Shown here: positions 1 through 42,488 of the stretch, one piece after another | Layout: every line of letters starts with the position of its first letter | Position numbering within the stretch: position 1 is the stretch's first letter | NCBI RefSeq assembly: GCF_003477995.1 | Contig: NZ_QUEM01000032.1 | Location: 1-42,488 of the forward strand | Direction: 5' to 3' | DNA from: Bacteroides sp. OF04-15BH | Lineage (GTDB): Bacteria; Bacteroidota; Bacteroidia; Bacteroidales; Bacteroidaceae | DNA length: 42,488 bases | Made by a program: the position numbers and the translations under genes | The notes under the pieces: model-generated | What the model saw: only the letters and a program-made list of their open reading frames with translations | The model's database searches: none | What the model was told of the DNA's origin: nothing

Positions 1-1116
1 AGGGGGGAAGAGGGCAGTAATGCCCTTGACCTACCCGATCGTCCGTCCGACCTCGCCCAGCGTGACGGGCGGGCGGTGAGAAAAGGCAACGAGATAGCGA
101 AGCTGTACGCCGACAACCGGGTGGATGTCATCATCTATGCGGTGGAAAAATCGCTGGACTCGTACAAGTTCAACCTGCTGCACTGCAAGCAGACGTTCAT
201 CAGTCAGCTGAAGAGCGGAGCGATGGGCGCGAGAACCATAGACGAGGGAGCGATGGACGAGAAGTCGGGCATGAATTTTTCGGAATACATGGCGATACTG
301 TCGGGAAACACCGACCTGCTGGACAAGGCGAAGCTGGAGAAGAAGATTGCCTCGCTGGAGGGTGAACGCAAGTCCTTCAGCAAGGGCAAGCGCGAGTCCG
401 AACTGAAACTGGAGGGCAAGACTGGAGAACTGAGGAACAACCAGGCCACCATAGTCGCCATGACGGAGGACTGGGAGAAATTCACCGCTGCCGCCCGGAC
501 AGACCAGGAAGGCAACCGGCTGAACCTGCTCAGGATTGACGGGCTGGATTCCACCGACGAGAAGACAATCGGCAAGCGCCTGCAGGAGATAGCCAGGAAT
601 GCCACGACTGGCGGACAGTACAAGCGCGTGGGAGAACTGTACGGCTTCCCCATTGAGGTGGTCAGCGAAAGGACGCTCAAAGACGGGCTGGAGTTCTGCG
701 ACAACCGTTTTGTGGTGGCAGGCAACTACAGGTACAGCTACAACAACGGGCATCTGGCGATGGCTGACACACACGCCGCCGCCATGAATTTTCTGAACGC
801 ACTGGAGAGGATACCGGGTATCATCGACCAGTACAGGAAGAAGAACGAGGTGCTGGAGCGGGAAATCCCGCAGTTGCAGGAGATAGCCGGAAAGACATGG
901 AAGAAGGAGGACGAGCTGAAACGGCTGAAGTCCGAACTCGCCGCACTGGACCGCAAGATACAGCTGGAGCTGGCTCCGCCAAACGAAAAAACACTAGAAC
1001 AAGCACATCAGGAAAATGTACAAGTTTTGCCTAAAAAGGTTGCTAAACCTAATAATGAAGGAAAAGGCTGTGTCACGATAGCTATATCTAAGAAAAGTAA
1101 TGAGATTAAACTATAA
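1..1116 (+). CDS. 3' end of giant SNF2-type helicase/N6-methylase ICE protein (5' partial)
   Basis: The reading frame is open from base 1, so the gene starts outside the window; the GTG at 76 is not the real start. The first residues contain helicase motif VI (QRDGRAVRKGN at about codons 20-30), followed by the helical tail seen in the roughly 2000-residue helicase/DNA-methylase proteins of Bacteroides conjugative transposons. Charged coiled-coil-like stretches lie around codons 120-165 and 295-345. The expected role is DNA remodelling or modification linked to ICE maintenance or anti-restriction; this is family inference, since the methylase part is not in view. From about base 985 the composition changes sharply from GC-rich to AT-rich and the last ~40 codons look foreign, so the original C-terminus was probably replaced when the downstream cargo was acquired. 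Confidence 0.8.
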   Translation, partial: RGEEGSNALDLPDRPSDLAQRDGRAVRKGNEIAKLYADNRVDVIIYAVEKSLDSYKFNLLHCKQTFISQLKSGAMGARTIDEGAMDEKSGMNFSEYMAILSGNTDLLDKAKLEKKIASLEGERKSFSKGKRESELKLEGKTGELRNNQATIVAMTEDWEKFTAAARTDQEGNRLNLLRIDGLDSTDEKTIGKRLQEIARNATTGGQYKRVGELYGFPIEVVSERTLKDGLEFCDNRFVVAGNYRYSYNNGHLAMADTHAAAMNFLNALERIPGIIDQYRKKNEVLEREIPQLQEIAGKTWKKEDELKRLKSELAALDRKIQLELAPPNEKTLEQAHQENVQVLPKKVAKPNNEGKGCVTIAISKKSNEIKL

Positions 1117-1121
1117 GAAAG

Positions 1122-1154
1122 AGAGCCAGTGGCAATGATTTTGTCATTGGCTCT
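1122..1154. terminator. Bidirectional terminator between convergent genes
   Basis: A 13-pair stem with two G-U pairs (1122-1134 with 1142-1154) and a 7-base loop lies between the plus-strand helicase gene and the minus-strand AraC gene. Runs of A and T flank it on both sides. Confidence 0.6.
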
Positions 1155-1197
1155 TATAGAATTCTATTACATTGCCTAAGAATGTCAGAGTCAATTA

Positions 1198-2070
1198 TTA
1201 TTTTATTGGAAGCTGAGAAGAGTTTATTCCGTATTTCTCTTTGAACACTCTTGAAAAATGTGCCAAACTTTTGAATCCAACTTGCAGATAGATATCTGAG
1301 GCCTTCTTGTGATGATTGATTATCAGGTTATACGCTTCTTCCAATCGCTTATTAATGAGCCATTTTTCTGGTGAAAGAGTGCTGATTTTTCGGAAATCCC
1401 GCTTGAAAGAAGTCAGACTACGTCCAGTGGAGTGAGCAAATTGGTTCAGCGACATGTCGCACATATAGTTTTCATTCATGAACTCTTCTATGTCTATCTT
1501 ATATGACTGATGGAAATTGAATAAGTACTTGTAAAATACCTTATCTGTTTGTAACAGGGCAAGAAGACCTTCATATAGTTTCAATTCCATTAGTTCGGGT
1601 GTTGGTTTCACATTAAACTCGAAATAAGGTTGTAGGGAGAGAAACAAACTTTTTAGGTTCGGTTTCAATGGAACTTGTATAATGGGTTGAACATCCAACT
1701 TGCTGTTTTCAAAAAAATCAGAAGCGTAATCTGCCAATATCCCCATTTTGCTTTTCAGAAAGTTACGACGAAACACGAGAAATACACCTCGATATTCTTC
1801 CCCATTGGACGACGGCTGTTTGACTACTAATATACGCTGGTCTCTGTGCAGAAATACACATTCACCTTTACGGACAACAGTTGTCTTTTTGTTTTGCGTA
1901 ATGAGCATTTCACCGGAGTATATATATATAAGGTAATGAAAATTCATAAATTTATCAAATACTCGACTTTTTACTGAATGATAACAGAAAAATACGTCCG
2001 AGTAATTGAACGAAATATGTTCAGGTCCAAGTGTCATATTAATATGATTAAAGTTATAAATTATAAGCAA
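1198..2070 (-). CDS. AraC-family transcriptional regulator
   Basis: This 290-residue protein has an N-terminal cupin-like sensing region (about residues 10-190) and a C-terminal double helix-turn-helix of the AraC type (about 195-288; RSLTSFKRDFRK and VGFKSLAHFSRVFKEKYG are recognisable). AraC proteins bind promoter half-sites and activate or repress in response to a ligand or partner. It is transcribed away from the dehydrogenase-like gene at 2218 and shares a ~150-base promoter region with it, so it probably controls that gene and perhaps the redox genes beyond. Translation could also start at the Met at residue 12. The gene is AT-rich like its right neighbour and unlike the helicase gene to its left. 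Confidence 0.85.
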   Translation of the reverse strand: MLIIYNFNHINMTLGPEHISFNYSDVFFCYHSVKSRVFDKFMNFHYLIYIYSGEMLITQNKKTTVVRKGECVFLHRDQRILVVKQPSSNGEEYRGVFLVFRRNFLKSKMGILADYASDFFENSKLDVQPIIQVPLKPNLKSLFLSLQPYFEFNVKPTPELMELKLYEGLLALLQTDKVFYKYLFNFHQSYKIDIEEFMNENYMCDMSLNQFAHSTGRSLTSFKRDFRKISTLSPEKWLINKRLEEAYNLIINHHKKASDIYLQVGFKSLAHFSRVFKEKYGINSSQLPIK

Positions 2071-2217
2071 AGATAATTCTCTTTTATCATATAATACAAT
2101 TGATTTTTAGTTTTTTATTACTGTCGGACTTTTAAGACAAGCAGTTTGGTCTTTTGGTGTAAGTCTATACGATTTAATACTATTTACCTTTGTACCAGAT
2201 ATAAAATTCACATAATC
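2071..2217. promoter_or_regulatory. Divergent promoter region of araC-like gene and dehydrogenase-like gene
   Basis: A perfect Bacteroides -7 box (TACCTTTG, 2185-2192) lies 25 bases before the ATG at 2218. No TTTG box is at the usual -33 spacing; instead two TTTGGT copies occur at about 2144-2157, which could be activator half-sites. A weak or activator-dependent promoter is inferred. Confidence 0.5.
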
Positions 2218-3120
2218 ATGTTCAAACGAATTGTAGTAATAGATGAAACTCTGCTGGATGAAAATGCCTTGCAGGAACTCTACAAACAAGGTGAAGAAGT
2301 TATCGTATATCACGATTTCCCTGATGATGAAGAAATAATAAAGAAACGTATCGGAGATGCAGACTGCTTGTTGGTGTCATATCGTACTCGAATTGACAAA
2401 ACTATCCTTGACGCTTGTCCTTCTCTTCGTTATATCGGAATGTGTTGTACCATCTATGAACCTCAATGCTGTAATGTGGATCTTCAAGAAGCCTTTAAAA
2501 AAGGAGTTATGGTAACGGGGATAAAAGATTATGGTGACGAAGGTGTTGTAGAGTACGTGGTTTCCGAGCTTATAAGGTTACTGCACGGCTTTGGAGGGCA
2601 AAGATGGCAGGAGGAAAGTCTTGAACTTACAAAACAGAGGATTGGTATCGTTGGATTGGGTAAAACAGGCCGTATGATTGCGGATGCATTGCACTTCTTT
2701 GGGGCGTCGGTTTTTTATTATTGCCGCACGGCCAAAACTGATATATCCGAGTATGCTTATATGCCTTTGCACGAACTTCTTAAAAAATGTGATATTATTT
2801 GTACATGCCTTCCGCGCAACACTATATTGTTGGGAAAAGAGGAGTTTAACATAATGGGCAATCGTAAGATTCTGATTAATACGTCCGTTGGAGCAACTTT
2901 CGATATAGAAGCACTTAAAATTTGGTTGAATAAAAGTCCACAAAATTTTTATTTGTGTGATGCGGTCGGTATGGGTAACATGATGACGGTTCTGTCCAAT
3001 CACAAACAGGTTATATATACTCCATATATAGCCGGACTTGCACGCCAAAGTGTGGAAAGACTTGGTCAGAAAGTACTTCAGAATATGCAGAAATACACGA
3101 TGGACTTTTCAGGTAAGTAG
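2218..3120 (+). CDS. D-2-hydroxyacid dehydrogenase-like NAD-binding protein, catalytic residues lost
   Basis: The 300-residue protein has the fold signature of D-isomer-specific 2-hydroxyacid dehydrogenases, including the nucleotide-binding GIVGLGKTG and the C-terminal TPxIAGL region. The residues that do chemistry in this family are changed: the usual Asn-Thr-Ala-Arg-Gly reads Asn-Thr-Ser-Val-Gly (Val224 for Arg), the TPHIAG histidine is Tyr270, and the DVFExEP glutamate segment reads DAVGMGN. It may therefore bind NAD(H) without classical dehydrogenase activity, perhaps as a redox sensor or structural homologue. The start at 2218 fits the family N-terminus and the -7 box; an in-frame ATG at 2146 would lie upstream of that promoter. 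A 70-base gap separates it from the Tat-exported reductase gene. Confidence 0.8.
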   Translation: MFKRIVVIDETLLDENALQELYKQGEEVIVYHDFPDDEEIIKKRIGDADCLLVSYRTRIDKTILDACPSLRYIGMCCTIYEPQCCNVDLQEAFKKGVMVTGIKDYGDEGVVEYVVSELIRLLHGFGGQRWQEESLELTKQRIGIVGLGKTGRMIADALHFFGASVFYYCRTAKTDISEYAYMPLHELLKKCDIICTCLPRNTILLGKEEFNIMGNRKILINTSVGATFDIEALKIWLNKSPQNFYLCDAVGMGNMMTVLSNHKQVIYTPYIAGLARQSVERLGQKVLQNMQKYTMDFSGK

Positions 3121-3159
3121 TTGGGGCTTATGAGATAACCTGACAGTTTTTTTTCATAC

Positions 3160-3167
3160 TAATTTTG
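3160..3167 (+). promoter_or_regulatory. Candidate -7 promoter box before the redox/Tat operon
   Basis: TAATTTTG fits the Bacteroides TAnnTTTG -7 consensus and lies 23 bases upstream of the reductase start codon. No clear TTTG -33 box is present, so regulation by an activator is possible. Confidence 0.4.
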
Positions 3168-3190
3168 TATCAGAAAAATTAAGAGCTAAA

Positions 3191-4609
3191 ATGGACGATA
3201 AAAAACAGAAAAATGATAAGGGAATGTCCCGCCGAAATATGCTGAAATGGCTGGCAGCAGGGACTATCTCAGCTGTAGCTGGGAGTTATGGCTGGCGGCG
3301 GACGATGTCTTGCGGGAAGGATGGATATTCTACGGCAGGAGTCATGCCGGAGATTATTCCTACTGACAAAATGACTTATCGAACCGATCCGCATACGGGG
3401 AAAAAGGTTTCCTTGCTGGGCTACGGGTTGATGCGTCTACCGGTAAAGGAGGGAGCCAATCCGAACTCGGACGAAGTGGATCAAGACATGGTGAACAAGC
3501 TGGTGGATTATGCTATCGCACACGGTATCAACTACTTTGATACAGCGCATCCGTACCATAAAGGAATGTCGCAGATAGCTATCGGCAAGGCGTTGAAAAA
3601 GTACCCGCGCGATAAATTTTTTCTTGCTACCAAGATGCCGACACCCCATATGCCAACACTGGAGCAGGCAAAGGAAATCTTTGAGAAACAACTTAGGGAC
3701 TGTCAAGTGGAGTATTTTGACTACTACCTACTACACAACCTTCAGACAATTGAGGTATATAAAGAAATCTATGAAAACCGAGGCATACTGCATTATCTGC
3801 TGGAACAAAAACGAAAAGGACGTATTCGAAACTTAGGTTTCTCGTTCCACGGCACCCGTTCGCTGATGGAGTATCTGCTGAATCTCGACCTGCAATGGGA
3901 CTTTGTGCAGATCCAGTGTAACTACCACGACTGGGACCGAGGTGCCGAACTTCCGGCATGGATGCAACAAAGCGAACGGGTCCCAGCACGGTGGATGTAT
4001 GAAAAACTGACTGAGAAGCAGATTCCCATTACCGTGATGGAGCCACTGCTTGGCGGTCGTCTGACACGATTAAGCCGTAGTGCGATTGCTATACTAAAAC
4101 AGGCTGCACCAGAGCAAAGCATTGCGTCATGGGCTTTTCGATTTGTCGGATCATTACCCAACATTCTTTGTGTACTGAGTGGTATGACCTATATGGAGAA
4201 CCTTCAAGAGAATATATGTACGTTTTCACCGCTACAACCACTATCGGAGGAGGAACACAAGGTACTAGATAAAGCTCTGGATGTCTTTTTAGGCAACCGC
4301 ACCGTACCGTGTACCGGTTGCCAATATTGTACACCTTGTCCTTACGGAGTGGATATTCCTGCTGTTTTTGCCCACTATAATAAGTGCGTGAACGAAGAGC
4401 AGATGCCTAAAGATCGTATGGATGAGGACTATCGCCGCGCACGTAGGCGGTTCCTAATAGGTTACGACCGCAGCGTACCTGAATTACAGCAGGCTAACCG
4501 CTGTATTCAGTGCGGGCAGTGTGTGTCGAAGTGTCCGCAGTGGATCAACATCCCAAAAGAAATGCAGAAGATAGATCGTTTTGTGGAAAAATTAAAGCTT
4601 GAGAAATGA
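3191..4609 (+). CDS. Tat-exported aldo/keto reductase with C-terminal ferredoxin domain
   Basis: The 472-residue protein starts with a twin-arginine signal (Ser13-Arg14-Arg15-Asn-Met-Leu-Lys, then a hydrophobic stretch to about residue 35), predicting folded export across the inner membrane. An aldo/keto reductase barrel follows with the full catalytic tetrad visible: Asp117, Tyr122, Lys148 and His182. The C-terminal ~100 residues carry two ferredoxin-like cysteine sets, Cys374/377/380/383 and Cys438/441/444/448, enough for two [4Fe-4S] clusters. Cytosolic relatives use NADPH, which is not expected outside the cytoplasm, so electrons may arrive through the clusters instead. The stop overlaps the next start (ATGA), indicating coupling with the NapH/NapG-like protein, its likely electron donor. 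The substrate is unknown. Confidence 0.85.
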   Translation: MDDKKQKNDKGMSRRNMLKWLAAGTISAVAGSYGWRRTMSCGKDGYSTAGVMPEIIPTDKMTYRTDPHTGKKVSLLGYGLMRLPVKEGANPNSDEVDQDMVNKLVDYAIAHGINYFDTAHPYHKGMSQIAIGKALKKYPRDKFFLATKMPTPHMPTLEQAKEIFEKQLRDCQVEYFDYYLLHNLQTIEVYKEIYENRGILHYLLEQKRKGRIRNLGFSFHGTRSLMEYLLNLDLQWDFVQIQCNYHDWDRGAELPAWMQQSERVPARWMYEKLTEKQIPITVMEPLLGGRLTRLSRSAIAILKQAAPEQSIASWAFRFVGSLPNILCVLSGMTYMENLQENICTFSPLQPLSEEEHKVLDKALDVFLGNRTVPCTGCQYCTPCPYGVDIPAVFAHYNKCVNEEQMPKDRMDEDYRRARRRFLIGYDRSVPELQQANRCIQCGQCVSKCPQWINIPKEMQKIDRFVEKLKLEK

Positions 4610-6129
4610 AAAACAGATATAAAATCATAAGGGTCTGGGCAGCGATTATATGCTGGTCTCTCATTACGGGATTATTCCTCGACTTTACTGGAACATTGCA
4701 TCCCTATTTTGGTTTTCTTGCCAAGTTGCAATTTTTACCAGCATTATTGGCTGCTAACGTGTTGGTTGTTCTGCTCTGGGCGGTCGTGACTTTTGTGTTT
4801 GGGCGTATTTACTGCTCGGTCGTCTGCCCGCTAGGCGTGATGCAAGATATCGTTTCCTATTTCTCTGGCAAACGGAAGAAGCATAAGTATCGTTTCTCCT
4901 ATTCACCCGAAAAAAAACTACTAAGATACAGTGTGCTTGTGGCTTTTATCATCGCAGTTTTTGTAGGATTGACTGTCATATACACAACGCTTGCTCCGTA
5001 TTCTTCGTATGGAAGGATAGCTACCAACTGGTTCGCACCGATTTGGCGGGGAATGAATAACGTGCTGGCTTACTTATCGGAACAAGCAGACAGCTATGCC
5101 TTCTACCGCGTGGATATCTGGATAAAAGGACTAACTACTTTCATCGTCTCAGGCCTTATCTTCGTCGGGATCAGTTTCCTAGCATGGAAGCATGGACGGA
5201 CCTATTGCAACACAATTTGTCCAGTTGGCACACTGTTGAGTTTTATCAGTCGTCATTCGCTGCTACGCATTACGGTGGACACAACCAAATGCAACAGTTG
5301 TGGATTGTGTTCCCGCAATTGCAAGGCTGCCTGCATCGATACCAAACAGCATAGCATCGATGGTAGCCGTTGTATCACCTGTTTCAACTGTATCGAAACC
5401 TGCAAGAAAGGAGCGTTGTCTTACAAATTGCACCTTCCGTTTAGGAAAAATAATGAGGCAGATATACCGGAAGTCAAGAAAGAAACAGAAGGACAGGTGA
5501 ATGAGAGCCGCCGCAAGATGCTGATGTTTACGGCAACGCTGGCAGGAACATCTATATTGGCACAAGCCAAACAAACCACAAAAGAATTTGTAGCGGCTAC
5601 GGAACGCAAAAGTATCGCTAGACGCAAACAACAGATTGTACCTCCAGGGGCGTTGAATGCTCGTAACATGGCTAACCATTGTACTGCCTGTCAACTCTGT
5701 GTAAATTCTTGCCCCAATCAGGTGCTCCAACCATCTGACAGGTTGGAAACATTCATGCAACCCGTCATGTCTTACGAGCATGGTTTTTGCCGAAGTAATT
5801 GCAACACGTGCTCGCAGGTCTGCCCTGCAGGGGCCATACGTCCCATATCGTTGGAAAAAAAAGCGTCTGTCCAAGTGGGCCATGCTGTGTGGATTGCAGC
5901 CAACTGCGTAGTGAATACCGACGGGGTAAGTTGTGGCAACTGCGAGCGTCACTGTCCCAACGGGGCCATCATGATGGTGGCGAAGGACAAGGATAACCCC
6001 GACTCGCTGAAAATCCCGATAGTGGATGCCGAACGGTGCATCGGTTGCGGCGCATGCGAATACGTGTGTCCGGCACGTCCGTTCAGTGCCATATACGTGG
6101 AAGGACACGAAAATCACAGAATCTTGTAA
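4606..6129 (+). CDS. NapH-NapG-like fusion: membrane polyferredoxin with internal twin-arginine motif
   Basis: The 507-residue protein joins two modules. Residues 1-225 are a NapH-type membrane domain with about four to five membrane spans and two Cys-x3-Cys-Pro motifs (Cys70/74 and Cys201/205). Two [4Fe-4S] motifs follow (Cys229/232/235/239 and Cys256/259/262/266). Then comes an internal Tat-like motif, Ser301-Arg302-Arg303-Lys-Met-Leu, with a hydrophobic segment, and a NapG-like domain starting at Pro-Pro-Gly-Ala (346-349) with four more cysteine sets (first Cys359/362/365/369). In Nap systems NapH and NapG are separate proteins passing electrons from quinol to periplasmic acceptors. Here they could pass electrons from menaquinol to the exported reductase encoded immediately upstream. 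GC content rises within the NapG part, from about 5890. Confidence 0.82.
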   Translation: MKNRYKIIRVWAAIICWSLITGLFLDFTGTLHPYFGFLAKLQFLPALLAANVLVVLLWAVVTFVFGRIYCSVVCPLGVMQDIVSYFSGKRKKHKYRFSYSPEKKLLRYSVLVAFIIAVFVGLTVIYTTLAPYSSYGRIATNWFAPIWRGMNNVLAYLSEQADSYAFYRVDIWIKGLTTFIVSGLIFVGISFLAWKHGRTYCNTICPVGTLLSFISRHSLLRITVDTTKCNSCGLCSRNCKAACIDTKQHSIDGSRCITCFNCIETCKKGALSYKLHLPFRKNNEADIPEVKKETEGQVNESRRKMLMFTATLAGTSILAQAKQTTKEFVAATERKSIARRKQQIVPPGALNARNMANHCTACQLCVNSCPNQVLQPSDRLETFMQPVMSYEHGFCRSNCNTCSQVCPAGAIRPISLEKKASVQVGHAVWIAANCVVNTDGVSCGNCERHCPNGAIMMVAKDKDNPDSLKIPIVDAERCIGCGACEYVCPARPFSAIYVEGHENHRIL

Positions 6130-6141
6130 ACCACGGGAACA

Positions 6142-6549
6142 ATGAAAGATTTAATCGAACTGTTGCATGACGGCAATACGCTGGTTGTGGCGAACGGTGA
6201 GGTCTGCGCTTTTCAAGGTCGTGGCATATCCGACCTTTACCACTTGCTCCGTGACGATGCCGGATTTCTGCAAGGAGCCTTCGTAGCCGACAAGGTTGTG
6301 GGCAAAGGGGCAGCGGCTTTGATGGTTCTCGGCGGCGTGAGCCGGCTCCATGCCTGCCTAATCAGTGAACCTGCCCTGCTCCTGCTGAGGATAAGCCGGA
6401 TACGGGTTTCCTATGATAAAAAAGTCCCACAAATCCAGAACCGCACGAAAACCGGCATCTGCCCAGTGGAAGCACTCTGCCGCAATGCGGCAACGGCAGG
6501 AGAATGCCTGCCCTTGATAGAAGAATTTATGAACTCAACCAGACAATAG
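6142..6549 (+). CDS. DUF1893 domain protein
   Basis: The 135-residue protein resembles the DUF1893 family (small proteins with a deaminase-like fold and no established reaction). Visible features are an N-terminal region reading as in that family (LVVANGEVCAFQGRGI), a glycine-rich DKVVGKGAAALM segment at about residues 50-62, and cysteines near 75, 107, 112 and 120. No signal peptide is seen, so it should be cytoplasmic. It follows the polyferredoxin gene by 12 bases and precedes the receptor gene by 14, so it belongs to the same transcript. Its base composition is GC-rich like the receptor gene, suggesting the two arrived together. A role in handling an imported cofactor is conjecture. Confidence 0.75.
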   Translation: MKDLIELLHDGNTLVVANGEVCAFQGRGISDLYHLLRDDAGFLQGAFVADKVVGKGAAALMVLGGVSRLHACLISEPALLLLRISRIRVSYDKKVPQIQNRTKTGICPVEALCRNAATAGECLPLIEEFMNSTRQ

Positions 6550-6563
6550 AAGAAACAACAGGA

Positions 6564-8471
6564 ATGAAAAGCCTCAAAGAATATTTGCTGACAGGTGCCG
6601 TTTTACCGCTTGCATTTCAGGTACAGGCACAGGTAGCCGACACGACTTCCATAGACAGGACTTACTCCATCGGCGAGGTGGTCGTGACGGGAACACGCAG
6701 TGAGACCGATGTGCGACATCTCTCACAGACCGTTTCGGTGGTAAACCGGAGCAAGTTCGAACAGACGATGCAGTCCTCCCTGCTGCCTGTGCTGACGGAA
6801 CAAGTGCCGGGACTGTTCGTCACCTCACGTGGCGTGATGGGCTACGGCGTGTCGAACGGTGCGGCGGGCGGTATCTCGTTGCGTGGGCTGAGCGGAGGCA
6901 ACGCCCGGCTGATGGTGCTGATAGACGGGCATCCGCAGTATGCCGGCATCTTCGGCCACCCGATAGCCGACGCTTACCAGACACTGCTTGCCGACCGGGT
7001 GGAGGTACTGCGCGGTCCGGCTTCCGTGCTCTACGGTTCTAACGCGATGGGCGGTGTCATCAACATCGTCACCCGGAAAATGCGGGAAGACGGTGTGCGG
7101 ACGAACCTGCATTTGGGCTACGGCTCTTACAACACGCTGGAAACGGAACTGACCAACCGCATCTGCAAGGGCCGTTTCTCGTCCGTCGTCAGCGGTTCGT
7201 ACAACCGCACAGACGGGCATCGTGCTGATATGGACTTCGAGCAGTACGGCGGCTACGCCAAGTTAGGATACGAACTGACCGACAACTGGAATTTGAGGGG
7301 CGACGTGAACGTGACCCATTTCAACGCCTCCTATCCCGGTCCCGTATCTGCTCTGCTTTTGGACGGTGACCAGCGCATCACACGCGGTATGACCTCGCTG
7401 GCCGTGGAGAATAACTACGACCAGACTTCCGGCGCATTGAGTTTCTTCTACAACTGGGGAGACCATTGGATAAACGACGGATATACGCCCTCTGCCGGTG
7501 AAACTCCGCAGGATGACCGTTTCAATTCATCCGACGATATGATGGGACTTTCCCTGTACCAGAGTACACGCTTCTTCAAGGGCAACCGCATCACCTTCGG
7601 GTTCGACTGGTTTCGTTACGGGGGACACGCATGGAGCGAATATGTAAGTGGCGAGAAGGCAGGAACATGCAGCGACATCGTGGACAGGCATGAAAACGAG
7701 GTGGCGGGTTACATGGACATACGTCAGGACTTCGGACGATGGCTGACGCTCAATGCCGGTTTGCGCGTGGACCATCACTCCCGTGTGGGTACAGAATGGG
7801 TGCCGCAGATGGGGCTGGCGTTTCATCTGCCCCGTTCCATCGAACTGAAGGCATCGGCTTCGAAAGGTTTCCGTTACCCGATTCTCCGTGAGATGTACAT
7901 GTTCCCGCCACAGAATCCCGACCTGCAGCCCGAGTCGATGTGGAACTATGAGCTGGCTTTCTCGCAACGGTTGCTCGACGGCCGCTTTCAATACGGAATA
8001 AACCTTTTCTATATCGATGGCAAAAACTTGATTCAGACCTTGCCTAATCCAAATGGGAGCGGAATGCTGAACCAAAATTCGGGGAAAATCGACAATACGG
8101 GCGTGGAACTACAAGCGGCATACCATATCAGTCCAGTTTGGTCGGTGGATGCCAACTACAGTTTCCTGCACATGGAGAATCCTGTCATCGCCGCACCTGA
8201 ACACAAGCTTTATACCGGGGTGAACTTCTCGGAAGGACGCTGGACGGTTTCTACCGGATTGCAGTACGTTGAAGGACTTTACACATCGGTCGGCAAAAAG
8301 GAAACGAAGGAAAACTTTGTCCTCTGGAACCTGCGCGTTTTCTTCCGTGCATCAAAATGGCTCGACATTTGGGCGCGTGGAGAGAACCTGTTGGCGCAAC
8401 GCTATGAAATCATGGCGGGTTATCCCATGCCGCAAGCTACGGTTATGGGCGGTATAAACATTAACTTCTGA
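6564..8471 (+). CDS. TonB-dependent outer-membrane receptor
   Basis: The 635-residue protein has a signal peptide (MKSLKEYLLTGAVL..., cleavage after about Gln-Ala-Gln), a TonB-box-like stretch (GEVVVTGTRSE), a plug domain with the classic VEVLRGPASVLYGSNAMGGVINIVT region at about residues 145-170, and a C-terminal beta-barrel ending in the aromatic INF. Its size and plug match siderophore, haem or cobalamin receptors rather than the ~1000-residue SusC type. The start at 6564 is chosen because it begins the signal peptide; an upstream in-frame ATG at 6504 lies inside the DUF1893 gene. It imports an unidentified ligand across the outer membrane using TonB energy. It is GC-rich compared with the Tat genes downstream. 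Confidence 0.92.
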   Translation: MKSLKEYLLTGAVLPLAFQVQAQVADTTSIDRTYSIGEVVVTGTRSETDVRHLSQTVSVVNRSKFEQTMQSSLLPVLTEQVPGLFVTSRGVMGYGVSNGAAGGISLRGLSGGNARLMVLIDGHPQYAGIFGHPIADAYQTLLADRVEVLRGPASVLYGSNAMGGVINIVTRKMREDGVRTNLHLGYGSYNTLETELTNRICKGRFSSVVSGSYNRTDGHRADMDFEQYGGYAKLGYELTDNWNLRGDVNVTHFNASYPGPVSALLLDGDQRITRGMTSLAVENNYDQTSGALSFFYNWGDHWINDGYTPSAGETPQDDRFNSSDDMMGLSLYQSTRFFKGNRITFGFDWFRYGGHAWSEYVSGEKAGTCSDIVDRHENEVAGYMDIRQDFGRWLTLNAGLRVDHHSRVGTEWVPQMGLAFHLPRSIELKASASKGFRYPILREMYMFPPQNPDLQPESMWNYELAFSQRLLDGRFQYGINLFYIDGKNLIQTLPNPNGSGMLNQNSGKIDNTGVELQAAYHISPVWSVDANYSFLHMENPVIAAPEHKLYTGVNFSEGRWTVSTGLQYVEGLYTSVGKKETKENFVLWNLRVFFRASKWLDIWARGENLLAQRYEIMAGYPMPQATVMGGININF

Positions 8472-8486
8472 TTAAACAAATAAATT

Positions 8487-8996
8487 ATGCAGACCACAGT
8501 AAAACTTTACGTTTATGGCTACCGGGAAGTCAGGACTTACCTTGCAGCCTCCTTGTTCGTTTTGGGCAATATCGCCTTGCCCCAGTTCTTCCATCTCTTT
8601 CCACAGGGCGGGGTGACATGGCTTCCCATCTATTTCTTTACATTGGTAGGAGCCTACAAATACGGCTGGAAAGTGGGGCTGCTTACCGCCGTGCTTTCCC
8701 CTTTGGTCAATTCTGCACTGTTTGGTATGCCTCCGGCTACTGCTCTTCCGGCCATTTTGCTTAAATCAGGATTACTGGCTTTGGCAGCGGGATTCACGGC
8801 ACACCGCTATCGGAAAGTTTCCGTGTATCTCTTGTTGGTAGTCGTGCTGTCGTATCAGACTATCGGAACACTGGGCGAATTGATAATAAAAGGGAATTTT
8901 TATCTTGCCGTACAGGATTTCCGCATCGGCATACCGGGTATGTTGTTGCAGGTCTTTGGAGGATATTTTTTTATTAACCGCTTAATACGAAAATAA
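8487..8996 (+). CDS. ECF transporter S-component-like membrane protein
   Basis: The 169-residue, very hydrophobic protein has about five predicted membrane spans and a positively charged C-terminus. It resembles the substrate-binding S components of energy-coupling-factor transporters, which bind vitamins or metals and borrow a shared energising module; no such ATPase genes are here, so it would use the host's. It sits 15 bases after the TonB receptor and 2 bases before tatA, suggesting that receptor and S component act in series on one ligand. Family membership is judged from size, topology and the pattern [20 protein letters not shown] at about residues 31-50; the ligand cannot be read from sequence. 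Confidence 0.65.
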
Positions 8997-8998
8997 CT

Positions 8999-9202
8999 AT
9001 GTTTGGAATTGGAACACAAGAAATTCTTTTTATATTACTGATTGTATTGTTGTTTTTCGGAGGCAAGAAAATACCGGAACTGATGAAGGGTCTTGGGAAA
9101 GGTGTGCGTTCATTTAAAGACGGAATGAATAATATCGAGAAAGATGCAAATGGGTCTGAAGAGGTTTCTGCTAACACGGAAAAAAGAAATAGTAATGGAT
9201 AA
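8999..9202 (+). CDS. tatA: Sec-independent protein translocase TatA
   Basis: The 67-residue protein has the TatA layout: a short N-terminal membrane helix (residues 6-20), the hinge Phe-Gly-Gly-Lys-Lys-Ile-Pro-Glu-Leu (about 20-28), an amphipathic helix ([16 protein letters not shown]) and a charged tail. TatA forms the size-adjustable pore for folded proteins. The stop overlaps the tatC start by 8 bases. Two Tat-motif proteins in the same operon (at 3191 and 4606) are natural substrates. The gene is AT-rich. Confidence 0.93.
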
Positions 9203-9998
9203 TGACAAGCAATCGTTTTGGGATCATCTTGATGTGTTACGTGCGGCGATAATCAGAATCGTCGCCGTAACCGTTATATTCGGAGTTTTGGCTTTCTTTT
9301 TTAAGGAACAACTGTTCGCTGTCGTTCTTGCTCCAAAAGATTCCGGATTCATAACCTACCGATTGTTTGATGTCATAAATGGGATGGTAACAGATTCTTA
9401 TATTACTGATTTTTCCATAAGGCTCATCAATACTGGATTGGCGGAGCAGTTTATCATACATATGAAAACTGCAATGTATGCAGGAGTATTATGCGCTTCT
9501 CCCTATATTCTTTATCAATTATTTAGATTCGTTTCTCCTGCCTTATATACCAATGAACGTAAATATGCTACACGGGTTGTAGGTAGCGGCTATTTGATGT
9601 TTGTTGTGGGAGTACTACTCAGTTATTATATGATTTTTCCACTGACATTCCGCTTTTTAGGAACTTACCAAGTAAGCGGAGAGGTTGAAAATATGATAAC
9701 ATTACAATCCTATATATCGACACTTGTAATTATGTCGCTGGCGATGGGAATTGTTTTCGAGATGCCGGTCCTGTCATGGCTGTTTGCCAAACTAGGATTC
9801 CTTTCAGCGGATTTTATGTGTCGTTATCGTAAACATGCTGTCATAATCATTCTAATTATTGCAGCTATTATTACACCGACTTCCGACATTTTCACTCTAT
9901 TGCTTGTCTCCCTGCCAATGTGGATTTTGTATGAGATAAGTATTTATATAGTAAAAATAGCAACAACGTGTAAAAATGAAATTACTATTACAATATAA
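9195..9998 (+). CDS. tatC: Sec-independent protein translocase TatC
   Basis: The 267-residue protein has six predicted membrane spans and the TatC N-terminal signature [10 protein letters not shown], with Asp where most homologues have Glu. TatC recognises twin-arginine signals and recruits TatA. The start at 9195 matches the family N-terminus and overlaps tatA; the upstream Met at 9144 would add residues lying within tatA. The 3' end overlaps rteA by 23 bases, so the export genes and the ICE regulator are probably on one mRNA. No separate TatB is present, as expected for a two-component TatAC system. Confidence 0.93.
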
Positions 9999-12288
9999 GA
10001 TTCTGCTTGGATATTTAATATTAACGACAGTATTGGGTGGTGTAATAGCTATTTTTATACATGAACGACATCAATTAAGAGACATAGAACTAGAAACGGC
10101 AAAGATTCGCTCGGTACGTCTTGGCATAAACAAGATGCATCGCAACATAATGGAGCTTGCTATTAGTGGTGAAAGTGTAGTTGTATGGGATAAAGCAGAC
10201 TATCAAAACTATCTCCATCATCGCCTACAGACAGACAGTATACTACAAACATTGGAGCCTCTTTGTCGGGAGTATGTACAATCCAATCAGATAGATACCC
10301 TACGTTATTTGTTAGCTGAAAAAGAAACACATCTGCTACATATTATGCAGAATATCAAACAACGAAATGAAAGGGAGGAAATGCTGGCAAACCAGCTGCC
10401 TGAAGTGGCAAAACGGGCAACAAGAGTCCGTACTGTTGAGCAAAAGAAAAAAGGAATTGCCGGATTCTTCGGTATGAAGGAAGAAATACGGATAATGCCA
10501 TCCAACAAAGAACTGCACGCTTTCAGCGACAGCCTGATAGCCACACAGCAACGACAGGCACAAAAAATGGATACATACGCTGACAGTCTGCGTATTCGCA
10601 ATAGGGAATTGAACAGAACACTGAACAGTCTATTAAGAGACCTTGACAGGCAGGCATATCTTTTATTTAGCAAAAGCGAACAGAAAATAGAGGATACTTG
10701 GAATGAATCATTCTGGCTATTAGCAATAACCTTGTCAGTTGCAATTGGCTTGCTGTTTCTGTCTTACCTCACCATTCACCGTGAAATCAAGCGCAATGTT
10801 GACGAAAAAAGAAAATGCGAGAAACTAATCGAAAAATTACAGGAAACCATCCGGCAGAACGAGGAATTGACAAAAGAAAGACAGAACATCATGCAAACTA
10901 TCACCCATGAACTACGTTCTCCGCTATCTGCTATACGCGGATATGCGGAAATGATAGTTACTGATGAAGAAAGTTCTCTCCGTATCCGCCATGCGAATAT
11001 CATAGGTGAAGCTTCCGGGCGGATGGCAGGAATGATAGACACACTGCTGAATTATTTTCATTTGGACAGCGGAAAGGAAACTGTTCGTTCCCTTCCATTC
11101 AGGTTAAAAAGCATTGCGGACACATTGGAGATAGAGTTTATGCCACAGATGGAAAAGAAGCGGCTGGCATTTGAAACAGTCAATGAGGTGGACAAGGTGG
11201 TCATGGGTGACCGAAACCTAATACTTCGCATCGGCAGCAATCTGCTGTCCAATGCGCTGAAGTTTACGCAGAAAGGTTCGATCAAATTAATTACCAAATA
11301 TTCTGATGGTAATTTCATATTGGTAGTGGACGATACCGGTACAGGGATAGACAAGGAGAAACAAGAACAGATATTCAAGCCATTTGAGCGGCTGGGCAAC
11401 GCCGCCACGCAGGACGGTTTTGGGTTGGGACTCGCCATCGTAAGGAGTCTTACGGAGCTGATGGGGGGTAACATCAGGGTGGAAAGCGTGCTAGAAAAAG
11501 GCAGTCGGTTTACCGTCACACTGCCGCTAGAAAAGGCGACCGAAACAGAAAGACAACCCTATACCATAACGCACAATCTTTCCGGCTGTTCCGTGCTTTC
11601 CATAGACAATGACCGGATGATACTTGACATGCTGCATGACATGTTCGAGCAAAGCGGAGTGCATTGTGAAATCTGTACAGACATGGGCCGGCTCACGGAA
11701 AAACTACGCGATAACCACTATGACCTGCTGACGACCGACCTGAAGATGCATAATTTCAGCGGCTATGACATTCTGGAACTGCTCCGTACGTCGGACATAG
11801 GAAACTCGCGCACCATCCCCGTGATGGTGGTGACCGGCTCGAAAAGTATCACAAAAGAGGAACTGGCAGGTGCGGGCTTCGGCTCGGTACTGTACAAGCC
11901 GTTCTCCATCGACGAACTGCTGGCAGCCGCAGAAGAATGTATCAGCGAGGACAGTCCCCCACGCGTAGACCTCGGCCCGCTGTTTGCATACGGCGAGAAG
12001 CGGCAGAGGCTGGAATGTCTGGTCAGGGAAACGGAGAAGGAAATGGCCGCCATACGGGAGGAAGCGGAAAGGTGTGACAGGGACAGACTGGACTACTGGA
12101 TACACCATATCCGCAGCTCGTGGATGCTGATACATGCCGAAGGGCCGCTGCAGGAGCTGTATGACGTGCTCCACGGAAACGGGACAGCAGAAGAAATCAG
12201 GGAGTATGCCGGAAAGGTAATCAGTCAAGGCGAAACGATCATCCGGCTCGCTCGAAAGGAAATGGAGAGAACGGTATGGGAAGAATAA
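9976..12288 (+). CDS. rteA: RteA hybrid sensor histidine kinase
   Basis: The 770-residue protein has an N-terminal membrane helix (about 7-27), an external sensing region, a second span (about 255-280), a HisKA domain with phospho-acceptor His311 (ITHELRSP), an ATPase domain (N box ...NLLSNALKF; DTGTGID; GFGLGLAIV), a receiver domain with Asp588, and a C-terminal HPt-like helix with His711. In CTnDOT, RteA senses an unknown cue and activates RteB. Here it overlaps tatC and rteB rather than following tetQ. The first ~460 codons are AT-rich and the rest GC-rich, with the change near 11380, so the gene may itself be a recombinant. Confidence 0.9.
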   Translation: MKLLLQYKILLGYLILTTVLGGVIAIFIHERHQLRDIELETAKIRSVRLGINKMHRNIMELAISGESVVVWDKADYQNYLHHRLQTDSILQTLEPLCREYVQSNQIDTLRYLLAEKETHLLHIMQNIKQRNEREEMLANQLPEVAKRATRVRTVEQKKKGIAGFFGMKEEIRIMPSNKELHAFSDSLIATQQRQAQKMDTYADSLRIRNRELNRTLNSLLRDLDRQAYLLFSKSEQKIEDTWNESFWLLAITLSVAIGLLFLSYLTIHREIKRNVDEKRKCEKLIEKLQETIRQNEELTKERQNIMQTITHELRSPLSAIRGYAEMIVTDEESSLRIRHANIIGEASGRMAGMIDTLLNYFHLDSGKETVRSLPFRLKSIADTLEIEFMPQMEKKRLAFETVNEVDKVVMGDRNLILRIGSNLLSNALKFTQKGSIKLITKYSDGNFILVVDDTGTGIDKEKQEQIFKPFERLGNAATQDGFGLGLAIVRSLTELMGGNIRVESVLEKGSRFTVTLPLEKATETERQPYTITHNLSGCSVLSIDNDRMILDMLHDMFEQSGVHCEICTDMGRLTEKLRDNHYDLLTTDLKMHNFSGYDILELLRTSDIGNSRTIPVMVVTGSKSITKEELAGAGFGSVLYKPFSIDELLAAAEECISEDSPPRVDLGPLFAYGEKRQRLECLVRETEKEMAAIREEAERCDRDRLDYWIHHIRSSWMLIHAEGPLQELYDVLHGNGTAEEIREYAGKVISQGETIIRLARKEMERTVWEE

Positions 12289-13586
12289 TAGTGATAGAGG
12301 ACAACCCGGTATTCCGTGATCATGTCTGCGGAATGCTGGAGAAGGCAGGCTACGAGACCCGCACTGCATACGACTGTGCCGGGGCACGGAGGCTGCTGGA
12401 GGAACTGGAGGATGGGGACATCATCGTGTCGGACCTGCGTCTGCCCGACGGAGAATGTACGGAAGTGCTGGAGCGGATGCGGGCAGCGGGTATCAGAAAC
12501 CCGTTTGTCATCATGACCGACTATGCGCAGGTCGCGTCGGCGGTCAGCTCCATGAGGCTGGGAGCCGAGGACTATATCCCCAAGACCCTGCTGCAGGAAA
12601 AGCTGCTTCCGAGGATAAATGAGCTGGTACGCAAATCGGAAAGAAGGCATACCATGCCCATACTGGAGCGCAGAAGTGCCGCATTCCGAACAATCGACCG
12701 GCGTATCTCACTGGTAGCCCCGACGGACATAGGGGTGCTGATACTTGGAGAAAACGGCACGGGCAAGGAACACGTAGCAGAAAAGATACATGCGCAGAGT
12801 ACCCGGCAGAAAGGTCCGTTTGTCGCGATAGACTGCGGTATGCTGACACGGGAGCTGGCGGCATCCGAGCTGTTCGGATACGAGAAAGGCGCATTTACGG
12901 GAGCCATAACCGGAAAGAAGGGCTGCATGGCGGAGGCTGACGGCGGCACGCTGTTTCTGGACGAGGTGGGCAACCTGCCCGCTGAGGTACAGCAGAAACT
13001 GCTACGTGCGCTGCAGACCAAATGCTACCGTCCGACGGGCTGCACCCGCGAGCGGAAAGCGGATGTGCGCATCGTGGCGGCGACCAACGAGAATCTGGAG
13101 AAGGCAGTGGAGGAAGGACGTTTCCGGCGGGACCTGTATCACCGCCTGAAGGAGTTTGTCATCAAGATACCGCCGCTGCGGGAGTGCCGGGAGGACATAC
13201 TGCCCCTTGCGGAGTTTTTCCGGGAGCTTGCCAACGAGGAACTGGGACGGCATACGGAAGGATTCGACAAGGAGGCGGAAAAGGAACTCATGAGGCGGAT
13301 GTGGGCAGGAAATGTGAGGGAACTGAAACAGACGGTGCGTTCCGCCGTCCTGCTGACGGAAGGAAGGCTGATAGGAGCCGACAGGCTGGAAGCGGAAAGT
13401 ACGGCACAGGCAGGCAGCTCCCTGCTGCTGAAAGACGGGAATGAGGAAAGGGAACGCATCGTGCGGGCACTGGCACAGGCGGACGGGAACCGCGAAGTGA
13501 CTGCCGGACTGCTGGGTATCAGCCGCACGACCCTGTACAACAAGATGAAAGAATACGGTATCATGCAGAAAAAGAGCGAAAAATGA
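12276..13586 (+). CDS. rteB: RteB sigma-54-dependent response regulator
   Basis: The 436-residue NtrC-type activator has a receiver domain with Asp53, a AAA+ domain with Walker A GENGTGKE (158-165), the sigma-54-contacting GAFTGA loop (205-210) and Walker B GGTLFLDE, and a Fis-type helix-turn-helix at the C-terminus (about 395-430). In CTnDOT, RteB activates rteC and functions needed for excision and transfer. It overlaps rteA by 13 bases, fitting a coupled two-component pair. All key motifs are intact, so it should be a working activator. Confidence 0.93.
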   Translation: MGRIIVIEDNPVFRDHVCGMLEKAGYETRTAYDCAGARRLLEELEDGDIIVSDLRLPDGECTEVLERMRAAGIRNPFVIMTDYAQVASAVSSMRLGAEDYIPKTLLQEKLLPRINELVRKSERRHTMPILERRSAAFRTIDRRISLVAPTDIGVLILGENGTGKEHVAEKIHAQSTRQKGPFVAIDCGMLTRELAASELFGYEKGAFTGAITGKKGCMAEADGGTLFLDEVGNLPAEVQQKLLRALQTKCYRPTGCTRERKADVRIVAATNENLEKAVEEGRFRRDLYHRLKEFVIKIPPLRECREDILPLAEFFRELANEELGRHTEGFDKEAEKELMRRMWAGNVRELKQTVRSAVLLTEGRLIGADRLEAESTAQAGSSLLLKDGNEERERIVRALAQADGNREVTAGLLGISRTTLYNKMKEYGIMQKKSEK

Positions 13587-13607
13587 GAAAATTTCGACTG
13601 AAAATCC

Positions 13608-13615
13608 TATCTTTG
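13608..13615 (+). promoter_or_regulatory. Promoter -7 box of the leader RNA downstream of rteB
   Basis: TATCTTTG fits the TAnnTTTG consensus and lies 22 bases after the rteB stop. Transcription would start near 13622 and enter the folded leader. Confidence 0.5.
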
Positions 13616-13621
13616 CATGAA

Positions 13622-13850
13622 CATAGGAGAAAAACGGTACGGAGAAACACGGTTTCCCGTACCGATTAAGATATAGTATAGAATAAGACCGCAAGGCGTT
13701 CTAATGGAAATCTGGTAAATTTCGACATCGGGAGCGATTGCGTGATGCTTATGCTATGCCTTGGCATAGCGTGCATTCGCGTATATTTCCCGATTGGCTT
13801 TACCAGAGCCTCCATTAGAAATAACGTGTATTGCACGCTATTTTTTTATT
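13622..13850 (+). ncRNA. Highly structured leader or small RNA, candidate attenuator
   Basis: A first hairpin pairs 13635-13642 with 13657-13664, with a further 5-pair stem inside. A second, ~122-base arm has three stacked helices: 13699-13708 with 13811-13820 (10 pairs), 13711-13719 with 13799-13807 (9) and 13727-13733 with 13788-13794 (7), capped by a hairpin around 13754-13769. Part of that cap, 13767-13775, is also perfectly complementary (9 pairs) to 13832-13840, which is followed by seven Ts. This is either a pseudoknot or a choice between a terminator and another fold. The next gene starts at 13874. No known family was recognised. Confidence 0.6.
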
Positions 13851-13873
13851 TTACGGCTTCCGGTCGCAACAGA

Positions 13874-14326
13874 ATGACCGCTATGGCAAAAGTCCGATTA
13901 CTCGCCGTCCTGACAATGGACGGCTGTCCGGCAGAAACAACCGGTCTGTCCGGGCGATGGCTTGGTTCCGACCAGTACGGGATAGGTGCGCTGAAAGAGG
14001 CTGCTACCTGCGTCCTGACAGAAGACACGTCGCTGACACTCCTCTCCAGCCGGATGGAAAACACCGGCGATTCCCTGAACTATCTGATAGAAGCAACCGA
14101 AAAGACGGCAGGCATCATCAACGGCATGATACGGATGCGGCTTGTAGATGAAATCATCCTCTACATGGTTCCCGTCATTGCGGGAAACGGCAGCAGGCTG
14201 TTCCAGTCGTCGCTGCCCGAAAGCGAATGGACATGTACGGAAAGCAGACAATGGAAGGATGGTATGGTAAGGATAGCCTACGGACGGAAAACACCCCGCC
14301 AACGGGTGGTGACGTTCGGAAAATGA
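13874..14326 (+). CDS. RibD C-terminal/dihydrofolate reductase-like protein
   Basis: The ~150-residue protein resembles the RibD_C family: an N-terminal strand of the type VRLLAVLTMDGC (about residues 6-17) and a later segment RMRLVDEIILYMVPVIAGNG (about 92-111) with the family's strand-loop pattern. Members reduce pteridine- or pyrimidine-type substrates with NADPH; in Bacteroides ICEs such genes are usually labelled dihydrofolate reductase without proof. The start is 13874 or 13883; the upstream in-frame ATG at 13742 lies within the folded leader. The gene sits between rteB and rteC and is preceded by the candidate attenuator, so its expression may be conditionally blocked. Confidence 0.65.
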   Translation: MTAMAKVRLLAVLTMDGCPAETTGLSGRWLGSDQYGIGALKEAATCVLTEDTSLTLLSSRMENTGDSLNYLIEATEKTAGIINGMIRMRLVDEIILYMVPVIAGNGSRLFQSSLPESEWTCTESRQWKDGMVRIAYGRKTPRQRVVTFGK

Positions 14327-14370
14327 ACGTTCCGTACGTTCAAAAAGTGAACGTACGTTCAGATTCTGAA
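14324..14370. promoter_or_regulatory. Three consecutive palindromes upstream of rteC
   Basis: TGAACGT-N5-ACGTTCA (14324-14342), the perfect palindrome TGAACGTACGTTCA (14348-14361) and TTCAGATTCTGAA (14358-14370) follow one another directly at the end of the RibD-like gene. They look like a multi-site operator or activator array for rteC. RteB is a candidate binder, but no -24/-12 sigma-54 promoter was found nearby. Confidence 0.5.
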
Positions 14371-14491
14371 CAAAAAATGAGGTGTCGGGAGAAGCTCCAA
14401 AAAATATTTTCAGCAAATATTACACTGAATATCAGTAAGATATACGTACGCTAAAAGAAAAACGCTCCCACAGGACCGCAATTTGTCCCAT

Positions 14492-14537
14492 AGTTTTATG
14501 TGCGCACACTTCAAACCAAGTGTAATAACATAAAACT
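14492..14537 (+). promoter_or_regulatory. Stem-loop in the rteC leader
   Basis: AGTTTTATGT pairs with ACATAAAACT (10 pairs) and encloses ACACTT/AAGTGT. It ends 8 bases before the rteC ATG, where it could occlude translation initiation. Confidence 0.5.
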
Positions 14538-14545
14538 GAAAGAAA

Positions 14546-15163
14546 ATGGAACACCTCATATTGACAGAAACAGACTTCTTCCGTCTGATAGACAACCCCG
14601 GCTCTACCGGACTGGGAACCGCATACAACGAGTTCACGACCACAGTCGTATCCCTGTGCAAGGAAAAGGAAAGTATCTGCCGGACTGTTTTCGCACTGAG
14701 CTATGCGGAAACGGAACTGCAATATCACGATGCCATGCAGGAGACGGACTCCAGCCGCAGCATGTATGTGAGAAAGGCGCTGTCGTTTGTGCGCAAGATG
14801 CTGAAATATTATCAGGTAGGGCTGCATCGAGGCGGAGCCTTTGACGGAGGCGAAAAGACAAACCAAAGGCAGGACGAAGTCCCAGCGATGCAGTGGACGG
14901 GAAGCACGGCCGAGCTGGTGGAACTGATTTACGGTCTGGACGAGATGAAGCTCATCAACGGAGGGGAAACGGGCATCAAGGAACTGCTGGCGAGATTCTG
15001 CCGCATGTTCGGTGTGGAGATAAAGGAGAACCAGTGCTACAACACCTATGCGGATATCAAGCGGCGGAAGAACGAGAGCCGGACGTATTTCTTTGACAGG
15101 GCGGCGGAACGGCTGAACCGCAGGATGATGCGGGACGAGGAGGCGGAACGGAAGAGGCGGTGA
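14546..15163 (+). CDS. rteC: RteC regulatory protein
   Basis: The 205-residue protein matches the RteC family in length and in its C-terminal half: a WTGSTAELVELIYGLDEM segment (about 115-132) and a basic end with IKRRKNESRTYFFDRAAERL at about 169-188. In CTnDOT, RteC binds upstream of the excision operon and activates excision genes once RteA/RteB are active. The gene is monocistronic by position, with its own folded leader and a palindrome array upstream. It ends before a new promoter at 15217. Confidence 0.85.
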   Translation: MEHLILTETDFFRLIDNPGSTGLGTAYNEFTTTVVSLCKEKESICRTVFALSYAETELQYHDAMQETDSSRSMYVRKALSFVRKMLKYYQVGLHRGGAFDGGEKTNQRQDEVPAMQWTGSTAELVELIYGLDEMKLINGGETGIKELLARFCRMFGVEIKENQCYNTYADIKRRKNESRTYFFDRAAERLNRRMMRDEEAERKRR

Positions 15164-15216
15164 AGCCGTTCGTCAGAAAAACAGGTATCCGAAAAAGGGA
15201 TTTGCCGAAAAATTCT

Positions 15217-15224
15217 TATCTTTG
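15217..15224 (+). promoter_or_regulatory. Promoter -7 box for the small-protein/GNAT pair
   Basis: TATCTTTG fits TAnnTTTG and lies 28 bases upstream of the start at 15253. The nearest TTTG (15201) is closer than the usual -33 spacing. Confidence 0.45.
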
Positions 15225-15252
15225 CAGCAGAGAACCAAATCATTAACAAGTC

Positions 15253-15411
15253 ATGGCATTAGAAATCAAAGCAATTCCTACGCTGAAAGGGAAAGAAGCC
15301 GAACGTTTCGTGAAGGAAGCGGACAAGGCTTACCAAAAGAAGGAGAAAACAGATTTCAGCAAGCAGGTGAAAATAGCCCGTGCCATATTGAAAAAAGCCA
15401 ATATGTTGTAA
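15253..15411 (+). CDS. Small basic protein, possible antitoxin partner of the GNAT enzyme
   Basis: This 52-residue lysine-rich protein starts MALEIKAIPTLKGKEAERF and is largely helical by composition. It was identified because it follows a good promoter box and ends 2 bases before the GNAT start codon, an arrangement typical of antitoxin-toxin pairs. It has no recognisable ribbon-helix-helix (DUF1778/TacA) motif, so the antitoxin idea rests on context only. It could instead be a simple leader or partner protein. Confidence 0.6.
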   Translation: MALEIKAIPTLKGKEAERFVKEADKAYQKKEKTDFSKQVKIARAILKKANML

Positions 15412-15413
15412 GT

Positions 15414-16019
15414 ATGGGATTCCTGTTAGATAAATGCAGTTTCTCTCCATTGGACGAAAAAGTCATTGCAGATTGCAGTCCTTTTTCATGCGGAAATGCA
15501 GACCTGGACGAGTTCTTTCAGCATGATGCCCCGCTTTACAGCAGGCAGATGCTGGGAAAGAGTTACTGCTTCAGGCTGGACGAGGACCCATCCGTGATAG
15601 TGTGTGCCTTTACGCTGTCGAATGACAGCATCCGTGTAGATATGCTGCCCAACAGCCGGGAGAAAAAAGTGCAGAAAAGCATTCCTTATTCCAAACAGAT
15701 GCGCCGTTATCCCGGTGTCCTGATTGGACGGTTGGGCATCAATGTGGAATTTGCCCACCGTGGGATAGGAAGCGAACTGATGGAGTTTATCAAATCATGG
15801 TTTATCGACACAGGTAACAAGACCGGATGCCGTTTCCTTATCGTGGATGCCTATAATGAAGAAATCCCATTGGGATATTATCTAAAGAACGGCTTCACAT
15901 TTCTGTTTTCAACGGAAAGTCAGGAAGCGGAGAATACGGGATTTGACAAAGACACGAAACTGAGGACCCGACTGATGTATTTTGACCTCATCGGACTGGT
16001 CGGTGAAGTGGAAGAATAA
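15414..16019 (+). CDS. GNAT-family N-acetyltransferase
   Basis: The 201-residue protein carries the GNAT acetyl-CoA-binding pattern: a beta strand ending GRLGINVEFAHRGIGSELM (about residues 102-120; the Arg-Gly-Ile-Gly is the pyrophosphate loop) and the later YNEEIPLGYYLKNGF segment. The N-terminal FSCGNADLDEFF resembles GNAT enzymes of the type found in toxin-antitoxin modules that acetylate aminoacyl-tRNA. The start at 15414 is chosen because it begins the conserved domain right after the small gene; the longer in-frame ORF overlaps that gene. Its function may be toxin-like or ordinary small-molecule acetylation. Confidence 0.82.
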   Translation: MGFLLDKCSFSPLDEKVIADCSPFSCGNADLDEFFQHDAPLYSRQMLGKSYCFRLDEDPSVIVCAFTLSNDSIRVDMLPNSREKKVQKSIPYSKQMRRYPGVLIGRLGINVEFAHRGIGSELMEFIKSWFIDTGNKTGCRFLIVDAYNEEIPLGYYLKNGFTFLFSTESQEAENTGFDKDTKLRTRLMYFDLIGLVGEVEE

Positions 16020-16052
16020 GAAAAGGCAATCACCTGACTAAAAAGACAATAA

Positions 16053-16091
16053 GCCTCCCAGGCGAGCTGAAAGGCAGCATACTTGGGGGGC
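16053..16091 (+). terminator. Terminator after the GNAT gene
   Basis: An 8-pair stem (16053-16060 with 16084-16091, one G-U) is followed by a T-rich tract. Confidence 0.5.
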
Positions 16092-16124
16092 GTTCTTTAT
16101 TTATAACGGGAACAGACAAAAAAG

Positions 16125-16172
16125 GAAAATCCGTAACACGACAGGGAAAGGCTGTACGTGCTACGGATTTTC
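16125..16172. terminator. Bidirectional terminator between GNAT gene and mob operon
   Basis: An 11-pair stem (16125-16135 with 16162-16172) extends through one mismatch by 4 more pairs. T-rich tracts follow on both strands, as suits two converging transcription units. Confidence 0.75.
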
Positions 16173-16197
16173 TCTTTTCATCTGACCGTATATCCGG

Positions 16198-18207
16198 TTA
16201 TCTGCCGCTGAGGAGGTATTGCAGTTCGGGGTCGGACTGTATGCGCTGCAACTCATCAGCGACAATCTGCCGGACCTCGGCACGGATACGGTTGTAGTTA
16301 TCCTGGATCATCTCCTTCATGCGGTCGTTGCCGCCGGCATCGGTAAAGTCGGTGATGACGGGTATAGGCCGGTAAGCCTGTTCCTCACGCTTCACTTTCT
16401 CGGCATCGACCACAATCTCGCAATGGAAAATCTTCTGTTCGATACGCTCGTCATAGTTGTCGGCGACGGCTCCCACGAACATGCCCTGCGTGAGCGTGGA
16501 AATCTTGCTCGCCGGGATAAGACTCTCCATCTGCGTATTGATGGAAGTGGACTTGTCCTCGCGGTTGATGGTGATGCTCTGCCGCCTCTGGAGAATCTTG
16601 CCGAAACGCTCGGAGAGGGTCTTGGCGGTCTCGCCCACGACTTGACCGGAAAAGATGTTGCCGACGGTGTTCATGACCACGGCGGCCTCCTTGTCGCCGT
16701 AGTCACGCTTGAGCTGGGAAAAGTCCTGAAAACCCAGCAGGGTGGAAACCTTGTTGCTTCGGGCGGTGGCAATCAGGTTGTCCAGCCCCTTGAAGTAAAT
16801 CGTGGGCAGTTCGTCGATGATGATGGAGGACTTCAGCCTGCCCTTCCTGTTGACGAGCTTGACGATGCGCGAGTTGTACAGCCCCAACGCCGCCCCGTAG
16901 ATATTCTGGCGGTCGGGATTGTTGCCGACACATAGAATCTTCGGCTCGTCGGGATTGTTGATGTCGAGTGTGAACTCACTGTCGGACATGACCCAGTAGA
17001 GTTGCGGGGAAATCATGCGCGAGAGCGGAATCTTCGCCGAGGCTATCTGACCGGCGAGCTGTTCCATCGCCCCGCCCTGCCAGGCGTCCATGAACGGAGA
17101 AAGGTAGTTCTCCAGTTCGGGATAACTGGTGAGAATCGGGAACAGGTCCTCGTAACGGCGGTTGAGCAGCTCGATGGCATGGGGAAAGGTGCAGTATTTC
17201 CCGTCCTGATAGATACGGAGGAACCATATCACGGCGGCGAACAGGATAATCGGAGACTCGACAAAGAAGTCGCCCTGCTTCTGCACCCAGGTCTTGTTCA
17301 AATTGAGCATTATCGTGTAGGCACTCTCGTAAGCATCGGTGATGTCCTCCATGAAATCCGGATGGATGGGATTGCAGCGGTGCGAGCGCCGCGGGTCGTC
17401 GAAGTTGATGACGTAGAACTTCGGCCTGACCCTGTATGCGTCCATGTGGTTCAGCAGGTGGTTGTAGGCGATGGTGGAAAGGTCGCTGAACTTGAAGTCG
17501 TAGATGTACATCGCAAAGCCCTTCTCAATCTGCTGTTTGATAAAGCTGTTCACCACGGCATAGGACTTTCCGCTGCCCGACGTACCCAGTACGATAGTGG
17601 CACGGAACGGGTTTACCACATTGATATAGCCATTGTTCCACTTCTTCCTGTAGTAGAAACGTGTGGGCAGATTGACGGAATACCCGTTCTCCATGAGGCG
17701 GGTCTCCTGCATGAAACTCTCGTTCTCGACATTGAACACGTCTTCCATGAGGTTGGTACGCAAAAGACGGCTCATCCATGTGCCCGCCATGAGCAGGCAG
17801 ACATAGCCCGCCGCCATCGAAGCGGTGTAAAGACCCGCAACCGCCTCTACCGGAAGCGGCAGGGAGAGCACCCACCAGTTGCCGAAGAACAGCGCCAGCC
17901 CCGCGGCAAGTACCGCCCAGATCCGGCGCCAGGTGATTTTTTCCTCCTTGACACCCTTCGTGCCGAGGCACGAGAGCGCAAGCAGAAGAAGGGCAAAGAG
18001 CTTCGTGTAGAGAATGTGATGGAACAGTCCGGCGGTACGGTCGAAGTTCATCAGTACCCGGTCCACGACACCTATGCCGATGCCCCACAGCCTTACGGCT
18101 TCGTAACAATACCAGTAAAGGTGGATGACCACCAGAATAATGCTTACGGCACGGAGAAAATCCATGATTTTCGCCAGTGCCCTCAAATCGTCTTCCTGTT
18201 GTGACAT
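16198..18207 (-). CDS. mobC: MobC-type coupling protein (T4CP, VirD4/TraG family)
   Basis: The 669-residue ATPase has about four N-terminal membrane spans (residues 15-150), then a RecA-like motor with Walker A GTSGSGKS (208-215) and Walker B SIIIDE (Asp465-Glu466). It belongs to the VirD4 coupling proteins that link the relaxosome to the type IV secretion channel; in CTnDOT the corresponding gene is mobC. It is last in the mobA-mobB-mobC operon, 32 bases after mobB. The late FTDAGGNDRMKEM and acidic tail are probably contact regions for the relaxosome. Confidence 0.9.
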   Translation of the reverse strand: MSQQEDDLRALAKIMDFLRAVSIILVVIHLYWYCYEAVRLWGIGIGVVDRVLMNFDRTAGLFHHILYTKLFALLLLALSCLGTKGVKEEKITWRRIWAVLAAGLALFFGNWWVLSLPLPVEAVAGLYTASMAAGYVCLLMAGTWMSRLLRTNLMEDVFNVENESFMQETRLMENGYSVNLPTRFYYRKKWNNGYINVVNPFRATIVLGTSGSGKSYAVVNSFIKQQIEKGFAMYIYDFKFSDLSTIAYNHLLNHMDAYRVRPKFYVINFDDPRRSHRCNPIHPDFMEDITDAYESAYTIMLNLNKTWVQKQGDFFVESPIILFAAVIWFLRIYQDGKYCTFPHAIELLNRRYEDLFPILTSYPELENYLSPFMDAWQGGAMEQLAGQIASAKIPLSRMISPQLYWVMSDSEFTLDINNPDEPKILCVGNNPDRQNIYGAALGLYNSRIVKLVNRKGRLKSSIIIDELPTIYFKGLDNLIATARSNKVSTLLGFQDFSQLKRDYGDKEAAVVMNTVGNIFSGQVVGETAKTLSERFGKILQRRQSITINREDKSTSINTQMESLIPASKISTLTQGMFVGAVADNYDERIEQKIFHCEIVVDAEKVKREEQAYRPIPVITDFTDAGGNDRMKEMIQDNYNRIRAEVRQIVADELQRIQSDPELQYLLSGR

Positions 18208-18239
18208 AATCTGTTTCTGTTTTCAAGTGAATGACTGAA

Positions 18240-19511
18240 TTATAATCCCTGCCCCTTGCGGCGTTTTTTCTGCCTGCGCCTGAGGTCGCGCTCGAAGGCG
18301 GCTTCCTCGGCCTGTGCGCCCGAAGCATCGCCACCGAGCAAGCCCAAGCCGGAGGAATACCCCTCGTCGTATTCCACGGCGGGACGGGTGTCGGGCTGCT
18401 GCCCGTCCACGGCGATGGTGAACGGTATGGGCGGAGTGCCGGCATACGGCAGGGTGAAATGCTCCTGCAGGGCATTGGCGGAAAACTCCCTGCCCAAGCG
18501 CGAGCCGTTGAGCACACAGCCCGTGCGGTGGTCAATGAAGGTCGCCCCGTAGATGCGCCCTTCGTCGGTATGGCGGAACACCACATCCACACCTTTCGCT
18601 TTGAGCAGGGCGACAAACTCCTCGCGGCGGTATGTCCGGGCGAGCGCGGCGGCGACGGTCTTACGGGTTATCTCCGCCAGACGTTTATCCCGAATTTGTC
18701 CTTTGGAAAATTCAAACCTGCGCTGCACGGCTTCGTAGCCGACAGACTTGCCGATGCGGGAAGCCTTGAAGGGAGTGCCGGTCCTGTTGCCGGAATCGCC
18801 GGTGGCGGACGGGTTGTTGAACGATAGCGAAAAATAGACCAGCCCGTGGTACTCGCGCCCGTTCACGATGCCGTGGGCTTCCTCCACGGTGACGTTGTAG
18901 AGCGAGAGAAGGGCACGATATTCGCCCATTGTCTGGAACCTGTAGCCTGCCATGACAGCCTTGACGACATTCGATACCTGCCGCCTGACGTCGCCCTGCG
19001 AGGTGTCCACCGGGCGGAGCGGATTGTCGGTACGGTGCTGCCGGCGGTCTGCCGGGTGCAGCCCGTATTTCTTTTCCAGCTCGGAGGTGATGCGCCTGCT
19101 GCGGCGGTGGATGAAATCGCGGTTGAGCCGTCGTCCCTGCTCGTCCACATTGACGGAGACGATATGCAGGTGGTGGCGGCTGATGTCCTCGTGTTTGAAG
19201 ACAAGGTAAGGCTGGTCGCCGTAGCCCAGCCTGTCGAGATACTCGCGTGCGAGCTGTTCCAGCTCCACGTCGGTCAGGCGGTCGTCGGGGTGCGGATTGA
19301 GGGAAATATGGATGACCTTATTCCGAGTGCGCACCTGCTCCGGCATGAAGCGCATGAAGTCCTGCTCGGCACGGGCTATGTCCACATGTCCGCTGCCGTC
19401 GTCGAAAATCCGGTTTACGGCAAGGAGCCTGCCTTCGCCTTCGTTCACCTTCTGCCCGTTGTAGGCAAGCGCACCGTACAGTGACGTGCCTACGGTAATT
19501 TTCGCTATCAT
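18240..19511 (-). CDS. mobB: MobB relaxase
   Basis: The 423-residue protein is a MobP-like relaxase. The N-terminus carries candidate catalytic tyrosines (Tyr12 and Tyr17 in TSLYGALAY), the HISLNPHPDD segment at 68-77, and the metal-binding histidine motif HEDISRHHLHIV (His107, 113, 114, 116). Relaxases cut one strand at oriT and stay bound to its 5' end. The start overlaps the mobA stop by 4 bases (ATGA). The C-terminal third is rich in Arg and Glu, fitting DNA and coupling-protein contacts. Confidence 0.92.
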   Translation of the reverse strand: MIAKITVGTSLYGALAYNGQKVNEGEGRLLAVNRIFDDGSGHVDIARAEQDFMRFMPEQVRTRNKVIHISLNPHPDDRLTDVELEQLAREYLDRLGYGDQPYLVFKHEDISRHHLHIVSVNVDEQGRRLNRDFIHRRSRRITSELEKKYGLHPADRRQHRTDNPLRPVDTSQGDVRRQVSNVVKAVMAGYRFQTMGEYRALLSLYNVTVEEAHGIVNGREYHGLVYFSLSFNNPSATGDSGNRTGTPFKASRIGKSVGYEAVQRRFEFSKGQIRDKRLAEITRKTVAAALARTYRREEFVALLKAKGVDVVFRHTDEGRIYGATFIDHRTGCVLNGSRLGREFSANALQEHFTLPYAGTPPIPFTIAVDGQQPDTRPAVEYDEGYSSGLGLLGGDASGAQAEEAAFERDLRRRQKKRRKGQGL

Positions 19512-19960
19512 GACTTTTCCTCCTTTTCCGACAGCTTCTGCCAGAACTCACGTGACAGTTCCATGACCTGCTGCGTCAGGGCGGCCAACTCCCCGGTACA
19601 CTTCTCCAGACGGTAGAGCAATGCCATCGCCTTCTTCTCCGAAAAATGACAGCGCAGCTCCCTGACCACCTGGTTGTAGTTGTTGCCTACCATGCGGTAC
19701 TGCGCATGGAAAGCGGAGAGCTTCGTACAGTAATCCAGCAGCGTCCTGTCCGTGACCAGTACCCGGAAGGGCTGCCTGAAAAAGTGCGCTTTGAGAAACA
19801 CCGCCCTTGCATATACGCCGGACTTCTCGTGCATGGAGAGGAACTTCAGCCATTCCTCATTGTCGAAACGCACCATCACGCAGTGCGACTTGCGGCTTTC
19901 CTTGGGATGCCGCCCCCATTTGGAGCCTTCCGCTCCGTTTCCTTTACCATTTCTGTTCAT
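19508..19960 (-). CDS. mobA: MobA relaxosome accessory protein
   Basis: The 150-residue protein has a basic, glycine-rich N-terminus and a ribbon-helix-helix-like segment (CVMVRFDNEEWLKFLSMHEK, about residues 28-47), like small DNA-binding proteins that help relaxases at oriT. The start at 19960 is preferred to the long upstream frame from 20074 because it matches the CTnDOT MobA size and because a shared AACCACTAAATCC motif sits exactly 9 bases before it, as at traI and traN. It leads the mob operon and faces the probable oriT region. Confidence 0.85.
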   Translation of the reverse strand: MNRNGKGNGAEGSKWGRHPKESRKSHCVMVRFDNEEWLKFLSMHEKSGVYARAVFLKAHFFRQPFRVLVTDRTLLDYCTKLSAFHAQYRMVGNNYNQVVRELRCHFSEKKAMALLYRLEKCTGELAALTQQVMELSREFWQKLSEKEEKS

Positions 19961-19969
19961 CTTACATAA

Positions 19970-19982
19970 GGATTTAGTGGTT
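19970..19982 (-). promoter_or_regulatory. AACCACTAAATCC leader motif before mobA
   Basis: A 13-base motif on the minus strand ends 9 bases before the mobA start. Identical copies with the same spacing precede traI (27418) and traN (31478). Confidence 0.6.
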
Positions 19983-20107
19983 TGTATAAAAATGTGCCGG
20001 ACGGCAGCATCCGCAGACACGGCGCAGCCGGGAGACAGGCTTCCCGACTCCGGAGAGGAAGCCCCTCCCCGCATGGGGCAAGGTCGTTTCCGGGAGTAAC
20101 CGGAAAC

Positions 20108-20227
20108 CCTTTGAGTTACTCAAAGGACACCTTGCTATTAGCGGTTGCTAATAAGAATCCGTCCGCGACGGATTGGAAAGCTAACCTGCCATCACCCACG
20201 GGACAGGGTACCGGCCAACCGGTACCC
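20108..20227. other. oriT: Candidate oriT: row of four hairpins upstream of mobA
   Basis: Four closely spaced inverted repeats lie between the diverging mobA and traA: 20108-20126 (8-base arms, loop TTA), 20137-20152 (6-base arms), 20157-20173 (7-base arms) and 20206-20227 (9-base arms around CCAA). Position next to mobA and density of dyads fit oriT as in CTnDOT. The nick site cannot be read from sequence. Confidence 0.55.
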
Positions 20228-20431
20228 CGGAGCTGCCCAAAAGAGAAAACGGAAGCCCGGCATACACCAGAGGCGTCAGTCTGCCGTCGTGGGTGCAAAG
20301 TTAGGGTACGGGACAGAGCCGCGGAACCGCCGGAAAAAGCCACAGACTTCCACATCGGTGCCAAATGCTGCCACGAAGACCCGAAGTGATACAGATACGG
20401 GAAAATGCCCCTTCCTTTGCGGACAGGAAAA

Positions 20432-20596
20432 CCGGCACGCCCACCAGCCGGCACGCCGCATTGTCCGCCACACTGCCAGTATGCCTGCCTGCCGGCACGC
20501 AGGCATACCGGCGGGAACACGGACAGGCAGACCGGGGAACCGGCACGCCGGCAATGGTACACACAGGCTGACGGGCATGGAGACAGCCCGGCGTGC
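20432..20596. repeat. Iterated CCGGCACGC repeats with dyads upstream of traA
   Basis: CCGGCACGC occurs at 20432, 20448, 20492 and 20540. GTATGCCTGC/GCAGGCATAC (20479-20488 with 20499-20508) and GCACGCCGG/CCGGCGTGC (20543-20551 with 20588-20596) form stems. The stretch 20228-20699 contains no convincing gene. It may be a binding array for a partition-type or transfer protein, or a folded traA leader. Confidence 0.5.
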
Positions 20597-20699
20597 GCAA
20601 GGGCCGGCATCCCGGCCGCCAAGCGGACACGCCAGTGCGGAGGCAGGGACGCCTGCCGGGAAAACAAACTGATGTATAACGAACAAAAGACAAGGAAGC

Positions 20700-21461
20700 A
20701 TGAAGAAAGAACCCCTGTTCATCGCCTTCTCCACCCAGAAGGGAGGAGCCGGCAAAACGACACTCACCGTGCTGATGGCGAGTTACCTGTATTATGTGAA
20801 GGGATACGACGTGGCAGTCGTGGACTGCGACTATCCCCAGTTCAGCCTGAAGGACATGCGCGAGCGTGACCTGAAGAACATCGAACGCAACCCGCACCTG
20901 CGCAGGGCTGCCTACGAGCAGTTCAAACGCCTGGGCAAACGTGCGTACCCGATAGTCGGGAGCCGTCCGGACCATGCGGTGGAAGCGGCAAGGCCGTTTG
21001 TGGAATCGGAGACACCGCCCGACTTTGTATTCTTCGACCTGACGGGTACGGTAAACAACATGGGACTGATAAAGACGGTGGCGACGATGGACTACATATT
21101 CTGTCCCATAGCCGCCGACCGCTTTATCATGGAAAGCTCGCTGAAATATGCGGGCATACTGAACGACACGCTGGTGACGACGGGAAAGTCGAACATAAAG
21201 GGCATCCGCCTGCTGTGGAACATGGTGGACCGGCGCGAGAAGACCGACCTGTACGACATCTACGAGAAGGTAATCGCCGGAATGGGGCTTGAGGTGCTGA
21301 AGACGAGCCTGCCGGACAGCAAGCGTTTCCGCAAGGAAGGTGCCGAGGAAGGCGACCGCCCGCTGTTCCGCTCGACGCTGCTGCCTCCGGACAGGACACT
21401 GGCAAAGGGCAGCGGCATAGACGCACTGGCGGAAGAGATACTGGAAATAGTAAACCGCTGA
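20700..21461 (+). CDS. traA: TraA, ParA-family ATPase
   Basis: The 253-residue protein has the deviant Walker A of ParA/MinD ATPases (KGGAGKTT, about residues 15-22) and the switch region DFVFFDLTG (about 108-116). It is the first gene of the transfer operon, as in CTnDOT, where it is TraA. Its role is probably to position the element or the transfer machinery in the cell. It is followed after 4 bases by the DUF3408 gene, which may act as its partner. Confidence 0.9.
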   Translation: MKKEPLFIAFSTQKGGAGKTTLTVLMASYLYYVKGYDVAVVDCDYPQFSLKDMRERDLKNIERNPHLRRAAYEQFKRLGKRAYPIVGSRPDHAVEAARPFVESETPPDFVFFDLTGTVNNMGLIKTVATMDYIFCPIAADRFIMESSLKYAGILNDTLVTTGKSNIKGIRLLWNMVDRREKTDLYDIYEKVIAGMGLEVLKTSLPDSKRFRKEGAEEGDRPLFRSTLLPPDRTLAKGSGIDALAEEILEIVNR

Positions 21462-21465
21462 ACGG

Positions 21466-21876
21466 ATGGCAAAGAAACTCGATGTCGATATTGATCCCGG
21501 CAAGTTTCTGGACTCGTTCCGTCCGGAGATGCCCGCGTCCGCCCCCGAGGTGGAGGACAAGGCAGAAGCAAATGCAGGCGGAAAACCCGCAGCAGAGAGG
21601 ACAAAGGCTCCACAGAAGACCCCAAGGACCGGAAAGGGAAAGGAAGAGGAATATCTGGAACGCTTCCTGAACGCCCCGAAAATTCCGGTATGCTCCGGCA
21701 AGACAGCCTATATACGCAAGAGCTACCACGAGCGGATACAGCGCATCGTGCAGGTTATCGGCAAGAACGGGCTTACCCTGTCGGTCTATGTGGACCGCGT
21801 ACTGGAAGAGCACTTCCGCGAGTATGAGGAAGTAATACGCAAGCTCTACAAAAAGAGCTATGAGGACATTTACTGA
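21466..21876 (+). CDS. DUF3408 conjugal transfer protein (TraB/TraC-like)
   Basis: The 136-residue protein has a low-complexity Ala/Glu/Lys N-terminal half and a conserved C-terminal half (YIRKSYHERIQRIVQVIGKN and the following helix) typical of DUF3408 proteins of Bacteroides ICEs. The C-terminal part resembles a ribbon-helix-helix DNA-binding unit. Together with the ParA-like TraA it may form a ParA/ParB-like pair. Whether it is TraB or TraC of CTnDOT cannot be settled by eye. Confidence 0.8.
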   Translation: MAKKLDVDIDPGKFLDSFRPEMPASAPEVEDKAEANAGGKPAAERTKAPQKTPRTGKGKEEEYLERFLNAPKIPVCSGKTAYIRKSYHERIQRIVQVIGKNGLTLSVYVDRVLEEHFREYEEVIRKLYKKSYEDIY

Positions 21877-21905
21877 TTATTCATCCAAAAAGAAAGGAAA
21901 AGACA

Positions 21906-22094
21906 ATGGGAAGATTTTTCAAGACAGACAGGAAAAAGGAGACACACGGCAGGTTCACGCTCCCCGTGCGTGCCCTGGCCGGTGACGGCAGCACCACAGG
22001 CGGACAGAGAGGGAACATACCGGAAGAACACCCGCAGACATCCGGGGACGGGACCGCCTCCCTGATGTGCCGGGAAAAACCGCAACCGCTTTAG
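21906..22094 (+). CDS. Small hypothetical protein in the tra operon
   Basis: This 62-residue frame (MGRFFKTDRKKETHGRF...) starts 29 bases after the DUF3408 gene and ends 3 bases before the next start. Its spacing fits a genuine operon gene. No domain, signal or membrane segment is seen; the GC-rich composition means it could also be chance. Confidence 0.45.
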   Translation: MGRFFKTDRKKETHGRFTLPVRALAGDGSTTGGQRGNIPEEHPQTSGDGTASLMCREKPQPL

Positions 22095-22097
22095 CCT

Positions 22098-22796
22098 ATG
22101 GCGACGCTGCTGATAGTGCTGCTGATGGCCTTCAACATGTGGATGGTCATCTACCTGACCTGGGAACGCAGAACGGGAGACACAACCCGAGAGAAGAACG
22201 GAAAGGACGGCGGGAACAGGACGGCGGCTTCCGAGATCGTGGGCAGAAGCCGCTTCAGGATGCCGGAAACGAAGCCACAGACTGCCATACCTGCGCCAAA
22301 TGCCGCCACGGAAATACGAAGCGAAGAGGTGGACGAGAAGGACGTTACCTTTGCCGACGAAGCACAGGAGGACGGCACGGACGCACACCGCCGCCGGATA
22401 CCGGACGAGGAGCTGGACGAGGTGTTTACGGACAGACGGGTGTCGGACATAGCCGGATATGACGGGGACGAAGAGCCGGATGCGGAACCGGATACTGCCG
22501 AAGGGTTCACGTTTGAGGACATCGACCTCGCCGTACGCACGGTGAAGAAAGCGGACGCCACGGGAGATGAACGGCGCCATGCAGGAATGGTATTCTGCGA
22601 AATGAAGGGCAACGAGCTGTTTGCCCTGATAGAACGCAGCTCGGAGGCGACACGCAGGAGACTGGACGAACTGATGGACTACTATCTGGACTCCGTAACG
22701 GTTGTACAAGCTGCTCCCGTCCGGGCAACAGTACGGAAAGAAGTTCCTGCCGTACCGGACAACTTTGAGGATTTCAATATCCGCGACTATGTATAA
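22098..22796 (+). CDS. traD: TraD-like DUF4122 conjugal transfer protein
   Basis: The 232-residue protein has one N-terminal membrane helix (about 3-21), a long acidic and disordered middle (about 70-140), and a conserved C-terminal domain (HAGMVFCEMKGNELFALI onwards) as in DUF4122 proteins placed at the traD position. It would be anchored in the inner membrane with its bulk cytoplasmic. Its function in transfer is unknown. The TraD name rests on gene order before the DUF4134 gene. Confidence 0.7.
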   Translation: MATLLIVLLMAFNMWMVIYLTWERRTGDTTREKNGKDGGNRTAASEIVGRSRFRMPETKPQTAIPAPNAATEIRSEEVDEKDVTFADEAQEDGTDAHRRRIPDEELDEVFTDRRVSDIAGYDGDEEPDAEPDTAEGFTFEDIDLAVRTVKKADATGDERRHAGMVFCEMKGNELFALIERSSEATRRRLDELMDYYLDSVTVVQAAPVRATVRKEVPAVPDNFEDFNIRDYV

Positions 22797-22974
22797 CACT
22801 GTAAAAAACGTAACGAAGATGCGAAAAAAGAAAATTGACTACGGCTGAAATCCCGGCCAGCCACCGGACCGCTAAATCCAGAAGCCGGCTTTATCCGAAG
22901 CCGCAAAAATTAAAGAAAAGTATCAACCGCCGAAGGGAATATCCCGCCCGGAGGCATAAAAACAAGAAAAGATT
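22797..22974. other. Noncoding gap before traE
   Basis: The gap holds a perfect palindrome AAGCCGGCTT (22882-22891) and a diverged copy of the AACCACTAAATCC motif (GACCGCTAAATCC, 22867-22879), here not placed before a start codon. No gene is supported. Confidence 0.4.
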
Positions 22975-23286
22975 ATGACAGAAACATCGAAGAAAAAACA
23001 AATCATTCTGGCAGTCCTTCTGACGGCTGCAAACATTTCCGCCTTTGCACAGGGCAACGGCATGGCGGGCATCACGGAGGCAACCAATCTTGTGACCTCA
23101 TATTTCGACCCGGCGACAAAGCTCATCTATGCCATCGGCGCGGTAGTGGGACTCATAGGAGGCATCAAGGTCTATGGCAAGTTCTCGTCCGGTGATCCGG
23201 ACACGAGCAAGACTGCCGCAAGCTGGTTCGGAGCCTGTATCTTCCTGATTGTAAGCGCAACCATCCTGCGCTCGTTCTTCCTCTAA
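22975..23286 (+). CDS. traE: TraE, DUF4134 VirB2-like protein
   Basis: The 103-residue protein has a signal peptide (cleavage probably after SAFAQ near residue 26) and two hydrophobic helices (about 48-66 and 82-101). This is the layout of VirB2-type pilins and matches DUF4134/TraE of Bacteroides ICEs. It probably forms the conjugative pilus or a channel lining. It is the first of the structural genes traE-traF-traG. Confidence 0.88.
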   Translation: MTETSKKKQIILAVLLTAANISAFAQGNGMAGITEATNLVTSYFDPATKLIYAIGAVVGLIGGIKVYGKFSSGDPDTSKTAASWFGACIFLIVSATILRSFFL

Positions 23287-23322
23287 ACAGGCATTTCCAT
23301 TATAAAATAAGATAAAAGGACA

Positions 23323-23655
23323 ATGGCTGAATACCCGGTAAACAAGGGCATCGGTCGTCCGGTGGAGTTCAAGGGGCTGAAGGCGCAGTACCTGTTCGTG
23401 TTTGCGGGCGGGCTGCTTGCCGCCTTCCTCTTGTTTGTCATCCTGTACATGGCGGGCGTGAGCCAGTGGGTCTGCATCGGCCTGGGAGTCACGGCGGCTT
23501 CCGCCGTGGTATGGCTCACGTTCCGGCTGAACGCGAAGTACGGCCAGCACGGACTGATGAAGCTGGGCGCAGCACGGATGCGCCCGCGCTACCTGCTCCA
23601 CCGCAGACGGGTGTCCCATCTGTTGAGACGAAAAAGGAAAGGAAGGAAAGAATGA
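23323..23655 (+). CDS. traF: TraF, DUF4133 VirB3-like membrane protein
   Basis: The 110-residue protein has two adjacent membrane helices (about 22-44 and 46-66) followed by a very basic tail. This matches DUF4133/TraF, thought to act like VirB3 in the inner membrane next to the VirB4 ATPase. The stop overlaps the traG start (ATGA), so the two are translationally coupled. Confidence 0.88.
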   Translation: MAEYPVNKGIGRPVEFKGLKAQYLFVFAGGLLAAFLLFVILYMAGVSQWVCIGLGVTAASAVVWLTFRLNAKYGQHGLMKLGAARMRPRYLLHRRRVSHLLRRKRKGRKE

Positions 23656-26168
23656 GAAACGTAATGAAAGCCACCACACTGGAGAGCCGGTTCCCGCTGC
23701 TGGCGGTGGAACACGGGTGTATCATCTCGAAGGATGCAGACATCACCGCAGCCTTCGAGGTGGAGCTGCCGGAGGTCTATACCGTAACGGCGGAAGAATA
23801 CGAGAGTATCCATGCCACGTGGTGCAAGGCAATCAAGGTACTGCCCGACTATTCGGTACTGCACAAGCAGGACTGGTATATAAAGGAGCTGTACCGCCCC
23901 GACTGGGAGAAGGAAGGTACGGGCTTCCTGGCACGGAGCAACGGGATGCACTTCAACGAGCGCCCGTTTCTGAGCCACAGGAGCTACCTGTTCCTGACCA
24001 AGACGACGAAGGAACGCATGAGGCGGCAGAGCAACTGGAGCACGCTGTGCCGCGGACATATCATCCCGAAGGAGATACAGGACAGGGAAACGGCGGTGAA
24101 GTTCATGGAGGCGGTGGAACAGTTCGCCCGCATCCTGAACGATTCGGGACACGTCCGCCTGCGCCGCCTGAGGGACGATGAGATTACGGGAACGGAAAAG
24201 GAAACGGGTATCATAGGCAGATACCTGGCACTGACGACGGAGGATACGGCGTGTCTGGAAGACATCGCCATGAGCGCGGAGGAGATGCGCATCGGCGACA
24301 AACGCCTGTGCCTGCACACGCTGTCGGACACGGAAGACCTGCCGGCTGCGGTAGCCACGGACAGCCGTTACGAACGGCTCTCGACCGACCGTTCGGACTG
24401 CCGCCTGTCGTTTGCCGCCCCGCTGGGACTACTGCTGCCCTGCAACCATATCTACAACCAGTACGTGTTTGTCGGCAACAGCGACGAGGAGCTGCGCCGC
24501 TTCGAGAAGTCGGCAAGGAACATGCAGTCGCTCTCGCGCTACAGCCGCCAGAACGCCATCAACTGCGAGTGGATAGAGGAATATCTGAACGAAGCCCACT
24601 CACAGGGGCTGAAGTCCGTCCGCGCCCACTTCAACGTGATGGCGTGGAGCGACGACACGGAGGAGCTGAAACGGATAAGGAACGACGTGGGGAGCCAGCT
24701 GGCCTCGATGGGATGCGTGCCCCGCCACAACACGACGGACTGCCCGACGCTGTTCTGGGCGGGCATACCGGGCAATGCGGCGGACTTCCCGGCAGAGGAA
24801 TCGTTCCACACGTTTGTCGAGCAGGCGGTATGCCTGTTCGCCGGAGAGACCAACTACCGGGACTCGCCCTCGGCTTTCGGCATCCGCATGGCAGACCGCA
24901 TCAGCGGCAAGCCGCTGCATATCGACATATCCGACCTGCCGATGAAGCGCGGCATCACGACCAACCGCAACAAGTTCGTGCTGGGACCGAGCGGAAGCGG
25001 CAAGTCGTTCTTCATGAACCACTTGGTCAGGCAGTATTACGAGCAGGGCACGCACGTGGTACTGGTGGACACGGGAAACTCCTATCAGGGACTGTGCGAG
25101 ATGATACACCGCCGCACGCACGGAAAGGACGGCATCTACTTCACCTATACGGAGGAGAAGCCCATCTCGTTCAACCCGTTCTACACGGATGACGGGGTGT
25201 TCGACGTGGAGAAAAAGGACAGCATCAAGACGCTGCTGCTGACGCTGTGGAAAAGCGAGAACGAACCCGCCACGAAAACGGAATCGGCGGAGCTGGGAAG
25301 CGCGGTGAACGCCTATATCCAGCTGCTCGGTCAGGACAAGGGTATCGTGCCGTCGTTTGACTCGTTCTACGAATACATGCGGGACGTGTACCGCAAGGAA
25401 ATGGAGGAACGCTACATCAAGGTGGAGAAGTCGGACTTCAACATCGACAATTTCCTGACCACCCTGAGGCAGTACTACCGGGGCGGACGCTACGACTTCC
25501 TGCTCAACTCGGCGGAGAACATCGACCTGCTGCACAAACGGTTCGTGGTCTTCGAGATTGACTCGATAAAGGACAATGCCGAGCTGTTTCCGGTGGTGAC
25601 CATCATCATCATGGAGGCGTTCATCAACAAGATGCGCCGGTTGAAAGGCGTAAGGAAACAGCTGATTGTGGAAGAGGCATGGAAAGCCCTTTCTTCGGCA
25701 AACATGGCTGATTACCTGCGCTACATGTACAAGACGGTGAGAAAGTATTTCGGGGAGGCGATTGTGGTGACACAGGAAGTGGACGACATCATCAGCTCGC
25801 CCATCGTGAAGGAAAGCATCATCAACAACTCGGACTGCAAAATCCTGCTGGACCAGCGCAAGTACATGAACAAGTTCGACCAGATACAGTCGCTGCTGGG
25901 TCTGACGGAAAAGGAGAAGTCGCAAATACTCTCGATCAACCAGTCCAACGACCCGTCGAGGCGGTACAAGGAGGTGTGGATAGGACTTGGGGGCACGCAC
26001 TCGGCGGTATATGCCACGGAGGTGTCGATGCAAGAGTATCTCGCCTATACGACGGAGGAGACGGAGAAGATGGAAGTGCGCGAACTGGCGGAGAAACTGG
26101 GAGGCGACATGGAAGCTGCCATCCGTCAGGTGGCGGAGCGACGGCTGGAGGAACGGACGGGACAATGA
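23652..26168 (+). CDS. traG: TraG, VirB4-type conjugation ATPase
   Basis: The 838-residue protein has the VirB4 layout: an N-terminal ~400-residue domain and a C-terminal RecA-like motor with Walker A GPSGSGKS (445-452) and Walker B LIVEE (Glu674-Glu675), plus the TQEVDDI segment typical of the family. It powers assembly of the type IV secretion channel and pilus. The start at 23652 overlaps traF and fits the family; the longer frame from 23466 lies within traF. The gene appears intact. Confidence 0.93.
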   Translation: MRNVMKATTLESRFPLLAVEHGCIISKDADITAAFEVELPEVYTVTAEEYESIHATWCKAIKVLPDYSVLHKQDWYIKELYRPDWEKEGTGFLARSNGMHFNERPFLSHRSYLFLTKTTKERMRRQSNWSTLCRGHIIPKEIQDRETAVKFMEAVEQFARILNDSGHVRLRRLRDDEITGTEKETGIIGRYLALTTEDTACLEDIAMSAEEMRIGDKRLCLHTLSDTEDLPAAVATDSRYERLSTDRSDCRLSFAAPLGLLLPCNHIYNQYVFVGNSDEELRRFEKSARNMQSLSRYSRQNAINCEWIEEYLNEAHSQGLKSVRAHFNVMAWSDDTEELKRIRNDVGSQLASMGCVPRHNTTDCPTLFWAGIPGNAADFPAEESFHTFVEQAVCLFAGETNYRDSPSAFGIRMADRISGKPLHIDISDLPMKRGITTNRNKFVLGPSGSGKSFFMNHLVRQYYEQGTHVVLVDTGNSYQGLCEMIHRRTHGKDGIYFTYTEEKPISFNPFYTDDGVFDVEKKDSIKTLLLTLWKSENEPATKTESAELGSAVNAYIQLLGQDKGIVPSFDSFYEYMRDVYRKEMEERYIKVEKSDFNIDNFLTTLRQYYRGGRYDFLLNSAENIDLLHKRFVVFEIDSIKDNAELFPVVTIIIMEAFINKMRRLKGVRKQLIVEEAWKALSSANMADYLRYMYKTVRKYFGEAIVVTQEVDDIISSPIVKESIINNSDCKILLDQRKYMNKFDQIQSLLGLTEKEKSQILSINQSNDPSRRYKEVWIGLGGTHSAVYATEVSMQEYLAYTTEETEKMEVRELAEKLGGDMEAAIRQVAERRLEERTGQ

Positions 26169-26211
26169 ACCGGCAGGAAATATACAGTAAATGAAAAATA
26201 GAAAATGATTT

Positions 26212-26889
26212 ATGAACCAAAAGACTGACAACATGTACATTGATGACCGATACAGCGATGAAGCGCTGCGGAAACGGGAGGAAATCCGAGAGCATATCTC
26301 ATGGTTCCGTGAGTTCCTGACATTCGGGACTTCGCTACCGGAACATATCAGAAGGCGATACGGACTGGAAGAAGACTACCAGCGGTACAAGAAACTGGAA
26401 ATACAGGTTCACCGGATGCCTGCTGAACAGGACTGCAGGGGATATGGGAAGGAGCAACGCATGAAAGAACTGTGCGAGGCAGGAAGAGCCAAGGGAAAAA
26501 TCACTCTTGCGGTGGAAAAGGCTTACGAAAGCATCTGCCCCGCTCCGGCAAGGGACTATCTGGAAGAAAAATATCAGGAACTGCTCTATCTGAGAGGTAT
26601 GGTGTACCGGAAAGACTATGACGACCCGATGTGGTACAAGCCGGAAATCCTGAACAAATACGGCATTGACCACAAGGGACCGCGCGAAACGGTGCTCAAG
26701 CAGGTGGAAAAGGCATACAGGGAACTGGATGCCCGATTCTGCCGGATGACGGGCAAGAAGCCGGATGCGGACGAACTGTTCGGCAAACCCGCAGTACGGC
26801 AGTCGGTACCTGCACAGAAGGAGGCGCCGGAGAATGGCGCAAGGGAAAACCGCATGTGCAGGCGTAAAGGCAGAAGACCGGGATTCTGA
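26212..26889 (+). CDS. Hypothetical protein between traG and the DUF3876 gene
   Basis: The 225-residue protein is charged and mostly helical, without signal peptide or membrane span. A conserved-looking core includes WYKPEILNKYGIDHKGPRE (about 144-162). The basic C-terminus (RRKGRRPGF) could contact nucleic acid. The start may be the Met at residue 8 (26233). I do not recognise the family. Operon position and codon use like its neighbours support it as real. Confidence 0.65.
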   Translation: MNQKTDNMYIDDRYSDEALRKREEIREHISWFREFLTFGTSLPEHIRRRYGLEEDYQRYKKLEIQVHRMPAEQDCRGYGKEQRMKELCEAGRAKGKITLAVEKAYESICPAPARDYLEEKYQELLYLRGMVYRKDYDDPMWYKPEILNKYGIDHKGPRETVLKQVEKAYRELDARFCRMTGKKPDADELFGKPAVRQSVPAQKEAPENGARENRMCRRKGRRPGF

Positions 26890-26984
26890 CGGAAAAGGAA
26901 ACCGGGCGGACTCCGGCTACGGAAAAGACGAAAAGAAAAAAGGATTGAAAAAATGAAAGAACAAAACTTAAAGAAGACAAGAAA

Positions 26985-27407
26985 ATGAACATCAAACTGA
27001 CAAAGACCGAAAGGCTGCTGCTGTGCGGCGGTCTGATAGGCATGGCATCGCTGATGCTGCAAGCCTGTGATATAATGGCAAAAGAAGACGGCGACACCCG
27101 CGACAGAATCTGCGGAAACTGGGAAAACGCGGAAGCCGGTCCCGACATACTGGTGTACAGGGAGGGAGAATCATATAAGGTGACACTGTTCAGACGCAAG
27201 GGCGTACGCCGCGTACTGAGACCGGAGACCTATCTGCTGCAGAGGGAGGAGAACGGCAACCTGTATATGAACACGGGGTTCCGCATTGACGTGGCATACA
27301 ACGAGGAGACGGATGTGCTGACATTTTCGCCGGGCGGTGACTATGTCCGGGTGAACACGGATGCAGGTGACGGCGAAAGGACAAAGGAGAAAGAGAATAT
27401 GCAATAG
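26985..27407 (+). CDS. DUF3876 lipoprotein (TraH position)
   Basis: The 140-residue protein has a lipoprotein signal ending in a lipobox (LMLQAC, Cys near residue 28), followed by a small beta-rich domain with GNWENAEAGPDILVYREG (about 43-60). DUF3876 proteins occupy the traH position in CTnDOT-type operons. It should be anchored in the outer or inner membrane facing the periplasm. Its exact role is unknown. Confidence 0.75.
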   Translation: MNIKLTKTERLLLCGGLIGMASLMLQACDIMAKEDGDTRDRICGNWENAEAGPDILVYREGESYKVTLFRRKGVRRVLRPETYLLQREENGNLYMNTGFRIDVAYNEETDVLTFSPGGDYVRVNTDAGDGERTKEKENMQ

Positions 27408-27417
27408 CAACTTAACG

Positions 27418-27430
27418 AACCACTAAATCC
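27418..27430 (+). promoter_or_regulatory. AACCACTAAATCC leader motif before traI
   Basis: An exact 13-base copy ends 9 bases before the traI ATG at 27440, matching the spacing at mobA and traN. Confidence 0.6.
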
Positions 27431-27439
27431 AAAAAAAGA

Positions 27440-28084
27440 ATGAGAATGAGACAGAAACTGAAAATACCGCTGATTGCGGTCTGCCTGTGCCTTGCGGGGA
27501 CAGGCGGGGCAAATGCCCAATGGGTGGTGTCCGACCCCGGAAATCTTGCGCAGAGCATCATCAACTCCGCCAAGGAGATGGTGGAGACAGCCGGGACGAA
27601 AGCCAACACCCTGAACGGCTTTCTGGAAACGAAGAAGGTGTTCGAGCAGGGAAAGGCGTATTACGACGCACTTAAATCGGTGCACGACGTGGTAAAGGGC
27701 GGTGCGAAGGTGGCGAAAAGCATCTCTCTGGTAATGGAAATATCGGAAATCTATGTGGACAACTACCAGAAGATGCTTTCGGACGAGAACTACACGCCGG
27801 AGGAGCTTGCCGCCATCTCGTCGGGCTATGCGATGCTGATAGACGAAAGCTCGGACGTGCTGCAGGACCTGAAGAATGTGGTGAACGTGACGGGCATGTC
27901 ACTGACGGATGCGGAAAGGCTCGCCGTCATAGACAATGCCTACCGCAGCCTGATGAACTACCGCAACCTCGTGCGCTACTACACGAACAAGACCATATCG
28001 GTGTCGTACCTGCGGGCGAGAAAGAAGAACGACATGGACCGGGTGATGGCACTCTACGGGAACTCCAACGAAAAATACTGGTAG
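27440..28084 (+). CDS. traI: TraI, DUF4141 VirB5-like protein
   Basis: The 214-residue protein has a signal peptide (to about GGANAQ, residue 27) and a largely alpha-helical mature part, as in DUF4141/TraI. It is thought to resemble VirB5, a periplasmic or pilus-tip helper of type IV secretion. Three bases separate its stop from traJ. The shared leader motif suggests it heads a translational or processing unit within the operon. Confidence 0.85.
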   Translation: MRMRQKLKIPLIAVCLCLAGTGGANAQWVVSDPGNLAQSIINSAKEMVETAGTKANTLNGFLETKKVFEQGKAYYDALKSVHDVVKGGAKVAKSISLVMEISEIYVDNYQKMLSDENYTPEELAAISSGYAMLIDESSDVLQDLKNVVNVTGMSLTDAERLAVIDNAYRSLMNYRNLVRYYTNKTISVSYLRARKKNDMDRVMALYGNSNEKYW

Positions 28085-28087
28085 CCT

Positions 28088-29116
28088 ATGGGAGAGTTTG
28101 ACAACCTGCACCAGATACTCCTCTCGCTGTATGAGGAGATGATGCCGCTCTGCTCGGACATGGCAGGAGTGGCAAAGGGGCTTGCCGGACTGGGCGCCCT
28201 GTTCTATGTGGCGGTGCGCGTATGGCAGTCGCTCGCCCGTGCCGAGGCGATAGACGTGTACCCGCTGCTGCGGCCGTTTGCCATCGGACTGTGCATCCTC
28301 TTCTTCCCGACCATCGTGCTGGGAACGATGAACTCCGTTCTGGGAGTAATCGTACAGGGGACGCACTCGATACTGGAGGAACAGACCTTTGACATGGAGA
28401 AGTACAGGGAACAGAAAGACAGGCTGGAATACGAGGCGATGATGCGCAACCCGGAAACCGCCTATCTCGCCTCGGACGAGGAGTTCGACCGCCAGATAGA
28501 CGAGCTGGGCTGGTCGCCGTCGGACATGATCACCATGACGGGCATGTACATGGACCGTGCGGCGTACAACATCAAGAAGAGCGTGCGTGACTGGTTCCGC
28601 GAGCTGCTGGAGCTGATGTTCGCAGCTGCCGCCCTTGTCATCGACACGCTCAGGACGTTCTTCCTGGTGGTGCTGTCGATACTGGGACCCGTCGCCTTCG
28701 CCTTCTCGGTATGGGACGGCTTCCACTCCACGCTTTCGGCATGGTTCAGCCGCTACATACAGATTTACCTGTGGCTGCCCGTCTCCGACCTGTTCAGCAC
28801 GATACTGGCGAAGATACAGATACTGATGCTCCAGAATGACATCGAGGCGATGCAGGCAGACCCGAACTTCTCGGTAGAGGCGAGCAACGGGGTGTACATC
28901 GTGTTCCTCGTTATCGGCATCGTGGGATACTTCACCATCCCGACGGTAGCCGGATGGATAATCCAGGCCGGTGGCGGAGTGGGCAGCTACAACAAGAACA
29001 TCGGTACTGCGGGCGCCCTTGGCGGCAGTCTGGCGGGTGCGGCAGCCGGAAACGTGGCGGGACGCACGGGCAAGTTTATCAGAAAACAGGCAGGACGGCT
29101 GCTGAAAAGAAAATAG
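28088..29116 (+). CDS. traJ: TraJ, VirB6-like polytopic membrane protein
   Basis: The 342-residue protein has about six hydrophobic segments (near 35-52, 62-90, 180-215, 225-245 and 275-300) and a glycine/alanine-rich basic tail. It matches TraJ of Bacteroides ICEs, the VirB6-like inner-membrane channel component. A central loop around residues 95-170 is soluble and charged. It ends with TAG, showing TAG works as a normal stop here. Confidence 0.87.
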   Translation: MGEFDNLHQILLSLYEEMMPLCSDMAGVAKGLAGLGALFYVAVRVWQSLARAEAIDVYPLLRPFAIGLCILFFPTIVLGTMNSVLGVIVQGTHSILEEQTFDMEKYREQKDRLEYEAMMRNPETAYLASDEEFDRQIDELGWSPSDMITMTGMYMDRAAYNIKKSVRDWFRELLELMFAAAALVIDTLRTFFLVVLSILGPVAFAFSVWDGFHSTLSAWFSRYIQIYLWLPVSDLFSTILAKIQILMLQNDIEAMQADPNFSVEASNGVYIVFLVIGIVGYFTIPTVAGWIIQAGGGVGSYNKNIGTAGALGGSLAGAAAGNVAGRTGKFIRKQAGRLLKRK

Positions 29117-29208
29117 CCTGATAACCGGGGCGGTACCCTGGCATAGCTGCTGTGCCACCCCGGGAAAGCATACCAAAATGATTTTACAAACCATAAAAAA
29201 CAGAAAGA
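29117..29208 (+). other. Hairpin-bearing gap between traJ and traK
   Basis: A GC-rich imperfect stem-loop (CCGGGG near 29124 with CCCCGG near 29157, enclosing TGGCA/TGCCA) lies just after traJ. It could act in mRNA processing or partial termination, dividing the tra operon. Confidence 0.4.
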
Positions 29209-29832
29209 ATGGAGTTCAAGAGCCTGAATAACATAGAAACGAGTTTCCGGCAGATACGTCTGTTCGGAATCATCTACACGGCGGTATGTGCCGCCATCGT
29301 CATCTGCTCGGTGGTATGCGCCTTCCGCTTCGCCGAAGCGCAGAGGCAGAAGATATACGTACTTGACGGGGGAAAGAGCCTGATGCTCGCCCTCTCGCAG
29401 GATCTGTCGCAGAACCGTCCGGCGGAAGCAAGGGAGCATGTGCGCCGCTTCCACGAGCTGTTCTTCACCCTCTCGCCGGAGAAAAGCGCAATCGAGCACA
29501 ACGTGAAGCGTGCGCTGCTGCTGGCGGACAGAAGCGCGTACAACTACTATGCCGACTTTGCGGAAAAGGGATTCTACAACCGCATCATCGCGGGGAACAT
29601 CAACCAGGTGCTCCAGGTGGACAGCGTGGTCTGCAACTTCGACCGCTATCCCTACGAGGCACGCACCTACGCAAGGCAGATGATCATCAGGGAAAGCAAC
29701 GTGACGGAGCGCACGCTGGTAACGACCTGCCGGCTGCTGAACGCGAGCCGCTCGGATGACAATCCGAACGGGTTCACCATAGAGGGATTCACGATACTGG
29801 AGAACAGGAACATCAGAAGCATGGAGAGATAG
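29209..29832 (+). CDS. traK: TraK, VirB8-like conjugation protein
   Basis: The 207-residue protein has one N-terminal membrane helix (about 18-38) and a periplasmic domain, and contains the family pattern VVCNFDRYPYEARTYARQM at about 141-159. TraK is placed with the VirB8-type scaffold proteins. It lies immediately upstream of traL and traM, which supply the other inner-membrane parts. Confidence 0.88.
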   Translation: MEFKSLNNIETSFRQIRLFGIIYTAVCAAIVICSVVCAFRFAEAQRQKIYVLDGGKSLMLALSQDLSQNRPAEAREHVRRFHELFFTLSPEKSAIEHNVKRALLLADRSAYNYYADFAEKGFYNRIIAGNINQVLQVDSVVCNFDRYPYEARTYARQMIIRESNVTERTLVTTCRLLNASRSDDNPNGFTIEGFTILENRNIRSMER

Positions 29833-29836
29833 GCGT

Positions 29837-30139
29837 ATGGGAAAGATGAATATTCTGACGGGAAAATGCGCTGCCGTTCTCAGGGAAAAACTGCACAGGA
29901 GACTGGACGCACTGTCGCCGAAGGCAAGGCTGGCGACGGTGGCAGTGATGTCTGCCGCCTTTGCCGCAGGCTGTCTGTACATGACCGCCACCGCCATTGC
30001 CGGCTTCGGGAAAGGAAACGGGACGATGGAGATACGGCACATGAAGAAACCGGAACTGCCGCAAAAAGCGGATTTGCAGGAAGCGTATGAACATTATCAT
30101 AAAAACAGGATATATGGAAAAGGAACAGAAAAGGAATGA
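29837..30139 (+). CDS. traL: TraL, DUF3989 small membrane protein
   Basis: The 100-residue protein has a basic N-terminus and one membrane helix (about 33-56), as in DUF3989/TraL proteins. Its 3' end overlaps traM by 26 bases. Its role is probably in stabilising the TraK-TraM complex; this is inferred from position only. Confidence 0.82.
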   Translation: MGKMNILTGKCAAVLREKLHRRLDALSPKARLATVAVMSAAFAAGCLYMTATAIAGFGKGNGTMEIRHMKKPELPQKADLQEAYEHYHKNRIYGKGTEKE

Positions 30140-31436
30140 GACAAAAGAGAAAAGACCGCTGACGGAGGAACAGCGCCAGCGGAGAAAGAAGATGCTGGTC
30201 TATCCGCTGATGGTGCTGACCTTTCTGGGGTGCATGTGGCTCATCTTTGCCCCCTCGCAGAAGGACGGCGGAAAGGAACGGCAGGGACTGGGATTTAACA
30301 CGGACATGCCCCTGCCGGAAAACTCCGGAATCATCGGCGACAAGGCGAAGGCATACGAACAGCAGCAGCTGGAGAACAGGAAGAAGGAACGCCGGGGCAT
30401 GGTGGGCGACCTGTCCGCATTCTGGGACGACAAGACGGAAGGAATGGACACGGCAGACGGAACGGACGACTGCCGCCTGGCACAACCGGAAACATTGCCG
30501 AAGACGGGCGGAAGCGGAATACAGACAGGCATCCGCTCCTCGGCTGCCGCCAACGAGCGGCTGAACACCTCGCTGGGTACGTTCTATGAGCCGCCGAAAG
30601 AGGACGCCGAGAAGAAGGAGCTCAGGCAGCGCATCGACGAACTGGAACGCATGGTCATGGAACAGGAGAAACAGCCCGCAAGGATGGAGGAACAGGTCGC
30701 CCTGCTGGAGAAGTCGTACGAGCTGGCGGCGAAGTACCAGAACGGAGGAAACAATGCCGGGCAGACCGCACGTACCGATGGGACGGAAATGACGGAAAGC
30801 AATGCCGGCGAAAATAAAATGAAGGCTGAACCAGTGAGCGGCGTGCGCCCGTCAACGGTGTCCGCCCTGCCGCAGCCCCTGACAGATTCCGCCTTTATAG
30901 CGGACTACGGGGGCGAAAGGAACTACGGGTTCTACACTGCCATCGGCAGTACGGAGGCACCGGGAAAGAACACCATAGCAGCCTGCGTGCAAGGCGACCA
31001 GACGGTAACGGACGGACAGACGGTAAGGCTGCGGCTGCTGGAGCCGATGCGGGTGTCTGGACGGACAATACCAAGGAACACGCCCCTTGTGGGGACGGCA
31101 CGCCTGCAGGGTGAGCGTCTGGAGATAGGCATCGGCTCGCTGGAGCATGAGGGAACCATCGTAGGTGTGGAACTGGCGGTGTACGACAGCGACGGACAGG
31201 CGGGCATCTTTGTGCCCGGCTCGATGGAAACGGACGCGGCAAAGGAAATCGGGGCGAACATGGGCAGTTCGCTCGGAAGTAGCATCAACATCTCGACCGA
31301 CGCGGGGGCGCAACTCGCCTCCGATCTGGGAAAGGGAGTGATACAGGGAGTCTCGCAGTATATATCGAAGAGGATGCGCACGGTAAGGGTGCATCTGAAA
31401 TCGGGATACAGGGTGCTGCTGTATCAGGAAAAATAG
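30114..31436 (+). CDS. traM: TraM, VirB10-like conjugation protein
   Basis: The 440-residue protein has a charged cytoplasmic start, one membrane helix (about 30-45), a long Glu/Gln-rich coiled-coil region (about 155-225), and a C-terminal beta domain beginning near FYTAIGST (about 280) and ending with VHLKSGYRVLLYQE. This is the VirB10-like TraM that spans the envelope. The start at 30114 is preferred to 30087 because it gives the usual short basic leader. Confidence 0.88.
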   Translation: MEKEQKRNETKEKRPLTEEQRQRRKKMLVYPLMVLTFLGCMWLIFAPSQKDGGKERQGLGFNTDMPLPENSGIIGDKAKAYEQQQLENRKKERRGMVGDLSAFWDDKTEGMDTADGTDDCRLAQPETLPKTGGSGIQTGIRSSAAANERLNTSLGTFYEPPKEDAEKKELRQRIDELERMVMEQEKQPARMEEQVALLEKSYELAAKYQNGGNNAGQTARTDGTEMTESNAGENKMKAEPVSGVRPSTVSALPQPLTDSAFIADYGGERNYGFYTAIGSTEAPGKNTIAACVQGDQTVTDGQTVRLRLLEPMRVSGRTIPRNTPLVGTARLQGERLEIGIGSLEHEGTIVGVELAVYDSDGQAGIFVPGSMETDAAKEIGANMGSSLGSSINISTDAGAQLASDLGKGVIQGVSQYISKRMRTVRVHLKSGYRVLLYQEK

Positions 31437-31477
31437 ACAACAAGAGACGAAAGGAAAAAGAACAGTCAAATTTTATC

Positions 31478-31490
31478 AACCACTAAATCC
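31478..31490 (+). promoter_or_regulatory. AACCACTAAATCC leader motif before traN
   Basis: An exact 13-base copy ends 9 bases before the traN ATG at 31500, the same spacing as at mobA and traI. Confidence 0.6.
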
Positions 31491-31499
31491 AACGTAAAA

Positions 31500-32498
31500 A
31501 TGAGTATCAGAAAAGTAATGATGAAGTTTGCCCTTATGACGGGCATTGTCTGTGCAGGACACGCACAGGAAGTGAAAAACGACAGCACCGCCACCACAAA
31601 GGCGGAGGAGCTGAAACTGGTAAAGGATGTCTATCCGCAGACGGAGGAAAACGGCGACCTGTATCACGGACTGACCAGGAAGCTGATGTTTGACCGCATG
31701 ATACCGCCGCACGGTCTGGAGGTCACGTATGACAAGACGGTACATATCCTGTTTCCCTCGGCAGTGCGCTATGTGGACTTGGGTTCTCCCAACCTCATAG
31801 CGGGCAAGGCTGACGGTGCGGAGAACGTCATCCGCGTAAAGGCGACGGTAAGGAACTTCCGCACGGAGACGAACATGAGCGTCATCACGGAGGACGGGTC
31901 CTACTATTCGTTCAACGTGAAATACGCCGATGAACCGCTGCTGCTCAATGTGGAGATGAAGGACTTCATCCATGACGGCAGCACGGTGAACCGTCCGAAC
32001 AACGCGCAGGAAATCTATCTGAAGGAACTGGGAAGCGAAAGCCCCATGCTGGTGCATCTCATCATGAAGTCGCTGCACAAGGAGAACAAGCGCAAGGTGA
32101 AGCACATCGGCTGCAAGCGTTTCGGCATCCAGTATCTGCTGAAAGGGATATATGTCCACAACGACCTGCTTTACCTGCACACGGAGATAAAGAACCAGAG
32201 CAACGTGCCGTTTGACGTGGACTACATCACGTTCAAGATTGTGGACAAGAAGGTGGCGAAACGAACCGCCATCCAGGAACAGGTGCTGTTTCCGCTCCGC
32301 GCGTACAACTATGCGGTGCGTGTGGCCGGGAAAAAGTCCGAGCGCACGGTTTTCTGCCTGCAGAAGTTCACCATCCCCGACGGCAAGCAGCTGGTGGTGG
32401 AAATGAACGAGAAGAACGGCGGGCGTCACCAGACGTTCACCGTGGAGAACGAAGACCTGGTACAGGCTGAAACCATCAACGAACTGCGTGTACGATGA
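31500..32498 (+). CDS. traN: TraN, DUF4138 VirB9-like protein
   Basis: The 332-residue protein has a signal peptide (cleaved near GHAQ, residue 23) and a beta-rich mature part with two domains (about 50-150 and 195-320). DUF4138/TraN proteins correspond to VirB9 of the outer-membrane core complex. The stop overlaps the traO start (ATGA). The protein ends normally and all expected parts are present. Confidence 0.87.
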   Translation: MSIRKVMMKFALMTGIVCAGHAQEVKNDSTATTKAEELKLVKDVYPQTEENGDLYHGLTRKLMFDRMIPPHGLEVTYDKTVHILFPSAVRYVDLGSPNLIAGKADGAENVIRVKATVRNFRTETNMSVITEDGSYYSFNVKYADEPLLLNVEMKDFIHDGSTVNRPNNAQEIYLKELGSESPMLVHLIMKSLHKENKRKVKHIGCKRFGIQYLLKGIYVHNDLLYLHTEIKNQSNVPFDVDYITFKIVDKKVAKRTAIQEQVLFPLRAYNYAVRVAGKKSERTVFCLQKFTIPDGKQLVVEMNEKNGGRHQTFTVENEDLVQAETINELRVR

Positions 32499-33052
32499 AA
32501 GGCAAGGCAGTGTTTTTAGCAATGCTTCTGTCCGTCCTTCTTGCAGGACGGGCGGAAGCCCAGCGATGCCTGCCGAAGATGCGGGGCATTGAGATGAAAG
32601 CCGGAATGACCGGGTCGGACGGATACTGGCTGGGAGCCGCACTGTCGAGCTATGCAAGGGGCGGCAACAAATGGGTGTACGGGGCAGAATACCTGCAGAC
32701 CAACCATCCGTACAGGAGCGTGAATGTTCCCGTGGCACAGTTCACGGCGGAGGGAGGTTTCTACTACAACTTCCTGTCGGATGTGAAAAAGACGGTGTTC
32801 TTCTACGCGGGGGCGTCAGCCCTTGCCGGATACGAGACGGTAAACTGGGGAGAAAGGACGCTGTATGACGGGGCAAGGCTGAACAACAGGGACGGCTTCG
32901 TCTATGGCTGCGCCGCCACACTGGACATGGAGCTGTATCTTGCGGACTTCATCGCACTGACGGCTTCGGTAAGGGAGCGTTTCCTATGGGGCGGCAGTAC
33001 GGGCGTGTGCCGCACGGAGTACGGGATAGGTATAAAGTTCATCATCAACTGA
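32495..33052 (+). CDS. traO: TraO conjugal transfer protein
   Basis: The 185-residue protein has a signal peptide (MKGKAVFLAMLLSVLLAGRAEAQ...) and a repeated beta-strand pattern with aromatic ends, suggesting a small outer-membrane barrel; the final strand GIGIKFIIN fits. TraO in CTnDOT-type operons follows traN and is assigned to the outer-membrane part of the channel. It is coupled to traN. Confidence 0.87.
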   Translation: MKGKAVFLAMLLSVLLAGRAEAQRCLPKMRGIEMKAGMTGSDGYWLGAALSSYARGGNKWVYGAEYLQTNHPYRSVNVPVAQFTAEGGFYYNFLSDVKKTVFFYAGASALAGYETVNWGERTLYDGARLNNRDGFVYGCAATLDMELYLADFIALTASVRERFLWGGSTGVCRTEYGIGIKFIIN

Positions 33053-33060
33053 CGGCAATC

Positions 33061-33954
33061 ATGAAGAAGGAAGCGATAAAAAAGGAATGGCATGTACCGG
33101 AGAAGTACCATGCCCAGGTACGGGAAAAGCCGGAGACCTTCTATAACGTTCCGCACGAATACCGCAGCCCGCAGCTCTGTCTGGAGGCGGTGCGCGGATG
33201 GGGATACAATCTGGGAATAGTGCCGGAAGAAATGAAGACACGCGAGATGTGCCGGGAAGCGTTCAACGCCAGTCCCGACCTCGATTATGGGCATTGCGCC
33301 ATCATCGGCTTCATGCCTTTTGCGGACGTGGTACTCGAATGCCTGAAGGACTCCGCCGGAGGAACGGACATGACGGATCTTGCGGCGACTGTCCGCCCGG
33401 AAGTCATGGACAGGGAGATTGCCGGTTTTCTTGTCGGGAAGGACGGGCACTGCCTGCAGTATGTACCCGTGCACCTGCAGACGGAAGAGCTTGCGCTGAT
33501 GGCAGTCAGGACATCGGGGAATGCGGCGCTGCTGCACCGCAGCGTACGTGAGGACATCAAAACGGAAAAGGTCTATATGGCAGGTATGGAAGAGGACTGT
33601 TTCCAGTCGTTCCTGCATATCCCGCCGGACAGACGCACGCCGGAAATATGCCTCGTGGCGGAAAAGCTGTATCCGGACGTGGTACGGGCAAGGCCGGACT
33701 CCATACCGGAGGCGGTCAGGAACGGATGCAACATATATACGCTGGGGAATCTGCTGGAAAAGGCCTGCGGTGAGAGATTCGATGCAGGTACGGTAAAGCG
33801 GGTCTATGAAGGCAAGCCGCTGCGGGTGAAGCAGTTCACCACACCGACAGGAGTGATGAACGATACGGTTATCCGCTTCTCGAAGGAGAACAGCCGTTTC
33901 CAGTATGACCAGCCTCATAAGAACAGGATGATAAAACGGGGGATGAAGCCATGA
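33061..33954 (+). CDS. DUF4116-like helical-repeat protein between traO and traP
   Basis: The 297-residue protein has no signal peptide. It shows loose repeats of the type RSPQLCLEAVRGWGYNLGIVP, KTREMCREAF..., TEELALMAVRTSGNAALL and RTPEICLVAEKLYPDVVRARP, spaced irregularly between about residues 30 and 235, like DUF4116 repeats. Such repeats form helical scaffolds. Translation is coupled to traP by an ATGA overlap, so it may help the primase or protect transferred DNA. Its start at 33061 begins 8 bases after traO. The function is not known. Confidence 0.65.
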   Translation: MKKEAIKKEWHVPEKYHAQVREKPETFYNVPHEYRSPQLCLEAVRGWGYNLGIVPEEMKTREMCREAFNASPDLDYGHCAIIGFMPFADVVLECLKDSAGGTDMTDLAATVRPEVMDREIAGFLVGKDGHCLQYVPVHLQTEELALMAVRTSGNAALLHRSVREDIKTEKVYMAGMEEDCFQSFLHIPPDRRTPEICLVAEKLYPDVVRARPDSIPEAVRNGCNIYTLGNLLEKACGERFDAGTVKRVYEGKPLRVKQFTTPTGVMNDTVIRFSKENSRFQYDQPHKNRMIKRGMKP

Positions 33955-34874
33955 GTACGGAAACGGAAATAGACAGAATGAAGAGGATACCGATTGAGGA
34001 GTTCCTCGCACGGCTGGGCCATTCGCCCGTGCAGCGCAGGACAAACGCGCTGTGGTACAAGGCTCCGTACAGGGAGGAACGCACGGCGTCGTTCAAGGTG
34101 AACATGGAGCGAAACCTGTGGTATGACTACGGACTGGGCAAGGGCGGCAATATCTTCGCCCTTGCCGGGGAGTTCATCCATTGCGATGATTTCCTCTCGC
34201 AGGTAAGGTATGTGGCGGAAGTGGCGGGTATGCCGCTGCCGGAAAAGAAGGTGTACCACCCATGCGAAGCGAGGCGGCCGGTAGAGCCGTCCTTCGAGAA
34301 CGTGGAGCTGATGCCGCTCCAGAACCGGGCGCTGCTCAGCTACATGCAGGAAAGGGGCATATCGTCGGGGGTGGCCATCGGCGGATGCAGGGAGATACAC
34401 TACACCACACACGGGAAGCGGTATTTTGCCGTGGCATTCGGTAACGGAGGGGGCGGCTATGAGATACGCAACCGCTTCTTCAAGGGATGCCTGCCGCCCA
34501 AGGATGTGACACTGCTGGCTTACGGTTCGGCAAGCTGCAACCTGTACGAGGGTTTCATGGACTATCTGTCGGCACGTGTGCTTGGAATTGGAAACGGTGA
34601 AGACCACCTCGTGCTGAACTCGGTGTCGAACCTGACGAAGGCATACAGGCATCTGGACGGTTACGGGAAGCTGCAATGTCACTTTGACAATGATGAAGCC
34701 GGACGGAGGACGCTGGAAGCCCTGCGTGCACGGTACGGCGGAAAGGTGACGGACTGCTCCGGACTGTACGGCGGCTGCAAGGACCTGAACGACTATCTGC
34801 AAAAGACGCTTGCCGAAAGGCAGGCATGGCGGGAAAACGAAAAGAAAGGAAAAAACAACGGAATAAAATTATAA
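33951..34874 (+). CDS. traP: TraP, DNA primase with degenerate zinc-binding domain
   Basis: The 307-residue protein keeps the fold pattern of bacterial primases: an N-terminal CHC2-like region (WYKAPYREERTASFKVN then NLWYDYGLGKGGNIF) and a Toprim domain with the acidic LYEGFMDYLSA (about 202-212) and HFDNDEAGRRT (about 244-254). The cysteines and histidine that bind zinc in the CHC2 domain are absent here, replaced by tyrosines and other residues. TraP probably primes complementary-strand synthesis in the recipient. The start overlaps the preceding gene by 4 bases. Confidence 0.87.
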   Translation: MSTETEIDRMKRIPIEEFLARLGHSPVQRRTNALWYKAPYREERTASFKVNMERNLWYDYGLGKGGNIFALAGEFIHCDDFLSQVRYVAEVAGMPLPEKKVYHPCEARRPVEPSFENVELMPLQNRALLSYMQERGISSGVAIGGCREIHYTTHGKRYFAVAFGNGGGGYEIRNRFFKGCLPPKDVTLLAYGSASCNLYEGFMDYLSARVLGIGNGEDHLVLNSVSNLTKAYRHLDGYGKLQCHFDNDEAGRRTLEALRARYGGKVTDCSGLYGGCKDLNDYLQKTLAERQAWRENEKKGKNNGIKL

Positions 34875-34879
34875 TGATT

Positions 34880-35398
34880 ATGGACATGAACAGACTTAAA
34901 GATGGAATAAGAGTAAAGGTAAATACAGTAAAAATGCTGGCAGTCTTCTGCGCCGGACTGCTTTCTATCGGCATGACGGCCTGTGATGATGGGCTGGACG
35001 TGACGCAGGCTTATCCGTTTACGGTGGAAACGATGCCCGTACCGAAGGAGCTGGCAAAGGGTGAAACGGCTGAAATCCGCTGCGAATTGGTACGTGAGGG
35101 CGAGTTTGACGGGGCGGTCTATACCATCCGATATTTCCAGTTTGACGGCGAAGGTACGCTGAAGCTCGACAACGGGCTGGTGTTCCAGCCCAACGACCGT
35201 TATCTGCTGGAGAACGAGAAGTTCCGCCTGTACTACACATCGGAGTGTGACGAGTCACAGAGCCTGACCATTACGGTGGAGGATAATTTCGGGAACTCTT
35301 TTGAATGGGAAACGGACTTCAACAACGATTCGGATGCGGAAGAGGTTCCGTCCGGGAACGATACGCTGAATACGGTGAAAGGAGGTGTCTATCAGTAA
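34880..35398 (+). CDS. traQ: TraQ, DUF3872 lipoprotein
   Basis: The 172-residue protein has a lipoprotein signal ending in Gly-Met-Thr-Ala-Cys (Cys near residue 35) and a beta-sandwich-like mature domain (TIRYFQFDGEGTLKL at about 90-104). This matches DUF3872/TraQ. An in-frame ATG at 34874 is an alternative start, overlapping the traP stop by 1 base. It lies at the outer face of the transfer apparatus by inference. Confidence 0.83.
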   Translation: MDMNRLKDGIRVKVNTVKMLAVFCAGLLSIGMTACDDGLDVTQAYPFTVETMPVPKELAKGETAEIRCELVREGEFDGAVYTIRYFQFDGEGTLKLDNGLVFQPNDRYLLENEKFRLYYTSECDESQSLTITVEDNFGNSFEWETDFNNDSDAEEVPSGNDTLNTVKGGVYQ

Positions 35399-35405
35399 GG
35401 GGGTA

Positions 35406-35924
35406 ATGAAAAGGCTGCTTGCTCCGGCGGTGCTGGCGGTTGCTTTTTCCGCCAGCCTGCCGGCGCAGAATACGGGTACGGTTGGGACACCCGCCTCGTT
35501 CAAAGATGAAGCGAAGGCGGAGTTAGCCGTCGAGCTGATTAAGAAATACGAAGGACTCCATGACCGTTCTGATTATCCGTACTACGGTTACGGACATTGT
35601 AAACTTCCGGGAGAGGAACTGTCCTATGATATGACGGAGGCGGAAGCGGAAAAACTGCTGATAAGGGATTTGGAGAAGCGTTACAGGTTGTTCAGCAAGT
35701 ATGGGAAAGATGCCCTGATCCTGACCGTACTCAGCTACAATGTGGGTCACGGAACTCTGCTCGGATATGGGAAACACCCGAAAAGCCGTCTGCTGAAAAA
35801 GCTGGAAGCCGGTGACAGGGACATCTATAAGGAGTATATATCCTACTGCCACTACAAGGGACGGAAAATCCGCTCGATAGAGCGGCGACGGAAGATGGAG
35901 TTTTTGCTGCTGTATGAGAGATGA
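35406..35924 (+). CDS. Exported phage-type lysozyme (GH24-like)
   Basis: The 172-residue protein has a signal peptide (cleaved near SLPAQ, residue 21) and a phage-type lysozyme pattern: catalytic Glu49 in IKKYEGLHD, then YPYYGYGH (57-64), then LILTVLSYNVGHGTL with a C-terminal helical lobe. It cuts peptidoglycan to let the secretion channel cross the wall. The start at 35406 begins the signal peptide; the longer frame from 35385 overlaps traQ. It closes the tra operon and is followed by a terminator. Confidence 0.88.
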   Translation: MKRLLAPAVLAVAFSASLPAQNTGTVGTPASFKDEAKAELAVELIKKYEGLHDRSDYPYYGYGHCKLPGEELSYDMTEAEAEKLLIRDLEKRYRLFSKYGKDALILTVLSYNVGHGTLLGYGKHPKSRLLKKLEAGDRDIYKEYISYCHYKGRKIRSIERRRKMEFLLLYER

Positions 35925-35932
35925 CTTCGAAC

Positions 35933-35977
35933 GAGGGGAAACGTCATAAAAACACATTCATAATGTCGCTTCCCCTC
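35933..35977 (+). terminator. Terminator of the tra operon
   Basis: GAGGGGAA (35933-35940) pairs with TTCCCCTC (35970-35977), enclosing a small ACATT/AATGT hairpin, and is followed by a T-rich tract. Confidence 0.7.
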
Positions 35978-35984
35978 TTCCTTT

Positions 35985-36548
35985 TTAGATTTTACCTAAT
36001 TCTATTTCTTCTATTAGTTCCTTAATGTTCTTCATTTTTCTTTGTATTGAGCATGGTATATATTTCCCGTTTTTGTTTATGCTAGGAATAAATCCATCCC
36101 CTTCTTTAAATAAAGTCAAAGTTGTATTTTGAGTAATATCTTTTGTATAAGTTTTATCACTCGATTCAAGAAATCCCATATCTAAAAGCTCTTGCTCAAG
36201 AATTGGATCTGTATTTACATAAACGTGATCTTCAACTTCACAATCATCAATGTTGATTGTTTTTGAGTGCAAAACAACTTCAAATCTTTTAAATAATATG
36301 AAAAAATCTTGTATAGACATATCCTCTATTACAAGAGCTGATAAGGAGTTATTTTTTTCTCTATCTTGACATAAAATTTCAACATTACAAAAATAATCAC
36401 CATACGAAGTATAAAATTTAGCCCCAATAGGGTGGTATCTATTGGTATCAACATTAATTCCATTAAGGTATTTTTCTAATGTTGTGTAATCGCTAATATC
36501 AGCTGCCGCTGTTCCTAAAAAATCATTGTATTGAACGTATGCTTTCAT
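35985..36548 (-). CDS. AT-rich orphan protein of unknown function
   Basis: The 187-residue protein (start at 36548, MKAYVQYNDFLGTAAADISD...) has no recognised domain, signal or membrane span; its composition is acidic and soluble. Its very low GC content contrasts with the tra operon, so it is probably a recent insertion. It has its own promoter (minus-strand -7 box at 36584-36591), whose -33 region is covered by a 19-base perfect palindrome, so it is probably under repressor control. A small defence, immunity or regulatory role is possible but unproven. Confidence 0.7.
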   Translation of the reverse strand: MKAYVQYNDFLGTAAADISDYTTLEKYLNGINVDTNRYHPIGAKFYTSYGDYFCNVEILCQDREKNNSLSALVIEDMSIQDFFILFKRFEVVLHSKTINIDDCEVEDHVYVNTDPILEQELLDMGFLESSDKTYTKDITQNTTLTLFKEGDGFIPSINKNGKYIPCSIQRKMKNIKELIEEIELGKI

Positions 36549-36583
36549 ATTTAAACACATTTAAAGTTATATTTAATAAAAAA

Positions 36584-36625
36584 CAAAAATAATACCATTT
36601 TAAAAGATATGTCATATTGACATAT
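36584..36625 (-). promoter_or_regulatory. Promoter with overlapping palindromic operator of the orphan gene
   Basis: On the minus strand TATTTTTG (36591-36584) fits TAnnTTTG. The perfect palindrome ATATGTCATATTGACATAT (36607-36625) covers the -33 region. A second copy with 17 of 20 matching bases lies at 36657-36676. Confidence 0.6.
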
Positions 36626-36702
36626 AAAACCTTTAAAAAGTGACAACACGACATGCGATGTGCCATATTGACATTTAAAAGGTAGAAAAAATGCTGAACC
36701 AT

Positions 36703-36731
36703 GAAAAAGACTTCCGTTAGTGGAAGTCTTT
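36703..36731 (-). terminator. Minus-strand terminator of the accessory gene cluster
   Basis: AAAGACTTCC (36706-36715) pairs with GGAAGTCTTT (36722-36731). On the minus strand it is followed by a run of Ts. Confidence 0.65.
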
Positions 36732-36749
36732 GAAACAGCGGTTTCTTTG

Positions 36750-36791
36750 CTACTTTCTTTGTCCGCCTTCTGCTCACCGAAAGAAAGTAGG
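36750..36791. repeat. 11-base inverted repeat
   Basis: CTACTTTCTTT (36750-36760) and AAAGAAAGTAG (36781-36791) are perfect complements with a 20-base loop. A short GGCGGC/GCCGCC hairpin follows. The stretch 36549-36811 holds no convincing gene. Confidence 0.5.
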
Positions 36792-36811
36792 GCGGCTCTC
36801 GCCGCCTCTGC

Positions 36812-37117
36812 CTAAAGTCGGGTGTAAAGTCCCGTTACATCCGTGAAAATCTGTTGGAGCATATCAAAGTACACTCCCTCATATTTGGCTATCTCCTTGA
36901 CCTTGATGTCCGCATACTTCGTCAGTGTCTGACGATAGAAATACATGGTGTATGTATCTGTGTCCTCATCCAATATGATTTTCAGTCTGTTGGCTGACGT
37001 CTTGTTCCTTGCAAGGCTCATTTGTAGTCCGTTGCCCAAATTGATATAGTTACGGCTTCCCGTCATGACTGTAAATCCATGACCACCCAACTGCTGTAAG
37101 ATTGTATTCGCTATCAT
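36812..37117 (-). CDS. Hypothetical ICE accessory protein
   Basis: The 101-residue protein (MIANTILQQLGGHGFTVMTG...) has no signal or membrane span and looks like a small mixed alpha/beta domain. Comparable small genes occur downstream of the tra operon in CTnDOT-type elements; I cannot name its family. It is followed by hairpins and a terminator. Confidence 0.65.
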   Translation of the reverse strand: MIANTILQQLGGHGFTVMTGSRNYINLGNGLQMSLARNKTSANRLKIILDEDTDTYTMYFYRQTLTKYADIKVKEIAKYEGVYFDMLQQIFTDVTGLYTRL

Positions 37118-37145
37118 CTGTATATGAATTTAAGTTATTGTCAAT

Positions 37146-37163
37146 GGGTGGCTTTTGCCACCC
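37146..37163 (+). terminator. Intergenic hairpin with T-tract
   Basis: GGGTGGC (37146-37152) pairs with GCCACCC (37157-37163), followed by a T-run on the plus strand, opposite to the flanking genes. It may stop antisense transcription. Confidence 0.55.
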
Positions 37164-37170
37164 GATTTTT

Positions 37171-37374
37171 TTATACGTTCATGCTCTGCCTTATATGCTC
37201 CAATGTGCGCTCGGCAATGGGTCGTGTTTCCTCCGTCCAAAGGTCATAGTCATGTACGGATATTCCCACACTCTGCAAGTCACGGATATAGCCGGACACA
37301 TAATCTCCCGTAGGGAGGTAAACGAACTGCATCCATGCGTCCCTGCTGTCTGTCAATATAAAATAGTATTTCAT
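37171..37374 (-). CDS. Small hypothetical accessory protein
   Basis: The 67-residue soluble protein (MKYYFILTDSRDAWMQF...) is mixed alpha/beta in pattern. It is separated from both neighbours by hairpins. No family is recognised; conserved-looking aromatic and charged residues and codon use like its neighbours support it as real. Confidence 0.6.
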   Translation of the reverse strand: MKYYFILTDSRDAWMQFVYLPTGDYVSGYIRDLQSVGISVHDYDLWTEETRPIAERTLEHIRQSMNV

Positions 37375-37405
37375 GCTCTTTCTGTTTTATGGGTTATCTG
37401 TTTCG

Positions 37406-37435
37406 GGTGCGGGCGGTATTGTGTACCGCCACACC
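37406..37435. repeat. Intergenic hairpin between small accessory genes
   Basis: GGCGGTA (37412-37418) pairs with TACCGCC (37424-37430), with possible outer GGTG/CACC pairs. Confidence 0.5.
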
Positions 37436-37436
37436 T

Positions 37437-37676
37437 TTAGTATTCTTTCATTTCGGCAATGGGGGTATATTTTCTGAGCCATTCCACCACATGCACCATG
37501 TTGTATTCGGAAGTAATGACTGCCGTATGTTCGTTTATCGGAGTCATTCTTGTACTTTCGTAGCTTTCTATCCATTCCTTTAGTGTTGCCACATCACAAG
37601 TATCGGTACACATCATATCCAAAATTCTGATAGGGTCGCTGAATGTCACAATCAAAGTATCATAGTATGCTGTCAT
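37437..37676 (-). CDS. Small hypothetical accessory protein
   Basis: The 79-residue protein (MTAYYDTLIVTFSDPIRIL...) has no signal or membrane span. Its start overlaps the stop of the upstream DUF3873 frame by 4 bases (ATGA), so it was built to be translated together with that gene. A longer frame from 37703 would run into it. No family is recognised. Confidence 0.65.
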   Translation of the reverse strand: MTAYYDTLIVTFSDPIRILDMMCTDTCDVATLKEWIESYESTRMTPINEHTAVITSEYNMVHVVEWLRKYTPIAEMKEY

Positions 37677-37903
37677 AATCTGTCCTCCTTTCCTTTTATC
37701 CATTCATCACGCAGGTGTCTGCACTCCTTCAATGTCGGTCTCACGCAAGAGAAAAGTTCTCCGTCCGTGTGTCGGTAGTCATACTGGAAAAGGGTTGTTC
37801 TTTTCCGTCTGATAGTCGTTTGGTACTTTTCGTACTTCTCAGTACCTGCCGTCTAGCAGGTACTCACTCCGTTGATGGTCATTCTTGTTGTCATGGTAGT
37901 CAT
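37673..37903 (-). pseudogene. DUF3873 protein interrupted by an in-frame TAG
   Basis: Translating the minus strand from 37903 gives a DUF3873-like protein: MTINGVSTC, then TAG (37855-37853), then TAGTEKYEKYQTTIRRKR, a QYDYRHTDGELFSCVRPTL segment and DEWIKGKEDRL to a TGA at 37673. The frame after the TAG is intact for 59 codons and overlaps the next start, and start candidates at 37903, 37894 and 37882 are in frame. A single nonsense change (for example CAG to TAG) is the simplest explanation; readthrough or a sequence error is possible. Family recognition is by its QYDYRHTDGELFS core. Confidence 0.7.
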
Positions 37904-37906
37904 TTA

Positions 37907-38164
37907 TTAAAATTCAACAATCAGCAGTCGGTTCTCCATTACCTTTTCGGGGTCGGTTATCATCCTTTGGGCTACCCAAAGGTGATGCGCTCCGAAGCCG
38001 TAGGCGAACAGCCTTCCGAAGTTCTCGTTTTCTGAAAGTTTCGCCATTGAATTGCGGATTTCCTTTTCACTGAAACTCAAGGACAAGGTGTTTATCAGAC
38101 TGACAAAGATGTCGGTAACTTTCTCGTCCCATAATATCAGTATGTTTTCTATCTTTATTTCCAT
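37907..38164 (-). CDS. Small hypothetical accessory protein
   Basis: The 85-residue protein (MEIKIENILILWDEKVTDIF...) is acidic, mostly helical and soluble. The start at 38164 is preferred because the long upstream extension runs through proline/histidine-rich non-coding-like sequence. It lies 26 bases after the PcfJ-like gene and 3 before the DUF3873 frame, so it belongs to the same transcript. No family is recognised. Confidence 0.6.
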   Translation of the reverse strand: MEIKIENILILWDEKVTDIFVSLINTLSLSFSEKEIRNSMAKLSENENFGRLFAYGFGAHHLWVAQRMITDPEKVMENRLLIVEF

Positions 38165-38190
38165 ATCATGTATATTTTGAAGTCTATAAA

Positions 38191-39471
38191 TCAAGCACTC
38201 ATCCGTTTGCGGATAAGTTCGGCATTGCTCTCTACAAGGCTGATGATGCGGTCGTGGTATTCGGTATTGGAATTGCATACACCTCTGCTCTGTACCACCT
38301 TGAATGTTGTCAGTGAAACCTCTACCGTTTCAATGCGTTTGCCGTCAATGGTTGCGGAAAGTATAAGAGAGTCTGTCCTCTTGTGATAGCTTCCCACACA
38401 ATGGTGCATCAGTTTTCCTTCAAGTTGCATTTCCGCCACACTCTCAATGACCTTTACAAGAATAAGGTTGTCGGTAAACACAAGTCCGAAGAACTTGCCT
38501 TTGGACTTCAGATAATTCTTTTCGTCCTTGACCAACTGCTCCCTGCGTTGCTCCGCTCTTTCCCTTTCAATCTGTTCTTCGCGTTTTCTGACAAGTCGGT
38601 CATGTGCCTTTTTCAAGTCTGTCGGACAAACATATTTTGGGCAGTGGGTATCTTTCCCAAAATGTCGGAGCAGTCTTACAAGGTCACACCACATGGAGGC
38701 ATCTGCAATATGATAGCCGTTTCGGATACAGATTTTTATGGAGTTCCAATATTCATGTAAATTGATATTTGATATGACGGCATATCTGAACATTTCTGTC
38801 TGTCCCGCTTTAAGCAATGTTTCTTTTTTGCTGTCGGTCAGAATGGCGGTAAAAAATTCGTATGGGGTCAGTTCGTGGAATGCTCCCTTGAAGCCGTTTC
38901 GTTTTAATTCGGGAATGATGCGCATTGCCGGATAAGTCTTGTATGCGTCTATGTTGTATGCTTTCAGCATCTTGTTGCTGCGCAAATCCATATCGCTCCA
39001 TTCAGTCCAAAGGTCATAGTACATCGTGTGCATGGCTCTCAGTCGGGCAATAACTTCGGTCTTTCCGTTTGGGGCAATCCACCATTGCACCACCTCCCTT
39101 ATGGAATACTCTGCCTTCTGTCCCACCTTGTATGTTGCTCCTACCATAAAGTAGCGCAACACTTGATAGCCTTTTCGGGTCGTAATGATTTCATAATATG
39201 CGCTGTCCCTGAAAACTCTCTTTCGGGTATCAAGTATTTCAAGTTCCTTTCCGCAATGGGGACAGCTACAGCCACATATAGTTTCTGCAAGAGTGTGTCC
39301 GCCTTTCCAACGGTGTCCACATTCCGAACAAGTGATAGTTCCGCCTTTTGTGCGGTAGGCATGATGCTTGAAGCAATGTTCAAAAGCGTATGCTTTCTGC
39401 TTGTCTGTCAGTTCGGGCAGTCCGCTTGACAAACGGACTACTTCTTTTTGTATGCGTGTTCTCGGTTTCAT
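38191..39471 (-). CDS. PcfJ-domain protein
   Basis: The 426-residue protein has an N-terminal zinc-ribbon-like pair (CSECGHRW and CSCPHCGKE, about residues 47-82) and a C-terminal PcfJ-like domain with the signature LEGKLMHHCVGSYHKRT (about 358-374). PcfJ-type proteins are common on conjugative plasmids and ICEs; their biochemical role is unclear. The start at 39471 fits the family and lies 1 base after the PcfK-like stop; the longer frame from 39573 runs inside that gene. Confidence 0.85.
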   Translation of the reverse strand: MKPRTRIQKEVVRLSSGLPELTDKQKAYAFEHCFKHHAYRTKGGTITCSECGHRWKGGHTLAETICGCSCPHCGKELEILDTRKRVFRDSAYYEIITTRKGYQVLRYFMVGATYKVGQKAEYSIREVVQWWIAPNGKTEVIARLRAMHTMYYDLWTEWSDMDLRSNKMLKAYNIDAYKTYPAMRIIPELKRNGFKGAFHELTPYEFFTAILTDSKKETLLKAGQTEMFRYAVISNINLHEYWNSIKICIRNGYHIADASMWCDLVRLLRHFGKDTHCPKYVCPTDLKKAHDRLVRKREEQIERERAEQRREQLVKDEKNYLKSKGKFFGLVFTDNLILVKVIESVAEMQLEGKLMHHCVGSYHKRTDSLILSATIDGKRIETVEVSLTTFKVVQSRGVCNSNTEYHDRIISLVESNAELIRKRMSA

Positions 39472-39472
39472 A

Positions 39473-39886
39473 TCAAAAATCAAATAATGAGGGTTGGACT
39501 TGTGTTTCTTTTTTCGCTGTCGGCTTGTTGCGGTTCTGTAGCTTTTGGAGTTCCATCTGCTGATATTGGGCAACCGCCTTTCTTCTTGCTTCCTGCTTTT
39601 CCTCTTCTGTCAGTTCCACCACATGGTTTACAACTACTTGACATTGTATAGGCTTGCCTACTTCAATCTCGTTTTCATCGTAATAGTGAATGGCTTGTCC
39701 GTAAACCTCTCCGTCTGAAAAGCCGTTGCAACCGCTTTTCTGCACATAGTTCAGAATGTATGTGACACAATCGTCTATGTTCTTGGCTGGGTTGCGGTAG
39801 CTTTTGGCGAATAGTTCATCTTCCGCTGCTCTCTGCTCCAAAAACATCTGTATGGTTCGTTTGAAATGGTCTGTTCCTTTCATCAT
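39473..39886 (-). CDS. PcfK-like protein
   Basis: The 137-residue protein starts MMKGTDHFKRTIQMFLEQRA, has a conserved N-terminal half with NIDDCVTYILNYVQKSGCNGF (about 36-56), and a Gln/Lys-rich helical tail ending QPSLFDF. It matches PcfK proteins, which pair with PcfJ. The tail ending Ser-Leu-Phe-Asp-Phe resembles a sliding-clamp-binding peptide (QxxLF-like: QPSLFDF), which would link it to replication; that is inference. Confidence 0.82.
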   Translation of the reverse strand: MMKGTDHFKRTIQMFLEQRAAEDELFAKSYRNPAKNIDDCVTYILNYVQKSGCNGFSDGEVYGQAIHYYDENEIEVGKPIQCQVVVNHVVELTEEEKQEARRKAVAQYQQMELQKLQNRNKPTAKKETQVQPSLFDF

Positions 39887-39890
39887 AATC

Positions 39891-40148
39891 TCAAATTTTA
39901 GTCGGGTTGTCGCTCAAATAAAGTATCTCGCAATCTTCCACTTCTGTGGGAAGTCCGAAAAGGGGGTAATGGGTGAAATAAGGCTGTGCGTTCCCTTCTT
40001 CATTTGTGAGGGGTGAAACATCTTGTACTTGCCATTGCTTCATCCATCTGTCTATTGTCTGAACTTCATCGTCTGTGAGTGCGGTTGCATCGCCATTGAT
40101 GATATAGGCTAAACTCCATGTGGGTATCTTTTCCGTTGTCCTGTTCAT
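39891..40148 (-). CDS. Small accessory protein (DUF6926-like)
   Basis: The 85-residue acidic protein has the pattern IPTWSLAYIINGDATALTDDE (about 8-28), seen in small Bacteroides ICE proteins of the DUF6926 type; the assignment is tentative. It lacks signal and membrane segments and is placed between the pcfK-like gene and a 73-residue gene with short gaps, so it is an operon member. Confidence 0.65.
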   Translation of the reverse strand: MNRTTEKIPTWSLAYIINGDATALTDDEVQTIDRWMKQWQVQDVSPLTNEEGNAQPYFTHYPLFGLPTEVEDCEILYLSDNPTKI

Positions 40149-40166
40149 ATCCGTTCCTTTATGTGG

Positions 40167-40388
40167 TCAGACAATCTCTTGTAAAATCTCTGTGTGGTAT
40201 TGTGGGGGGCATTCCACCAAAAGAAAACCGATAAAGTCCTTTCTCGCTTCCTTGTTGAGTTCGTGATATAGCCTTCTTAGGGTTGAATGGTTGCCGTTGA
40301 TGTAGGTTTCCACCATATACTCAAAGATGTTGTCCACTTCGTAAAACCTGCATTGCTGCGCTGCTGTCTTGCTGTATCTTCTTGCCAT
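40167..40388 (-). CDS. Small hypothetical accessory protein
   Basis: The 73-residue protein (MARRYSKTAAQQCRFYEVDN...) is basic at the start and helical after, with no signal. The start at 40388 lies 11 bases after the membrane-protein gene; the longer upstream frame overlaps that gene and is not supported. No known family was recognised. Confidence 0.6.
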   Translation of the reverse strand: MARRYSKTAAQQCRFYEVDNIFEYMVETYINGNHSTLRRLYHELNKEARKDFIGFLLVECPPQYHTEILQEIV

Positions 40389-40399
40389 ATCCTTATTTG

Positions 40400-40618
40400 T
40401 TAAATAGTTAATAACCAAATGAAAAAGCCGATTGCCGCCATTACTGAAAATAGGGAGATTAGGATGCCGAACATGATGCTCAACATGCCGAATAGGATTT
40501 CTCCTATGATACCTACTACCAAACTGCCAGCACAAAAGGCTATGTTTGATGTTGTCGTTACTACTGCGGATAATGCTTTCCACAATACCTTTCCGATGTC
40601 ACTCAATATCATTCTCAT
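40400..40618 (-). CDS. Small membrane protein, first gene of the accessory operon
   Basis: The 72-residue protein has a short amphipathic start and then two hydrophobic segments (about 22-44 and 46-71). It could be a two-span inner-membrane protein. It heads the minus-strand cluster. No family is recognised, and no clear -7 box was found upstream. Confidence 0.55.
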   Translation of the reverse strand: MRMILSDIGKVLWKALSAVVTTTSNIAFCAGSLVVGIIGEILFGMLSIMFGILISLFSVMAAIGFFIWLLTI

Positions 40619-40766
40619 ATTTTCCGATTTTAGATTGTTGATTACCTTGTTCGGATTTGGAGTGGGCGGTTTCTTTTTCTTTTCGCCTCTCTGTATGTCC
40701 GATGTTTTCTTGTGACGTCTTCCGACCGCATTGGTCGTTTTCGTTTCGGGGGCTTCTCAAAGGTTA

Positions 40767-40855
40767 GGGACTAGGATTAGCAAATTTTTTAGACAAAATA
40801 CTACCCCTGAAAGGGTGTGGAGATTTTTCGACAAAAAATTTGAGTTCCTAATCCC
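40767..40855. repeat. Long imperfect inverted repeat
   Basis: Arms 40767-40790 and 40833-40855 share GGGA-TAGGA and CAAATTTTTT blocks in inverted order with a ~42-base loop. Outer AAAGGT/ACCTTT (40759-40764 with 40862-40867) may extend the stem. Confidence 0.55.
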
Positions 40856-40868
40856 GTCTTTACCTTTG
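40839..40868 (+). promoter_or_regulatory. Candidate promoter for plus-strand noncoding transcript
   Basis: TACCTTTG (40861-40868) fits the -7 consensus, and TTTG (40839-40842) lies 18 bases upstream, close to the -33 spacing. Transcription would enter the hairpin-rich noncoding stretch; the only frames that follow are short and unconvincing. Confidence 0.5.
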
Positions 40869-41052
40869 CCCCAAGCAACGAAAATGACACCAGATGCCGT
40901 CCTGGATGGCGGCATGGAAACAGAGGCATACGCATAGAGAGGCGGAAAGGAAAAGGGAACAGATGTATTGGCATCAGCGCCATGTGGATAGATTAAGGGC
41001 TGTGCTACAAATAAGGGGAAAGTTGGCTTTCCGACCGCCGTGTGGAAGTCCT

Positions 41053-41090
41053 GTAACCGTCATTGTCATGCGTGCATGGCTTGCGGTTAC
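41053..41090. repeat. Inverted repeat with central palindrome
   Basis: GTAACCG (41053-41059) and CGGTTAC (41084-41090) enclose the palindrome ATGCGTGCAT (41068-41077). Confidence 0.45.
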
Positions 41091-41185
41091 TGGTGTTCCT
41101 CCGGTGGTACATTGTCGTAAAACGGGATTGTCTGCCGTTGCTTTGTCTGCAATGGAAGGCAAACTGGTTTTATGACACGGGCATT

Positions 41186-41254
41186 GTAGCCGAAAATGGT
41201 CACAAGAACAGATCCACGCTTGGAGTGTCCTGTAGAAGTGGCATTTTCGGCTAC
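41186..41254. repeat. 13-base perfect inverted repeat
   Basis: GTAGCCGAAAATG (41186-41198) and CATTTTCGGCTAC (41242-41254) are exact complements with a 43-base loop. Confidence 0.6.
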
Positions 41255-41283
41255 TTGTATATGGATGAAATAATGACTATAAG

Positions 41284-41388
41284 AACGGTTTTACCGTTTT
41301 AGTACAAGCATATAAAAGAAGTGCCCACGGCGATGGCAGTGTCATTTATGACATTGTGGTCGCTGTGGGCTTTTCTTTTGCTTGTACT
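41284..41388. terminator. Terminator hairpin followed by a very long stem-loop
   Basis: AACGGT-TTT-ACCGTT (41284-41298) is followed by Ts. Directly after it 41301-41388 folds into one near-perfect hairpin: AGTACAAGC/GCTTGTACT, AAAAGAA/TTCTTTT and a 22-pair inner stem (41323-41344 with 41349-41370) with one G-G mismatch and a TTTA loop. It may be a strong bidirectional terminator or a stable small RNA. Confidence 0.65.
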
Positions 41389-41964
41389 GTTTCTGAAATC
41401 GGCTTTTGCGCATCAGGCAGAAGTGGTTTTCAGAAGGGAATTAGTCTAAACTAATTTAGATATGCGGTTGCAATTATTTTCGGTTTGCAGTCATGGGTAT
41501 GGCGCTTTTCATTTATAGGATATGTGGTTGGCAATGAGTTCCGTTTTTGATTAAATAAAACTGAAAAAGAATATCGGTAGGAAACAGACGTAAGATTACT
41601 GTGTGTAGCATAAACAAAAAAGAAAGGGGGCTTGCTTTATCAGTCTGAATATTGCTTAGGTGTGAAGCAAACTTTTTTCTATGCTTATGCAATATAGTAG
41701 TAGGAACATGGTCGTCAATTGATTGATGATGACGCTCTTACAGTTCAAGAAGATTTTAGGGAAAAACTTGTTTGTAGAGCTTCAAAAATTAGATTTTATT
41801 TCAATATGTGCCATTAAAATTTGTACCTTTGTGTACGAAGAGTTTAAAGGTTGCGCAACACACACATAAAAATAAAGTAGCTGATAATTAATTTATAACC
41901 TATTACTGCTATGAGTTGATAACTGTAATTTATTTTCAATCACTTAAACATTTTGTAATTTTAT
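41389..41964. other. AT-rich noncoding stretch before the last gene
   Basis: No gene is supported. A small dyad AATTAGT/ACTAATT (41439-41456) and a TACCTTTG -7 box (41824-41831) are present; the latter could drive the gene at 41965 with a leader of ~125 bases. The composition change suggests a module boundary. Confidence 0.45.
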
Positions 41965-42471
41965 ATGACAACATATAAACAACCAGAGAAAGATAAATCC
42001 CGTATATTATTATGGAATCATGCTGTAGAATCGCTGACTTCTCTCAGGGATAGTAATCGCATCTTGAATACAACCTATATGGAGCATTTGTGGCTGTATT
42101 GTCAGCAGCAATTAAATGAAAAACTAGATATTGAAGCTTTTATTCAGTGGAAGCAATATGCAGATATTTGTTACCAGACCAAGAAGCCGGAAGAACTCAA
42201 AATTGCTTTCTTCTGCGGTAATGAACCAGAGAATGATGTAAAACATTTGCTTGGGTTAGGTGTAAGAATAGAGAATATTTATGCTTTTGAATGTGATTCA
42301 AGTTTGTTTAATCAGGCTGTAAAATCACTCCATAATACATATCCTTTATTAAAAATTTACAAGGGTAAGATTGAAGACTTTGCAGAATTACAGAATACGA
42401 AATTTGATATTGTTTATCTTGATTTTACTGGGAGTTTATTTAAAGAGTACCCGTTGGCGGAATTAATTTAG
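41965..42471 (+). CDS. Methyltransferase-like protein of unknown function, short
   Basis: The 168-residue frame has a Rossmann-like arrangement: KIAFFCGNEPENDVKHLLGLG (about 79-99) resembling a methyltransferase glycine motif, IYAFECDSS (about 103-111) with the acidic residue after strand 2, and FDIVYLDFTG (about 146-155) like motif IV. The frame stops with TAG at 42469 right after the motif-IV strand, where methyltransferases usually continue for another 50-100 residues, and the frame after the TAG stays open to the end of the window. The protein may be truncated. It is AT-rich and may be ICE cargo or host DNA. Confidence 0.55.
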   Translation: MTTYKQPEKDKSRILLWNHAVESLTSLRDSNRILNTTYMEHLWLYCQQQLNEKLDIEAFIQWKQYADICYQTKKPEELKIAFFCGNEPENDVKHLLGLGVRIENIYAFECDSSLFNQAVKSLHNTYPLLKIYKGKIEDFAELQNTKFDIVYLDFTGSLFKEYPLAELI

Positions 42472-42488
42472 CGCATACTTAACCCTGC

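Follow-up and report, generated by a model that had tools for sequence, protein, structure and literature searches.

A Tat, redox and TonB gene block in the tetQ position of a CTnDOT-family element, in front of a mosaic rteA

In CTnDOT, tetQ, rteA and rteB form an operon, and RteA and RteB are made only with tetracycline, according to the available part of PMC1976400. The accessible text of a 2025 review notes that many Bacteroidales ICEs are without CTnDOT-like regulatory genes and leaves their regulation to future work (PMC12632263), and the available part of PMC6281302 reports TatA and TatC in seven Bacteroides strains. A literature search, thin on subscription papers and covering its sources in part, returned no tat or other non-resistance cargo at rteA and no exchange of RteA sensors, and the passages of the CTnDOT/ICE literature that it covered do not name the signal of the RteA kinase.

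The window analyzed here, the whole stretch of 42,488 nucleotides from Bacteroides sp. OF04-15BH, resembles CTnDOT and CTnERL in having a methylase-rteA slot, cargo directly before rteA-rteB, RteC, and mob and tra genes, and differs from them in that its slot has a redox/Tat/TonB cargo and an AraC gene rather than tetQ. The relevant features are as follows.

1..1116, + strand: 3′ end of the conserved methylase/helicase gene of the ICE, bordering the cargo slot on its left and incomplete at the window edge
1198..2070, − strand: divergent AraC-type regulator (ExsA_N 62.6 bits, HTH_18 51.4 bits, both above cut-off)
2185, + strand: −7-like motif TACCTTTG, before the dehydrogenase gene
2218..3120, + strand: D-2-hydroxyacid dehydrogenase (2-Hacid_dh and 2-Hacid_dh_C above cut-off)
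3160..3167, + strand: candidate −7 motif TAATTTTG, before the operon; a TTTG 17-22 bases upstream is absent
3191..4609, + strand: aldo/keto reductase (AKR) with C-terminal 4Fe-4S motifs and N-terminal SRRNMLK (Pfam Aldo_ket_red and Fer4)
4606..6129, + strand: NapH-NapG-type fusion (NapHG) with an internal twin-arginine segment (NapH/NapG-type Fer4)
6142..6549, + strand: DUF1893/TM1506 protein (145 bits, cut-off 27)
6564..8471, + strand: TonB-dependent receptor (Plug and TonB barrel)
8487..8996, + strand: membrane protein with an ECF S-component fold (predicted fold; weak Pfam score)
8999..9202, + strand: TatA (TatA_B_E 51 bits, cut-off 21)
9198..9998, + strand: TatC (PF00902 216 bits; TIGR00945 159 bits, cut-off 132.7)
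9976..12288, + strand: RteA-type hybrid histidine kinase, mosaic (HisKA-HATPase-REC)
12276..13586, + strand: RteB-type sigma-54 response regulator (Response_reg-Sigma54-HTH_8)
14546..15163, + strand: RteC (PF09357 79.1 bits, cut-off 25.3)
16198..20074, − strand: three mobilisation genes, for a coupling protein, a relaxase and a MobC_2 family protein (mobC, mobB and mobA in the naming of locus L058)

An earlier reading, made from the sequence only, had proposed that this cargo takes the tetQ position, and the map agrees: the block lies between the methylase 3′ end and rteA-rteB, with rteC and the mob genes beyond. The slot contains no tetQ ORF and has the AKR to TatC genes instead, so the element is not CTnDOT itself. 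The methylase piece has no Pfam match; it is 82% identical in amino acid sequence to an L058 ORF that is annotated as N-6 DNA methylase and precedes tetQ there, and tetQ elements have this same methylase gene followed by tetQ-rteA-rteB. Downstream of rteB lie a RibD-like gene, RteC, a GNAT-like gene (below cut-off), the three mob genes and a TraG-type ATPase gene. Because RteC, the mob genes and the TraG-type ATPase stand downstream, we regard this as a CTnDOT-family ICE setting, and the methylase border and the position of rteA-rteB behind cargo are also those of that family. The regulators themselves are 38-39% (RteA) and 52-54% (RteB) identical to those of the tetQ type. Scans of the window gave no Rfam match at gathering scores and no tRNA, and a search of IMG/VR with TatC gave no relative. 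Among the 122 plasmid records that matched, the four best covered are from Bacteroidales, and their similarity is confined to rteB-rteC, at 68-70% over 11-13% of the query. An RteA match at E ≤ 1e-60 was obtained in at least 73 of the 301 genomes of the host's family; genome counts here are lower bounds (3, 2, 6 or 17 candidates per genome were scored, depending on the scan), and the weaker of these matches, which cover just the kinase part, may be other hybrid kinases.

The nine + strand genes claimed from 3191 to 13586 were verified in order, reading frame, strand and coordinates, and their junctions are as tight as had been described, each of the eight falling within −23 to +15 bases. They measure −4 (AKR/NapHG), +12 (NapHG/DUF1893), +14 (DUF1893/TonB, given the ATG at 6564 as TonB start; the longest ORF runs from 6504, and that start gives a 46-base overlap with DUF1893), +15 (TonB/S-component), +2 (S-component/TatA), −5 (TatA/TatC), −23 (TatC/RteA, the last 23 bases of tatC lying within rteA) and −13 (RteA/RteB). 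All nine reading frames are open. Two genes between the methylase and AKR, those for the AraC regulator and the 2-hydroxyacid dehydrogenase, were absent from the earlier list. The gene order of the block is not a matter of chance, because it recurs in a second element, L165, and, without TonB and the rte genes, on other contigs.

That the cargo has its own exporter is borne out, since TatA and TatC, both of which exceed curated cut-offs, adjoin proteins with conserved twin-arginine motifs. The Tat signal profile of AKR scores 16.8 bits, below the cut-off of 22.7, and its twin-arginine motif is conserved among relatives. These comprise 25 distinct proteins at least 40% identical over at least 380 aligned residues, five of them cut before the N-terminus by a locus edge; the motif is present in all 20 that have an N-terminus (19 by pattern, and TRREFL in L013 by eye). 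Most of the relatives also have a lipobox by a loose pattern; the window AKR has no lipobox Cys and, unlike most relatives, has F changed to M in its Tat motif. Of 10 NapHG fusions, 8 carry a twin-arginine segment between their NapH and NapG portions (no match in L009 and L017), which suggests that Tat and the usual route of membrane insertion may both act on a single NapHG polypeptide. In the window NapHG (4606-6129) this segment falls at about codons 300-325. The conserved motifs support the view that the TatAC of the block probably serves neighbouring proteins.

NapHG is like the NapGH quinol dehydrogenase in having a NapH-like membrane part and a NapG-like ferredoxin part, and differs in that these are fused and score far below the NCBIfam cut-offs for the equivalogs (NapH 86.6 against 234 bits, NapG 76.3 against 269 bits); unlike NapGH systems, the block has no nitrate reductase among its genes. 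The small membrane protein before TatA scores 25.8 bits against a cut-off of 30.7 for Pfam ECF_trnsprt. Foldseek comparison of its model with the PDB ranked ECF S-components or ECF transporter chains 1-16, RibU first, with TM 0.55-0.71 and a best E of 3.6e-3, so that none reached E ≤ 0.001; it is thus a putative S-component on the basis of its predicted fold. There is a hint that the role of this protein may be tied to Tat itself; a protein of this fold also stands directly before tatA-tatC without redox genes, in L169 and L024. For the TonB receptor the vitamin B12 receptor BtuB was the best PDB match, yet its NCBIfam TonB-B12 score is 145.7 against 599.7 bits and that identity was rejected. 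To call the cargo self-sufficient, as had been done, overstates the case: there is no ECF energising module among the block genes, and the host would have to supply TonB/ExbBD for the receptor.

The gene order was sought in other ICEs, as the sequence-only reading had proposed; it does recur, and the gene set is not special to the ICE of the window, as there is a related chromosomal operon. The recurrence is in L165 (G308:C14), in the order methylase, AraC, FMN-reductase, SDR, flavodoxin, NapHG-AKR-DUF1893-TonB-S-component-TatA-TatC and then, across the same 23-base overlap, RteA-RteB. The two ICEs share the seven cargo genes, the tatC/rteA overlap, rteB, a RibD-like gene and an rteC-like gene; L165 differs in having NapHG before AKR, more oxidoreductase genes upstream, and an RteA kinase part and RteB of the tetQ type. 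Their TonB receptors are 81% identical, and their DNA is 73% identical over 3.4 kb from TonB to the start of rteA. The run AKR-DUF1893-S-component-TatA-TatC without TonB or rteA is found in 11 of the best 30 TatC loci. In a conserved Bacteroidaceae operon (L166, L167, L170) six of the seven cargo genes are present at 44-71% amino acid identity, with NapHG first (L166, L167 (as two ORFs), L170), no TonB gene between DUF1893 and the S-component, and no rteA-rteB; L169 has only S-component-TatA-TatC. Because relatives have this TonB-less chromosomal operon, the cargo resembles a captured house operon with an added TonB gene, and this particular cargo belongs to a chromosomal type already known. 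Parts of it also precede rteA elsewhere: the order NapHG-AKR-417 aa-rteA occurs in L067 and L214, and TonB genes 80-86% identical to that of the window lie before rteA in L098 and L212 (L212 and L214 being the only ones used of 12 further flank regions mapped). TonB receptors 78-81% identical to the window's also lie among flavodoxin- and RibD-like genes in L022 (G001:C16) and L023 (G001:C7), away from any rteA in the stretch examined.

A cargo joined to rteA is the usual arrangement in the mapped loci, a trait of the family. The map covers 65 RteA loci: 60 regions taken from the family-wide matches, two plasmid records, two loci of G001 and the window itself. They are a non-random set that includes near-identical elements and leaves out about a dozen loci of tetQ score (554-563 bits). 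The first ORF of 100 aa or more upstream of rteA runs in the direction of rteA in 61 loci and against it in 3; one locus has no such ORF. The 61 co-directional gaps are ≤ 0 in 16 loci, 1-50 bases in 15 (including L064, L108 and L115, where the "upstream ORF" is a fragment of a broken rteA itself), 51-150 in 11 and >150 in 19. In ten loci tetQ abuts rteA at −1, and in L088 the two are separated by an ORF on the opposite strand. Other cargos before rteA are diverse, with flavodoxins, an iron-containing alcohol dehydrogenase, many unannotated genes and, judged by size and look, triads sized like RND efflux genes.

A whole or partial TatC adjoins rteA in 6 of 66 loci, and a set of 55 flank loci, some of them repeats of earlier ones, adds L162. 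The window, L165 and L108 (where rteA is broken) have an intact TatC together with TatA; in L097 a complete TatC stands beside a damaged TatA, and the TatC of L098, L109 and L162 is truncated. The overlap with rteA is 23-26 bases in the window, L165, L097, L098 and L108, and is lost in L162. A single origin of the junction received an AU p of 0.066 in the TatC tree. In L097 (oriented map 5206-13161) tatC stands beside rteA behind unlike genes, glycan enzymes by look. Because decayed tatC persists where the operon is gone, tatC-rteA adjacency alone proves no working link.

Between tatC and rteA, scans for transcription signals gave neither a promoter nor a terminator match that exceeds chance, and they gave no + strand terminator-like site between 8823 and 13825, the region total being at chance. 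The sigma-70-type promoter scan was at chance, and the Bacteroides pattern TTTG-N17-22-TAnnTTTG matches the window once, at 40839, a number equalled by shuffled sequence. The motif TAnnTTTG, which we take to be the Bacteroides promoter (−7) consensus, occurs 17 times in the window against 20.3 in shuffles, thus not above chance; on the + strand between 3160 and rteB it lies only at 3160 and at 8998 (over the tatA start), the next being at 13608, after rteB. Weak as they are, these signals fit transcription of rteA-rteB from the cargo promoter.

New beyond the earlier reading is that rteA is a mosaic gene, whose sensor part has almost certainly moved from one kinase/RteB backbone to another, sometimes along with cargo and sometimes alone. 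The DNA of the window matches that of L021 at 97% identity over 40-980, is unlike it between 980 and about nt 1800 of rteA, and is again 94-99% identical from there through rteB; on the methylase side the similarity of the window to L021, L165 and L027 stops at 980. The RteB proteins of window and L021 are 98% identical and their RteA sensors 27%. GC content is 37-53% in the cargo, 43% in 5′ rteA, 56-58% in 3′ rteA and rteB, and 56% in the transfer region. Judged by these similarities, the 5′ part of the window rteA came with the cargo, and the DNA from about 11776 is of the resident type.

In L165 the combination is another one: its sensor is 82-89% identical to that of L097 (HisKA 31%, RteB 45%) and 28-29% identical to that of the tetQ-type L027 (HisKA 76%, RteB 88%). 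The DNA similarity in rteA ends at nt 810-833 in three pairs; for L074/L097 and L072/L073 it begins at about the start codon, and for L097/L165 it begins 984 bases farther upstream, runs through tatA-tatC and stops before HisKA. In L067/L102 it spans only nt 129-677. The proposed sensor cassette would extend from the start codon to about nt 810-830. Near-alike sensors on unrelated kinase/RteB backbones are seen in L165, L097 and L074, in L072 and L073, and in L067 and L102.

Trees were built from 40 representatives of the 59 RteA proteins longer than 700 aa, leaving out the broken or cut ones of L064, L075, L108, L110, L115, L116 and L117. From HisKA onward the window groups with L021 (100/100), and L165, L073 and L074 with the tetQ type (100/100); in the sensor tree L165, L097 and L074 are together (100/100) and the window falls in a 20-row clade without L021 (99/98). 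AU tests reject two sensor clades on kinase data (p 1.5e-5, 6.4e-18) and two kinase groupings on sensor data (p 3.5e-8, 5.8e-71), values that are descriptive because the groups were named after the identities had been seen. Among the 780 representative pairs, 11 combine like sensors with unlike backbones, and 30 combine unlike sensors with like backbones. The predicted sensor is long and helical (pLDDT 82.4, pTM 0.54), with no PDB match at E ≤ 0.001. A sensor search found 1489 proteins at E ≤ 1e-20 among 4995 candidates, and the window's own sensor cluster has 6 member sequences on 4 contigs. Among the 120 matches listed, P0002 and P0003 are 94-99% identical to the window RteA throughout, and most others are 66-82% identical in sensor, 85-91% in kinase, 73-82% in REC and 61-64% at the C-terminus, P0020, P0115, P0116, P0117 and P0120 departing from this pattern. 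These profiles place the donor side of the window chimera near this listed group of sensor relatives.

We propose that recombination refilled the CTnDOT-family slot, bounded by the methylase 3′ end on one side and the regulators on the other, the incoming block being the AraC regulator, the hydroxyacid dehydrogenase, the Tat/NapGH/AKR operon with its TonB receptor, and 5′ rteA, and that the cargo transcript would also make RteA-RteB and so permit transfer. Electrons would pass from menaquinol through the NapH-NapG fusion to the Fe-S aldo/keto reductase, which Tat would export to the periplasm, and a cofactor or substrate would enter by way of the TonB receptor and the S-component. A single transcript would run from about 3170 through rteB; induction of the cargo, perhaps via the AraC protein, would raise RteA-RteB and then RteC, permitting excision and transfer. 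The cargo promoter would then be the counterpart of tetracycline-controlled tetQ expression in CTnDOT (see also PMC10865816). From its domains RteA probably still needs a stimulus of its own, in which case transfer would need both cargo induction and that signal. The proposal builds on gene order, slot position, the mosaic rteA, recurrence in a second ICE and twin-arginine motifs near tatAC; co-transcription of cargo and rteA-rteB, and a cargo-driven trigger of conjugation, are predicted by analogy. As this last step rests on analogy, we put the probability of the whole at roughly 0.6.

The same map would arise, which we think rather unlikely, if the site were a cargo hot spot with no regulatory meaning, where recombination in flanking conserved genes swaps cargo, rteA has a promoter inside the last cargo gene, and tight packing is compaction. 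The available parts of two papers describe the tetQ site as a hotspot for insertion and substitution of resistance genes (PMC6907783) and cargo changes by recombination between related Bacteroidales ICEs (PMC8102008). The 19 of 61 loci with gaps >150 bases have room for a separate rteA promoter, GC around the tatC-rteA junction is low (0.34-0.35), and tatC remnants adjoin rteA, all of which fits a hot spot; against it stand the lack of an above-chance promoter match between tatC and rteA, the co-direction in 61 of 65 loci and the 23-26-base overlaps in the window, L165, L097, L098 and L108. It is improbable, and slightly more so than the alternative that follows, that the block is a decaying relic whose Tat and redox genes no longer work and whose rteA is driven from elsewhere: the missing lipobox Cys and altered Tat motif of the window AKR and the decayed tatC of other elements would suit this, but nine of nine frames are open and the DNA shared with L165 is still 73% identical over those 3.4 kb.

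The other improbable alternative is that the RteA sensor reads a periplasmic state made by the cargo (redox, or an imported ligand) and that sensor and cargo for this reason travel together. The L097/L165 DNA shared from tatA-tatC into the sensor and ending before HisKA would agree with it, as would the arrival of the window's sensor and kinase part with the cargo. But the L074 sensor, 84% identical to that of L097 and 88-93% to that of L165, has no tat gene adjoining, the mapped sensors that come closest to the window's (L060, L066, L067) are beside other cargos, and L072 and L073 have a common sensor and unlike upstream DNA. Because one sensor type thus occurs with and without tat cargo, the idea is not supported. 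That sensor type simply follows cargo type was likewise rejected, like sensors standing beside unlike cargos.

Returning to the proposal that the cargo transcript also makes RteA-RteB, we suggest tentatively, at somewhat under even odds, a wider form of it, in which the transfer decision would consist of two exchangeable modules, a cargo operon promoter that makes RteA-RteB and a swappable RteA sensor cassette, so that elements could re-key conjugation, and to signals other than antibiotics too; for the window this would be a redox or nutrient condition. The window, L165 and their kin are elements that have rteA-rteB, yet behind non-tetQ cargo. The general rule, of varied cargo with rteA-rteB as its tail and an exchangeable sensor, is the part of specialist interest. 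If rteA-rteB is the tail of the slot content, the trigger of each element may be predictable from its cargo promoter, and the shuffled RteA sensors would be a natural set for finding the signal of the kinase.
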